NCBI GenBank assembly: GCA_022539475.1
Contig: VCMS01000361.1
Location: 31,050-95,049 of the forward strand
Length of the DNA: 64,000 bases
Direction of reading: 5' to 3'
Origin: Gracilaria domingensis
Taxonomy: Eukaryota; Rhodophyta; Florideophyceae; Gracilariales; Gracilariaceae
Below, piece by piece: positions 1 through 64,000 of this stretch (position 1 is its first letter; every line of letters begins with the position of its first letter). The notes under the pieces were generated by a model. It worked only from the letters and a program-made list of their open reading frames with translations. It searched no databases and had not been told where the DNA came from. Both the position numbers and the translations under genes were made by a program.

Positions 1-82
1 CGGGTGTAGGCGCAATCTGCAGCAGATGCCGCAGACTGCACCTCCACCAAAGTGCGTTATCGGTAGAACAAATACGCACTCC

Positions 83-159
83 GAGAGGATGAGGCGCGAA
101 GCCCCTCATCCTCTCCGTTCCTCATGTAGGGAACCATGCCCAGATGCATGGTTCCCTAC
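83..159. repeat. Two perfect hairpins
   Basis: Positions 83-94 pair perfectly with 104-115 (12-bp stem), and positions 126-139 pair perfectly with 146-159 (14-bp stem, 6-nt loop). Two unrelated perfect stems within 80 bp exceed chance expectation. They belong to a run of foldbacks that continues to 1372. They could be transposon-end or structured-RNA sequence; no coding function is visible. Confidence 0.6.
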
Positions 160-205
160 TTGAAGAACCTGCACCTGCAACTCGTGAGCTACGTCCGCAT
201 CAAAA

Positions 206-935
206 GTCATTTACCTGTGTACGCAAGCAGAAAGTATCCATAAGTTAGTCAATGATCCGTTGGATACATTTGAAATGCGATGGAACGTACCATTGATAAA
301 ACAAAACAGAAACGTTGCTCTAGAAAAGTCGAGGGACCTAGTAACTCGCAAAAGGAAGAAGAAGCAGGAAAGGGATCGGTTAGATTACCAGCCCACCATC
401 ATCGTAAAGCGCGAAAGGTGTCGAAGCGAGAACTCACAAGCAAGGACACCAAGAATGCCCATGCAGCAAACATACCGCAAGATGCGATAAACGAAAGAGC
501 AGCCTATGTCCCGACCAAGCACCAGAATCGCCTATCCCGAACAGTCAGACATCGATCTTGAGAGACGAAATGAAATTGGTCGTTTACCTGTATACGCAAG
601 CAGAAAGTATCCATAAGTCAGTCAATGCTCCGTTGGATACATTTGAAATGCGATGGAACGTACAATTGATAAAGCAAAACAGAAACGTTGCGCTAGAAAA
701 TTCAAGGGACCTAGTAACTCTCAAAAGAAAGAATAAGAAGGAAAGGGATCGGTTAGATTACCAGCAATCCATTCATCATAAACCGCGAAAGGTCTCGAAG
801 CGAGAACTCACAAGCAACGACACTGAGAATGCCCATGCAGCAAAAATACCCCAAGATGCGATAAACCAGAGAGCAGCCTATGTCCCAACCAAACCAGAAT
901 CGTCTATCCTGAACACTCAGAGATCCAAGATCGCC
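206..935 (+). repeat. Tandem duplication, 373-bp period
   Basis: The stretch beginning near 206 recurs beginning near 579 with a constant offset of 373 bp; for example TTACCTG lies at 211 and at 584, and TGGAACG at 281 and 654. The copies differ by scattered substitutions. Both contain Lys/Arg-rich short open frames (260-490 and 558-965) with related translations. These frames resemble no family I recognise and are more likely repeat content than a gene. Confidence 0.75.
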
Positions 936-961
936 AAGAAACCAACTTGGTTTGTTGCGCA

Positions 962-1030
962 ATAGGCTCTAGCTTCTCGCGTCTTGCACTACTTTTGAAA
1001 AGTAGCGCAAGAGGCGAAACTAGAGCCTAT
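962..1030. repeat. Foldback inverted repeat
   Basis: Positions 962-996 fold back on 999-1030: ATAGGCTCTAG at 962-972 is matched by CTAGAGCCTAT at 1020-1030, and the inner arms pair with a few mismatches around a short loop. It could be a MITE-like remnant or an element terminus. Confidence 0.65.
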
Positions 1031-1096
1031 ACTGCAACGAAATGAGCCATTGTTCGCCTACTTACAGTCGTCGCTTTGGGTTACCGGGTTCCCGTT

Positions 1097-1372
1097 TTCA
1101 CCCTTCAACTCGTTCTATATCTTGAATAAATAGAAGAAGTTGAAGGTGATTAGCTTATTTCCTGCCGTTTACATGTCCCAGAGCGCGAAGAAACGCGGTG
1201 AGGATTGGTTAGTTTAGAGCAAAGATACGTGGAAGGATATGGATAAACGTACGAATAGACTGCACGGAATACATCCGTAAGATACGGATGACTCCGTCCT
1301 ACTTTTTTCCGCCCTCTACTTCAAGGAGCCTCCATAAAGTAGAGGGAGGAAAAAAGAAGGTCGGAGCGGAGT
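1097..1372. repeat. Further foldbacks upstream of the transposase
   Basis: A stem spans about 1099-1150 (TTCAACT...TTCTAT pairing with ATAGAA...AGTTGAA). A longer foldback spans 1291-1372, where ACTCCGTCC, TTTTTTCC and CCCTCTACTT recur as reverse complements with single-base interruptions. These lie just upstream of the large transposase gene and are candidates for terminal or subterminal repeats of that element. No second copy of an end is visible here to prove it. Confidence 0.5.
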
Positions 1373-1735
1373 ATAACGCGAGGATGTGGATGGCACGGAT
1401 CACGACGGTAACGGAAGGTCGGACGTCGGAGGCGCGGCGGCGGCGGCGGAGGGAAGAGATTTATTTTTCTGTGCGAGATTGGACCGGTGTACAGCGTACA
1501 ACGTTGGAAAACCACAGGTTTATAACCAGTGGTAGATAATACGAGAAGTACACCCTTGTGTTGAGGTCGACGTGTACCTACGTTTCTCTTTGAACGAAAG
1601 CACGTGATTTAAACTCAAAATATATTCTCCGTTCTCAGCATGACGTCGGTCTTGACTGTCGCTTGACCTCCTTCTCCCTTCGGACGACCTTCTCTTGCAG
1701 TCTTTATCGTCGTTTCTCGTTCATTTCTTCTTCCC

Positions 1736-4700
1736 ATGGTCTACTACTGTACACATAAGAAGCCTGGGTGCCGCTTCGTTACTCGCCGAGGAGTCTTATC
1801 TCTTCAACAGCATGTCAACCACTGACCGTTTCGTCTGAAAGCAGCGCTGGAAGACGACAATAGGCGGCCCATTCGGAGAAGCCAGCGTCTCAAGCTTTCC
1901 GCGCCCGCGGCCGCATCTTCCGAAACGGTCCTTGCCCCTTGTCGCCTTCCCGAGCCTCCGGTGTCCGAGGACAGCGTTGACCCCACTCCATTCGCCCCTC
2001 CCATTCCGGAAACTTCGCATTGTGTTTCTCCTTCCCCGGGTCCCGCGTCATTAGAGCGAGAATACGGAAGCAGTTCCCGCCCAGTGCCTTCTGAGGAGGC
2101 CCTCGGTGATTTGCATATGGATTATCTCACGGTTTGTCTGCCTTCAGTAGCTTCCAATCTTGGTCATCGTGAGGCAGACGAGCTAATTGGGCTACTTCGG
2201 GACCCGCGATTCTCGCAAAAGCGATTCAACGAGACCATAACAAGTTCCAAGCGCTGTACAGAACTGAAGAACGCCATTTTCGAACGATACGCCTGAAAGG
2301 ACGGTTTCAATCGAAGAACTGTCTCGCCAGAAGGATGTAAGTTCAGCGCCACCCTCTACACGAGAGACCCCGTTCAGACACTTGTGAAAGAGCTCTAGTT
2401 GGCTAACAACGAAAACACATTCTTCCACCTTATACCTCAGACCCACTGCACGAAAATATCTCACCCCATGCCCGGCTCTCTCGCAAGATACGCCACCTCA
2501 AAACTTAAGAAAATGGTCATGGGCTCTTTGGATAGTAGAACAGTGTGGTACTCCCAAGAAATAAGTTACAGTGAATCTTTCGTAGGTCTTCTGCAGGTAT
2601 ACACCGATAAGTCTTCAACAACTCTAAAGCAAACATCGGTTACGGCCTATTCTCTTTACCTCATATTTCTCAACTTCTCCGACGAGCTACGCCGTAAGTG
2701 CATCCGTGATGACCTCACAGTAGTGGCATACCTTCCTACTACACTGCTCGAGGCTTCCCCATCTGAAGCAGACGCAATGCCATTCGTTTCTAGCAAGTCT
2801 CTACGCGAGTCCAGGATGCAAATCCTTCAAGAATCTCTTCGTCAAGTCCTGGAGCTTATTCTAAATCTCACGCAGAAAGGTTTTCAGTTCATCGGCGAAG
2901 AAAAACTAAGTCGAGTGTGCCATTCTCTGCTTGCAAGTTATTGTGCGGATATTCCTGAGGCTAAGGACATTCTGTCCATTCTTCATGGGACCAAAACGGA
3001 AAGCCCGTGTAATAGATGCAAAGCCCCTTGCTCATCTTTATGCAGTCCTATTCCCACCTCATTCAACAGACGTTCTCAAAAGCACACGAAAAGCATCCGA
3101 AAGACATACACAGCTATCTTGCAACATGCACAAAAAGACGAGGCGGAAAGACGTCCACGTCGTGCGAGGGAGAGGAGATCTCAAGAGGATACTCTGATGC
3201 GTTCAAATTCCATATCTCTCATTCCTTCGTTGCGCGAAACTTCCGTAAGCCTTGGAATGATCCCGGGATTGTCTCCATACAGTCTGTTCTCATTCGAACC
3301 ATTACACAACTTGCATCTCGGCATCTCGAAGCTGATAAAAACGGCCACAATCGAGAGACTGCAGTCAGACACCCTGTGCACCACAATAGGAACATCTGCA
3401 TCGCGTTCATTTCGAACGATACGCACCCAACTCCTCAACCATGCAAACGCAATTCTAGCTGCCATAGAACGCGATTCTCCTGCCAAAGGTTTACATATCG
3501 ATTTCTCCACGCAGGACAAAGCCAAATCTTTGAATGGTATCTTCACGAAAGACGGTCTCCGTGGAATGCTGGAGGCCAAAAACTACAAAGCACTTGACAT
3601 GGTCTTCCCCTTCATAGGAGCATTCTTTGACATATGCTGTGAAGAACAGGAAGTTGCTCCAATCACAACCGTTTTCTCTCAGTACTCGGACTTGCTTTCG
3701 ACCTTGTTCAGATTCAATCGTGACCCGTATTGGACTGAAAGCTCTCTCCTGTGTCTTAGTTCGGAGATTGAAGCCTTCAAGCGTTGCGTAACAAAGAATC
3801 TGGCGGATTTTCATCCCTCCAGACTGGGAACTCAGAAGTTTCATCTTCTCGATCATCTCGTGGACGATATTCGCCGTCTGGGAAGTATCAAGTACTACGA
3901 CGCAGGCATATACGAACATGCACACCTGCTATTTAAGAGACACTACAAAAAGACGTCCAGAAGAACAGCAACGGCTGTGGAGGAGACTATTCGCTCCATT
4001 GAGCACGGACATGTTAGAAAGCAATGGAATGGCAATACTCCTTACCAGCGTAATCCAGGTTTACCAGGAACTTCTACGCAGCTTCCTCGATTTGCAATGA
4101 GAGGGCGTTCTTTCACTTTACGTGCTCTTCAACATTGTGTTTCAAGTATGTCCAGTTCAAAAACATGGACTGCTGTTAGAGAGATGTTCTCAAGTACGGA
4201 CACAAGGTCGATTCTTGACCAAATTGGTGAACAGGCCCTTCCTCCTTTCCTCAGTCTCGTGAAAGAAACACTGGATGAGCACTTTATTACATACTTCCCA
4301 GAAAAGACAAGGATAACTCTGGTGAATTCGGCCCTCTTGAAAGGCGGTTTCGTTCCGACTCTTGAACACTTCGATTCGTCTTCTAAGGCACTTAAGCTGG
4401 GACGACCAAATACCCCATCATCCAACGAGTCATCGCTTCTCCAGCATTTGGTCCCAGTAGAAAGCCAAATTTTTCCACTGTATTGGTAAGCGGAGAAGAT
4501 TCAGAGACTTGGGTTGCCCAGGTAGTCGCTCTGATTCGAATATCTCTCCTTGATTCTGCACTTACCGCACCAGAGGTGGCATTCGTCCGGTATTTCGAGG
4601 TTTTACCCCCCGCAACAAACATCGACCACATATTGAAATGCATATCTTTACGGTGGGCTACAAACGATGAAAAGAACCACACTCTTCCGTTCCCTCGTCA

Positions 4701-4914
4701 TTCCAAAGCGGAGACTATCGTAGAGTTAACTCCTTGGTACGGGATGGTTCCGGCTTCTGCACTACAGGGAACTGTCCATGTTGTTAGATCAAACTACCCT
4801 GCTCCACTTTTTTGTCCTCCACTTCAATGGTTTCAACACCGATTCTACATCAATCGATTCTATCATGATTCAGATGAAGGACCAACTGAGCACGTTGATT
4901 TTGTACAGCCTTAA
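1736..4914 (+). pseudogene. Large DDE transposase, Plavaka/CACTA-like, with nonsense codons
   Basis: Probably the transposase of the giant element to its right, catalysing cut-and-paste movement. One reading frame runs from the ATG at 1736 to about 4485, then shifts by one base and ends at the TAA closing at 4914. It is interrupted only by TGA at 1823, TGA at 2294, TAG at 2396 and the frameshift. The N-terminus holds a C-x6-C...H-x2-H zinc-finger-like motif (about 1748-1822). A Cys cluster (CNRCKAPC) lies near 3007-3030, followed by a motif with F-E-P-L-H-N-L-H-L-G near 3292-3325. That motif recalls the D/E...H...LG.K signature of tnp2/Plavaka/KDZ transposases. The C-terminus (WYGMVPASALQG) also recalls that group. 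It ends tail to tail with the next minus-strand gene, 3 bp apart or overlapping. Family assignment is by motif memory only; the coding status as a pseudogene is clear. Confidence 0.6.
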
Positions 4915-7584
4915 ACATTAAGGGCTCCATCCTCTACATGTTCATCTTGTGGTGCCTTTTCTTGTGATCCTGTGCTACTTCCGAAATCGTTCATGTCCAT
5001 TTCCTTGAACTCCATATCCCCTTCCTCGCATTCACCAACGAAACAATCGCTAACAGAACCCAATCTTTGGCTCACACTGTCAATAAAAAATTGTTCTTTC
5101 ACAGTGAGGTAAAGTCTTCCGTTCGACGGCATTCCATATCCAAATATAGCCTCTCTCATGTCATTACCAAGAACCTTAGTCTAATCTTCCGTTGTCGTTC
5201 CAAAATTATGAAACTCGCTGGAATTGGTCCTCAAGACACGTTGCCTAACATCCCCCAGAACATTCTTTAAACACAGAGGTAGCAGTTGGGCAAACTTCTT
5301 TTTAAACAGTTTCTGTCTCTGGCCACCCCTTGACACACCCGTACTTAGAAGGCTCACAACCGTCAACACCCAAGCGTCCAAACGTGCGAGCAACAGTATT
5401 GTGCCATCTAAAAAGGTGCCCTTATCCTCGTCTTTTACATCATACCCAATAAACTCCTTCAGTACTTGTACCCCGACACGGTTTCGGAAGAACAAGTCTT
5501 GATCTTCCGTCAGCATATCCTCGACATTGTCCGCATTGGATTACTTTAGACGAACAAATGGGGCTTTTCTCCACCATCAAGTGTTCGGTACACCATTTTC
5601 GTCAAGACGCAGTATGTTCTCCTGCGCTTCCTTCAACTGCATTGTGAGTTCGTCAGCATTCTCTTCTACCAGCTTTGTTCTTCTCCAAATCAGATGGTAC
5701 CCCAGGAGCAGAAATAGTTTATCCCTCGTAATTCTCTTCCCAACGCCCACGACGTCACTCATGGTCTGCCGCATTCTCTGCCTAAGGCACATATCTGCAC
5801 AAAGTTCCAGTATACACCTGTCGGTAAGAGATGCTTTTCTAATAGCTTCCCAACTCAACTCCTTCAACTCGCTTTCAACCATTTTCTTCAGCAAAGCATC
5901 TGGCCCCCCCCTCTACCGACGGTGTGAACATGCCAAAACTGCCCAAGAGCTCCACGGGGTTTTTAGGAACCATGTATGAACCACCTTCCTCGGCCTCAAT
6001 AAGCCCTTCCCCACTCTCAGTTGCGTCTTCCACCTTCTCGGCACGCATTCCAATTAGAAAACCCATCGGGCCCTCTATTGATATTTCTTGGGTTACCCCA
6101 ATTTCGGGTGAGCGACTCACCTTCGAGCCTTAGCTCACTTGTTTCTCTTCTTGCCCACGTCAGCATGTTGTGCTACACTGCTCGAGCAACCACTCGAAAC
6201 TCGTCGCACACCTCAATTTTATGCTTCTTTCGACCTGTCTGCCCAGGTTCACCAGCACGTGTACTCCTATCTCCCTCCTGTTTCAGTGCCCCCCTTAGCC
6301 CTTCAATGACTAGATCCTTCTCTTCAAGCCTCTTTTTTAAAGCCGTACTCTGCTCTTGGGCGACCTTCACTAGAATAACCCGAACCATCAAGTCCTCTTG
6401 TAGCGTCTTAACCTTTTCTTTCAAGCAATTCAGTTCATTTAAAAGATCACGTCTGTTCATAGAGGTTGAATTCACATCAGTGTGGATATCTTCCGGTATT
6501 TCCCTAGCCTCTTCGGCGACAGGCCCCGATAATGCCGCAGGATTCGGTGTTATTTCGTTATCGGAACTATCCTCATGTGCCATACCCTTAGACACGAGAG
6601 GCTGCAGGTGTCTGTGTCCACCCTTGGCACGGCTGCGAGCTCCAACTCCCGTGTCTGTCCTCCTCTATAGCATCGTATATCAGATGAATTGGGCCTCGTA
6701 CGAGCTGCAACGGCCCCCGTTCTGGAAAGAGGGGAAGGTCGAAAAGTAACTCGTCTATCAGTTGTCTCTCGATTTCTTATTGTCTTTCTCCCTTGTCCGG
6801 ACCCATTTCGAGGCATAATACGATTCATAGCGGACCCAGTTCTAGAAGACAGGGAGGGACGTGACGATCTTAATATACTAGGGCTCTCACGACTTCTCGT
6901 CATTGTCCCTTGTTGTCCAGATCCACTGGGCGGCGTAACCCGCGCCCCAGTAGCTCCGGTCTTCGATATCGGCCGGGGACATGAAGGTTTTGGTGTCATA
7001 CGAACCTCTTCAGTTCCAGTTGTCATGCCCTCCTGTGCTGACCCGCTGGACCGAGTTACCTCATCTTCTTGAGGAGCAGAGAAAGATGCACGATTTGCAT
7101 TATCGGCAGTTGACGGCACGACATCGTTCGCTGATCCACGAATTTTTGACGCAATCCCGGAAGACGCTCCGCTGCGAGATGGGCGAGAGAGTACTGCAGA
7201 AGGACGCCCACTGACTCTCTCCTTCGTCGAGGACGACTTCTGTTAAGGAAGTGCGGTGCTTGTAGCCTGATTCGTATCATCCGATGCTCTTCTCTTCTTC
7301 TGTCCACTCTTGTTCCGCTGCGTACTATTTCGCTTTCTCGGCGTTATATCCACGTTGTGGAGATAAACAGGGTAATGAAACGAAATTTTTTGGGGCGGGG
7401 GAGGGGGTGGGGGGGGTGCATGGTTCAGATATTCCGGGACACTCCGCAGTTCCTGCTTTTTAGGAATTTGAGGTGCCCAATGGGTCGCAAATATCGCCGT
7501 TACAAATAGATAAAGAGCTCCAGTGTACATGTACAACGCGTATTGCAGGCAGCTGCAACATTCACAAGCATATTTACTTTCCAT
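4911..7584 (-). pseudogene. Ser/Pro-rich repeat and coiled-coil protein (left copy)
   Basis: A minus-strand gene starting about 17 bp beyond the stop of the methyltransferase-SET gene; I do not recognise the family. The N-terminal part has a proline run and a Lys/Arg-rich stretch. Three tandem imperfect repeats of about 40 residues follow, each starting near GSGQ and ending in a P-x-P...SRTGA-type motif. Next come an acidic segment, a coiled coil (NELNCLKEKVKTLQED region, about 6395-6440), a helical region and a second coiled coil near 5580-5640. The frame is broken by a stop near 7243, frameshifts near 6550-6600, 6130-6170 and the C-run near 5905, and in-frame stops at 5577, about 5537 and 5181. 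The same gene in the right arm (32063-33783) has an open frame through the repeats, which confirms the gene model. It may be a structural or DNA-binding accessory protein of the element; that is inference. Confidence 0.55.
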
Positions 7585-7600
7585 TCGGTACTGAACTCAT

Positions 7601-10600
7601 CTATTGCTCCAATGTCAGAGCCCAGTCCCAGGCGTACTGCTCTCCGTAGTTGAAATACAACTCTTTGACCCTCTCAATATCTCTTACTGCTCTACAACGG
7701 AGTAGAGCATAGTTAGAAAGGTCGGACTTGAACTGTATCACGGACTTCGCTTCCACCACCTGCACATTGGCACTTCGAGTCCTGTTTGACCGGGGCTGCG
7801 ATAAATCGGGATCCCCGGCATGATATCCGGCGTCGTTAATGTAGCCCCCGATACAAAAAGGCGCCGGGACAATGTACACTTCGCTCTCCTTTCTATCCTG
7901 AGCCTGTTCTGGTCTGTTCCTCAGGTGCAGAAACTCCGTACCAGTCCAGTGACCATCATAGAAAACAACTTGTACCGCACTGGAGTTGCTCCGAGACAGC
8001 CACTTCCATACGTTAAGTGTCTTTCCTTCCGGTTCGTCAGATCCGTGTATACCAAAGTTCCATAAAAATGACAGATAGTTTCCCCAGCCAATATCTTATG
8101 TTCCGTGAACACCCCCATACCAGCACGGGGATGTCGAATCTTAGAAGATGCTACATGTAAGCGATAGCGATTGGCTTCAACAGTCAACAGCATATGCATA
8201 TCCATTAGATTCAGAGCTCCTCGGTACTTCTCCTCCCAAAGATCTACAGTATGCTGTCCACACTTGTCGACAAAGTCCCAGTCCTTCCAGTATCTTCCTA
8301 GAAACTGAGTAATATGTGCAGGCATCACTTGGTACTGGGGGTATCCAAATCGAGCCTCCCATTCAAGCCGATCTCGGTCCGGATGTGGAACCCGTTCATA
8401 AGTCGTTGAAGCAGCATCCACCACCTCCTGTTCAACCAGGATGTCATTCTTGCCCCCGCGAAGAACTTCGGCCATAAGAGTCGTTATATGGTGCTTCGCA
8501 TGGCTGAAACTTGGCCTATTCTTCTCGCACCCCAAGAACTTCCTATGCTTTGTCAGCGATAGGCACGCCATACCCGTAAAAAAAGTTCCCGCGAACATGT
8601 CCATGACAAGATCACCCGATCTTGTGAAGCGACATATCAACTCTTTCATCAACTCCCTGGACTTCTTCTCCGGTCTTATGTACTGACCACTTGGTACTGA
8701 ACTACCTGGCTCATTTACCTTCCATGTCAACCACTCCCCCGCTCTCGGTTTTGGCACCCGGTCAATTACATTCCTGTTTGCCGGGAAAGTAAAAGGAATG
8801 AAATTGTTCTCATCAAATGGAGTAAGACTGGCTTCCTCGGATGGTCGCAATCCACGCTTCACCCCATGAACGGCGTACTCCGTTACGGGCTGTATCCTAA
8901 ACTTCCGTGGATTCCCTCCAACATTACTTCGATCCCGGATGAACACCAGTGGATTCCCATCCACTTTAAACTAAGGCATGAGTTCTGGCTTACCTTCGCT
9001 TCCAGCTTCATCTTTCGTACTCGCCGTTTCCGAAAGTATCCTGTGCCAAACATGAAACTGTGCCATGGCACAGAATATAATGAAGTGCCCACCTGAACGA
9101 AGCGCGGAACTTATTAAGTCAGCCGTACTGATCATGTCATCCTCACTGAAGACATCGTGAGCACTATTCCGTTTGTTCCTCTTCCTTCGAGTGTTAAAGG
9201 GAGGGTCTGTTAGTACAAGCTGTGCCTTACCCCATAAAATCTCACTCTGATTCACAAATGTTTCGTGTGTGTGCCTCAGGTCCTTCATGTCACAGTTGTA
9301 CGCTACAAAGTGTGACTTTCTCATCCCCTTCCACACCTTGTCCATATTCATTCGAAGGAGACTGGATATCCCCTTCATGGGCCGCTCAATACCAGTTTTT
9401 TGGATTTTGTAACCGGCAACCCGAGATTCATGCTCCGCAAGATTCACCGGCTTCTCGAAGTCGTCGCTGTCGGAGCTCACGAGGTTCATATACTCTCGAC
9501 GAGGTGGGGGTGGGGCAGACTTGGTCAAAGAAAGTTCGGCAATACCGGAAGTTTTAGGGGTTTTCGTCAGTTCAATATCAGGTTTCGCGTGAATGCCGAC
9601 ATGGAACCCTGCCGCATGACGCATATCCTGTATCGGTTTCCATAGCAACTCCGAAAACTTCTGAAATCGAGCAGGCAACTCACCGGAGTCAGAACCAGAT
9701 ACGGTATCCATCCGTATCTCCGAAAACTCTATCCAGTTCCTCATCTGATCAGCCCGTAAGCTATAGAGGCTATGGTGGGTGCATATGGTTTCGAGGTCTG
9801 TCAAAAATTCCTTAGCCAGTATTCGGAGGTTTGTATCGCATTCATCACTCAAGGTCTCCACCGATCCACTAGTACTGCTCTGTGGTACATCCTGTGTGTT
9901 CAATCGAGTACTCTGGCTCGGCGGGGCATAACCAGACTCCCGTGTCTCTAGCGCTGTATACTTCAACGTCTGCATATTCATGTACATGTATGGTTTCACC
10001 ATGTGCTGAACGTTCGTGTATCCAAGATGAGCCGCAAAACAACTCTATGCCCATACGACCTCACTGATAGCGAATCCCAGTCGATCACAGTTGTCTTTGG
10101 AGAACGACGTAAAAGTGGTATGTACACAGATGGTGCATGGTTCACTTTTCGTTTCTTTTTCGGTTGTTTCTTCTTTATCATTCGGATGTTGTCGTTCTCT
10201 CCCATTATGTGGCCGATGTATGATAAGTATATAACGACCTCAAATGGGTTCACAGCTGTTGGTGGGATGAACACTGTCGTCTTCAGAACCTGCTTTCTCC
10301 TGGTCATGAAATAATCAACCAGGCATCGCACCGGTAGGTATATACCCATATCCATAGAGAGAAGGAAAAAATCGCGGAGTCTCTGGTCCTCATCTCCGTC
10401 CTTCTTGTCAAGAAGCTTCGTTACAAGATATCGTTGTTCCACAGGTTTGTTATTCACAACACTCTTTCGCAGCAGTTGCAGTGTCAAGTTCTGCAGGTTC
10501 TTGGAGTTAGTGGCCTCCTCAAACATCTTCCTTTCCTCCGGAATATCCCTATAGTTCTCGGCGCAGAACTCTATTAGCCCTCTAAACCCCACGTCCCGTG

Positions 10601-10736
10601 GCCAATCGGGGCCTCCATCGCTGTTTGCCAAAGCATCGCGAAGAACCAAGAAAAGTCTGACATATGCATGGAACGCCGGAGGCGGAGCACTCATGTCGAT
10701 AGGATGTATCTCCTCTCCATCATCGGTGGAATCCAT
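7601..10736 (-). pseudogene. Fusion: helical N-terminal domain, beta-class DNA methyltransferase, SET domain (left copy)
   Basis: Ancestral product of about 1,045 residues. Residues 1-200 form an unknown helical domain ending in a basic nuclear-localisation-like motif (PKKKRKV, residues about 192-198). A low-complexity linker follows. The methyltransferase has DPPF (motif IV, 9196-9207) before the SAM-binding FAGTF-TG motif (about 8571-8602). That order is typical of beta-class N6-adenine/N4-cytosine methyltransferases. The C-terminus is a SET domain with AGMGVF (about 8099-8122), an NRTRSANVQ stretch where SET proteins have NHS, and ELYFNYG (about 7640-7663). Lesions are a 1-bp loss near 10119, TAG at 8968 and a 1-bp loss near 7950. 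Each is intact in the right copy. Predicted role: nuclear DNA methylation coupled to lysine methylation of histone or other protein. Domain calls come from family motifs; activity is inference. Confidence 0.75.
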
Positions 10737-10753
10737 CGCTTCAGCGCAAACAA

Positions 10754-10852
10754 CGGAGGCGAGCCTTTAAATGGCGACTTACGCTGGGCACCCCCGCTTT
10801 CGGCAGCTCCTCCCAGCGCATTGCCAGTCTCGTCCGTGTCCGTGTCCGCTCC
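10754..10852 (-). promoter_or_regulatory. Core promoter of the methyltransferase-SET gene, mirrored at 11548-11645
   Basis: About 95 bp upstream of the ATG at 10736 contains TTTAAA at 10766-10771. It is the near-perfect reverse complement of 11548-11645, which lies upstream of the divergent ParB-dioxygenase gene. Such duplication implies that both genes use the same core promoter and probably the same regulators. Transcription starts cannot be placed from sequence alone. Confidence 0.6.
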
Positions 10853-11034
10853 CTTCTGAGGTCGGTGTCCGTGCCGCTTCGAGCGGGTGCGATAGCGTCG
10901 CGTGTCGGCCACGTCGCCATTTGGAGCTATTGCAAAGGTCGCGTATTGTGCTAATAGTCGCGGACCAAGTGGGTGTGAAGCGCTAGTTTTCTCTAGTTTG
11001 ATATATCTGCACGGCGTGTGCAGCGAAATCACTG

Positions 11035-11345
11035 CCGGAAGTGCCGGGAGGAGTGCTTTGGAAGGTCTCGGGAGGGTACCAGAATGTTGCCGGAACGTGC
11101 TCGCGGGCGGGGGGGGTCGGTCGTGTTAGGGTACCTACCCTAACACGACCGGGGCCCCCCGCCCGCGGGCACGTTTTGGGCGATTTTTGGAAAAATGTGC
11201 GATTTTATGCCCGCGGGCGGGGGGATCCGATCGTGTTAGGGTACCTACCCTAACACGACCGACCTCCCCCGCCCGCGAGCACGTTCTGGCCACATTCCGG
11301 CGCCTTCCCGGGACCCCCCAAAACACGCCGCCTCGCAGTGATTTC
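11035..11345. repeat. GC-rich palindromic unit between the divergent genes (left copy)
   Basis: The segment is an imperfect inverted repeat: 11039-11125 matches the reverse complement of 11265-11345. Inside are two hairpins of the form GTGTTAGGGTA...TACCCTAACAC (about 11131-11156 and 11233-11258), flanked by C/G runs and GCCCGCGGGC. TTAGGG followed by its complement is telomere-repeat-like but occurs only once per arm. Equivalent units lie at 28230-28565 and 27530-27720. It could be an operator or insulator, a replication or transposition site, or a nested MITE. Confidence 0.7.
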
Positions 11346-11547
11346 CCTACACCCGGCCGCCGGTACGTTGGCGCCGCTGTCCACGTGTATTGGCGGGAGT
11401 AGGTTGTACATGAAAGTGAATGAGTGTACTCTTGACTACTATGCAAAGCATTTGAAGAGCACGATTAGAGAGCGCGACCATTGCTCGCGTGAGTCATCAT
11501 TGCGCGAACTCCACGACTCTAAAGCGTACAATCAGCGTGCGAGCGGC

Positions 11548-11645
11548 CACGGACAGGACACGGACGACACTGGCAGTGCGCTGGGAGGAGCTGCCGAAAG
11601 CGGGGGTGCCCAGCGTAAGTCGCCATTTAAAGGCTCGCCTCCGTT
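11548..11645 (+). promoter_or_regulatory. Core promoter of the ParB-dioxygenase gene, mirror of 10754-10852
   Basis: TTTAAA at 11626-11631 lies about 80 bp before the ATG at 11708. The surrounding block, which includes GGAGGAGCTGCCGAAAGCGG, repeats the opposite promoter in reverse orientation. Confidence 0.6.
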
Positions 11646-11707
11646 CTTGTATCGTCCAGAGCGAGCGTATTGTTGATATACACCTTTCACTGCAATAGCT
11701 GTTCAAC

Positions 11708-14700
11708 ATGAAGCCAACTCGTGTTCGAAAGCGTACGCAAAGCGTGACTCCTCGCACTCGGCGGAGCACTCGATCATTGCAAGGTGGAATGCGGGTTTCT
11801 CTGCAGATGGATATTGAGAATGAAGGAAAGGTGATAGTCGGGGAAGCGTTGTTGCATGGAGTTGGAAGTGTTCTACGCCGCGAGTTTAACGGGAAGCAAT
11901 TGGACCCAGGTCTTGTGGTGGTTCATAATATTCTCATCAGTCGAAGCGGTCAGACGTTCTACCCTTACCGGGCGGAGGGCCTGGATCTTCCACAATACAT
12001 CCAGGATCTCTGGATGGCCGCTCCTTGGGATGAGAAAATGATGGAACCGGTGGCAGCCAGCATTTCGGCGTCCAAGCGACGAACAGTGAGCGCTATGAGT
12101 GAGGTGATGACGCCGACAAGCCGCACGGAGCCAATTCGAAGTTCATCAACACCGAGAGGTAGCGCATCAGTAGCACCTCCGGGGGAGGTCCGTCGTCTGT
12201 TACGAAGCGGTCTATGGAGACGAGATCATCCCCAGCTACGAAGCGGACAGGTCAAGCAAAGTCTACCTCCGCTACGAAGCCCACTGCGTCGAAAAGGGCA
12301 TCTCCTGCGATGAATCAGACCGTCGACACAAGGGAATTTCTGCGTCGAAACAGACGGTTCAGCACGGGACGGCTGAGCAAGAAGAGGAAGATGAGATAAT
12401 AAAAGGTCCCCTTCCAGACGCGGATGCGCAATCTGCACAAGGAGCTGGTCCATCTGTACCCCAAACTGCACCAGAAACTGCGGAGCAGCAGGACGATGAC
12501 GTTGTGCTTCTGTGCGCAAGATGGCACGTTCAAGTGTTTCTGGTGAGCGGTCTGGAACACAAGAGACACCTACTCGGAGCAAGACGTACAGACGAATTCG
12601 TCAGAAGGTACCAAAGGTGAACCTCAATCACTAGCGGATGGTTGTTGCTACTGTTGACATCACTCTGGTAAACACTCCGCCCAATTTACTCCGTGGAGTA
12701 AGTAAACGCCACGTTGAAGCCCTTGTGAAGAGTATGGAGTAGCGGGAGATATTGCAGTCGATGGGTTATCCAGTGGTGGCCTTACAAGATGCTACTACGG
12801 GACAGAGGGATACTGACAAGGGACGCCTAACGAAGAAGTGCTTCATTGTAGATGGTTTGCATCGTCTGAAAGCTATACAATATTTGGCAGCGACTGGTGC
12901 ACCGAAGTGGAAGCGATTAGCCAAGTTTTGGCGTTGCAATCTGCTGATACGAAGAGATGGGAGGCCCATTGGGATGAAGGAATTGTTATGTGTTGCTTCG
13001 TACCTCAATGAGTCGACGAGTACCATGCGAAGGATGATGTTTGCAGACAAGATACACTCTATAGTTAGTGTGGTCGCCATTCTAATTGAAGATGTTGAGG
13101 GGGTGACGCCGGCAGACGTGGATCCTGCAGAAGTGACGGAAGTGTTGAAGGAGATCCAACTGATTGGGACTGTGCAAGAGCGTCAGTATCTGAGATATGC
13201 CAATGTCGCCCTGCAACTCATGTCTCGTGAGGGAATGCTGGCCCATTTCGAGGATATATGTGAGAGTGTGAGTGACATAGGTCTCACACATCTGTCCCAT
13301 ACTCCGCTATATGTTTTGGATGCCGAGGAGTTTTCCTTCATTCTTGATTGTCTTTAGATGTTTCTATTGAAGGGCAAGTCGACGAAGACAAAGCACTTGA
13401 AAAGCTTTGAGGAGGTTCGAGGTTTCTTTTATGATAGAGCAGTGTCTCTGTTCCGCGCGGCTCGAGCAGTGAGGAATGAACTGAACGAGGAAGAGTCCAT
13501 GGAAGTGTTCTTGAAACGCGAATTCAGTCTTTCTGCTCCATCGAATGAAGATGACGTTGAAGACCCTGACAACAATGCAGCTGTGTATCAGTTCCTTTTG
13601 GGACAATTTGTGAACTTCAACACATTGCCGCGTGTTCGAGCAGGACGAACTCAATTAGAACTGCCACGACTTCCGTTCAGAATCGATTGCGGACGATGCT
13701 CAAGGTAATTCCCCCCCCGCACCAGTGAAGCAGTCCGTGACGAAGAGGAGGACTCCTGCTGCTGCTGCTGCGACATCTGCCAGTCAAGAAGGGATGCCAC
13801 GAAGAAGTGCACGAGAACGGGCGCAGGTGAGTTATAGGGAAATTGAGCACGGCCGAAATCGAGGTGCCATAGAAGTTCTGGATAGCTCTGAAGAAGAACA
13901 GCGGGCTCCGCCGAGGAAGAAACGGAGAAAAACTTTCACACAACAGATGAGATCTACTCTGAACAGCATGACACCGGATGACCTGATGTCTCAACTAAAT
14001 GAACATGTGCTGAGAGGAAGGTCGATGAAGGTTCAGTTCGTGGCATTGGGAGAGGGAGCGAATGCAGAGAACGCAGGCAGTTCTGCATTTGTGGATGACG
14101 AAGAGCTTCTTGCTGTGATAGTTCCACGTGTTGTCACCGTCGAGAAAGATGCTGCGCCAGACGATCAGCAAGAGACGGGTCGGGGGTCATTTGATGACGA
14201 GTTACATACAGCTCTTCCGGAATCTGAGGAGCACGGACTTGTTCGACGAGACCCATATGATCACCCACCGAACCCATCATGGTGCGGGTATATCAGGCTG
14301 AGACCGCAGGAATGGAAAGGGAAGAACGTAATTGAGCACAAGGACCCCTGGCTCAGAGTCATTCACTTGCCGAAGGGACATAGGTCGGAGCTGCTAAGTG
14401 TCTCGAATCTCAGAGATGTACACCATCTTGTCTTTTGGCACGCTGCAAGGGCTGAACATCGCCTACGGGCGGAGACATTTGGTATGCAGTATCCTCGTAT
14501 TCGGCCGACAGGTATGGATGATGAAGAGGTGCTGTGGGTTGCTGCGAAGGAGCATGACGAATTTGGGCACATGTTCTTCGCCCGAATGCAAGCTGAGCTA
14601 AGGCAGAATGGATATTGCGTGCTTGATGGCTTTGCGACGGATAATGGTGTCCCTAAATGGGAGGAGTTGGAAGAAGTTCGGGAGTTCGGAGATGTGTCGG

Positions 14701-15620
14701 GGAAGTTGGTGGACTTCTTCGAGAATGAGTACGGAGCGATGCAGGATATACGGAAAAGGGAGGAACAGAAGTCGTTTGTACAAATAATCAACGATGATGA
14801 AGGATGGAAGGACGGTAGCGATGGACCATTTGAGAGGAGAGTGATGTCGACACGTTGGGGTACGGTGGAGAAGCCGGATGATAATGAGGAGCTCAGGTGG
14901 GTTGTATGGTCGCGTGCTTTACTTGATGTTCGAATGGGTACAATTGCTGCGGCTTTGGGACTATGGGACAATGAAAGGGAAGCTGTGAAGATGTACACTC
15001 CGAAAACTGGTGGTCGATTTCTGGGGACGACAAGAAAGTGCAAGCGCCAGACGCTGCACACCGATTTCAGTGGTCTGGTTACGAAGGAAACCATGAATAC
15101 TGGTAACCGCGGATACTTTGTAATGGCCTCTGGGAAAGAGGGCTTTCCTCTCTGGGTGAGCGCTGGAAGCCATCAACTGGTGGGGATGAACAACCAACAG
15201 TTGCGAGTGATGTCGGAGGTGTATCCAGCGAAGAAGATAATCATCCCACCGTACTCTGTATTCATGGGCCGTGGTGATGTGACACATGCTGGAGCAAGTG
15301 GGAAGGACAAGGTAGATAGGCCCGAGTCTATAGATGTGCTGGTTAGATACCACATGTAGATGGTACCAGAGTGCTACGCACTACCTGATGCTGTTCATCA
15401 GGTGCGGCATTTCCGACCCACGTTTGTCAATGGTGACGAGGAGGAGTAGGCGGAGGATGAACTCTTGTCCGATAAGGAGGATGGGGCGGTTGACATGGAA
15501 GAAGACCAAGTGGTCGTGGAGATTGGTGTGGAAGCGGAGGCCGGTAGAACTGAAGTGCTCGAGAGTAGTAGGGATGACGATTTGCCAATAATGAGGCTGC
15601 GAGCGCCTCGAAGTGGATGA
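11708..15620 (+). pseudogene. ParB-like domain fused to 2OG-Fe(II) dioxygenase (left copy, decayed)
   Basis: Same gene as the nearly intact right copy (23811-26912), but this copy keeps the 5' end. It starts at the ATG at 11708, with an Arg-rich N-terminus, a segment of about 60 residues missing from the right copy, and a Ser/Thr/Lys-rich linker. Lesions include a frameshift near 12180, a 1-bp loss near 12510, TAG near 12632, TAG near 12738, TAG at 13355, a frameshift near 13640 compensated in the C-run near 13712, TAG at 15357 and TAG near 15448. The longest surviving frame (13725-15359) holds the dioxygenase domain: HTD near 15058-15068, GDVTHAGA near 15274-15297 and the Arg of VRYH near 15340. 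The order ParB, basic linker, double-stranded beta-helix is the same in both copies. It is not functional here. Confidence 0.75.
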
Positions 15621-15876
15621 GAATGAGATGGTTAGTAAATTATGAGTGTCTTGCGAGTATTTAGAGTAGTATACTATTGCAAGGCTATACATATGAACAT
15701 AGAAAAGGTGCGGCAGGCTGGTAATTGAACAAATGTCATATTCTTTGATCTGTTGCGTCTAATTGGAACATGCTTGGTATCGTTAACATCATTGGTGGCA
15801 CCATTCAATTCACAATTGAACATGCAGCGTCCTAACACTTCTGAAACTGCACTTAAGGTTGCTTTTAAGAGAAGTA

Positions 15877-16783
15877 TGAAACTGAGAAGTCTATGCAGTT
15901 CCTGTCTATGCTGTACTTGTGGCAGTATGGTGACTGTATCAGGAAAAATGGCAGAGGAACAGAGAGACTTGGCGGAAATTTTACCCAATACCTTTCTAAG
16001 TTCATATATGCCAATGGTTACGGTATATTAAGTTCCGTTGATGGAACGTTGAGAAGAGAAGGAGAGTCAATTCCAGAAGAAGTTGTGAAGTGTATGAAGT
16101 TCATTGACGAACGTGTTGGTTTCGGACTTGTCACAGGGGGTGATGTGGGCGACGTGGATGGAAAATGGAAGGACTCGGAGACTATAAGTTTGGTGTCTCG
16201 GCGAATCATGGAGCTTTCCTCCGTTCTCTGACGAGAGGGAAATTAAGGCTGCATTCAATGATCACACCCTTGACCACACTGTTGACGGACTACTGTTCCT
16301 GGCAAGGGATTTGAATAGGAGGCATGGTATTGTAAATGATGATGAGAAGGGGTTCGTGGAGACCAGAAGTGATAGTGGCCTTCCCAATTTCGTGTACAAC
16401 AAACTGTGGCAGTGGAGAGAAAAAGTGGATTCTGCTATTGGGGACCTGTTGCAGAAGATGGATGCGTTTGTTATCTATCCCGGCGATAAAAGTTGCGAAA
16501 TTGTGGACAAGCGATACACAAAAGGAAGCGGAGGAGTAAATCTTGTGGATAATGAGCCGAGATTTATTGATACGGATGACGTCGTGACGTTCGGAAGTGC
16601 TTTGAGCGACGGGCCTTTGCATGAGGTAGGCGTGTACGGCGTTCACGTCAAAGAAGATTGTATCCCGGGTGGAGTACACAACCTGTTCGAAAGCTTGAAG
16701 GATGTACATTCGACAATTATGCTGGTGGCCTGTTGTACGGCTACGAGGAAAAGCAGCTCGATAAAAACCACCATGAATCATAA
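15877..16783 (+). pseudogene. HAD-superfamily phosphatase-like protein 1 (left copy)
   Basis: Homologous to 22635-23546. HAD motifs can be followed: motif I as SxDGT (about 16030-16045, first Asp replaced by Ser), motif II as VTGG (about 16129-16141), a TPP/Cof-like cap region, and motif IV as FGSALSDGPLHEV (about 16589-16627). Relative to the right copy, single bases are lost near 15990, 16222 and 16730, so the protein cannot be made whole. It lies downstream of the ParB-dioxygenase gene on the same strand and tail to tail with its paralogue at 16832-17704. The first motif-I Asp is the usual nucleophile, so even the ancestral protein may have been non-catalytic. Confidence 0.65.
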
Positions 16784-16831
16784 AAGGGTATTGAGATATA
16801 TACGACACTTTTATTACTGAGCTCTCATATC

Positions 16832-17704
16832 CTAGCTAAGTATTACAGGCATCGTAGCACTTAAACAAATTCCAAGAGCATTTCTAAACCATTGACACTT
16901 GCATTTTCTGTACCCGTACAGTTCTGCCACCCTTCTGATGGTCTCATGCACGTCCTCCACCCCATCAACAAGATATGTTACCGTTGCAGGATGGTCGTCT
17001 CCCTTCACATGAACTGCCAGGGTTGCCATTTCATATAGAGGGCCATCATTGGAAGCATTCCCGAAAGCAACGATTAAATGTGTGTCGAACTGGGGGTCGT
17101 TTTCAACCAAGGCTAGCGCCCCACTATTTTTCGTGAAACGAATGTCCCCTATGTCACAGTTTTCATCCTGAGGGTACGCAACCAGGTTCGGAAAGGATGT
17201 CAACACTTTTGAAATACCGGAGTTAACTTCGGTTTTCCACTTCGACAGTCCATTGTACGTGAAGTTAGGGAGTCCACTGTGTTTTCTAGTGCTCACAACT
17301 GCTTGTTGACGCTCTTCGTGAAGTCCGTGCGATTCATTTAAGGAGAGTGCAAGTCTCTCAAGTTCGGCTGCACATCTTTCGTAGCCTTCCCTGTCAAGGA
17401 CCTGATCAATTTCGGTACCATTGGATAATCTCACCCGTGCGCCTTGGTTTCCAGAGATGCCAAAAGTGTAGCCACCCAGGTGCTCCATGAAACTCTCGGC
17501 ATCCTCTATATCTCCCCAGTAGCAATTCCGAAACCAACGCGTGCATTGATGTACTTCATGCATTTGACTGTTTCGGCAGGAATGTTCTCCCCACCTCTTT
17601 TCAGGTACCGTCAATATCACTAATCACGGCGTAGCCATTTTCGAATATTTCGTTAGCCAGCTGCTGAGGAGTTACTTCTTGGGCTCTAACTTTGAGTTAT
17701 ACAT
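16832..17704 (-). pseudogene. HAD-superfamily phosphatase-like protein 2 (left copy)
   Basis: A paralogue of HAD protein 1 in the opposite orientation. It retains motif I as DIDGT (about 17604-17618, VISDIDGT), motif II as ATGG with one G lost (near 17515), a cap region, and motif IV as FGNASNDGPLYE (about 17035-17075). The main open frame is 16832-17620. Frameshifts just after DIDGT and at motif II, and one near the C-terminus (right copy ends CFKCYDACNT), break it. The start is probably the ATG at 17704 with a further shift. The overall pattern resembles HAD type IIB sugar-phosphate phosphatases; the substrate is unknown. Confidence 0.65.
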
Positions 17705-18279
17705 GTTTTGAAAGCTTTCGAAAGGGTTCGTTTTGCAAATGAGTGTGGGTATACGAATGAGAAGGATGTGATTGATGTTCACAAGGTGTTTCGTAGTATA
17801 AAAAGAGTCTAAGAACGACCATATACGGGTATTGTAGTATGTTTTAAAACGTTACTACGAAGAGAAGCTTTTGCATCGATTTGCAGTAAAGAAAGGCTGA
17901 TTTAGTCATAAATTATATGTACGGGTTCAAGTGGGTAAAGAAAACTATGAATATCTTCAACATGAGCTTAGAAATCAAGATCAGTAAAACAACCTCCATT
18001 AAGGGTTGAAACCCATAAAAGGTTTACCTTACTTTATACGGGTGCCCCAAGTATTGCAACGGCTTAGTTCTTCAGAAATATCACAATTTTGTACTTGTTT
18101 CCTTACTAGTATCGTGCACTTTAATGATGTGGAATGACCCTTTTCCATCTAGCAAAAACTTAGCCAGGTATTAGTGATAAGGGATGTAGGATTTAAAGGG
18201 GCATATTTGAACCACAGAAGGACGAACAATATAAGTAATGTAATAGGAACAGGTCATTTCGATAAAGTAACTTTTATGT
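17705..18279. other. Intergenic, nothing recognised
   Basis: AT-rich sequence without an open frame above background. This is the start of the 4.5-kb spacer between the inverted element copies; homology between the arms already stops at 17466. Confidence 0.5.
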
Positions 18280-19099
18280 TTAACTATCTCTAAAAGGTTT
18301 ACAACACCGAAAAGTCATGTGTTCTAACCTCAAAGCTGGGGAATGGGGAGGGGGATAACTTTTCCTTAACAACGTTGACGTATTTGTATGAAAAGGAGCG
18401 GGGTCACTGCCTACGATGTTTCTTTCTTGGCGGGAAAAGTCGTAGAAGTACGCGTTCCTAAACTGAAAGTCGGAGAAAGAAGTAGGGAAGCCAATGAGAG
18501 TTTTCCCATATGCAAGAAGTCGCCCAACGGTCTCTTCCAGGTTGAAAGTAGTACCTGTCTTAAGCGAAACTATCTTCAACAGCTCTTTCATTATTGTGAG
18601 CACAACCGTACTGCACTCCGTAGCGACTACGTCCATAGAATGAAACTCTTGAGGCCCCGACGATGTGAACGCTGATAGCCACACGAGCTTCTCATAATAG
18701 CTTACGAGAAATGTGTCTTCGTCGACAACCCCGCAAGTGAGACCCATAGACCTAAACCTGTCTGCAACGTTGGAGGCCCACTTTCCTGTTGCGACAGTGA
18801 GACCATCCGGACTTTGAGAGTGACACCATCCTGTGGAGCTGCGTTTCTTGAGGGACACCAACGTATAGGACAACTTTTGAACATTTGTCCACACCGAGCT
18901 TCGAAACCAATGGTATGATGTCTCCATTCTGGAAGAAAACGAGATTCTCTCTGAGCGAATAAGGGCAAGCCTGAATTACGGTCTCCAGGGTGTTCGTTCT
19001 TCCACAAACTAGTATCGGTACATCAGAAAGATGAGAGGTAGCAGCCATGCTGCAGAATTCGTGTGCGGAAATGACCATATCTTCTTCGTTCGCCAGCAT
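18280..19099 (-). pseudogene. Possible ketopantoate-reductase-like gene, frameshifted
   Basis: Two minus-strand frames, 19099 to about 18930 and about 18850 to 18280, appear to form one protein. The first contains a segment reading DVPILVCGRTN...ENLVFFQNGD, like the conserved QNG loop of 2-dehydropantoate 2-reductases. The second has a GLTVATGKW...EKLVWLSAF stretch, compatible with the later part of that family. The assignment is weak and rests on these motifs. It lies in the unique spacer and so may be host DNA trapped between two element copies. Confidence 0.35.
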
Positions 19100-19642
19100 G
19101 GTACCTATACGCCCCTTCCAACAATAACGGCCCGAGTCCTTCGGGCGGGAGATGAGGCCTGAGGGACGTCAGAGTATCTGGGACTCGGAGGCGGAGTCGG
19201 AAGCATGTCGGACTGGAGTTCATTGCATGTTCGATGTTTTTGTGTGACGATAAAAATGGAAGATGGGGCGGAGAACTGCTGGGGTAAAGAGTGATACTTA
19301 AGTACAAACGGTTGGGAAGCGCAGAACGGGAACATGGTTCACTTTGTGAAAGTGAGCGAAATGTATGATATGTGATTGTACTGAATGAATGATAGGGCTT
19401 GTATGAGACGACAAGCCACAAAGTGTGATGATGTTTTATGAAAAGTAGGTGGAAGATAGAAAGTGTACAATGAATGAAACTGATTTCGAACCTAGTTGTA
19501 AAGTATTGTAAAGTACGAGTTACGGGGAGCTTGAATACAGGATGAAAGGAGCCATTTTGGCTTCATAAATGACGTGAACGGGTTCTATAGCTTCACTCGG
19601 ATTGCCATAATCTTCTTTTTTATTGAGGTATAAAAGGGGAGT
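19100..19642. other. Intergenic between divergent spacer genes
   Basis: No convincing gene. The short Ser/Pro-rich minus-strand frames (19105-19421) look like chance. The interval may hold the promoters of the reductase-like gene and of the epimerase gene. Confidence 0.4.
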
Positions 19643-19931
19643 GTGTCTGGGAAGGACGGGTTTGGCGTTACTGAAGTTATCGATGTTCAGTATGGATTCT
19701 CGTTAATTATAGCGCCATCAATTTTGGCTTCAGACTTTGCTCGCCTTTCAGATGAAGCGAGTGCAATGGAAGAGGCTGGAGCGGAGTGGCTGCATATAGA
19801 TGTAATGGATGGTCATTTTGTGGCGAACCTTACTGTTGGACCGCCTGTTGTGAAAGCGTTGCGGAGCCATACGAAATTGTTTTTGGACGGTCATCTGATG
19901 GTTATCAGAATCTCTGGGCGCTGGATAAAGA
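19643..19931 (+). pseudogene. RPE: Ribulose-phosphate 3-epimerase N-terminal fragment
   Basis: The translation from about 19700 reads [13 protein letters not shown]...[25 protein letters not shown] and then DGHLMV. These are hallmark N-terminal motifs of ribulose-5-phosphate 3-epimerase (Calvin cycle and pentose phosphate pathway), including the DVMDG metal/substrate motif. After HLMV the expected N-P-x-x-WIK is out of register (about 19900-19931), which suggests a small indel or poor sequence at the contig edge. The run of N then cuts it off, and no C-terminal part appears after the gap. It is probably a host gene or host fragment; the start at 19643 is only the first ATG of the frame. Confidence 0.75.
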
Positions 19932-20042
19932 NNNNNNNNNNNNNNNNNNNNNNNNNNNNNNNNNNNNNNNNNNNNNNNNNNNNNNNNNNNNNNNNNNNNN
20001 NNNNNNNNNNNNNNNNNNNNNNNNNNNNNNNNNNNNNNNNNN
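19932..20042. other. Assembly gap (111 N)
   Basis: Unknown bases. Sequence continuity and the true size of the spacer between the inverted copies are uncertain here. Confidence 1.
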
Positions 20043-20400
20043 TCTCTGTATGACAACCGGGAAAGAATGTGAGAGAACATAAATATATCCCCAGTGGACG
20101 CTGAGAGGGAGGATGAACTACTCTACGTGCTATCATTGTTACCCATCCGGTGTCGAGTGGTGACATATTCTTTTTTTGTCACAACCCACAAAGGATGTGA
20201 CGGAAGAAGAACATGCCCCCAGTCGAGACAGAGGGTGAGCAACTCTAAGTACAATCACTAGTCCCTAGCTTGCCTCCACTGGCAATATCTTCCTGTTTTG
20301 CTATAACCATCGAGTGGGGTTATGGTGGAAGAGAAAAATATCGCCGGTCGAGGCGAGGTGGGTGGGGACTATGTGAAGAGGGGACAGAGAGATGGCGCTT
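20043..20400. repeat. Degenerate tandem repeats after the gap
   Basis: Three loosely similar blocks (about 20052-20120, 20178-20245, 20300-20370) share the order: ACAACC/ATAACC, GA-rich run, ATATC(G)CC or ATGCCCCC, (A)GT(C)GAG, GAGG(G)TGGG-like tail. Spacing is about 120-130 bp. No gene is visible. Confidence 0.4.
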
Positions 20401-20412
20401 AAATAGTGGAAG

Positions 20413-21516
20413 GTGCGGAGGTGTACAGTGGATGTTTTGGCGGGAAATGGGATGAGGGAAACAGGGACAATCATGGTGCTGGATATAGCCCGTGTGGTTG
20501 GACAGTGGGGGTGGACAGCACAGTTTAGCTCGATTGCACTGTATCGCAGCGGAAACTTCGATCCAACTACTACTTCTTTTCTGAATATGTCGAACGGATA
20601 CGTGAAGGATGAGGAGCTGTGGGTGCTGTTGGAGGGGAAGGAGGTACCGCAGACGCCGTCACCAAAGCGGGAAGAGGACGTGATTACGGCGGCTGGTCGG
20701 ATGTCGCAGAAGAAGGAAGTGGCTGAGGAAGGAAAGAAGTGTGAGGCGAGGAGAGGGGATGGTGATGAGGTGGAGAAGGGGGTAGAATTGGAGGTGGAGG
20801 GGGTCGCAATGGAGAGAAGGGGTGCGGTGCATCTGAGTCAGTTAGAGGTTGGAGACCAGATAGAGAGTGGGGGCGGAGAGGGTGACAGGGAGATGCGGTT
20901 TGTGGGGGAGATGAAGGCGAGGGTGGGGATGTTGGGGTTGGTGATGAAGGAGCAACTGGACGATGGAATTGTGGAGATTGTAACGGAAATGGGCGGTGTG
21001 GTGCTGAGTGGGGGTGGTAGTGGTGTTTCGGTTGAGGCGATTTCGAGCTTGCGGAATTCGTTGTCGGTATTGGGAGTGGAGATGAGAAATCATGTGTATG
21101 GGATAGTGGAGTGTGCGGGAAGGGAGGTTGGAGAGTTGCGGGAGGAGAATAGGGTTCTGAACGAGAGGTTGGACGTGCTGGAGAAGGAGGTGAAGGAGCT
21201 GTGCAAGAGGCAAAGATTGGTGGAAGAGGAGAGGGTGAAAGGAGGTGTGGAGGGAAAGACGGAGAAGGGAAGTGTGGGAAGGGTGGCGGTGCAGAAGGGG
21301 TCTCCTGTGACACCGAAGACAAAGGGTGGTGGGGTTGGGGATGGGAAGAGCCGTCTGAAGAAGAGGCGTAAGGAGATGAAGAAGGTGGTGGAGGAGGTGC
21401 CGCGGGAGGGAGTGGGAGCTCCGGTGGTGACTGGGTTTAGGAGTGCGGCGGAGGTAGCGCGGACTGCGAAGGGGATTCTGAGGGGACAGGAGGAGAGAAG
21501 GATGGGAGGGATTTGA
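20413..21516 (+). CDS. Coiled-coil protein of unknown function
   Basis: An uninterrupted 367-codon frame, a rare intact ORF in this window. The first 75 residues are mixed; the rest is rich in Glu, Gly, Lys and Val with strong G-bias. A coiled coil (REENRVLNERLDVLEKEVKEL) lies near residues 237-265, followed by a basic segment (KSRLKKRRKEMKK) that could bind nucleic acid. I recognise no family. The composition could suit a retroelement gag-like or structural protein, but the G-rich low complexity also opens long frames on the other strand, so coding is only moderately supported. The first ATG (20413) is not specially supported; 20452 or 20473 are alternatives. Confidence 0.45.
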   Translation: MRRCTVDVLAGNGMRETGTIMVLDIARVVGQWGWTAQFSSIALYRSGNFDPTTTSFLNMSNGYVKDEELWVLLEGKEVPQTPSPKREEDVITAAGRMSQKKEVAEEGKKCEARRGDGDEVEKGVELEVEGVAMERRGAVHLSQLEVGDQIESGGGEGDREMRFVGEMKARVGMLGLVMKEQLDDGIVEIVTEMGGVVLSGGGSGVSVEAISSLRNSLSVLGVEMRNHVYGIVECAGREVGELREENRVLNERLDVLEKEVKELCKRQRLVEEERVKGGVEGKTEKGSVGRVAVQKGSPVTPKTKGGGVGDGKSRLKKRRKEMKKVVEEVPREGVGAPVVTGFRSAAEVARTAKGILRGQEERRMGGI

Positions 21517-21956
21517 AGCCGTTTTGGGGCGAGGCGGGTATACGAGAAGGGGGAGAGTTGTGCACCTGACTTCTACAAAATGAACGCGTGATGGGCGAGA
21601 AATGGGTAAATAGCGGGGGTGGTGTGGACTGGGAAGAAGTGATGGGATGATTGAGATGGGATGAGTTGCGATTGGCATTGCAACATGGGAGAAAATGGAA
21701 ACGCAAACTAGCACGAGTGCAGTTTTGAGAGAGGGTCGCGGAAAAGAGTGAATGGGGTGGTGCGGCGAAGTAGAACCTCTACAAAAACTAGGGGACCCAA
21801 GCACTAAACTGCGCGAAATGGAATTTAATATTCCAAAATTTCTTAATTTTTTGAGTGCCAGCCTCTGCTACCCCCTCGCGCGCCCCAAATAGCCCCAAAA
21901 CTAGCTTAGTTTCCAAAGCGAACAGACTATATTCCACTTTGCAGAACACAGACGTG
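21517..21956. other. Spacer up to the right-arm boundary
   Basis: No gene seen. Arm homology begins abruptly at about 21957 inside HAD protein 2, so this side of the element copy is truncated. Confidence 0.5.
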
Positions 21957-22582
21957 GCATCTCTGGAAACCAAGGCGCACGGGTGAGATTATCCAATGGT
22001 ACCGAAATTGATCAGGACCTTGACAGGGAAGGTTACGAAAGATGTGCAGCCGAACTTGAGAGACTTGCACTCTCCTTAAATGAATCGCACGGACTTCACG
22101 AAGAGCGTCAAAAAGCAGTGGTGAGCACTAGAAAAGACAGTGGACTCCCTAACTTCACGTACAATGGACTGTCGAAGTGGAAAACAGAAGTTAACTCCGG
22201 TATTTCAAAAGTGTTGACATCCTTTCCGAACCTGGTTGCGTACCCTCAAGATGAAAACTGTGACATAGGGGACATTCGTTTCACGAAAATTAGTGGGGCG
22301 CTAGCCTTGGTTGAAAACGACCCCCAGTTCGACACACATTTAATCGTTGCTTTCGGAAATGCTTCCAATGATGGCCCTCTATATGAAATGGCAACCCTGG
22401 CAGTTCATGTGAAGGGACACGACCCTCCAGCAGCGGTAACATATCTTGTTGATGGGGTGGAGGACGTGCATGAGACCATCAGAAGGGTGGCAGAACTGTA
22501 CGGGTACAGAAAATGCAAGTGTCAATGGTTTAGAAATGCTCTTGGAATTTGTTTCAAGTGCTACGATGCCTGTAATACTTAG
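21957..22582 (+). pseudogene. HAD phosphatase-like protein 2 (right copy, 5'-truncated)
   Basis: Open from about 21957 (GISGNQGARVRLSNG) to the stop at 22582. It covers the cap, the motif III region and motif IV (FGNASNDGPLYE) and ends CFKCYDACNT. The N-terminal motifs I and II, present in the left copy (17516-17620), are absent because the copy starts in mid-gene. The remaining frame has no lesion, which shows that the frameshifts in the left copy are secondary. Confidence 0.7.
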
Positions 22583-22634
22583 CTATGATATGAGATCTCA
22601 GTAATAAGAGTGTCGTATATATCTCAATACCCTT

Positions 22635-23546
22635 CTATGATTCATGGTGGTTTTTATCGTGCTGCTTTTCCTCGTAGCCGTACAACAGAGCCACCAGCAT
22701 AATTTTCGAATGTACATCCTCCACGCTTTCGAACAGGTTGTGTACTCCACCCGGGATACAATCTTCTTTGACGTGAACGCCGTACACGCCTACCTCATGC
22801 AACGGCCCGTCGCTCAAAGCACTTCCGAACGTCACGACGTCATCCGTATCAATACATCTCGGTTCATGATCCACAAGATTTGCTCCTCCGCTTCCTTTTG
22901 TGTATCGCTTGTCCACAATTTCGCAACTTTTATCGCCGGGATAGATAACAAACGCATCTATCTTCTGCAACAGGTCCCCAATAGCAGAATCCGCTTCTTT
23001 TCTCCACTGCCACAGTTTGTTGTACACGAAATTGGGAAGGCCACTATCACTTCTGGTCTCCACGAACCCCTTCTCATCATCATTCACAATACCATGCCTC
23101 CTATTCAAATCCCTTGCCAGGAATAGTAGTCCGTCAACAGTGTGGTCAAGGGTGTGATCATTGAATGCAGCCTTAATTTCCCTCTCGTCAGAGAAACGGA
23201 GGAAAGCTCCATGATTAGACGAGACACCAAACGTATAGTCTCCGAGTCCTTTCATTTTCCCCTCCACGTCGCCCACATCACCCCCTGTGACAAGTCCGAA
23301 ACCAACACGTTCGTCAATGAACTTCATACACTTCACAACTTCTTCTGGAATTTACTCTCCTTCTCTTCTCAACGTTCCATCAACGGAACTTAATATACCG
23401 TAACCATTGGCATATATGAACTTAGACAAGGTATTGCGTGAAATTTCCGCCAAGTCTCTCTGTTCCTCTGCCATTTTTTTTGATACAGTCACCATACTGC
23501 CACAAGTACCGGATAGACAGGAACTGTATAGACTTCTCAGTTTCAT
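22635..23546 (-). pseudogene. HAD phosphatase-like protein 1 (right copy)
   Basis: One frame from the ATG at 23546 to the stop at 22635, about 303 codons, broken only by TAA at 23352-23354 (left copy has a Ser codon there). Motif I is SSVDGT (about 23381-23398), motif II VTGG, then the cap region, a Lys-containing KGSGG segment and motif IV FGSALSDGPLHEV. The Cys-rich N-terminal stretch (SLYSSCLSGTCGS) precedes the HAD core. It pairs tail to tail with HAD protein 2. The Ser for Asp in motif I occurs in both copies and therefore predates the duplication. Confidence 0.7.
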
Positions 23547-23810
23547 ACTTCTCTTAAAAGCAACCTTAAGTGCAGTTTCAGAAATGTTAGGACGCTACAT
23601 GTTCAATTGCGAATTGACTGGTGCCACCAATGATGTTAACGATACCGAGCATTTGGCATGTTGCAATTAGACGCAACTGGACCAAAGACGTATGAAATTT
23701 GTTCAATTACCAGCCTGCCGCACCTTTTCTATGTTCATATGTATAGCCTTGTAATAGTATACTACTCTTAATACTCGCAAGACACACATAATTTACTAAT
23801 CATCTCATTC

Positions 23811-26800
23811 TCATCCACTTCGAGGCGCTCGCAGCCTCATTATTGGCAAATCGTCATCACTACTACTCTCGAGCACTTCGGTTCTACCGGCGTCCGCTTC
23901 CACACCAATCTCCACGACCACTCGGTCTTCGTCCATGTCAACCGCCCCAACCTCCTTATCGGACAACAGTTCATCCTCCGCCTCCTCCTCCTCGTCACCA
24001 TTGACAAACGTGGGTCGGAAATCCCGCACCCGATGAACAGCATCAGGTAGTGCGTAGCCCTCTGGTACCATGTACATGTGGTATCTAACCAGCAAATCCA
24101 TAGACTCGGGCCTATCCACCTTGTCCTTCCCACTTGCTCCAGCATGTGTCACATCACCACGGCCCACGAATACAGAGTACGGTGGGATGATTATCTTCTT
24201 CGCTGGATACACCTCCGACATCACTCGCAACTGTTGGTTGTTCATCCCCACCAGTTGATGGCTCCCAGCGCTCACCCAGAGAGGAAAGCCCTCTTTCCCA
24301 GAGGCCATTACGAAGTATCCGGGGTTACCAGTATTCATTGTTTCCTTCGTAACCAAACCACTGAAGTCGGTGTGCAGCGTCTGGCGCTTGCACTTTCTCG
24401 TCGTCCCCAGAAATTGACCACCAGTTCTCGGAGTGTACATCTTCACAGCTTCCCTTTCATTGTCCCATAGTCCCAAAGCCGCAGCAATTGTACCCATTCG
24501 AACATCAAGTAAAGCACGCCACCTCACAACCCACCTGAGCTCCTCATTATCCTCCGGCTTCTCCACCGTACCCCAACGTGTCGACATCACTCTCCCCTCA
24601 AATGGTCCATCGCTACCGTCCTTCCATCCTTCATCATCGTTGATTATTTGAACAAACGACTTCTGTTCCTCTCCTTTCCGTATATCCGGCATCGCTCCAC
24701 ACTCATTCTCGAAGAAGTACACCAACTTCCCCGACACATCTCCGAACTCCCGAACTTCTTCCAACTCCTCCCATTTTGGGACACTATTATCCGTCGCAAA
24801 GCCATCAAGCACGCAATATCCATTCTGCCTTAGCTCAGCTTGCATTCGGGCGAAGAACATTTGCCCAAATTCGTCATGCTCCTTCGCAGCAACCCACAGC
24901 ACCTCTTCATCATCCATACCTGTCGGCCGAGTACGAGGATACTGCATACCAAATGTCTCCGCCCGTAGGCGATGTTCAGCCCTTGCAGCGTGCCAAAAGA
25001 CAAGATGGTGTACATCTCTGAGATTCGAAACACTTAGCAGCTCCGACCTATGTCCCTTCGGCAAGTGAATGACTCTGAGCCAGGGGTTCTTGTGCTCAAT
25101 TACGTTCTTCCCTTGCCATTCCTGCGGTCTCAGCCTCACATACCCGCACCATGATGGGTTCGGTGGGCCATCATATGGGTCTCCTCGAACAAGTCCGTGC
25201 TTCTCAGATTCCGGAAAAGCTGTAGGTAACTCGTCATCAAATGACCCCCCACCTGTCTCTTGCTGATCGTCTGACGCAGCATCTTTCTCGATGGTGACAA
25301 CCCGGAGAACTGTCACAGAAAGAAGCTCTTCGTCATTCACAAATGCAGAACTGCCTGGCTTCTCTGCATTCGCTCCCTCTTCCAATGCCACGAACTGAAC
25401 CTTCATCGACTTTCCTCTCAGCAATTGTTCATTTAGTTGAGACATCAGGTCATCCGGTGTCATGCTGTTCAGAGTAGATCTCATCTGTTGTGTGAAAGTC
25501 TTTCTCCGTTTCTTCCTCGGCGGAGCCCGCTGTTCTTCTTCAGAGCTATCCAGAACTTCTATGGCACCTCGATTTCGGCCGTGCTCAATTTCCCAATAAC
25601 TCACCTGCGCCCGTTCTCGTGCACTTCTTCGCGGCTCCCCTTCTTCACTGGCAGATGTTGCAGCAGCAGCAGCGGGAGTCCTCCTCTTCGTCACGAACTG
25701 CTTCACTGGTGCGGGGGGCGGAATTACCTTGAGCATCGTCCGCAATCGATTCTGAAGGGAAGTCGTGGCAGTTCTAATTGAGTTCGTCTTGCTCCGAACA
25801 CGCGGCAATGTGTTGAAGTTCACAACTTGTCCGAAAAGGAACTGATACACAGCTGCGTTGTTGTCTGGGTCTTCAACGTCATCTTCATTCGATGGAGCAG
25901 AAAGACTGATTTCGCGTTTCAGGAACACTTCCATGGACTCTTCCTCGTTCAGTTCATTCCTCACTGCTCGAGCCGCGCGGAACAGAGACACTGCTCTATC
26001 ATAAAAGAAACCTCGAACCTCCTCAAAGCTTTTCCATTGCTTTGTCTTCGTCGACTTGCCCTTCAATAGAAACATCTGCAGATAATCAAGAATGAAGGAA
26101 AACTCCTCGGCATCCAAAACATATAGCGGAGTATGGGACAGATGTGTGAGACCTATGTCACTCACACTCTCACATATATCCTCGAAATGGGCCATCATTC
26201 CGTCATGAGACATGAGTTGCAGGGCGACATTGGCATATCTCAGATACTGACGCTCTTGCACAGTCCCAATCAGTTGGCTCTCCTTCAACACTTCTGTCAC
26301 TTCTGCAGGATCCACGTCTGCCGGCGTCACCCCGTCAACATCTTCAATTAGAATGGCGACCACACTAACTATAGAGTCTATCTTGTCTGCAAACATCATC
26401 CTTCGCATGGTACTCGTCGACTCATTGAGGTACAAAGCAACACACAACAATTCCTTCATCCCAATGGGCCTCCCATGTCTTCGTATCAACAGGTTGCAAC
26501 GCCAAAACTTGGCTAATCGCTTCCACTTCCGTGCACCAGTCGCTGCCAAATATTGTATAGCTTTCACACGATGCAAACCATCTACAATGAAGCACTTCTT
26601 CGTTAGGCGTCCCTTGTCAGTATCCCTCTCTCCCGTAGTAGCATCTTGTAAGGCCACCACTGGAGAACCCATCGACTGCAATATCCCCCGCTCCTCCATA
26701 CTCTTCACAAGGGCTTCAAAGTGGCGTTTACTTACTCCACGGAGTAAATTGGGTGGAGTGTCCACCAGAGTGATGTCAACAGTAACAATAACCATCCGGT

Positions 26801-26912
26801 ACTGATTGAGGTTCACCTTTGGTACCTTCTGACGAATTCGTCTGTACATCTTGCTGCGAGTAAGTGTCCCTTGTGTTCCAGACCGCTCGCCAGAAACACT
26901 TGAACGTGCCAT
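23811..26912 (-). CDS. ParB-like domain fused to 2OG-Fe(II) dioxygenase (right copy, 1,033-codon open frame)
   Basis: The best preserved gene of the element. Residues about 30-130 resemble the ParB N-terminal domain: a segment reading RHFEALVKSMEERGILQS is followed by FIVDGLHRVKA (residue about 111). A helical region runs to about 330. A basic, Ala/Ser-rich linker carries a nuclear-localisation-like PPRKKRRK (about 462). The C-terminal half holds a double-stranded beta-helix dioxygenase signature: HTD (847-849, 24366-24374), distal His in GDVTHAGA (about 923) and a conserved Arg in VRYH (about 940). A TGA directly precedes the ATG at 26912. Upstream, 27467-26913 is open in the same frame and continues the Ser/Thr-rich N-terminal region of the left copy, so this copy is 5'-truncated and may start internally. 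ParB-like domains joined to DNA-modifying enzymes are known from phages; base oxidation of DNA (TET/JBP type) is the favoured but unproven role. Confidence 0.7.
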   Translation of the reverse strand: MARSSVSGERSGTQGTLTRSKMYRRIRQKVPKVNLNQYRMVIVTVDITLVDTPPNLLRGVSKRHFEALVKSMEERGILQSMGSPVVALQDATTGERDTDKGRLTKKCFIVDGLHRVKAIQYLAATGARKWKRLAKFWRCNLLIRRHGRPIGMKELLCVALYLNESTSTMRRMMFADKIDSIVSVVAILIEDVDGVTPADVDPAEVTEVLKESQLIGTVQERQYLRYANVALQLMSHDGMMAHFEDICESVSDIGLTHLSHTPLYVLDAEEFSFILDYLQMFLLKGKSTKTKQWKSFEEVRGFFYDRAVSLFRAARAVRNELNEEESMEVFLKREISLSAPSNEDDVEDPDNNAAVYQFLFGQVVNFNTLPRVRSKTNSIRTATTSLQNRLRTMLKVIPPPAPVKQFVTKRRTPAAAAATSASEEGEPRRSARERAQVSYWEIEHGRNRGAIEVLDSSEEEQRAPPRKKRRKTFTQQMRSTLNSMTPDDLMSQLNEQLLRGKSMKVQFVALEEGANAEKPGSSAFVNDEELLSVTVLRVVTIEKDAASDDQQETGGGSFDDELPTAFPESEKHGLVRGDPYDGPPNPSWCGYVRLRPQEWQGKNVIEHKNPWLRVIHLPKGHRSELLSVSNLRDVHHLVFWHAARAEHRLRAETFGMQYPRTRPTGMDDEEVLWVAAKEHDEFGQMFFARMQAELRQNGYCVLDGFATDNSVPKWEELEEVREFGDVSGKLVYFFENECGAMPDIRKGEEQKSFVQIINDDEGWKDGSDGPFEGRVMSTRWGTVEKPEDNEELRWVVRWRALLDVRMGTIAAALGLWDNEREAVKMYTPRTGGQFLGTTRKCKRQTLHTDFSGLVTKETMNTGNPGYFVMASGKEGFPLWVSAGSHQLVGMNNQQLRVMSEVYPAKKIIIPPYSVFVGRGDVTHAGASGKDKVDRPESMDLLVRYHMYMVPEGYALPDAVHRVRDFRPTFVNGDEEEEAEDELLSDKEVGAVDMDEDRVVVEIGVEADAGRTEVLESSSDDDLPIMRLRAPRSG

Positions 26913-27518
26913 TCATGCGGACAGAAGCCCAACGTCATCGTCCTGCTGCTCTGCAGTTTCTGGTGCAGTTTGGGGTACAGATGGACCAGCTCCTTGTGTG
27001 GATTGCGCATCCGCGTTTGGAAGGGGACCTTTTGTGATCTCATCTTCCTCTTCTTGCACAGCCGTCCCGTGCTGAACCGTCTGTTTCGACGCAGAAGTTT
27101 CCCTTGTGTCGACGGTCTGATTCATCGCAGGAGATGCCCTTTTCGACGCAGTGGGCTTCGTAGCGGAGGTAGACTTTGTTTGACCTGTCCGCTTCGTAGC
27201 TGGAGATGCTCTCGTCTCCATAGACCGCTTCGTAACAGACGACGGACCTGCCCGCGGAGGTGCTACTGATGCGCTACCTCTCGGTGTTGATGAACTTCGA
27301 ATTGGCTTCGTGCGGCTTGTCGGCGTCATCACCTCACTCATAGAGCTCACCGTTCCTCGCTTGGAGGCCGGAATGCTGGCTGCCACCGGTTCCATTATGA
27401 ACCACCACAAGACCTGGGTCCAATTGCTTCCCGTGCAACTCGCGGCGTAGAACACTTCCAATTCCATGCAACAACGCTTCCGCCACTATCACCTTTCCTT
27501 CATTCTCAATATACTCCC
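26913..27518 (-). pseudogene. Disconnected N-terminal region of the ParB-dioxygenase gene
   Basis: In frame with 26912 but separated from it by TGA (26913-26915; the left copy suggests an Arg codon). It encodes IENEGKVIV...LDPGLVVVHN and then a Ser/Thr/Lys-rich linker. About 110 bp present in the left copy (between VVVHN and MEPVAAS) are deleted. Homology to the left arm stops at about 27518, where a GC-rich repeat begins, so promoter and true start are lost. Confidence 0.65.
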
Positions 27519-28566
27519 GGCCCTCGGGCATAAAATCGCAAATTTTTCAGAAAATCGCCCAAAACGTGCCCGCGGGCGGGGGGGGGGTCCGGTCGTGTTA
27601 GGGTAGCTACCTTAACACGATCGACCCCCCTCCCGCCCGCGGGCACGTTTTGGGCACATTCTGGCACCTTCCCGGGACCTCCCAAAACACTCCTCCCTGC
27701 ACTTCCGGCACCCACCGCGTCACCTCAATGCACCAACGCGTCTTTTCCATCCTTCAAACGCTCCCTAACTCCCTGGTGTCAGCAGCGGTCGGTGTCGTCG
27801 GTTCAGAGTGAGACTGTTGTTTCGCGCGGTCGCTGGCGAGCACAGCGGCGGCCTTCCGATGGGCTGCATGCGCATAACGAACTTACGGCTCCCGGATGGA
27901 ACTGCGTCATGTACAGTGGATGACTGGCGTAAAGATTAGTTTACTGAAAGTTAGAAGTTGTTTCATAGTTTACCACTAGACTACAAAAGAGTGCTATCGA
28001 TGGCGCTCTTAAGTATTGCTGCGCCAGGGGCGGCCGGCGTGCCATCGGCGGTGCATCCAGTATATCAGCCCCAGTATATCAGCCCCCGTCGTGGAACACA
28101 GAGCAGAATTCATAGAGTCCCCCACATCATTGACTCTCGACACCATCCTCTCTTCTAGGGTAGGGGTGGTGCGCGTGGAAATTAGGGAGTTTCTGGAGGG
28201 TGAAGAAGACGGGATGGTGCACTCAGGTGACGCAATGGGTACAGGAAGTGCCGGGGGGTGTGTTTTGGGAAGTCCCGGGAAGGCGCCAGAATGGGCCCAA
28301 AACGTGCCCGCGGGCGGGGGGGAGGGGTCGGTCGTGTTAGGGTAGCTACCCTAACACGACCGGACCCCCCGGCCCGCGGGCACGTTTTGGGCGATTTTTT
28401 GAAAAATGTGCGATTTTATGCCCGCGGGTGGGGGGGGTCCGGTCGTGTTAGGGTAGCTACCCTAACACGACCGACCGCCTGCCCGCCCGCGGGCACGTAC
28501 TGGCCACATTCTGACACCCTGCGGAGACCTCCCAAAACACTCCTCCCGGCACTTCCGGCAGTGATT
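27519..28566. mobile_element. GC-rich nested element with long terminal inverted repeats (right arm)
   Basis: Blocks 27530-27775 and 28185-28430 are reverse complements. They share GTGTTAGGGTAGCTAC-type palindromes (about 27596-27620 and 28335-28360), the motif CCCGGGA...CCAAAACAC, and farther in a CGTCACC...CTCCCTAA stretch. A third palindrome lies at about 28445-28470, and 28230-28565 corresponds to 11035-11345 of the left arm. The interior 27776-28184 is unique and has no recognised gene. The likely explanation is an inserted MITE or foldback element that recombined with the palindromic unit and deleted the ParB-dioxygenase promoter. Confidence 0.55.
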
Positions 28567-28856
28567 TCGCTGCACACGCCGTGCACATATATCAAACTGG
28601 AGAAAACTAGCCCTTCACACCCACTTGGTCCGCGACTATTAGCACAATACGCGACCTTTGAAATAGCTCCGAATCGCGACGTGGCCCACACGCGACTTTA
28701 TCGCACCCGCTCAAAGCGGCACGGACACCGACCTCAGAAGGGAGCGGACACGGACACAGACGAGACTGGCAGTGTGCTGGGAGGAGCTGCCGAAAGCGGG
28801 GGTGTCCAGCGTAAGTCGCAAATTAAAGGCTCGCCTCCGTTGTTTGCGCTGAAGCG

Positions 28857-31800
28857 ATGGATTCCACCGATGATGGAGAGGAGATACATTCTATCGACAT
28901 GAGTGCTCCGCCTCCGGCGTTCCATGCATATGTCAGACTTTTCTTGGTTCTTCGCGATGCTTTAGCAAACAGCGATGGAGGCCCTGATCGGTCACGGGAC
29001 GTGGGGTTTAGAGGGCTAATAGAGTTCTGCGCCGAGAACTATAAGGATATTCCGGAGGCAAGGAAGATGTTTGAGGAGGCCACTAACTCCAAGAACCTGC
29101 AGAACTTGACACTGCAACAGCTGCGAAAGAGTGTTGTGAATAACAAACCTGTGGAACAATGATATCTTGTAACGAAGCTTCTTGACAAGAAGGACGGGGA
29201 TGAGGACCAGAGACTCCGCGATTTTTTCCTTCTCTCTATGGATATGGGTATATACCTACCGGTGCGATGCCTGGTTGGTTACTTCATGACCAGGAGAAAG
29301 CAGGTTCTGAAGACGACAGTGTTCATCCCACCAACAGCTGTGAACCCATTTGAGGTCGTTATATACTTATCATACCTCGGCCACATAATGGGAGAGAACG
29401 ACAAAATCAGAATGATGAAGAAGAAACAACCGAAAAAGAAACGAAAAGTGAACCATGCACCATCTGTGTACATACCCACTTTTACGTCGTTCTCCAAAGA
29501 CAACTTTGATCGACGGGGATTCGCTATCAGTGAGGTCGTATGGGCATGGAGTTGTTTTGCGGCTCATCTTGGATACACGAACGTTCAGCACATGGTGAAA
29601 CCATAAAATTACATGAATATGCAGACGTTGAAGTATACAGCGCTAGAGACACGGGAGTCTGGTTATGCCCCGCCGAGCCAGAGTACTCGATTCAACACAC
29701 AGGATGTGCCACAGAGCAGTACTAGTGGATCGGTGGAGACCTTGAGTGATGAATGCGATACAAACCTACGAATACTGGCTAAGGAATTTTTGACAGACCT
29801 CGAAACCATATGCACCCGGGATAGCCTCTATAGCTTACGGGCTGATCAGATGAGGAACTGGATATAGTTTTCGGAGATACGGATGGATACCGTATCTGGT
29901 TCTGACTCCGGTGAGTTGCCTGCTCGATTTCAGAAGTTTTCGGAGTTGCTATGGAAACCGATACAGGATATGCGTCATGCGGCAGAGTTGCATGTCGGCA
30001 TTCACGCGAAACCTGATATTGAACTGACGAAACCCCCTAAAACTTCCGGTAATGCCGAACCTTCTTCGACCAAGTCTGCCCCACCCCCACCTCGTCGAGA
30101 GATATGAACCTCGTGAGCTCCGATAGCGACGAATTCGAGAAGCCGGTGAATCTTGCGGAGCATAAATCTCGGGTTGGCGGTTACAGCATCCAAAAGACTG
30201 GTATTGAGCCGCCCATGAAGGGGATATCCAGTCTCCTTCGATTGAATATGGACAAGGTGTGGAAGGGGATGAGAAAGTCACACTTTGTAGCGTACAACTG
30301 TGACATGAAGGACCTGAGGCACACACACAAAACGTTTGTGAATCAGAGTGAGATTTTATGGGGTGAGGCACAGCTTGTCCTAGCAGACCCTCCCTTTAAC
30401 ATTCGAAGGAAGAAGAACAAACGGAATAGTGCTCACGATGTCTTCAGTGAGGATGACATGATCCGTACGGCTGACTTAATAAAATAAGTTCCGCGCTTCG
30501 GTCAGGTGGGCACTTCATTATATTCTGTGCCATGGCACAGTTTCATGCTTGGCACAGGATACTTTCGGAAACGGCGAGTACGAAAGATGAAGCTGGAAGC
30601 GAAGGTAAACCAGAACTCATGCCTTCGTTTAAAGTGGATGCGAATCCACTGGTGTTCATCCGGGATCGCAGTAATGTCGGAGGGAATCCACGGAAGTTTG
30701 GGATACAGCCCGTAACGGAGTACGCCGTTCATGGGGTGAAGCGTGGATTGCGACCATCGGAGGAAGCCAGTCTTACTCCATTTGAGGAGAACAATTTCAT
30801 TCCTTCCACTTTCCCGGCTAACAGGAATGTAATTGACCGGGTGCCCAAACCGAGGGCGGGGGAGTGGTTGACATGGAAGGTACATGAGCCAGGTAGCTCA
30901 GTACCAGGTGGGCAGTACATAAGACCGGAGCAGAAGTCGAGGGAGTTGATGAAGGAGTTGATATGTCGCTTCACAAGACCGGGTGATCTTGTCATGGACA
31001 TGTTCGCGGGAACTTTTTCTACGGGTATGGCGTGCCTATCGCTGACAAAGCATAGGACGTTCTTGGGGTGCGAGAAGAATAGGCCATGTTTCAGCCATGC
31101 GAAGCACCATATAACGGCTCTTATGGCCGAAGTTCTTCGCGGGGGGAAGAATGACATCGTGGTTGAACAGGAGGTGGTGGATGCTGCTTCAACGACTTAT
31201 GAACGGGTTCCACATCGGGACCGAGGTCGGCTTGAATGGGAGGCTCCATTTGGATACCCCCAGTACCAAGTGATGCCTGCACATATTACTCAGTTCCTAG
31301 GAAGATACTGGAAGGACTGGGACTTTGTCGACAAGTGTGGACAGCATACTGTAGATCTTTGGGAGGAGAAGTACCGAGGAGCTCTGAATCTAATGGATAT
31401 GCATATGCTGTTGACTGTTGAAGCCAATCGCTATCGCTTACATGTAGCATCTTCTAAGATTCGACATCCCCGTGCTGGTATGGGGGTGTTCACGGAACAT
31501 AAGATATTGGCTGGGGAAACTATCTGTCATTTTTATGGAACTTTGGTATACACGGATCTGACGAACCGGAAGGAAAGACACTTAACGTATGGAAGTGGCT
31601 GTCTCGGAGCAACTCCAGTGCGGTACAAGTTGTTTTCTATGATGGTCACTGTTACTGGTACGGAGTTTCTGCATCTGAGGAACAGACCAGGACAGGCTCA
31701 GGATAGAAAGGAGAGCGAAGTGTACATTGTCCCGGCGCCTTTTTGTATCGGGGGCTACATTAACGACGCCGGATATCATGCCGGGGATCCCGATCTATCG

Positions 31801-31998
31801 GAGCCCCGGTCAAACAGGACTCGAAGTGCCAATATGCAGATGGTGGAAGCGAAGTCCGTGATACAGTTTAAGTCCGACCTTTCTAACTATGCTCTACTTC
31901 GTTGTAGAGCAGTGAGAGATATTGAGAGGGGCGAATAGTTGTATTTCAACTACGGAGAGCAGTACGCCTGGGACTGGTCTCTGATATTGGAGCAATAG
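28857..31998 (+). pseudogene. Helical domain, beta-class DNA methyltransferase and SET fusion (right copy)
   Basis: Same architecture as 7601-10736. The start is the ATG at 28857, about 30 bp after an AAATTAAAGG TATA-like box (28828-28837) in the conserved promoter block. Lesions are TGA at 29160, a stop after HMVKP near 29604, TAG at 29866, a 1-bp loss near 30102, a 5-bp insertion near 30481 and TAG at 31936. The long frame 30532-31938 retains motif I (FAGTFSTG, about 31002-31026) and most of the SET domain; DPPF is at 30386-30397. Where this copy is broken the left copy is usually open, and vice versa. That shows an originally continuous gene of about 1,045 codons. Confidence 0.75.
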
Positions 31999-32062
31999 AT
32001 GAGTTCAGTACCGAATAGAAAGTAAATATGCTTGTGAATGTTGCAGCTGCCTGCAATACGCG

Positions 32063-33783
32063 TTGTTGTACATGTACACTGGAGCTCTTCATCTATTTGT
32101 AACGGCGATATTTGCGACCCATTGGGCACCTCAAATTCCTGAAAAGCAGGAACTGCGGAGTCTCCCGGAATATCTGAACCATGCACCCCCACCCCCTCCC
32201 CCCCCCCCAACAATTTCGTTTCATTACCCCGTTTATCTCCACAACATGTGTATAACGCCGAGAAAGCGAAATAGTACGCAGCGGAACAAGAGTAAACAGA
32301 AGAAGAGAAGAGCATCGGATGATACGAATCAGGCTACAAGCACCGCACTTCCTAAACGGAAGTCGTCCTCGACGAAGGAGAGAGTTAGTGGGCGTCCTTC
32401 TACAGTACTCTCTCGCCCATCTCGCAGCGGAGCGTCTTCCGGGATTGCGTCAAGAATTCGTGGATCAGCGAACGATGTCGTGCCATCAACTGCCGATAAT
32501 GCAAATCGTGCATCTGTCTCTGCTCCTCAAGAAGATGAGGTAACTCGGCCCAGCGGGTCAGGACAGGAGGGCATGACAACTGGAACTGAAGAGGTTCGTA
32601 TGACACCAAAACCTTCATGTCCCCGGCCGATATCGAAGACCGGAGCTACTGGGGCGCGGGTTACGCCGCCCAGTGGATCTGGACAACAAAAGACAATGAC
32701 GAGAAGTCGTGAGAGCCCTAGTATATTAAGATCGTCACGTCCGTCCCTGTCTTCTAGAACTGGGGCCGCTATGAATCGTATTATGCCTCGCAATGGGTCT
32801 GGACAAGGGAGAAAGACAATAGGAAATCAAGAGACAACTGATAGACGAGTTACTCCTCGACCCTCCCCTCTTTCCAGAACGGGGGCCGTTGCAGCTCGTA
32901 CGAGGCCCAATTCATCTGATATACGATGCCATGGAGGAGGACAGACACGAGAGTTGGAGCTCGGAGCCGTGCCAAGGGTGGACACAGAACGCCTGCGGCC
33001 TCTCGTGTCTAAGGGTATGGCACATGAGGATAGTTCCGATAACGAAATAACACCGAATCCTGCCGCATTACCGGGGCTTGTCGCCGAAGAGGCTAGGGAA
33101 ATGCCGGAAGATATCCACACTGGTGTGAATTCAACCTCTATGAACAGACGTGATCTTTTAAATGAACTGAATTGCTTGAAAGAAAAGGTTAAGACGCTAC
33201 AAGAGGACTTGATGGTTCGGGGTATTCTAGTGAAGGTCGCCCAAGAGCAGAGTACGGCTTTGAAAAAGAGGCTTGAGGAGAAGGATCTAGTCATTGAAGG
33301 GCTAGGGGGGCACTGAAACAGGAGGGAGATAGGAGTACACGTGCTGGTGAACCTGGGCAGACAGGTCGAAAGAAGCATAAAATTGAGGTGTGCGACGAGT
33401 TTCGAGGGGTTGCTCGAGCAGTGTATCACAACATGCTGACGTGGGCAAGGAGAGAAACAAGTGAGCTATGGCTCGAAGGTGAGTCGCTCACCCGAAATTG
33501 GGGTAACCGTGCCGAGAAGGTGGAAGACGCAACTGAGAGTGGGGAAGGGCTTATTGAGCCGGAGGAAGGTGGTTCATACATGGTTCCTAAAAACCCCGTG
33601 GAGCTCTTGGGCACTTTTGGCATGTTCCCACCGTCGGTAGAGGGGGCCAGATGCTTTGCTGAAGAAAATGGTTGAAAGCGAGTTGAAGGAGTTGAGCTGG
33701 GAAGGTATTAGAAAAGCATCTCTTACCGACAGGTGTATACTGAAACTTTGTGCAGATATGTGCCTTAGGCAGAGAATGCGGCC
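32063..33783 (+). pseudogene. Ser/Pro-rich repeat and coiled-coil protein (right copy, 3'-truncated)
   Basis: Open for 417 codons to 33316: proline run, basic region, three repeats of about 40 residues and a coiled coil (about 33150-33300). A frameshift near 33305 follows, then homologous segments to 33783, where identity with the left arm ends inside the reading frame. A 47-bp block present in the left copy (about 6046-6092) is missing near 33508. The abrupt end abuts a Harbinger fragment, marking a recombination or insertion breakpoint. The start is uncertain; the left copy offers an upstream ATG at 7584 that is ATA-like here. Confidence 0.6.
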
Positions 33784-33784
33784 C

Positions 33785-34422
33785 TTGCGTGGATCTAAAA
33801 CTTCACTTAAGCGCGGCTTGCGAATTTCTATAGCAACCCCATCCAATGCAGCAATCACACCATACAATGGCGTTTTTCGCAATCTCCGAAAATTCCGCGC
33901 GCTCCTCTTGCATTCTTCAGCCGTTTGAGGAAACCGTATTTTAGAAAGCATAGCTTCCAAGTAAGCTATTTTTTTCTCATGAAATATAGCGTAAACCGTT
34001 GAAAAGCCTATTCCATATGGCCATGCGACATCTAGATAGCTCGCTCCTGCTCGAATGCGCAATGTTACAAATAACATTACCTCGACAGTAACCGCCGGGC
34101 ATGTCGTAGAGTTGATTCTTTGCTTTCGCTTTAGTTTGCTCTTCATAATAGCCACAAGAACGTTAAACTGCGACTTGGAAACGCGGTACATTTGGGTGAA
34201 ATAATGGTCGCGCAGAGATGCAATATGATGTTGTACAGAGACCGGTGAACGTGGTACGACGGTCCGCCTTTTTCTATTCTATGCTAGTGGGTACATCAAC
34301 CTTTGTTTTACAGCCAATTCCTGAAATCGCGATAATTTGCGCGGAAGGCGTCTAGAGCGTTTGCGGACTACGCCAGGGCGTTTGAAAAATCGTCGACGTA
34401 TTATGCGGTTTGCAACGGTCAT
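33785..34422 (-). pseudogene. PIF/Harbinger transposase, N-terminal half only
   Basis: From the ATG at 34422 (MTVANRIIRRRFFKR) through an in-frame TAG near 34280, then RVSKSQFNVLVAIMKS, GASYLDVAWPYGIG and PLYGVIAALDGVAIEI, which carries the first catalytic Asp of the Harbinger DDE domain. It stops at LDPRKGR where the element copy begins; the second Asp and the Glu are missing. It is closely related to the fuller copy at 47378-48601. Confidence 0.75.
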
Positions 34423-35264
34423 GGTAATCCCAACGGTAAAGGAGTTGTGTTGTTGAACTCGCTCTGAAGAAGAATCCCTTCTCCTTTCACATCATTTTGA
34501 GCGCAGGTCATAAAGGCAATTTGCTTTGGAAATCTGAAATCCCAGTTTACTGTAATTCGGATTTTCTACTTTCCTGCACTCGAAGAACGCGCCTAAGACT
34601 CTTAGTCGAGGCCCTACTCGCCCGTCCTAAAAAAAGCCATCATCATCACCAGCACAGTAGGTTCTTCCGAAAGACAAGAAGACTGGCCCATGGGGCATGG
34701 GCTGTTCCGAGGACAATCGGATCGTGTCTTAGGAACATCTCGGTGACAATGCGTCCGACATTGCAGCATCGGTAACACTAGTTGCAAACATTTTGGTTTT
34801 TCATAGAGAATATGTACTAGAAATCAAAAACGTGCCTTTACTGCAGCGAAGATTCGATAGACCGTTAACTTGTTCATTGCACCTGTCTCAGCAAGCACTC
34901 ACCTGTGCACAGTCTGAACCTATCTCACAAACTCACACATCCAGATGTTGCTCAGGAAATGTCGTGAATCGATGTCCACAAACCTCAAAAAAGCGATGAT
35001 CTAAAGCATTCTCTTCTGGTATGCTGCATAGTCTCTGGCTTACTCCATACAAATTCTTCAATACAAACGGATCAAAAGTGATCACAGCCAGAGGCAAAAC
35101 TTGACAAGTGCACACCAACGTAAACCTTATCCTGTTTCCTTCTCCTACAAACGAAAATCTCTTGTTCTCAAACATTTGAACTACACGTTCATTTCCCAGA
35201 TCCGCTTCGACCTCTTTCAGACATCTTATAAGGCAACTTTTTTCCTTAGTTTGAGAGCCCAGGT
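34423..35264. other. No gene recognised
   Basis: Short frames on both strands look like chance. The interval may contain the upstream end of the Harbinger element; no terminal repeat could be confirmed. Confidence 0.4.
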
Positions 35265-37049
35265 TTAAGATTGAGTGCAGTATTCCGTATCTTTTGGTAC
35301 AGTTTTGTAGGCCACATGACTTTGAAACATCTTATGGGTGTCGTCTGCCACTTTTCGAAGCAAGCCGTCCTCAATTGCATGCAACTTGTCGAGACCGAGT
35401 GCTTTAAATAACCTGTATGGGCTTGATTCTAGTCCAGCCATCGCTGCTTCGGCAAGCGCAAGAAGCTTAGCACTTGTTTGTTCTAAGTAAACATTCGCAG
35501 CTTTCCCTGACTCAAATTCAGTGTTTAGGCTTTGATATCCTGAACATAGCAGCTGGGTCTCAACAGTTTTCAAAACACTTCTGCTAAAACCTATATCCTC
35601 AGGAGTTCTGTTTTCGTCTTCATTTCTTTTCAAAGCATCTGCGCTTGGTTCCCGAACAACTTCAATTTCTTGGTTTGAAAGTGGAATCCAAGCCTCATTT
35701 TCTGACCCAGAACCTGCTGTACTGCTATTGGCCGAGTCTGTGCTTTCATTTGTTTCGCCTAACTCCTTTCTGATTCGGCGACGCCGGAAAGATTTCAAAC
35801 ATGGAGTACAATCTGCCGAAGACCCGGCACTTCGAAGCGAGACTGTGGTACGCTCTTGTTTTTGATCTTCTACATGCATCAGTAGCCTCGGAAATATCAT
35901 TACCCCTTCTAATGAGAAACAGATCTGTGAAAACTTCGCAAAGTCTTTCATTAAGCGAAACATGTACCTTTGGTGAAGTAGGGCTTTTTCCTTTCGAATA
36001 TGCGATTCATTCACTCTAACATCGCCAGGCTGGAGCCACGCTGCAATTCCTATGTCGTACCATTTGTCCGACTGCCCTTTGATGTTTCAAAATCTAATGC
36101 GAACATTGCAGCTCCTTTGTGATCCTGAATTAGAAAGAATGTGATTATCACAATACTTTTCGATGCATATAGTTTCCGAACGTTCACCGTGTTTCAGCTC
36201 AACAGACTCTACATACTCTTGGAAAGCTTCTGTGTCCCACGGGGCAGAATATATTCTTTGACCATCGCCAAAGCTTTTTGAAAATGGGACAATGCTCCTG
36301 ACACCTCCGGACTTACGCAGAACGGAACGCAAGAGATCTATGATTGGAGTCACAACTCAGACACGATTTTGTCCATATCGTGTGTTAATTACCGCTATTT
36401 GCCAACCTTCCTCTCTAACTTTCCACTTTCGCGCCTTATTCAGGTAAGCTATGAATCGTGTCGATGATGGGAGCTGCTTCGTGAAAAAACGAAATTCTGT
36501 TGGGTTTCCTTGCTCCATATCGACTAGCAAGCTATGGAACACTTTGATTTGCTCGCTATTCATAACAAATTGGGTACAGAAGGCAATCGCTTATCTACAG
36601 GTGGGATGGGACCCCTCTAGTGGTGGGTTCGGTTGAATCAATTCTTCAAAGAGTCCTTCACATTTATTTCCAAAGTCTTCGTAGAAATCGTACACCATCC
36701 AACTCATGTTCCTCTCTGTTACAGCGACTTTTATAATATCAGCACATGACGCGTCAGAGATGTTACAAGTGCTCACTTTGTGCAAATTTTCATTCTCCGT
36801 ATCATCGAGCACGACAAGTGGTAGCTGGGGAGCACTGCCCTCACTGTTTCTCACGCCAAAGGACTTTGAAGTTTTCGAAATCTCCTTGCTTCCGGAGACA
36901 GAAGCTGTTGCATTATTTCTGACTGTAGATGCCTCTCTGTCTTTCTAGTTACATGCGGGAATGCGCTTGTGAGTCTTTGATATATGTCCTTTCAGACGAT
37001 GCCTCTCACGAAAGCTCTTGAGGCAGATGTGGCATTTGTACAGCGGCAT
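35265..37049 (-). pseudogene. C2H2 zinc-finger gene, broken
   Basis: The ATG at 37047-37049 opens a 34-residue frame encoding one textbook C2H2 finger (C-x2-C-x12-H-x4-H, KCHICLKSF...H) that ends at TAG 36945-36947. Further minus-strand frames continue: 36591-36854, 36357-36563, 36087-36353 and 35265-36014. The last contains IAAWLQPGDVRVNESHIRK just upstream in frame and a Ser/Glu-rich acidic segment. They probably form one protein separated by stops, frameshifts or short introns. The C-terminal family is unrecognised. It is divergent from the intron-containing gene at 37351, so the two may share a promoter and belong to one mobile element; that is inference. Confidence 0.45.
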
Positions 37050-37350
37050 GGTTAGTGCTTCACTGAATTGAAGGATCGTTGGCTTAGTCTTGACTTCACT
37101 GCCGGCTTTTGAAATATGTCAGAATGACATGAAACAAATGCCTGATCAAATAGTTTCGTTTCAAGGAAGCCAAAGGTCCAACAGATGTTTTCATTTTTTC
37201 ATTAGATATGTTTTGCTTGGAGAAAACCAGATCCGTGCGTGCCCTCGGCGAGAAGAAAACTGTTTCGACCATCTTCAACTATACTAGTGTTAACTCTCAT
37301 ATCTACCTTCAAAGTCTACGTGGCAGCCCCGTAAGTTTTTTGTTCTTCAA
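37050..37350. other. Shared upstream region of two divergent genes
   Basis: About 300 bp between the zinc-finger gene (-) and the coiled-coil gene (+). No distinct motif is seen. Confidence 0.35.
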
Positions 37351-38984
37351 ATGGCAAGCTCACACTCCGTTCACTTTGATGAGAATGAAGTTCAGAGAAC
37401 GCAACTAAGCAGACCTTCAGTATCTCGTGCAACAAAAGAGGGCAGAAGTAATGTTCTAAATAGAACGATAGGACCAAGACAGTCTAGTTCTGCACCGAAA
37501 CAAAGGCGTGCATCTCAGAGAAAAGAAGAGTATCCAATAGTGCCCAAGATTCTACTTCTGCCCCCGAACCTTGTCGGGAATGCATTGGTGTCAAGCAACA
37601 AGTCGAAAAGTTAGAGGCGGCAATAATTGTGCTTCAAACTGAAGTGGTCAGACGTTAGGATGATGAGCGAAGATTGGAGGAGATTCAACGTACAAAGCTT
37701 GATGCAGGACGTTCCGCAAATCTGAAGTGGCAAGAAGAAGTAGTCCAACAGCTAAAGATCCTCAATCAAAACAAGTCATGTGGACGACGTAATGCACAGT
37801 CTAATGACGAAGCTGTAATGGTTAGAAAGGCATGGACCAGTTTTCATCTGCTTGGCGTGACTTTCCAATGATACTAACATACTTCAATACGCTTTTCAGA
37901 ACGCGGAAACTGCAAGGGTACGTAAGAAAGCGTTTGAGTTTAGCTTCAAATATCGTTTGAAAACTGCAATTCCTGACAGCTACTTTTTCTTATTGATAAC
38001 AGGAGTATGTGAAGTTATATGTTTCTAATGAATTTCTGAACAGTTCGAAAGGAATTGGCATCGTTGCTGCGTTTTCGGACAGTACATCTGAAGATTCGAA
38101 GCTTTTGAAAGAGGCTGCGGCTTATGTCCTGAGGTGCGATTTGTCCGATGAATCTGTTTCATTATTCCTGTCGCAATTTGTTAAAGTGCGGAAGAACAAG
38201 AAGGAGGTAGAGCAGAGAGTTGGTTCCTATATTGCTAGCGGTATGAATCGCGCTCAAGATGGCATTCGTGACAAAGTGGTACGTATGCGGATAGTATGAC
38301 AATTCTGAGAACAGCTAGTGTCATGACAAATTTCTGACTATGGATTGGACGTAGATCGAAGCATTCTATAGAACAAGCAAGGATCTGGAGATTAATTTTA
38401 ATACCATCATATCTTTGAGCGCTTCGAAGAACGAAAAGAAGGATTCTGCACTGGTATTGCTCCAAGAAAATGAAATACTGGCACAGAGCGCGATATCTGT
38501 AGCATGATTCAGTGCTTGGTTCAGTGGTCAGGCGGCAGCGTTTAGTAATTCAATCACATCGAAAGAAAATATCGAGGCAATGATGAATAGCCCGTTGATG
38601 CTTGACGAGATTCCGGAGTTGTTTACTGACGAATCCAAACAACCGACGGTGAGCATAATTACCCTGGGGTTTGTGCTCGTAAAGGTATGTTGAGAGTATC
38701 TGGTTTGCGCTCACGCATTGAAAGTAGACTCTGACACTTTGCTTCAGGTGATTAAGTCTCTCGAATCCCATTGCAAATATAAACGTAAGGGATATCGATT
38801 CTCACATGACCCGTACTGGGCAAAGCATGTGCTTCAGTTGCACAAGTTTCTTAACAATCAACTGAAAGCTGTTTCTTTGGACGAAAATCACGGTAGGGAA
38901 AACGTTTCATGGGGTCGGTTTAACGTTAGGAAACTTTTGACATTGCATGATATTGCCGATCTAACGAAGAAGGTGCTACTCTGA
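37351..38984 (+). pseudogene. Intron-containing coiled-coil gene with four short introns
   Basis: Exons joined by canonical introns 37821-37899 (TACTAAC branch point, CAG), 37918-38002 (GTACGT...CAG), 38279-38354 (GTACGT...TAG) and 38649-38747 (GTGAGC...CAG), all keeping phase 0. Exon 2 is only 18 nt (37900-37917). The N-terminal region is Ser/Arg-rich and is followed by a coiled coil (KQQVEKLEAAIIVLQTEVV...). The C-terminal exon reads GYRFSHDPYWAKHVLQLHKF and ends at 38984. Lesions are a frameshift near 37545, TAG near 37660 and TGA near 38504. The retained introns argue against a processed copy. The family is unrecognised. Confidence 0.55.
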
Positions 38985-39809
38985 TTATAAGTCTGGAAAA
39001 GATCTGTATTTCATGACATATTGTTGCCAAACGTAAAAGGGGTTTTGAAAGTTTTGTTGTTTTGAAGATATTCTTTGTTTGTTATGGGTATGTATAACTG
39101 AGGGTCTTTGTTATTGATGGATGTATAATGTGGTCCTTCTTGGTGAATGAAATTACGACGATGGTATGTTGAAGCTGTGATCAAAACTTCTTTGGGAGTT
39201 TGCTGTGCTATTTCAATTGAGTCCTTGCTGAAATTAGCACATGAAATAGTTACGCTATTTCAAACGAGGTGTTACTTATATTGAGTTGAAGGTCGTACTC
39301 ATTTACGGCCGTAATCGCCTGAAGAGCGATGCAATCGCCAAGAACTGTGATAATTCACGTGCACTACCGAACGTGTTCGTTGAAATGAGTGTTTGGAAAC
39401 ATCTTTACCGAGCTAATGCGTCTTTTCTGTTAGACCTTCGAGACTTGCATTTGTGGATTCACTAGCATATAAGTGGCAGAAGTGCGAAGTTGGTTGTCAA
39501 ATATTAGACATTCTTCTTAAAAGGGAGCAATGTGATTATGTACTGTAAAACGAAGATAGTATAAGGTAGATAAGTATTTAATGCGAAACACCAAACGATA
39601 GTTTTGGTAGCGAACAATGAGTGGCTAGCTCTCGTGTTTATGTGGTGAATGGGAATACTCCAGACTACAGCTCCGATTGTCGATCACATTTGATCTCTCC
39701 CGCAGACGGCAAGGGTTGGGTCCGAGTTGCTGGCAAAGGATGCCGGGCGGAGCGATGTTTTGGAATAAACTAGTTAGTTCCTGACCCAAACGCAGGTCTG
39801 TTTCGCACG
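38985..39809. other. Intergenic to LINE 5' region
   Basis: No ORF of note. From about 39690 the sequence may belong to the 5' part of the LINE-like element that follows. Confidence 0.35.
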
Positions 39810-42800
39810 TTGCAATCCGGAGTCAAGTTTTTGCCCACTGGAACGTGGAGTATGTTGCCGATGATCTTCATACTGGACAGAATAATAGACGCCGTCAAAG
39901 GGAGCCAGAGCACCGAGCTTTTTCACCTCATCCACAACCTCCGTTCAGAAATTCACAAGTTGGAGAGTAAAACTCTCAAGTGGAGACCTAAGCAGTATTT
40001 CTCAGATTCCCTGCGTCAACACGAGGAAATATGCTTCAAGTAATACCAGAAGAAAAACCCAGAATCCAATCTCCAACCAATTGACCCCACACCCACAACC
40101 GGGACCCGCGCTACACCTTCCAATGGCGAAAACGAACTCATTAATAGTCCAGAGGCAGTCAACGTTCGTAGGAAAAGCGGGGAAATCTGCCCAACACACT
40201 CCTCAACAACAGAGGCAAACAACTAACATGCGCCAGCCGCAGCAGGTAACCCACCGATTTCCATTGGTTCTCATGCACTCCGAAGTAAACTTCTGCACCC
40301 TACGTTGTACCACAACTAGGCTCAATCCGTATCGCGTGACATCGAAATGGCTCCAGCCCCACCACGCCCGTCAAACGCAAGCAACTGATTCGGCAAGTTG
40401 GAAGCGGCAGACACTGGAAACAACCCAGAAGACTGGGCAGGCGAAAACGATTTGCTGCTTGAATAGAATCCCAGCCAGCCCCAACTAGAGCACATGCCTG
40501 CCATTTCCCTGCCTCCGACAGTAGGAGACTGACCCCAACCGGACCTCGTTTTAAGTTACCGAATACCGACCATGGAGTTCATCCCTCTAACACTCAAAAG
40601 GGACTTTATCGAACTCTACTTTCATCTCCTACACAACTTCAATACCGGACTCTCAATCACACCCCAAACAAATTGTCTTAACCGTCTTGCAGCCACGCCG
40701 AGACTCGCGTTCCGAAAGAACGGAAAGCACGAGCCGAGGAACCGCAACACACCGTCCCCCCATCGTTGCATCAAGCGCCGCATATCGATGGCACTCAGAG
40801 GAGAATGGAATACGCTCAAGATGAAGCCCTCATGGCCCACATGCAGCAACCTACGCCTCCTCACCAAGAACGAGATCCACAAATACGCCGCTGCAGGAAG
40901 TCTTTCATGCAGGTGAATACACAAAAGCCACCAATGTACTTTGCTGACACAAAGCGCCCGTCGCCCCATCTTACCAAACACGCGATAAGCTCCTCGCCTC
41001 GCACCCCAATCCCTCAGTGGAGGTCAATGCCTCCCCTCCAGAAAGATTACCAACCCCAATAAAGGTAGACGAAGATATCATCCGCAAGACGATACGCCGA
41101 ATGGCGCTCACTCCTGGACTCGGCCCAGACGGCATGCGACCACAGTTCTCGAAATACTTTATGACCTACCCCGGTGGTCAACCTTCGGAGAGACCGATAG
41201 GACAAGAGTTGACAAAGTTTGTCAACGCCGTGATAGCAGGAAAACTTCCTCAAAGGTCACAGAAGTGGTTCGCGACTGACACGCTGATTGGTATCCCAAA
41301 AAAAGACCCCACAAAGCTACGGCCGATGGCAATGGGACTCGTATGGAGACGATTCATAGCAAGGGTTCTTGCTGGCTGTGTGTCGCGGGACCCAGACCTC
41401 TGCGCTTATCTTTAGCCCCACCAGTTCGCAGTCGGAATACCGTGCCTGATGGAGGCAGTATTCCACATCATTCGGTCCACGGCCACAAAACTTCGAAGAG
41501 AAGATCTCGTGGTCATTAGTATCGACGCAAAGAATGCCTTTAACTCAATTGAACGCCAGTGCATTCTGACCGAAGCAACAAAGCATTGCCCGGGTATCGC
41601 ACGTTTTGTCCATTACTGCTATGGGACCCCAATCCCCCTTCATTTCGGAGGATTCGTCATCCAAAGTGTGGTGCAATCCCACGAATGGGCAAACAAGAGC
41701 CGCGTCGGGGAAAGCGCACCGACAGGGTGTTCGAAACCTTCTCTCTATAGGGGTAGATGCAGCATTAGAACCTTCTGATAGGGCCAGCGCGATGCCGGGT
41801 GTAAGTCCGGAGGGCCCCGTTCTGAGCGTGCAGTCAGAGGTGAAGGGGAAGAATCGGCGTAGGTATCCGGTTGTTCCGGCGAGCCACAGCCAGTGGAGAT
41901 ATCCAGCCTAACGGCAGGGAGCAACAGGGAATCAGCAAACGAGCCGAACTGCGGAGCACTGACTCGTGATAAACGGGAATAAGTCCCGAGACTAGTGGGC
42001 AAAAACCTGTATAACCGGGCAGAGAAACGAGAGCCGTATGACGGAAATAATAACAAAGAAACAGCAAAAAGTGCCGTGACGACGGTCTAGAACTCCTCAG
42101 TGGTAGAGGTCGGATGACTAGCCCGGACTTGCGGCGGCTCGCCTCATTAGGGACGTAGACCGTTCACAAGCGGCAAGAAAGTCAGAGCCAGAAGCCTCCT
42201 TGAGGTTTACTTCCCGTACAGTGGCGGCAAGTGCCGCCACCTATATAGGGCACTTGAAAATATCAACTAGAAATATCTAACTATCCGGCGCTGCCGGCCA
42301 ACATCCTACACGTGTGAAACCGTGGCGGCCTTGCCACGGCGCAACCGGCAACGGGCCAACTCAGCACACGTGTGCAGAAACACTACCCTTCCTAGGCATA
42401 CCCCAAAATAGGGCCACTACTACAGTAGCCTCTCATAACATGAGGTGTCGAAGCCGGTAACGGATTAATAAACTATGAAAAACACCTCGGTGCATCCTCA
42501 CAAAGGGCGTTTTGCTCTACACAAAGCACTACAGGCACACAGCAAGAGGATCCACTTAGCCCTCTGTTGTTCGCATTAGCACTGCATCCATTAATCCTTG
42601 AAATACAGGAGAGGTTCAACCCTATCCTCAACCTGTTCTTTGCAGACGACAGTACATTACTTGTACCGAGATTGCAGGCGCCAGCAGTGATGAACTATCT
42701 CGTAGTACAGGGCAAGAAAATTGGCTTTGCTGCAAACTTAGAGAAAACTCACGCTTGATGGTTGTCCTGCCGAACAATTTCGTCATTCTCAGCGAGCATC

Positions 42801-44216
42801 AATTGCGCTACGGCAATCCAGATACTCGGTTCTCCTGTCGGTCACGCGAGCGCATCTAAAACAATGGTCAGAGAGAGTGGATAAGCAAGAATGACTCGTG
42901 CAGGCATTGCAGAGGTTAAATGATCCACCCATGGCATACATACTCCTGCGTCTTTTTGCAGGCACATGCAAAATGATGTACTCAGTGAGAACGACACCGC
43001 CGCATATTACTTGTGATATTTGTCAAACACAGAGAAGTGAGTCCCAACTGTTGCACCGAAAACTTACACCGCCCGCCTGGGAGCAAGCTTGCTTTCCATT
43101 AAGAAAAGGTGGACTTGGTTTCACAAAGCTCAAATGGGTCTACGAAGCAGTATATACATCTTCATTTCTAGTCTCTTGGTTCAATTATTCAAAGCGGGGT
43201 TCATACCGCACTAAGCCGGTTTTCACTTACGCCTTCCTACCAGATTCCAGTTGCACGCATCGCTAACTCGGTGAAAACCACCTACCAGTTGAACCCAAAA
43301 CTTTCCTTCGATGCTCTAACAGCCAAAGCAGAACAAGGCGGTTCAATTCCGCATTTCCAACATACGTCCAGTGACGCAATCATCAACCAAGTCTATGATG
43401 AACAAGCCCCAAATGTCACATCCCCTGCGACACAGACGCGTCTTCGAATTGCACGAATCTGCTCAACCAGTACAACAGACGCATGTCTCCCCTATACGTC
43501 CTTTGTTGAAGCAGTTTCAAACCCAACCGCAGCCCTTGAGATCTGGAAAACCATGATCGAATCCCGCATTTTCGAAGTTATGTTCAACCCAAATACGCCC
43601 TGCCCCAGCTGCGCTATAGCAGCTTACACGAAGGTGAACACGATTTGATAAGTACGGATACCACACAATGATATGCCCTGTCAGTATTGGTGCCACTCGC
43701 AGGCACAATGCTCTACGTGAAACTCTCGACACACTCTTGAAGCGACCACCGCTTTGTTTAAACGTTTACCGAGAATGGAAGTTTCCGTCAGAATCATCAA
43801 TGTCCGAAAACGAAAGAGCAAGACTAGAGCTCCTCATTGATGACACAATATTTGCTCTAAACCAAGTCGGGATCGATGTCACAGTGGTTTGCCCTAAAAA
43901 TGCAGCATATCTTCCCTGTGCTGCAAAAGGGGCAGGCGGAGCCGCTTCAAAGGCAGAAAACGCGAAGCAAACAAAGTAGGCACAAAGATACGGGGCTGAC
44001 AACGTTCGTTTGGTTCCGTTCGGGTTCGACCTTCACGATGGATTCGGGCGAGCGGGCAATGCCTTTGTCCGCGAACTTGCAGAGTTCTCTAGCAAGTTGC
44101 GGGGGACAAATCCGGCTCTAGAGTACAACACAGTGCTTCTGCGGCTGGAGCGTACTGTACTGCAGTACACCGCCACCGCTGTAAATCAAAGGCGCCTGTT
44201 GCCTGCAGCGGTCTGA
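39810..44216 (+). mobile_element. LINE-like (non-LTR) retrotransposon, degenerate
   Basis: Reverse-transcriptase pieces in order: GPDGMRPQF and PKKDPTKLRPMAMG (41128-41340), VISIDAKNAFNS (41512-41547, first catalytic Asp), then after an interruption GTQQEDPLSPLLFALALHP (42534-42590) and FADDS (42640-42654, catalytic FADD box). A thumb region with AWEQACFPLRKGGLGF follows (43078-43116), then a C-terminal CPSC...H...C zinc-knuckle-like segment (43600-43685) with RRHNALRETL, and a conserved tail LERTVLQYTATAVNQRR (44148-44200). In-frame stops occur near 40947, 41413 and 42757, with several frameshifts. The 5' part (39810-40500) has short Gln/Pro-rich frames, perhaps ORF1. It is not mobile itself. 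Confidence 0.75.
41674..42533 (+). other. Hairpin-rich insertion splitting the LINE reverse transcriptase
   Basis: Removing about 860 bp rejoins ...GGFVIQSVV to GTQQEDPLSP, the expected spacing for this RT motif. The insert has no gene but strong stems: GTGGCGGC/GCCGCCAC (42222-42241), CCGTGGC/GCCACGG (42320-42339), CGGGTGTAAGTCCGG (41796-41811) and paired CACACGTGTG-type motifs. The string GAGAGCCGTATGAC at 42029-42042 resembles the 5' strand of group II intron domain V, and the CCGGGTGTAAGTCCGG stem recalls domain I, but the 3' strand of domain V is not found. It may be a degenerate self-splicing intron or another structured-RNA element; exact ends are ambiguous by a few bases. Confidence 0.5.
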
Positions 44217-44476
44217 CTTAGTCTAGACTCCACTCTCCCGTCGTAAATAAAGGGTGTTCTACAACTTGACGAAATTAAAGACAGAAGTTTGGAAACTGGT
44301 GATCTGCCAAGAAACTGAATACATATGTTAAATGTGTTTAATCCATAGAACTTTCCGTCTAGAGCTTCCTTTCCTTCCCAGACACGGAACTTTCCACTGC
44401 AACAGCGCGCATTATCTCCCATCATGCAAACTGTCATTATCATAATCCGTACGTACTCGCAGTCCCAGAACTGTTA

Positions 44477-45738
44477 TTGGTAGACACCTTTCTAATATTG
44501 TTCGCTCGACTGACCAATGCAATGAGTGGAAGTTCTTGGTCCTTGTCTACAACAGCACATAGAGCAACTCCGTCGGCTATGCCATCAATCGTGGCCACAA
44601 ATGTGCAACAAGCAAAGGAAATTATTCAAACCAACCGTTTCGATAATATTCACTGCAAACAAGCGCTAAAGTGTCTCCGAATCCATGGTGCATAAAACGC
44701 CAAGTTGGCTACAAAGCGGGATGTTCTCGCTGCAAAGATGGTACAGAGGAAAGTAAGTTTGAACACAATTTGCGATTTGATCTATGGCAGCTTTGATCAA
44801 AGTGAACCGGAATTTTTCGTGTCACCAGCTTGCCCTAAAATACCGTACGGATTACAAAGAGCGACAAACAAGACGAAAAAGTGATGTGAATTAAAGGAGA
44901 TAAGCCCGTCTTCGCCAATGGAGAAGTTTTAATTGATGAACCAGTGCTTAATGCGAATCCTATTATCACTACTGAGGACGGACGTAAGCCAACTTTTGAA
45001 GCAGTGGAATTTTGTAGGCTTCTCCATGTACTTGCAGACTCTCGCATGACGGCCAAAACGTAACGCCTTATGACCTGCCTATCTCGTGCGGAGCTTGGTG
45101 CGCAAATTGAAGATCCATGGTCGGAACATATTGCGCAGTTGTTCAATGATTCGGAATTTAATCCAGAAGCGATTCAAATGTTGTCGGGAGGGGTAAAAAA
45201 TGATGATATTGCATCCATTAATCCATCTCTGCGACGGCATTTGCGAGACGGAGGCGTTTTGAGACGCAAGTTTGGAGAACTAATGAGCTGCTATGGGACT
45301 TGTTTTTTACGTTATCAAGCCTCGGGTCAAGGTGATCCTGATGCCTTTGCGCTTTTTGCGGAGGGAAGGACATTTATTATGTATACTCAATGCTTTCTGA
45401 AGCAGTACCTTTTTCTGAGCCCTTTGACGACAAGATCATTAAGCTCCGATGCACAAAGAAAGAAAGGCGTGGGAATTGGAGTTCGTCTGGTGAGGTCAAC
45501 GACGACAAGTGCGGTTCAGCCCGCTAGCAAGAGACAGAGTCTGAGCACTACAGGTGGGAGTGATTTTGATTCTCTTGAGTCTGCTCTCGAGCCTCAGCGT
45601 AAAGGCGTCGCGAGGCAGTTGGAGGAGGCAGAGAGCTATAAAATGGTATACGAGGCACTACACGCTAAACGGCGTTGGAACAATGAAGCACACATTTATG
45701 GCAGAAAGAAGAAACGGGAAGAACTCGTTGTTCGCTAA
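44477..45738 (+). pseudogene. Unrecognised gene, decayed, possibly intron-containing
   Basis: Frames 44477-44692 (MSGSSWSLS... from about 44522) and 45070-45738 flank a region with a consensus donor GTAAGT near 44751. Between 44890 and 45070 the second frame is open upstream (PVFANGEVLIDEPVLNANPIITTEDGRKP) except for TGA near 44885 and TAA near 45061. The C-terminal part has a basic/Ser-rich linker and ends WNNEAHIYGRKKKREELVVR. Its 3' end overlaps the convergent minus-strand gene by about 80 bp. No family is recognised; it may be an accessory gene of a DNA transposon. Confidence 0.4.
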
Positions 45739-47052
45739 CAGCTCCAACCAATCAAAGCGAGGTATCTGTGAGTGTGAGCACAAACTTAAGGCCCCCACCA
45801 ATACTCCTTGTATCTGCAAGTTGTTGAGATTGACTTCTCTCTTGTGGTGGTTTACAGATCCAAGATCCAGAACCCATCGAAGCATTCCCCCTTCTTTATC
45901 CTCAATGAAATCGACACCTTTCCTTCCCGAAGAAACTTCTTCCAGTTTGCGAGAATAGGCAGATACAAGGCGGTCTAGGTTAGCTTCTACATTCTCTCCC
46001 GCACTGCGCTCTCTAGAAGCTGACCCTGCAGAAAGCTCGTTCATAATACAAGAAAGTAAACGAAAATGACAGCGCAAGTCCCTCTTGGCACATCGTAACA
46101 TCGCGTCCTTCGCAACTGCGACGAGAAAGTAGTAGACCACTTGCACTGCCCCAAGACTGCTCGGCAAAGAAAGTGAACGATCAGTGTGCCAAAGGGTCGA
46201 CACCAAAAAGAGAAGGCTGTCCGCAGCAGTATAAGGAGCGTCAAGAATCTTCGGTGATACATTCGAGTACCCCCAACCTGAGTTGAGCGCTTGGGATGTT
46301 GCAGAGCAAACAATCTCTACTGCAATTCTGAAAGACCTTTCCGCAGCTTCACCGCTGGCCAAAGAAACGCTGCAAGTCTGCGCAATAAATGAAATGACAG
46401 ATTGGTCGAATATATTTTGATCCGGATCCCCAGTCGGGATTCTGTACCAGTCTAGCAAAAGTTGGGCTGTGACGTCCTTGAATGTTGTGGAGTCATTACT
46501 TTCGTGTTCTCTTGTGTTTTTGGCTATGGTCATGTGGGATTCGTTCACATTAATTGAGGTGTTTGCTGTTTCAGGTTTGTGCACTGCATTCCTCGCCAAC
46601 TCAACAAGAGAAAAGAAGTCCTCCGCACTCATGGGCGTGTTTGGCACGTTCTGCTTCCCGGCAACTTTGAAAATTACTTTTAAATTGAGATGAAAATCAC
46701 CAGGTGTTGCCAGTGGTTCTCCGATCACTACCTTTTGGATCAGAGCACATGGGAATGAAAGTGCTGTGATGTTCCTACCGTTGTCAATTGCCTTTGCAAG
46801 AATCTCATCATAGCTTGTCTTGCTGTCTTGCTGTCTTGGATTTTGTTCAGGGCCTGAAGCAGTCGTCGACGGCATTCTCCTTCCGGGACCAGACGAGCTC
46901 GACAGCAAGCCTCCCCTTCGTTGGGAAGAACCCAATACTCTGGGCGCCCCATGGCTTGCAGGTGCTCGCAGGGGGCCCTTACTATCTTGAGCTGCTCCAC
47001 TTGACCTTTGCTTGGGGACAAACTGGCCGCTTGAAACATTACACTGATACAA
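45658..47052 (-). CDS. Unrecognised 464-residue protein
   Basis: An uninterrupted frame from the ATG at 47052 to 45658. The first 85 residues are Ser/Gly/Arg-rich; the rest is a mixed alpha-helical globular composition (VISFIAQTCSVSLASGEAAERSF, SLLFLVSTLWHTDRS). No transmembrane or catalytic motif can be named. It is convergent with the gene at 44477-45738 and lies just downstream of the Harbinger transposase on the same strand. Membership of one composite element is possible. The true start may be later; the frame is open without ATG further upstream to about 47075. Confidence 0.5.
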   Translation of the reverse strand: MYQCNVSSGQFVPKQRSSGAAQDSKGPLRAPASHGAPRVLGSSQRRGGLLSSSSGPGRRMPSTTASGPEQNPRQQDSKTSYDEILAKAIDNGRNITALSFPCALIQKVVIGEPLATPGDFHLNLKVIFKVAGKQNVPNTPMSAEDFFSLVELARNAVHKPETANTSINVNESHMTIAKNTREHESNDSTTFKDVTAQLLLDWYRIPTGDPDQNIFDQSVISFIAQTCSVSLASGEAAERSFRIAVEIVCSATSQALNSGWGYSNVSPKILDAPYTAADSLLFLVSTLWHTDRSLSLPSSLGAVQVVYYFLVAVAKDAMLRCAKRDLRCHFRLLSCIMNELSAGSASRERSAGENVEANLDRLVSAYSRKLEEVSSGRKGVDFIEDKEGGMLRWVLDLGSVNHHKREVNLNNLQIQGVLVGALSLCSHSQIPRFDWLELLANNEFFPFLLSAINVCFIVPTPFSV

Positions 47053-47377
47053 CCCTGGGATATCCTTAGCAATATCACATGGTTTTGAGGTCGAAGGTTG
47101 ATTATTTGGGTTGAAATGCTTGCGAAGATACTAGGGTCTAGGATTGATACTGAGAAGGAACAATCTCTGGGCGGTGAATTCTTGAAAACTCTTCGTAAAC
47201 ACGAGAGAGATCAGGTCCGGGTAACATTCCGTACGTAGAGGCCGGTTTGGTCTGTCTCCTGTTGGCAAACGCAGATCCCATCTTTTCGTTCAGGTCCCGA
47301 ACTGCCTTTTCCTCTGATTGACGTGCAACGATTGCACAACCAACATCAAAGTTGGCATTGCAGATAACGTGGGCAAC
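47053..47377. other. Gap between unrecognised gene and Harbinger transposase
   Basis: No coding signal. This is where an upstream promoter for the 464-residue frame would lie. Confidence 0.35.
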
Positions 47378-48601
47378 TCACATTGAAGTGCTTGCTCGGC
47401 GGCGAATGAAACCAAGCGCATGCAATTGATCCGCAACCCCATCTCCTAAAGTAGATGATTGACGACTGCGATTCCGAGATCGCATGCTGTCCTGCTCCAT
47501 GTGCAAGAGGCCTTGAAAATGTACGAAAGGCGTACCATTGACGTGATTACCATCATGTGTCGGAATGATGTCGAATAGTGTTGAATCTGCGTTGTCTATT
47601 ATGAAATTGTGTAACTTACACGCCACTAGTATGATCTGACTAGCTTTGCGCAATGGATACCTCACTGCAGACCAGTATATGCCGAAACGGCAGATAAGAA
47701 TACGGAAGGCTTGTTCCACGACCGTGTGATATAGCGATAGATACAGGTTAAATCCATCCTCTCGTTGGGTTAAACTGACACCCGGAAACGGAGTCACCAC
47801 GCAGTGCTCATTCGATTAAGCATCGTCTGCAACTACTGCCGCCCAATTCAGCAATGATTCACTCTTGAGAAGCGGATATAAAAGCGTAGCACTGAAAGCA
47901 GTGGAGTCGTGTGTACCACTGGAGTGTCTAGATGACACAAAGCAAAATCGATAATCTGCCTTAACCGCCATCTGCACACAAATGGTAAAGAAATACTTTC
48001 GATTGTAGTACTTTCTAGGGTCGGGAACCTCACTGAGACGCGGCTTCACGATCTCTACTGCCAATCCATCCAGCGCCGCAATCACGCCATACAAGGGCAT
48101 TTTTCGTAATAAGCAGAACATATCAGCGCTGTCTTTACACTCCGCTTCTGTTTCCGGAAATCTTATGGCTGGAAGCGTAGTTTCCAGTTCGTCCAGAGTT
48201 TGTGCGAAAACGGCGTACAGAGTGGATGTGCCAAATCCATAAGGCCAACACACATCAAGATAACTTGCACCCGCCAAGAGTCGAAGAGAGACAAACAGCA
48301 TGACCTCAACAGAAACCGTAGGCGCAATTGCAGAATGAAGTCGTTCTTATAGCTCTAATGCTGTCCTTAAAACCGCAACGACAAGCAGAAACTGCGACTT
48401 AGACATCCTATGCATGCGTCGGAACTGATTCTCAGGAAGACTGGTAATGTGATGTTGTGCATCAAACACGGGACGCGAAAGCACGGTTCTGATCGTCACC
48501 GACGGCTGTCTCTTGTCCAGTTTCTGCCAAATTACGGACACAATATTGCATAGAAGTATGAGAGCTGTGCGGCTGCGAGAACCGCGAGCAAGCGTTTGCA
48601 A
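47378..48601 (-). pseudogene. PIF/Harbinger transposase, nearly full length, two in-frame stops
   Basis: One frame from the ATG at 48601 to 47378 with TAA at 48347 and TAA at 47816 (TAC expected: VVADDAY). The DDE elements can be followed: LYGVIAALDGLAVEI (first Asp, about 48065-48110), GTHDSTAFSATLL and VVADDA (second Asp, about 47818-47835), and VVEQAFRILICRFGIYW (Glu, about 47690-47735). The N-terminal HRMSKSQFLLVVAVL matches the truncated copy at 34422. About 400 residues is usual for the family. Confidence 0.85.
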
Positions 48602-49454
48602 ATGTGGTTGCGCTCTTGATGGATACTGCCTGATAAGTGCATGCCGAACACGTCGTCACATGTTATATGTGATACAGACGTGAATGGCAATCTTGATTAC
48701 TCGGCGTGTAATTAGGAAAGAACGAGGCGGTGATGGGGGCGGAGAAGGTGGTGGTCAGTCACAGCCACAATCGATCATGGTCACCACTGGTGACCATGAT
48801 AGATTGTCGCTGTGGAAATTTGAATTACGCTTGTGGCACATGTTTCGATTTAGTAGTAGAACAATTAACGTTTTAGAAATTGGAAATCTTCTGGTTCACG
48901 CTGATTTCCAAAATTCGAGTTTCCAGTTTTACGAAGTCATAGAACGGCCCTAAAGTCATCATCATCATCATGATCGTCATCATCAAGAGCTAGTACGAGA
49001 AGCTCAGTCACGAGCGTTTTCTCGCCTTGAAACGCTTGAATGGGGGCATCGAGCAGCTGAAGAGCGCGTGAGAACAACAAAGCAAGAAGTGGAGAAATTG
49101 AGAGTGTTATGGGCGCAGATTGAGGCAGAACGAGCTGCGTAGATTCACGGTGCAGCATGTCGTTCGCCGACTATGTCTCTGTCTAAGATCCACATTCCCA
49201 TCTCTCACACTCGTTCATGAAAGCTTCATCCGAACTCTCGCCGTCCAAGGCTTCGTCATCCGAGCACTCGCAGTTCAACTCCGCCACCACGCCGCCGTCA
49301 AAGTCTTGATGATATTCACGATTGTCAGCTTTGCGTGGGAGATAATCGCGGATCCAGCCCGACACCACCGTTGTGCTCGCGCTCATTCTGCCATCTTCTG
49401 CTTGTAAACGAGCGAACGAGACCTTTATTTAATGGCATTTGAAAGCACGTTGTA
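48602..49454. other. Mixed region with a foldback and a possible coiled-coil exon
   Basis: A near-perfect palindrome spans 48760-48814 (CACAGC...ATCATGGTCACCA against TGGTGACCATGAT...GCTGTG). Downstream, 48960-49140 on the plus strand is open and encodes a His-rich start and a coiled coil (QEVEKLRVLWAQIEAERAA) ending in TAG. It could be the end of a Harbinger-associated Myb-like accessory gene. An acidic minus-strand frame (49183-49386) overlaps the next 200 bp and is of unclear status. Confidence 0.35.
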
Positions 49455-49637
49455 CTAAGTGGACACGCTGCGGAACTCTACTGCGTTATCCAGCGATAGG
49501 CGTCTGCGGTTGACGGCCGCTGCAGTGTACTGCAGAACAGTGCGCTCCATGGTGAGCACGAGGTGTGGTATTCGGTGACAGGATTCGTCCCACAAACTAG
49601 GGATGTAACCGGACGGGCAACATCTGCGGACATACAA
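49455..49637 (-). mobile_element. LINE 3' fragment
   Basis: Encodes a C-terminal tail with MERTVLQYTAAAVNRRRL, closely matching the last residues of the LINE at 44148-44200. It is in the opposite orientation and lacks the RT. It is a 5'-truncated copy, as expected from incomplete target-primed reverse transcription. Confidence 0.7.
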
Positions 49638-50239
49638 TTATTAGTATCCATGTAGCCGGAGGCGGGCAGAATTAGAGGTACAAAATTGTACATCAGACGG
49701 ACGGTTTCTTTTGGATTTTGTTTAACACGCGGATAACAGCAAAAAGAAAACGGAAAATTGTAGAAACGGTTAGAATTGGGGACGTAAATGTTTAAAGATA
49801 CAGAGTTTCGAACAAAAACAAATTAAAACAATTTTGTTCCTATCAAAATCAACCAGACAATATTTTATGAGCTCAAACTTCGAACAAATTTAGGTGAAAA
49901 CTTTTGATACAAAAATTCAAACCAAACGTTTCCAAGTACAACAAGTTTACTACGTGGACCGGATAATACCGGATAGTTTTAAGTATTGCAATGGTTTGGC
50001 ACCGTTTTCGTCAAGGACCCTCGTCTAGTTGGTGTGGCCTAGTTATATAGGCCGGGCGGGCCAGGGAAGACTCTGCGCCGGGTGGGCGCGCCCACCTCCT
50101 TCTACGAGTAAAGCGGACTTTTGCTAATTTAAGAGAAAACTTTAAAAAAACAAAAAGGTAATTAATTTTGAATCTTAATGAGTAATTTATAGAACGCCTA
50201 GAGCGTTCTTGGAAAAAACCATCTGCTAAACAACCACGA
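49638..50239. other. AT-rich non-coding stretch
   Basis: A/T-rich with a short GC-rich island at about 50050-50100. Nothing recognised. Confidence 0.4.
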
Positions 50240-50478
50240 GTGCCGAGCGGGCCCGTCTACATCGCGTCATGCCGTCATTCTCCTACGCGCGCGACGCCCC
50301 GCCGCTTACCACCAAGCCGCTGCCGCATCCACCGCCTCACGCTGCAAGCCGCGCTTCCGCCGCTTACGAGTCCTATATGGCGACCGCGCGGTCGCGTCGG
50401 CGTCCCCTACGATCCTCATGATTTTCTCAAGCGCGCGCAGCCCGCAAACCGCCGCCCGCATTACGTCCTTTCACCGAG

Positions 50479-51760
50479 ATGCACATCCTGTCCGATGAGG
50501 TCGTGCTGCGGCCGCAAGATCGCCGCCGCACGCGTTTCCTCGCCGAATTCGCCCCACCCGTGAGTGAGACGGACTGCTGGCCTACTTCTAGTAGTGTCAC
50601 CAGTGACGCAGAGCAGTCTTCCGACTCGGACAGTAAGAACGACACGCTGCAGTTTATGCGCATTTCGAACGTGCATGTGTTGGTCCTGAACGAGCATCAA
50701 TTGGCACGGTGCACCCGCCTCAACACCATATTCAACTCGATGCAGTCTGGTGTTGGCTTCTCGTTCATGAACTCGTCGGAGGACGTGCCGACCAGCTTTT
50801 CGTCGTCGTGTTCGCCTAGCTTCAGCGGATCGGACGATTCTCGTGAGTCGAGAAAACTCATCCGCCTGCGTGGTGGACGCGCACGCGTTCAGTATCGATA
50901 GCGCCAAGACGGTGGACGAGGGGTCACCGTGCGCTCTTTCGAACGAGAGCTGGCGCAGGCGTCGCTCAACGCGGAGTCCCCCGACGTGGGCGTGGGCCGC
51001 GCGCGCCGTCGGGCCGCAGCCACAGTCGCTGTAGGTGCTGTCAGCGCCGCTGCCAGCCGCCATGCCTTTCGTGTCCATGGCGTCGTCGTTGCCGCTCCCG
51101 TAGGCCGTGAGCTTCGTGCCGCAATATGAGCCGCCGCAGGCGCCCGGAGCGGCGCTCGCGCCAGGCGCGCGGCCCCTGCAGTCGTACCTGTCGCACAAGG
51201 CGTTCATTGAGCGCGAAAACTTTTACGAGCAACTAATCGCCTTCCGCCACTCAATTGGGCAGCCCATTCGGCGCCTGCCCCCGCTAGGCTTCAAGGGTCT
51301 GAACCTGTCTGTGCTGTACCACCGACTCCGCCGGCGTACGTGCGCATAACGGCTTTGACGACGTCATTGCTAACAAGCAGTGGAAGGAGGTGGCCCAGGT
51401 GCTGTAGCTGCAGTCGTCGTGCACCGACGCGGACTTTCGCGTGAGACTGCGGTACAAGAACTCTCTCTGAGCCCAAGTTTCTCACCCCAAGCTCGTTGCC
51501 CGCCGCCGCCAGCAACAAGTGCGCGTGTACAGCCCGAGCACCAATGCCTCAGAACCCAGAAACGCGCCGCCGCTGCCACAATCCCCGCAACGGCAGCAGC
51601 AGCAACAAGCGGAGACGGGATCGGTCGATTGAGGCCCCAAAACAAAAGCCGCGGACGACAATGACAGCCCGTCGTCCGTCGCTGTTCTAGCTACAGAGTC
51701 CCGTCGCAGGTGGCCTACAACTGCGCCTGCCATTCGCACTCGGAGGAACAGTAAGCATTC
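50479..51760 (+). pseudogene. ARID (BRIGHT) domain protein, GC-rich pseudogene
   Basis: The ARID domain is at about 51197-51465: FYEQLIAFRHSIGQPIRRLP, LGFKGLNLSVLYH, and after a frameshift near 51340 HNGFDDVIANKQWKEVAQVL and TDADFRVRLRYKNSL. These match the DNA-binding ARID fold of SWI/SNF subunits and related chromatin proteins. A Ser/Asp-rich N-terminal region (50479-50880) precedes it, and a Gln-rich tail with a QRQQQQQ run follows. In-frame stops occur near 51036, 51103, 51407 and 51470. GC content is clearly higher than in flanking DNA, suggesting a former host gene or a copied host gene rather than local repeat DNA. The start is uncertain. Confidence 0.7.
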
Positions 51761-51764
51761 AGCC

Positions 51765-52328
51765 TCATCTCACCGCTAATAGATAACGCTGCTCATTCAT
51801 GTGGCTTTGCATTCATTGTATGGTGTGTGACACGGCCAATACCGATTCTTCTCTTGTCGAGTTTAGCTAGACGTAGGTTTTGTTTGTAGGCTATAAAGAA
51901 GAAAGAAGTGAAGTACCTTCTCCTTGTAGATTGCGTTGTGGATTGTTGTTCTTTCAGACCCATTTCTTTTGTTTAGCTCTTGCACGTGGGTCTCTAGTTA
52001 ACAAGTTTATGACTGGTGCTTATCTCGATTTAAGATGATACAACCTCCTTCGTTCTGTTCGCTTGATCAAACGCTAGTTTTCTGTACAATAACTTGCTAT
52101 CGATTCGCTATGCACTTTGCTTTGTAGACGTGTTACCTCAAACATGTTGCTCATTGCACTAACATTCTGAATGTTACATGCGTCTTCAGTATCATCCATC
52201 GTAACATGTTTATGTAACGAATGAAAAGCAAAATGACACGGTAAAGAAAGGCAAGGAAAACGAACATGTGAGATCTCAAGAAGTTATGACTTTACTCGCA
52301 AGGTTAATATCAAGGGAAGCATAGAACT
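51765..52328. other. Non-coding, nothing recognised
   Basis: T-rich sequence without an open frame; it may be the 3' flank of the ARID gene copy. Confidence 0.4.
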
Positions 52329-52601
52329 CTAAGCCTCCAATTCATACGTTGCTGCAGTCAAACCGGATCTAATATAGAGAATGTGTTCAACTACATCACT
52401 CTTCAGTTTTGACCTCTCTGCAGTAAGAATTCTATTAACTGCACTAAAGTGCCTCTCGCCAGAACACGAAGAGACTAGATTGGCATAAAGTCTTAATGCT
52501 GCCTTGAACAGATCCGGGACAGAATGTTCTTGCGTCAGCCAGGACCAAATTAACTGTCCGAATGACCCTCCTCCCCAGCTGGGCGAAGTTTCTTTAAGAC
52601 A
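52329..52601 (-). pseudogene. hAT transposase C-terminal (dimerisation) fragment
   Basis: A minus-strand frame without ATG, bounded upstream by a stop near 52603, encodes QLIWSWLTQEHSVPDLF...LYANLVSSCSGERHFSAVNRILTAERSKL and ends at TAG (52329-52331). SGERHFSAVNRI...ERSKL is the hallmark of the hAT C-terminal dimerisation region (S-x-x-R-x-FS...R-x-x-L). The BED finger and catalytic core are absent. Confidence 0.75.
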
Positions 52602-53757
52602 TTAACAGAAAACTCTCTGTTCATATGTTTTTCAAACGAATCAGTTTTATTTTGTGGAACCCACAGCGTGGAGCAATCCCAGAGCGGGATAAGCCACCGA
52701 GGCAGTTCGAATCCCCGCTCTCAAGAGAGGTTTGCACAGCGACAGCGCACCCCGTATCCTCCAGTGTGGGTGTAAATACACGAGGACTTCAGGCTATACC
52801 ACAGGGTTGAGAAAGAACGCCCGAACGGGAAAGAGGCCAGAAAAGGCGGACACAGTAGTGTAGACCGTAGTTGACCAATGGCGGTATTGGTAGCCAAATG
52901 TAGACATCCAAAGGTGGAACAACCAAATGGAAATAGGCGGTAATGAACCAAACCAATGGTAAAAACAAAAGAAAGAACAGAAACAAACCCAAGTACTGGG
53001 GCGGAGAGAAAGTACCGGTCGGTAAACAGATATGTGTGCACTCCACGAGTCACAAGAAAAACAAAAGAAAAACAAGACCAATGATGGTATGCACTGCGTG
53101 CACTCTCCTGGTTGGGGCCAGGGGTACCGCAGAACTAGACCGTGCTGCGGTAACTCGCTCCGCGAGGAGTTGGAGTCGTCGCGTAGGCGAAATAGTTAGA
53201 GCCGCACACCGGGTTACCTTTACTAGGTTGGTGATGGCGTTGAGCCATCACCTAAGTAGTAGAATTAGCCGCCCTGTAGAGGGTTATCAAAAATATCTAA
53301 ATAATAGATTAATCTAAGCACCTCATCCCAGGCGGAACTATCTGTCATTAGCTTTTCAATCCGATTCCTATATGTGTCAAATTTTTCTTAGTAATCCAAT
53401 ATCTTTTCAATGGCAATTAAATGTCAAATTTTTTGGCTTGCCATCTCTCAATAGAAATTCAATATGTTACCGTTTTCTTCAATTAACAGATTTCCTAAAG
53501 GATTATTCTTGAAACGTGAATGAAATCTTAATGACAAAAGCACTCCAGTATTTCCGCCTGGGCATGTGCACCTCCCGTCCCCGGCAGTCCTGACAGTGTT
53601 GGACCAAAACCCACGGGGTATTTCTAAAAATTATGAAAAGATTCACTCCATCCAAACAACCAAATAGTGATACACATGCACACATTACGGGTCCGGATCT
53701 ACGTCATCGTGCTTTTCATAACCTCGAGTTACCCATCGATGGGCGTCCCATTAAGTT
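52602..53757. other. Hairpin-rich non-coding region
   Basis: No gene supported; overlapping minus-strand aromatic-rich frames (52721-53081) appear to be shadows of low-complexity sequence. Hairpins cluster at 53085-53290, for example TACCGCAG/CTGCGGTA (about 53128-53155) and GGTGATGGC/GCCATCACC (about 53232-53253). A possible pol III B-box-like GTTCGAATCC lies near 52708. This may be LTR or SINE-like sequence. Confidence 0.4.
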
Positions 53758-55647
53758 ATGATTTCCACTACCGAAACGGTATCTCTGAGGAGGGTTTGCT
53801 CTACACATCCCCCTTCTCAAGAAGAAACCACCCTGGTTGACGACGAATTCCGTGACGGACATCAGTATATATATCCGACCGCGATGGCGGGTTCCGAACG
53901 CTCGGCTTCCATAGATCCACACTCGGATATCACACCAGTCTCTCCAGATCTCTCGAACGCGGGTGTACCTATACCTTTCCTACTTTCTCCTTCAAAATCT
54001 CTGATGTCGGAAAGCAATTCTAACCAACAGATTTCTCCGTCTCCCGGACAGCAGACTGCGTCCCCAGCGGGACCTTCCCAGAATGCTGGACCTTTCCCTG
54101 GTGCGGGGCCTTCAAATCCCCTGATGGGTCAGATTCATACCGGTTTCCGTTCGGTTCCTCTGTATCCAACAGTACCTCTTGGTCAAGCCCTGGACTTGGG
54201 CGCGTGGAACGCATCCGATCATATGCTTACCGTGCCGGCAATTCCAACTTGGATTCCGCGTATCGTATTGATCAACCGTGATCCCTTGCAGCACCCACGG
54301 TTGTATTCCCGGGCACCTTGGTTCCATACCGTAGCGGTAATTGACGCCGCATTGTCGGACTCGTATTCCGATAATGGTGTACTCCCTGGTGACCTTCCAG
54401 TTGCGGTTGCCCAGTCGTGGGATTGGCGCCTGCGCGTAGCGATATCTCTTGGTCATCTCCGCGTGAGACATGGTCAGACTCGTGATGACGCGAGAAGAAA
54501 CATGGCGAGAATCGCATACCAACGCTTAGTCCGCACCCCTGGTAACACCCTCATTCCGTCAGAGTACGGGTTCGATGTTGCCATCTTTTGAACTCGCGGA
54601 GAAGAATCTTACGGTGCCAACTTGGCTGCCCTTGCGCGGACTATCCAACAGTTTGATGGATTAGCGCGACCGGTTGTCCGTGAGGAATTGTTGTGATGGG
54701 AGCGACCGTTGCTCCGTGCCGAGTTTCTATATATGCGAAGCAAGCTGCGAGGCGATTACTTGCATGACCGCGTCCGGTATGAGCGCAAGGCTCGTTCCGA
54801 ATTCGGATTCTTGGTCCCTTACCAGAACGTGGAAGCTCGAGCGATCGCAGCGCGATTCCTTTATGGACGTCATCCAGCTCTGCCCGATTGGTGGGGTATG
54901 GTGGAAGTTCCTCGTGGATGTCTTCCAGATTTGCCTCCGTGCTTGACCTATCTAGGTTCGAAGCTCTTGGCCAACCGACAAAGCAGTTACTGTTCCGTGT
55001 TCCAAACCGAATGGATTGCCCTTGTGGCCGTGTTCCTTCTATGGGAAGCGCATGACCAGTGCCGAATCTGGTTTCTTCCGATGGCACTACAAAACAATCT
55101 TCGTACGCTTGACCTGCGAGTTCTCCTTGGGGGTGAGTCCAACTTGGAAGAACTCAGATACCTGGTCGATGTCATTGACAGCGTGAATTGGGACACCGTG
55201 CCTTTTAACCATCGTGGTCGTGGAGAGCCTAGGGTCTTCGACCGTTCTCCAGTACGTAGGAGTTACCAAGCCGGTGATTTCTTCTATTAAGATCCTTACG
55301 AGGGCGGGTTATGTTCGCCTGCTCAGGCTGCGGCCATTCGAGACGCACCGCGTATCACTCCTCACGGACACCCGAGCGGGTATGTCGATGCTGACGAATT
55401 CGCACTGCCGGCCGACCTCGACGATTCAATGAGAGACCACGACGCAGTGGGCGTTGACCAAGATGGTGGAATGGGCGCTCCGGGTGCGGACTTTGGTTAC
55501 AACCCAGCAATGGGCAATCACGTGGTGGCTGACCCAGAAGCAGTTACCATCCGCCAGTTCCTGACCTTAATGGGTGTGAACATTCCCGGGAACGTTTCCA
55601 CGACGGAAGAGTTACGCGCATTCGCGGCGCAGTACTTCCAATCATGA
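53758..55647 (+). pseudogene. About 630-codon ORF antisense to the gypsy element, three nonsense codons
   Basis: A single frame from the ATG at 53758 to the TGA at 55647 is interrupted only by TGA at 54589, TGA at 54694 and TAA at 55288. The N-terminal 120 residues are Ser/Pro-rich. The middle is a globular segment (DWRLRVAISLGHLRVRH, EFLYMRSKLRGDYLHDRVRYERKARSEFG, LAVFLLWEAHDQCRIWF-like). The C-terminus is Gly/Asp-rich. The family is unrecognised. It lies downstream of the gypsy pol on the opposite strand, where some large LTR retrotransposons carry an antisense ORF. It could instead be an unrelated gene. Confidence 0.5.
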
Positions 55648-55754
55648 GGAACTTCCTTTGTGGGATGCTCGGGAACGCTTGGCGTTGACCAAATACATGA
55701 CCTGAATGATAGGTAAACGAAATACACAAACCAACAACTAGTGGTAAACTTCTG

Positions 55755-55965
55755 ATAAGTCTTCTTTGCTTCTTCTTCGTAGATCTTCTTCTTCTTCTTC
55801 TTCCCTGAATCTCCATAATGACCGTTATCGGTAAATCTTCATGACCATAGTTGGTAAACCATTCCATGGTGACTATCCTTCAACTTCATTCGCAAGTTCA
55901 TCTTCTTCTTCTCTTCAACTGCGACTACTTCAAGTTCTTCTTCTTCTCATTCTCGAGCAACGAGA
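55755..55965 (+). repeat. CTT-rich simple repeat
   Basis: Runs of CTT/TTC trinucleotides (about 55760-55800 and 55895-55955) interspersed with related ATGACC...GGTAAA blocks. Probably 3' untranslated or intergenic repeat DNA. Confidence 0.6.
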
Positions 55966-56589
55966 GTTTCCTTCGCGGGCTAAGCGCGTCATCGCTACAG
56001 TAGCGTCACCCAGTATGGGCTTCGCCGATGTTGGGCGGTAGCGGCGTACCGGGGCGTCGGTGATAGCGAACAATGAAAGACCTAGGCAGGTGTCTCACTG
56101 GTTCGTGGGTGTCTTCCGAAGGCGGAAATCCATACCATCGCACACGATAAAATCACTCTCCATTTGGAGCTTGTTTGTGATTCACAAGTTTTTCCACAAC
56201 GTACTTACGTGAATACACCGCTTGGTCGGTCGTTGAATTCCCCATGTTGTCCCCTGACGGAATTCCCAAGATGATGCGGGTATAAGAGTCCAGCCCTGAC
56301 GGCGTATTGAATCCTTCAACAACCAGTGGTGGTTCCACAATCAAGCATCAATGTATCGATTCAACCGTCGTGTTGTTTGGTAATCACAAGTGATACTTAG
56401 CCAAATAAGGTATTCCCTGAAGGAGGGCGACGAGCTGATCGTCACAAGCCAAATTCCATACGAATTGGACGACGTAGTGCGAAGGTATTGCATCTCGAAT
56501 ACGAGTATTCCTGTCGATATCAAGGTAGTTGACCGTTCCGACGGTGGAGCTCGGCGGTTACGCGCCGTGTTGCCTGCAAGTGCAAAGCA

Positions 56590-56870
56590 ATTCCATTGGT
56601 TGGAACATCACACACGTGGCTCTGTGCAACTGATTCCTATTGGGGGAACAACTGCCAAGTGGCCATGTGTACTTCCAAACATTTCTGCTGTGCAACACCA
56701 TCTAATTGGTTCGTTCATCTGCCACGTGGAAGTGTGCAAACCATTTTCATTCGTAGTGCACTCAATCTACATTGGACATGATTTCTGGCACGTGGGTGTG
56801 TGCAAACGAATCCCATTGGTTGGGCAACACATCAAGTGTCCTTGTGCCACGCCGCTCATTACAGTGGGCG
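56590..56870. repeat. Tandem degenerate repeats with CACGTG and ATTGG motifs
   Basis: Three to four related blocks contain (C)ACGTGG...TGTGCAA(A)C followed by ATTCC/ATTGG-type sequence, at about 56612, 56660, 56720 and 56786. The combination of G-box (CACGTG) and inverted CCAAT-like (ATTGG) sites in tandem suggests an enhancer or LTR U3 region. The overlapping plus-strand frame (56390-56941) is Cys/His-rich only because of the repeat. Confidence 0.5.
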
Positions 56871-59800
56871 ACGGCGGCACCAGAATGCATCAAAAATATG
56901 CCAAATTGGCCGATTTCCGTTGCGCAATGCGCCTTTTCTAAACGAACAAGACAGTTCAACAAGGGTCGGTTGAAAAACCTTTTTTAGGTACTGTAGTCGT
57001 CGCCCAAGCGGGAGAACACGCCGTGTCGCAATTTCTGACGCTGAATCGTAGTAAGCGAGTGGGCACGTGCTCTGCGCGTGCCCTGAGTCTCCCACGAGGC
57101 TGTACTCCGTAGCATTATGCATGACCTGAACAAGGTAGACTTCGATGAAGTTATCGCGGCAAGCGACAAGCCAGGGTCTGCGAACACATCTTTGTAGTCG
57201 ACAAACGGTTCCTAACGGAAGTAACCAATTGGTTCTGAGAATTTCCACGCTGTGGCAAGTCATCGCCGCGAGGTGCGGGGCACTGTATCGAGAACGAAAC
57301 AACGTCATGCATCTCTTCCGCCTTCTCAGTCTGAGATACCGATGCGGTAACAAGCTCGGGCGGTGGGGTTACACGGGCGTGTGGATCCACAGAATTCTCA
57401 GAATTCTCTTTTAGAGTAGATGAAGAAATAGCCGACTCCTGCGGCAAATCAGTCAGGCCTCGATCCGGATGCGGGACTGCAGCGGGCCGTGACGGCGAAT
57501 TAGCTTCAGTTGCACTTGAATTACCCTGTGGGGGTACCGTGATAGTTTCCCCAGTAGGATTGGGAGCAACAGTGACACGATCGCGTGAGAGCCGTTCATG
57601 AAGGCCATTGATATCCAGTACAACAGTGTCCGTTCCAATAGAAATTACCTTATAAGGTCCCTCAGCAATAGGAGAGAGTTTTTCCTTTGGTTCCTTTTCA
57701 GGATTTTAATATTCCTTACGGACAAAAACAAGGTCGCCAGGACTAAGAACCGAGGGTAGCGGTGTACCAATTCGCTTGTCAAAGTTAGCCTTGTAAGCAG
57801 CTTGTGCTTTAGACATAGCTTTCCGAGCGACCGGAACCATCTTTCCTAGCCAAGCCTTCCAGGTATCCCGATATAACCGGTGTGAAGGGAAGGTTCCTAA
57901 CTTGGGTTTAGACTCGATAGCGACCGGAGGCGGTATCCTCGATAGTACGAGCTCAAATGGGGATAAACCGGTACCACAGTAGACCTGTGTGTTGTAGGCA
58001 TACGTAATAGCGTCTGTGAATAAGTCCCAATTCTTGAGGTGATCCGATACATAGGATCTCAATGCGTTAAGCATCGTACGGTTGAACCGTTCAACTTAAC
58101 CGTTCCCTTGGGGATGATAATTAGTGGTAAACAGATTCCTGACATCAAGGATACGGCAGACGTCTTGAAAGAATTTCGAAGCGAATTGTCCTCCATTGTC
58201 GGATAGAACCTGAACAGGTGGGCCGTAAACAAAAATCCAATGCTAAACGAACGCTTGAGATATCGTCGTTGCAGTGATTGTCCTTAAAGAAACTGTACGA
58301 ACCAATTTGGGAAACCTGTCGGTAATAACCAAAAAAAAAACGATGACCACAAGCGGTACGAAGTAGCGGTCCCAGAATGTCAGTCGCCACGAACTCCAGT
58401 GGAGCCCTTGCAGGAAAAGGCGTGAGCTTCTTTGAGTATTTCCGAAGACGGACATTGTTCTTCCAGCATTCCGGACGACCACGGCGAACTGCGTAGCAGT
58501 CTACCGCCATTGCGGGCCAATAGAAATCTCTGCGTAGAGTCAAATACAACTTCCTTCCACCAGGATGAGCACCCAGTTTCACATAATGTGACAGATGTAA
58601 AACTCTCTGCTGTAGAGTATGAGGTACCACAATCTGTGGATGTTCCTTATTAACGAAACGAACCAAATAACTTTGGTCATTCATAGCGAACGGGATCTGA
58701 AAACCTCCATTGAGGCGAGAGCGTCTCTGCGTACAGAATGGATCGGACAACTGCTCTCTTATCATCTCCTCAGGATTAATAGGCACAAAGGAACCCGACG
58801 CGGGTTCCGTGGATTAGGTAACGAATAAATCGTCACACACGTCATCATCTATCGTCTCGATCAAACTATCCTTGGCCATAACCATAAAACACGGTATCTC
58901 GGGGTCTTCCATTGCGGATGTATAAGCGTTAGTCCCTAGACGAGAAATGGCATCTGCTTGGCAGTTCAGAGAACCTTTCTTATAGTGAATTTCGAAGTCG
59001 AATTCCGCTTAGCGGAGACGCCAGCCAATTAACCTGCCAAAGGGTTCCGACATTCCGAAGAGCCAACGGAGAGCCGAATGGTCGGTATGCAACACGAAGT
59101 GAGTACCCATTAAGTAGGGTCGCAGTATGTTCAATGCCCAGACGAGGGGTAAACATTCTTTCTCAGACACTGAGTAGTTCTTCTCATGAACATTCAGTGT
59201 CCTTGACCAATATCCAATCGGTTTACGAGTTCCGTCTTCCAAGGTTTGGAACAAAGCGCAACCAACTTGGTAGGTACTAGCGTCTGTGTCAACCGAATAT
59301 GGTAAACCAGGAGTTGGTAAAGCCAAAACTGGTGGTGACGTTACAGCGTCCACAAGGGACTGAAATGCGGAAGCTTCCGCTTCCCTGAAGGGTTCCAGCT
59401 CAACTGGCCTGCCATTCTTCAAACCCTCGTTAACGGGAGCCGAGATCTCGGCAAAATTCGGAACGAATCTACGATACACGTTACAAAGTCCAAGAAAAGA
59501 ACGGAGTTCCGTTTGATTGGTCGGATGCTTGGCTTCCTTCAAGGACTTCACACGAACTTCTTCAATCGAAAGCTTTCCGGGACGGATCGTATGTCCAAGA
59601 TACTGAACCAAATCGGTGAAAAACTCGCACTTCTTTAACTTCAGAGTTATTCCGGCATTGCGGAGAACACGCATGATTTCTCGCACATGAGACAAATGGT
59701 CATCCATGTTGTTGGAAAAGATGATGATGTCATCAAGGTATACCAAACAGGTCTTCCACTTGTATGCAGCCAGTAGAACATCCAATGCTCTTTGGAACGT

Positions 59801-62800
59801 AGCGGGTGCATTTTTGAGCCCAAAGGGCATTCGTTTGAAGCGATACAAGCCTTGATGGCATAAGAAACCGGTTTTGTTACGGTCTTCCGTGCGGGTAGGA
59901 ACTTGCCAATATCCCCAATTCGCGCCGAGGGCCGTGAAAACCTGAGCAATCCCTAGTGAGTCAATGCATTCCTCCATTCGTGGAATCGGGGAGACGTTCT
60001 TAACTGTAACCGAATTGAGGCGACGGCAATCAATACAGAATCGCCACGATCCGTCCTTCTTAGCAGCTAGTACTACCGGTGATGCCCACGGGGATTGGGT
60101 CGGTTCGATGACTCCAGCATCTTCTCAACTTGAGCTTCTTCTTCTTTACTAGCCTTAGAGCAAGCCCTATAAGGGTGTTGCGCTATTGGCCGAGTGTTCA
60201 AAAGGAGATCAATTCTGTGCTCGGTAATCGAGATCTTCCCTAGGGAACCGTCCCACATCGGGGTAAACTGCCTCAACATATCACGTAATTTCTCACGATG
60301 AGTGTCTGGTACATGTTCCAGATTCAATTCTTCCAATTCCTTAACAGGATCCTTCTGTTCTTGTCCAGGGAGACTAGCCTTTGCCTCAGGCTCTAATGGT
60401 GCGTTCGGCGTACCGACATCCGAAACGGTTGCAATTATCTCCTCTTCCCCCTTCGCCGAGTACGTCCGCGAGGGTAACCTTTGTAGGTATTGAAGCGGCC
60501 GGATGCGGCATTAATGAACCAATAACCTGGTGTTTGGTTAGCCATTGAGGTTTAGGCCCCAAATTGGCTATCAAAAGCTTAAAAGGCTCCTGAGGTTCAA
60601 TATGAACAACTACATTAGCGAGAGCAAGACGACGAGAATCATACACTGATTGTATCGGTTGCACGACACGTAAACCATGCTGGTCCGAGCTCACAGTGTC
60701 CCAGGTTTGGGATTCCGCCGGAATCGAAATTAACCGGGCGCACCGTAAACGAGTAGAAGTTCTATCCATGTTTGGATTATCCTGTGCGGCAGGGAGAGGA
60801 ACTTGACGCTTGAAAGCTTGCCGAAGCGGCTTCCGAACAATCGGTATGGTCGAAACATCTTCCATTTTCACACATTTGGAATGCGGACGAATCGCTTCGA
60901 CGAACCTGTGGCAAAAGTCGCACCCAGAATAACGGGACCAGCTAGTGATTCGCATACGAGAAATTCCAATTGGACTGTACATTGGCCGAGCCCAACCATC
61001 AGGTCAATAAGCCTTCTCTCCGTAATGGAGTGTTGTTTGCATCGGCAATATCCAGCGATGGACCTTGACGAATCAACGACCGTACCGAGGCAGGTAACAA
61101 CGATTTAACAAAAGGTTAGGACCTGCTCCTGTATCTAGAACACATAACTGTCGAACCATAAACTGGTTAGACAAGCCAACGTCAGCGTAAACCTTGTAGT
61201 TACGCTTGGCCATGACCATAACCCGATCCGGGACACGGCGATTTCTATACCGCACCCACGGTCGCCGCAGGACACCAAATTGTCTCGAGTTCACGTCGGA
61301 TTCAGCCGATTTCCTAGTAAGGATCTTGACTGAGGAGCGAGGCGATGACGCCTCGGGCGCAACACTCCTCGACTCTGTGGGAGCCCTTCCGTTCGGGGAA
61401 ACTCCAAAATTAGTTTTTCGAAGGCGAATCCACCGAAGCGGTTTTGCCTCCGTCTTAGGACTGAACGACCTCAGAGATTTGAGCTCCTTGAGATACCGGC
61501 GCCGGGTTGGAGACCGCTGCAACGGTATTTGGCAAGAACAGCGAACGGACCTTTTGGTAAGACAAATTGGGAACGCGCGCACGTTCTTCTTCTCTAAGGG
61601 ACTCATAAGCTTCGATAATTTCGACATATCTTTCAGATTGAACTGACAGTGGGTCGAAACATGACCATGATGGTAGCAAACATGGCAGATTAGCGTTGAA
61701 TATCGAAGGGTGGACGGGTATCCGTACGGTTATCCATCCGATGTTGCGGAGTAGTTTTATCCCGCCAACCGGGTCTACTGAAACGTATGATGTTGTTGGC
61801 ATATGGGACCTTCGGTGCTACAACCTGTGTTCCCGCGTACAGAGCCGGGTCTTCCTCAGAGGAAATTGAGGTGGACGGAAACTCCGTACTAAGCAAGGAC
61901 TGTCTGCCCTGGCTTTGAGCCAAATGAACATTATCCACACCTGGATTTTTCGTACAACGGTGGACTAACGAGAGTGATGGTGAGCTCTCCGCATGGAGTA
62001 TCCTAGAAGACCGATGTTTCGGGTGTTGGCGAGCACGCAAAGCATCTCCCTCTGCCTGGGCGAACTGAACCAGTTCCAGGTAGGTTGCCTTCCTGTCGGA
62101 TTCCCGATACCGGGACACAAGTGTCCTGATGGCAGGATCTAAACCATCGCAAAACAAAGCGCATCGCTCATGGTGAGAATAGTCATTTCCAGAACGATGG
62201 AAAGTCTTATTGAGCGAGTCGAGTAAAGCGTTTCCGTTTCTCCGGATTTCTGTTTTGTATGGCGTAAAGCCAAGATGGCAGACTGGATCGCGGTACTGGT
62301 GGCGTATGACCTCAGAAGGTATTGAACAGCTTCCGGCCAACAAGTTACACCTCCCTCCGAGGCACGGGAAACTCCCATGACTGAGCGAAACTGATCTTCA
62401 GCTATTCCTTTAAGGAAGTAAGGTAGTTCTACGAAAGCCTGGGCTTCGCTCATCATGAGTATGTCGGCTTCCGATACGAAACGGGAGTAAGTTCAGTACC
62501 AAAATTGGGTCTTCACCACTGAAAGCGTGATCCTTCAGCGTGAGGTCCTCCTCTTGATACAGTCCTTCATACGACCTGTTCCACCGGGAGTACGATCAAG
62601 TGATGAATCGTCTAAGCGATAATATCGATACGATAACAGTTTCCGAAACAGGATGTTAGAGGGCTTCAACTCTTGAGTCCAATGTGCTTCCTACCCTTCT
62701 CGTGGGTCATGATGGTGCCGTGCGCAGCATAGGTAACCTTGGACCGCGTTGCTCGTTCGCGGCGGTCACGATATCCATCATTGAACGAGTCAGATGACTA

Positions 62801-63238
62801 AGTAGTAGAACTGTCCGAGTCGGACTCAGAACGAACCAAACGGTCTTCATACGTAGTCGGACGGTCCTTTCGGAACTTCTTTGAAGAATGACCGATTGAA
62901 ATCCGAGGGCGGGCATCTTCCCTTGCTTGGGCAGCAATGAACTCTTCATCTGCGCGGAATGTAGCCTCGAGCGTATCGATGCGACTCTGGGCTCGCTCCA
63001 TCATACTCTGGAGAGTCTCGAAACCAGTTTCGATATTCGATACGAATATGGTCCGGGCACCGAAACCTTCCAACATGGAATTAATATCCTTACGCATGGT
63101 GCGTAGTTTTGCACTAACATCCCTAACTTGGGCTTCCTCGACACGAGCTCGGAGAGTCTGAATATCCTGCAGATGATCGCTATTCGATATACGGAGAACC
63201 TGCACATGGGTCTTCAACTCCTCAACCCTGTGAACCAC
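56859..63238 (-). mobile_element. Ty3/gypsy LTR retrotransposon internal region, degenerate
   Basis: Order along the minus strand: coiled-coil gag start (63238-62798), retrotransposon gag core (about 62460-61990), CCHC zinc knuckle C-x2-C-x4-H-x4-C (61646-61687), aspartic protease DTGA (61124-61135), reverse transcriptase (about 60340-59500) with VYLDD at 59729-59743, RNase H (VDTDAS near 59285; HYKKGSLNCQADAISR near 58960), integrase with a decayed HHCC finger (about 58560-58450) and core, and a C-terminal tail to about 57000. PR-RT-RH-INT order identifies Ty3/gypsy. Many stops and frameshifts are present (for example TAA at 59009), and two of the zinc-finger Cys appear lost. No matching LTR pair was found in the window. 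Confidence 0.9.
59009..60336 (-). pseudogene. Gypsy reverse transcriptase and RNase H region
   Basis: The best preserved part of the element: 59977-59009 is open and runs from ALGANWGYWQVP (usual first catalytic Asp position reads differently) through MPFGLKNAPATFQR and YLDD to the RNase H start DTDAS and HTDHSALRWL. Upstream, 60336-60073 holds the connection to protease, with a frameshift near 60115. In the stretch normally reading DL-x-x-GYWQ, the sequence reads LGANWGYWQ, so one catalytic Asp appears replaced. Together with the frameshift this makes the enzyme non-functional. Confidence 0.8.
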
Positions 63239-64000
63239 GGTGATGTAAGTCAGATGCGCATTGGATTTTGTGGATGTACATTAGAGACACCAAAGATGTT
63301 CTATGGATGTCCGTAAAAGATATGCCCTGTATATCCTATAGATGTGCAATAATATGTCCATTAGATATCCATCGAATGCGTCAAAGATACTCTTTGGATG
63401 CAGTAGAATCTGTCGTATCCGATGGATATATTATTGCACATCTGAAGTACATCCGCTGGACATAATAAGGACATCCAATACATATCTTTTACGCATATCT
63501 GCGGAACATCTTGAGGACATCTGATGGACATCTTCTGGGCATCCAGGATGTCCGTCGGATGTACATTGGACGCCCGGCGGATGTCCGAGAGGGAACATCT
63601 TACGGGTATCCAATGAACATCATTGTTCTCACTGGGCAACCTCATGTACGAGAGAACCCAATTGGGTAGATATCACAGCCAACCACCAGCCTGGGTAGCC
63701 GGGACATCCGGGGTCTGTTTCACTTGGGCCGATGTCGGCTTTTCCTGCCTAGGATTCCGCGGACACCTGCTTCGACAGGCGGGCGGCGGAGCGAGTTCGA
63801 ACCTTCACGAGATCCCTCGAAGGGGCTAGCCGATATAACCAGACGTGGTCCGACTGATTACTGTCAGTACAAGTAACAAACCAAAGCCAAACAATGCCAA
63901 CGAAAGCAACAAAGATATTCCAATTCCGACAACAAGAAACAATTCGAAAAAACGATCAACAAACAATTAACACCAAACTGTTGTTAACCCGTTCTTAAAG
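63239..64000. repeat. GGATGT/ACATCC repeat field and large foldback
   Basis: From about 63270 to 63640 the octamer-like unit GGATGTCC/GGACATCC and close variants recur on both orientations every 10-25 bp. A larger dyad is centred near 63390: GTAAAAGATATG (about 63314) against CATATCTTTTAC (about 63481), and GATGTGCAATAATAT (about 63341) against ATATTATTGCACATC (about 63427). The remaining 63650-64000 is A/C-rich non-coding sequence, possibly the gypsy 5' leader. Confidence 0.6.

Follow-up and report, generated by a model that had tools for sequence, protein, structure and literature searches.

Organization of the locus

The window, i.e. the whole 64-kb stretch of DNA that we analyzed, contains a transposase pseudogene and, next to it, the first copy (copy A) of a cluster of genes transcribed in part divergently from a central intergenic region. 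The features of this region are as follows.

1736–4914, + strand: Plavaka transposase pseudogene (PF18759 match), with a zinc-finger-like start recognized by eye
5181–7596, − strand: gene for a basic, coiled-coil-like protein (from ORFs; coiled coil by eye), broken by stops and a frameshift
7601–10736, − strand: gene encoding an N-terminal region, a beta-type N6_N4 DNA methyltransferase (PF01555; DPPF motif by eye) and a candidate SET domain in one broken frame
10752–10848, − strand: promoter-like sequence of 97 bp preceding the methyltransferase-SET gene (inverted match)
11015–11355, no strand: GC-rich inverted-repeat block between the divergent genes (repeat and palindrome searches)
11550–11645, + strand: the promoter-like sequence again, in inverted orientation, preceding the ParB-like/dioxygenase-like gene (inverted match)
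11708–15620, + strand: gene encoding an N-terminal domain, a ParB-like domain and a dioxygenase-like domain with HxD...H...R (motifs; comparison of the two copies)
15869–16780, + strand: HAD-like gene 2, frameshifted, recognized by its identity to HAD-like gene 1
16832–17660, − strand: HAD-like gene 1 (HAD-IIB models), frameshifted near its DIDGT motif

The transposase is of the Plavaka type. The ORF at 2399–4486 scores 60.4 bits with PF18759 (Plavaka; cut-off 26.3, E = 2.2e-16), the match extending over residues 42–238 and profile positions 87–273 of 325. The frame is no longer open: it has three internal stops ahead of position 2399, and it shifts near 4400–4490. The gene is convergent with the cluster, their 3′ ends lying at 4914 and ~5181 with a gap of ~270 bp, so the large Plavaka/CACTA-like transposase placed tail to tail with the cluster by the initial annotation was borne out, as a pseudogene.

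Proteins encoded by the cluster

The proposed fusion of a DNA methyltransferase to a SET domain was borne out by the second copy of the cluster (copy B, see below), in which the methyltransferase (N6_N4_Mtase, E = 4.9e-11) and the candidate SET domain share one uninterrupted ORF. In copy A, when one TAG is read through, the methyltransferase matches positions 2–213 of the 221 positions of PF01555 (E = 5.8e-14). The SET domain is near threshold, scoring 16.6 bits (E = 0.011) in the whole copy-B ORF and 20.3 bits (E = 0.00076) in a 162-residue copy-B piece, against a cut-off of 22.4; the copy A fragment, representing the C-terminal part, scored 13.1 bits (E = 0.14). The same region weakly matches chains of KMT2A (E 0.07–0.4), which is an H3K4 enzyme. 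As judged by eye, the DPPF motif of the methyltransferase precedes its SAM motif, an order typical of the beta class of N6/N4 methyltransferases; the DPPF motif suggests adenine as the target. The fusion protein had no relatives among 13 pattern-matching stretches of genome contigs.

The names ParB-like and dioxygenase-like are motif-based. The HxD, H and R of the putative dioxygenase are present in both copies, and a DGLHR motif was recognized by eye in the ParB-like domain, of which the best PHROG ParB match has an E value of 0.037. The ParB-like-dioxygenase fusion of the initial annotation is therefore present at the level of motifs, but it was not confirmed by profile, structure or relatives. 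Pfam gave no ParB match for the protein and no dioxygenase match at E ≤ 10, the Tet_JBP profile did not match it, searches for the dioxygenase in PDB, phages and plasmids returned no usable match (one plasmid match at E = 10), and phages held no relative of the whole protein. AlphaFold, given in each case two sequences 93% alike, yielded no usable model of the ParB-like domain or of the dioxygenase domain (pLDDT 28.6 for the latter). Comparison of the dioxygenase domain by hhalign with 6 phage 2OG oxygenases (of 12 extracted) gave uninformative probabilities of 0.1–0.3%, and a Tet_JBP genome search was silent everywhere, including 14 controls, and hence was uninformative. A phage P1 ParB comparison set of 47 loci at 97–100% identity was too uniform for a profile and was left out. 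A dioxygenase motif pattern retrieved 32 viral loci, with the exact peptide in 25 and HTD/HSD in the same ORF in one of these 25; the context was unconvincing and these candidates were rejected.

The remaining genes were only partly as first described, namely as two HAD phosphatases and a coiled-coil protein. HAD-like gene 1 (copy-B ORF) matches HAD-IIB models weakly (E 0.0066–0.2), but HAD-like gene 2 has no HAD profile match, although the two are paralogs with 41% identity; where a DxD nucleophile is expected, gene 1 has DIDGT and gene 2 has SSVDGT. The coiled-coil-like gene is present in both copies, the copy-B protein pieces being 92–94% identical, and its coiled coil was judged by eye.

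Since the methyltransferase half resembles enzymes of phages (PHROG E = 1.3e-17; 155 phage records, all below 60% identity), the cluster could instead be an endogenous virus or virus-like fragment whose enzymes modify bases and protect its own DNA. A Gordonia phage that pairs a ParB-like nuclease with a TET/JBP gene (PMC9302106) offers a parallel. However, matches to capsid, DNA polymerase or packaging proteins were absent among 40 ORF stretches scanned, the cluster proteins had no relative in IMG/VR, and scans of viral contigs with the transposase, the HAD protein, the ParB-like/dioxygenase protein and the methyltransferase-SET protein yielded no relatives. We consider a viral origin very unlikely and the remains of a transposon the better description.

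An inverted second copy

The cluster occurs twice in the window in inverted orientation, as had been claimed, and about 11 kb of sequence is duplicated. Positions 5768–11332 of copy A match 33782–28254 of copy B with 94.7% identity, and 12038–17462 match 27398–21955 with 95.9% identity; between these blocks, ~0.7 kb of copy A matches only partially. Copy B and its surroundings comprise the following features.

21955–33782, − strand: copy B, an inverted version of the cluster that is cut short on either side and rearranged in its center (comparison with copy A)
23811–26912, − strand: ParB-like/dioxygenase-like gene as an uninterrupted ORF of 1033 codons (ORF listing)
27594–28473, no strand: three palindromes in the center of copy B (palindrome searches)
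28857–31938, + strand: methyltransferase-SET gene (Pfam profiles), with breaks at 29160, 29604, 30487 and 31938
33784–34278, − strand: HARBI1-type transposase gene, 5′ portion, fused to copy B at its broken end (match to the gene at 47381–48346)

One outer end of copy B lies inside the coiled-coil gene and the other inside a HAD gene, so that its own outer ends, if any, have been lost. The duplication had been taken to show that the cluster behaves as a unit, but a mobile unit was not borne out: because copy B is cut off inside the cluster on both sides, it neither shows mobility of the unit nor tests whether the transposase belongs to it. Copy B indeed lacks the transposase, which was named beforehand as evidence against a single element, but it breaks off before reaching that gene and is uninformative on this point. 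The HARBI1-type fragment is 60–65% identical to the gene at 47381–48346 and ends within 2 bp of the copy-B junction; nothing else in the window matched the 3′ portion of that gene.

With the exception of the 1033-codon frame of copy B, no cluster gene is intact in either copy, each being interrupted or cut short. Relative to copy B, in which the start region of the gene lies in another frame (26913–27485), the ParB-like/dioxygenase-like gene of copy A is disrupted by indels and by five TAG codons. Where nonsense codons of copy A stand opposite sense codons of copy B, 8 of 9 are TAG. Recoding of TAG was rejected, since copy B has TAG, TGA and TAA breaks of its own and other elements are broken by TAA. 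RIP-like mutation was likewise rejected, with 340 transitions versus 309 transversions and no marked direction.

Synonymous change exceeds non-synonymous change between the copies, suggesting that selection acted on the proteins during part of the time over which they diverged. For the C-terminal half of the methyltransferase with the SET domain, the counts were 20 of 326 synonymous versus 23 of 1120 non-synonymous sites (p = 0.0006); for eight of nine segments pooled, the HAD gene 1 row being left out of the dN/dS comparison, they were 91.5 of 1965 versus 201.5 of 6648 (p = 0.0008). The ParB-like/dioxygenase gene alone showed no significant synonymous excess (p = 0.09).

Central intergenic region

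The two promoter-like copies that flank the divergent genes are inverted and 97% identical, and within the window this sequence is not shared by the transposase gene. Between them, the GC-rich block contains two near-perfect palindromes (11118–11151 and 11231–11258) and, folded as single-stranded DNA, gives a z score of −18 versus 100 shuffles. The center of copy B has perfect 34-mers at 28329–28362 and 28440–28473, and a third palindrome with mismatches. Four of the five palindromes with arms of at least 10 bases in the 64 kb fall in the two cluster centers, compared with none in each of 10 shuffles. The palindrome, for which a parS-like or operator role may be considered, had no exact match in the viral and genome contig collections. 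An array of palindromes together with a promoter-like sequence present twice, all between divergent genes, is possibly new.

One element or two

Shared terminal repeats and target-site duplications around the transposase and the cluster were looked for in the flanks within the window and were not found (the ends may lie beyond the stretches searched), and no second transposase-bearing copy is present in the window. Inverted matches at the flanks did not rise above shuffles. Termini of the form TGT..ACA or CATCA..TGATG with duplications of 2–3 bp gave no candidate pairs in three flank pairings (null mean 0–0.13), the element being decayed. Repeats that would close an element just after the transposase (4915–5767) were also sought, the best inverted pair again not exceeding shuffles. 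Weak inverted pairs around the transposase alone (1438–1463/5729–5754, 77%) were discarded, the best score of 11.5 being below the shuffle maximum of 14. We therefore infer the link between transposase and cargo from their adjacency.

These results bear on another reading, in which the cluster moves or is repeated on its own, or consists of host genes, and the Plavaka pseudogene lies beside it by chance in a transposon-rich region. It agrees with the lack of termini around both parts, with the duplicated stretch stopping at 5768, short of the transposase (4914), and with the other transposons of the window (HARBI1-type genes, a Gypsy element and a weak RT match). On the other hand, the break of copy B inside the coiled-coil gene makes its missing transposase uninformative, no more than ~270 bp separate the transposase from the cluster, and giant EnSpm elements with several accessory genes are published from red algae, as cited in PMC12477816. 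We find two unrelated neighbors somewhat unlikely.

Given the published algal cases of giant EnSpm elements and of ParB-like and methyltransferase proteins, copy A is probably what decay has left of a single giant DNA transposon of the Plavaka type (EnSpm-related), with a cargo that may have written permissive or protective marks; copy B would then be a truncated, rearranged second insertion or duplicate. The giant transposon with a DNA- and chromatin-modifying cargo that was first suggested thus stays the likeliest reading, by analogy to these algal elements but not by termini, target-site duplications or a second transposase copy.

Proposed function of the cargo

As one element, copy A would measure ~16 kb or more and combine the transposase with an accessory cluster of two divergent arms, moving together, and the whole unit would be a Plavaka element. 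In a live element, the ParB-like/dioxygenase protein may have recognized the element itself, possibly through the array of palindromes that separates the divergent genes, and the methyltransferase-SET protein may have written N6-methyladenine (6mA) on its DNA and methylated histones at the element. Such marks would keep the element expressed or shielded from host silencing. As a more speculative elaboration, which we put forward tentatively, the cargo could form a self-addressing epigenetic cassette: the ParB-like protein would nucleate on palindromes in the divergent promoter of the element itself and recruit the dioxygenase, which would erase or alter host marks, and one polypeptide would write both 6mA and a histone mark on the same chromatin as a heritable "leave open" label.

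The cargo of the same giant Plavaka element could, conversely, be silencing, with the methyltransferase-SET protein writing repressive marks that reduce harm to the host or hold rival elements in check. That the SET domain has its weak matches with KMT2A, an H3K4 enzyme, argues against repression. Across eukaryotes 6mA goes with permissive chromatin, in a link that concerns 6mA made by MT-A70 enzymes, unlike the enzyme type found here; for animals, a part of 6mA in silencing transposons has also been suggested (both PMC12695648), and the rotifer methyltransferase N4CMT takes part in transposon silencing (PMC8885841). On balance a silencing cargo seems unlikely, and we prefer one that writes permissive or protective marks.

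Relation to known systems

The giant EnSpm elements of red algae are Plavaka elements. Those of Bostrychia (Petroll et al. 2025, as cited in PMC12477816) resemble the present putative element as giant EnSpm-type elements with several accessory genes, and EnSpm-Plavaka elements are known from a green alga (PMC12633428). Transposon-borne ParB-like + 4mC/6mA methyltransferase proteins occur in brown, green and red algae (PMC12477816). Sola1-1_Ec32 of Ectocarpus and its green and red algal kin share with our putative element a large DNA transposon with an accessory ParB-like domain and an N4C/N6A-type methyltransferase, encoded on the strand opposite the transposase; the transposase there, however, is Sola1 rather than Plavaka, and here the ParB-like and methyltransferase domains are in two proteins, fused to the dioxygenase-like and SET domains, respectively (PMC12477816).

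In fungi, Plavaka elements are associated with TET/JBP genes, and oomycete transposons carry SET genes (Kojima 2025, PMC12730594). The fungal elements are similar in joining a Plavaka transposase to a dioxygenase or dioxygenase-like gene, but at our locus there is no Tet_JBP match and their TGT..ACA or CATCA..TGATG termini were not found (PMC12730594). Rotifer N4CMT similarly unites a bacterial-type amino-methyltransferase and a eukaryotic chromatin domain in one protein, but it is a host gene and its chromatin domain is a chromodomain reader, whereas here a candidate SET domain is present and the gene is probably transposon-linked (PMC8885841). The giant repeats of Amoebidium flanked by Plavaka have tyrosine recombinases, none of which was recognized here (PMC11244446).

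The initial annotation held such cargo to be new in an algal-type genome. Similar algal transposon cargo is already published (PMC12477816), but the combination, i.e. the pairing of a methyltransferase-SET with a ParB-like-dioxygenase protein, is possibly new. If the cargo is as it looks, mobile DNA has brought together in one protein an adenine methyltransferase of bacterial type and a histone methyltransferase of eukaryotic type and paired the product with a ParB-like/dioxygenase protein; the link between 6mA and histone marks would then be testable with one enzyme, and transposon anti-silencing systems would widen beyond TET/JBP and SET genes taken singly.

Transposase and genes of the cluster

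A Plavaka match (PF18759, E=2.2e-16) in the ORF at 2399-4486 bears out the large Plavaka/CACTA-like transposase that the initial annotation had placed beside the cluster, whose coiled-coil-like gene ends ~270 bp from the transposase 3' end. This transposase copy is dead: its frame from the ATG at 1736 meets 3 stops before 2399 and is then frameshifted into 4396-4914. The cluster occurs as copy A, next to the transposase, and as a second, inverted copy B.

Genes of the cluster (coordinates and strands of copy A)
10736 to 7601, minus: methyltransferase domain, then SET domain, in one gene of ~1,045 codons
after the methyltransferase-SET gene, to ~5181, minus: basic, coiled-coil-like gene
11708 to ~15620, plus: ParB-like/dioxygenase-like gene
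3' of the ParB-like/dioxygenase-like gene: two convergent HAD-like genes, 41% identical to one another

The claimed DNA methyltransferase-SET fusion is seen in copy B, where both domains share one uninterrupted ORF (N6_N4_Mtase E=4.9e-11; SET E=0.011). In copy A, reading through one TAG gives a full methyltransferase domain (E=5.8e-14), with DPPF preceding the SAM motif. The methyltransferase label is firm; SET is a good candidate, with a score just below the cut-off (20.3 bits on a shorter copy-B piece).

For the proposed ParB-like-dioxygenase fusion the frame holds up (1033 open codons in copy B); its labels, and those of the two proposed HAD phosphatases, are less secure. By eye, the protein shows a ParB-like region marked by DGLHR and a dioxygenase-like region in which HTD is followed after 73 residues by H and 11 residues later by R; both copies retain these motifs. 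For the former, a PHROG match (E=0.037) is the sole profile support; the latter, a putative dioxygenase, is named from its motif only. For the dioxygenase-like region, no usable match came from Pfam (E<=10), the PDB, or phage and plasmid sequences, hhalign against six phage 2OG oxygenases was insignificant, and AlphaFold gave no usable model of the protein (pLDDT 28.6 and 36.1). One HAD-like gene (gene 1) has a weak HAD-IIB-type match (E 0.0066-0.2), and the other is a putative HAD by homology to it.

Inverted duplication, decay and selection

By BLAST, 5768-11332 pairs with 33782-28254 (94.7% identity) and 12038-17462 with 27398-21955 (95.9%), the two centres differing through insertions and deletions. 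The duplication had been taken to mark the cluster as a unit, which does not follow from copy B, cut inside genes at both ends. One end breaks off within the coiled-coil gene, where a HARBI1-type gene is joined on; the other, at 21955, falls inside HAD gene 1. Copy B therefore gives no information on the transposase's membership of the unit. Nor is the HARBI1 junction a clean insertion, since that gene's homology to another copy ends within 2 bp of it and the remainder matches nothing else in the window.

In the segments compared, 9 copy-A nonsense codons face copy-B sense codons; eight of these (5768-17462) are TAG, probably by chance, because TAA and TGA occur at other breaks in the window. 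The copy-B methyltransferase-SET gene is broken at 29160, 29604, 30487 and 31938. Between the copies, synonymous divergence exceeds non-synonymous divergence in the C half of the methyltransferase taken with SET (p=0.0006) and in a pool of eight of the nine segments, leaving out HAD gene 1 (p=0.0008); in the ParB-like/dioxygenase gene by itself the excess is not significant (p=0.09). This excess despite the breaks indicates that, for some of the time since they separated, both copies were under protein-level selection, as lineages of an active element would be.

Divergent centre and element termini

In copy A, each of the two divergent genes starts next to a copy of a 97-bp sequence, the two copies being inverted and 97% identical; copy B retains only one. 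Palindromes of the form TCGTGTTAGGGTA-CTACCCTAACACGA occupy the centres, with A holding two and B three; one of the five has mismatches, and two copy-B palindromes are perfect 34-mers. Of the window's 5 palindromes whose arms reach 10 bases or more, four lie in cluster centres, and 10 shuffles gave none. Folded as single-stranded DNA, a 346-base block is far more stable than shuffles (z=-18). We read the repeats and palindromes as a putative shared regulatory site, and perhaps a recognition site; more plainly, the centre may be a nested foldback repeat.

Shared terminal inverted repeats and target-site duplications around transposase and cluster were not found: no inverted pair between flanks exceeded shuffles (20 per pairing), and a scan of three flank pairings for terminal repeats of 15 bases, beginning with TGT, CAT or CAC and bordered by duplications of 2-3 bp, gave 0 candidates. 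The ends may have decayed, or they may fall beyond the stretches scanned. Left of the transposase, at 206-925, a ~349-bp sequence stands in two tandem copies (90% identical), which could be subterminal repeats of the element.

Interpretation and known relatives

The features described initially are largely real, and a giant transposon with modifying cargo is plausible, its transposase-cargo link being putative. The giant elements of a 2025 Bostrychia study are reportedly Plavaka. No methyltransferase-SET or ParB-dioxygenase fusion was found in the literature surveyed by listings, which did not cover that text, and we do not claim absence from print. A transposon with such cargo is a known kind of element, of which the present combination would be a variant. 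Fungal Plavaka elements carry TET/JBP genes and SET genes in oomycete transposons are mentioned (Kojima 2025, PMC12730594), Amoebidium has giant repeats flanked by Plavaka (PMC11244446), N4CMT is a methyltransferase fused to a chromodomain (PMC8885841), and EnSpm-Plavaka elements are mentioned for Auxenochlorella (PMC12633428).

The ParB-like protein would locate the element, the methyltransferase-SET protein would put 6mA plus a histone mark on its chromatin, and the dioxygenase would take off or change a base or histone mark. We favour a putative anti-silencing role because, across eukaryotes, 6mA is associated with H3K4me3 and chromatin of the permissive kind, according to PMC12695648; there, this 6mA is made by MT-A70 enzymes, and a silencing role is proposed in animals.

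Surroundings

The window (GC 48.7%, N count 111) is rich in transposons, with a HARBI1-type gene (DDE_Tnp_4), a Gypsy element and a weak RT match below the cut-off; an Rfam scan gave no match at gathering scores. Together with the CNOT1-like host fragment listed below, these transposons indicate a eukaryotic source; the long open frames and the published algal cases suggest, tentatively, a red alga.

Other genes in the window
19634-19942: ribulose-phosphate 3-epimerase fragment running into an N stretch (PF00834, E=2e-25)
45661-47130: CNOT1-like fragment, apparently a piece of a host gene (PF25097, E=2e-8)

Directly right of copy A, broken reading frames at 18280-19562, possibly a host gene, had no significant match in Pfam or NCBIfam. 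Between the copies, a 369-aa coiled-coil-like ORF (20407-21516) has strong GC skew (+0.43 to +0.48) and a weak Csm1_N match (E=0.041). A lone 27-bp palindrome (48774-48800) lies near a HARBI1-type transposase gene.
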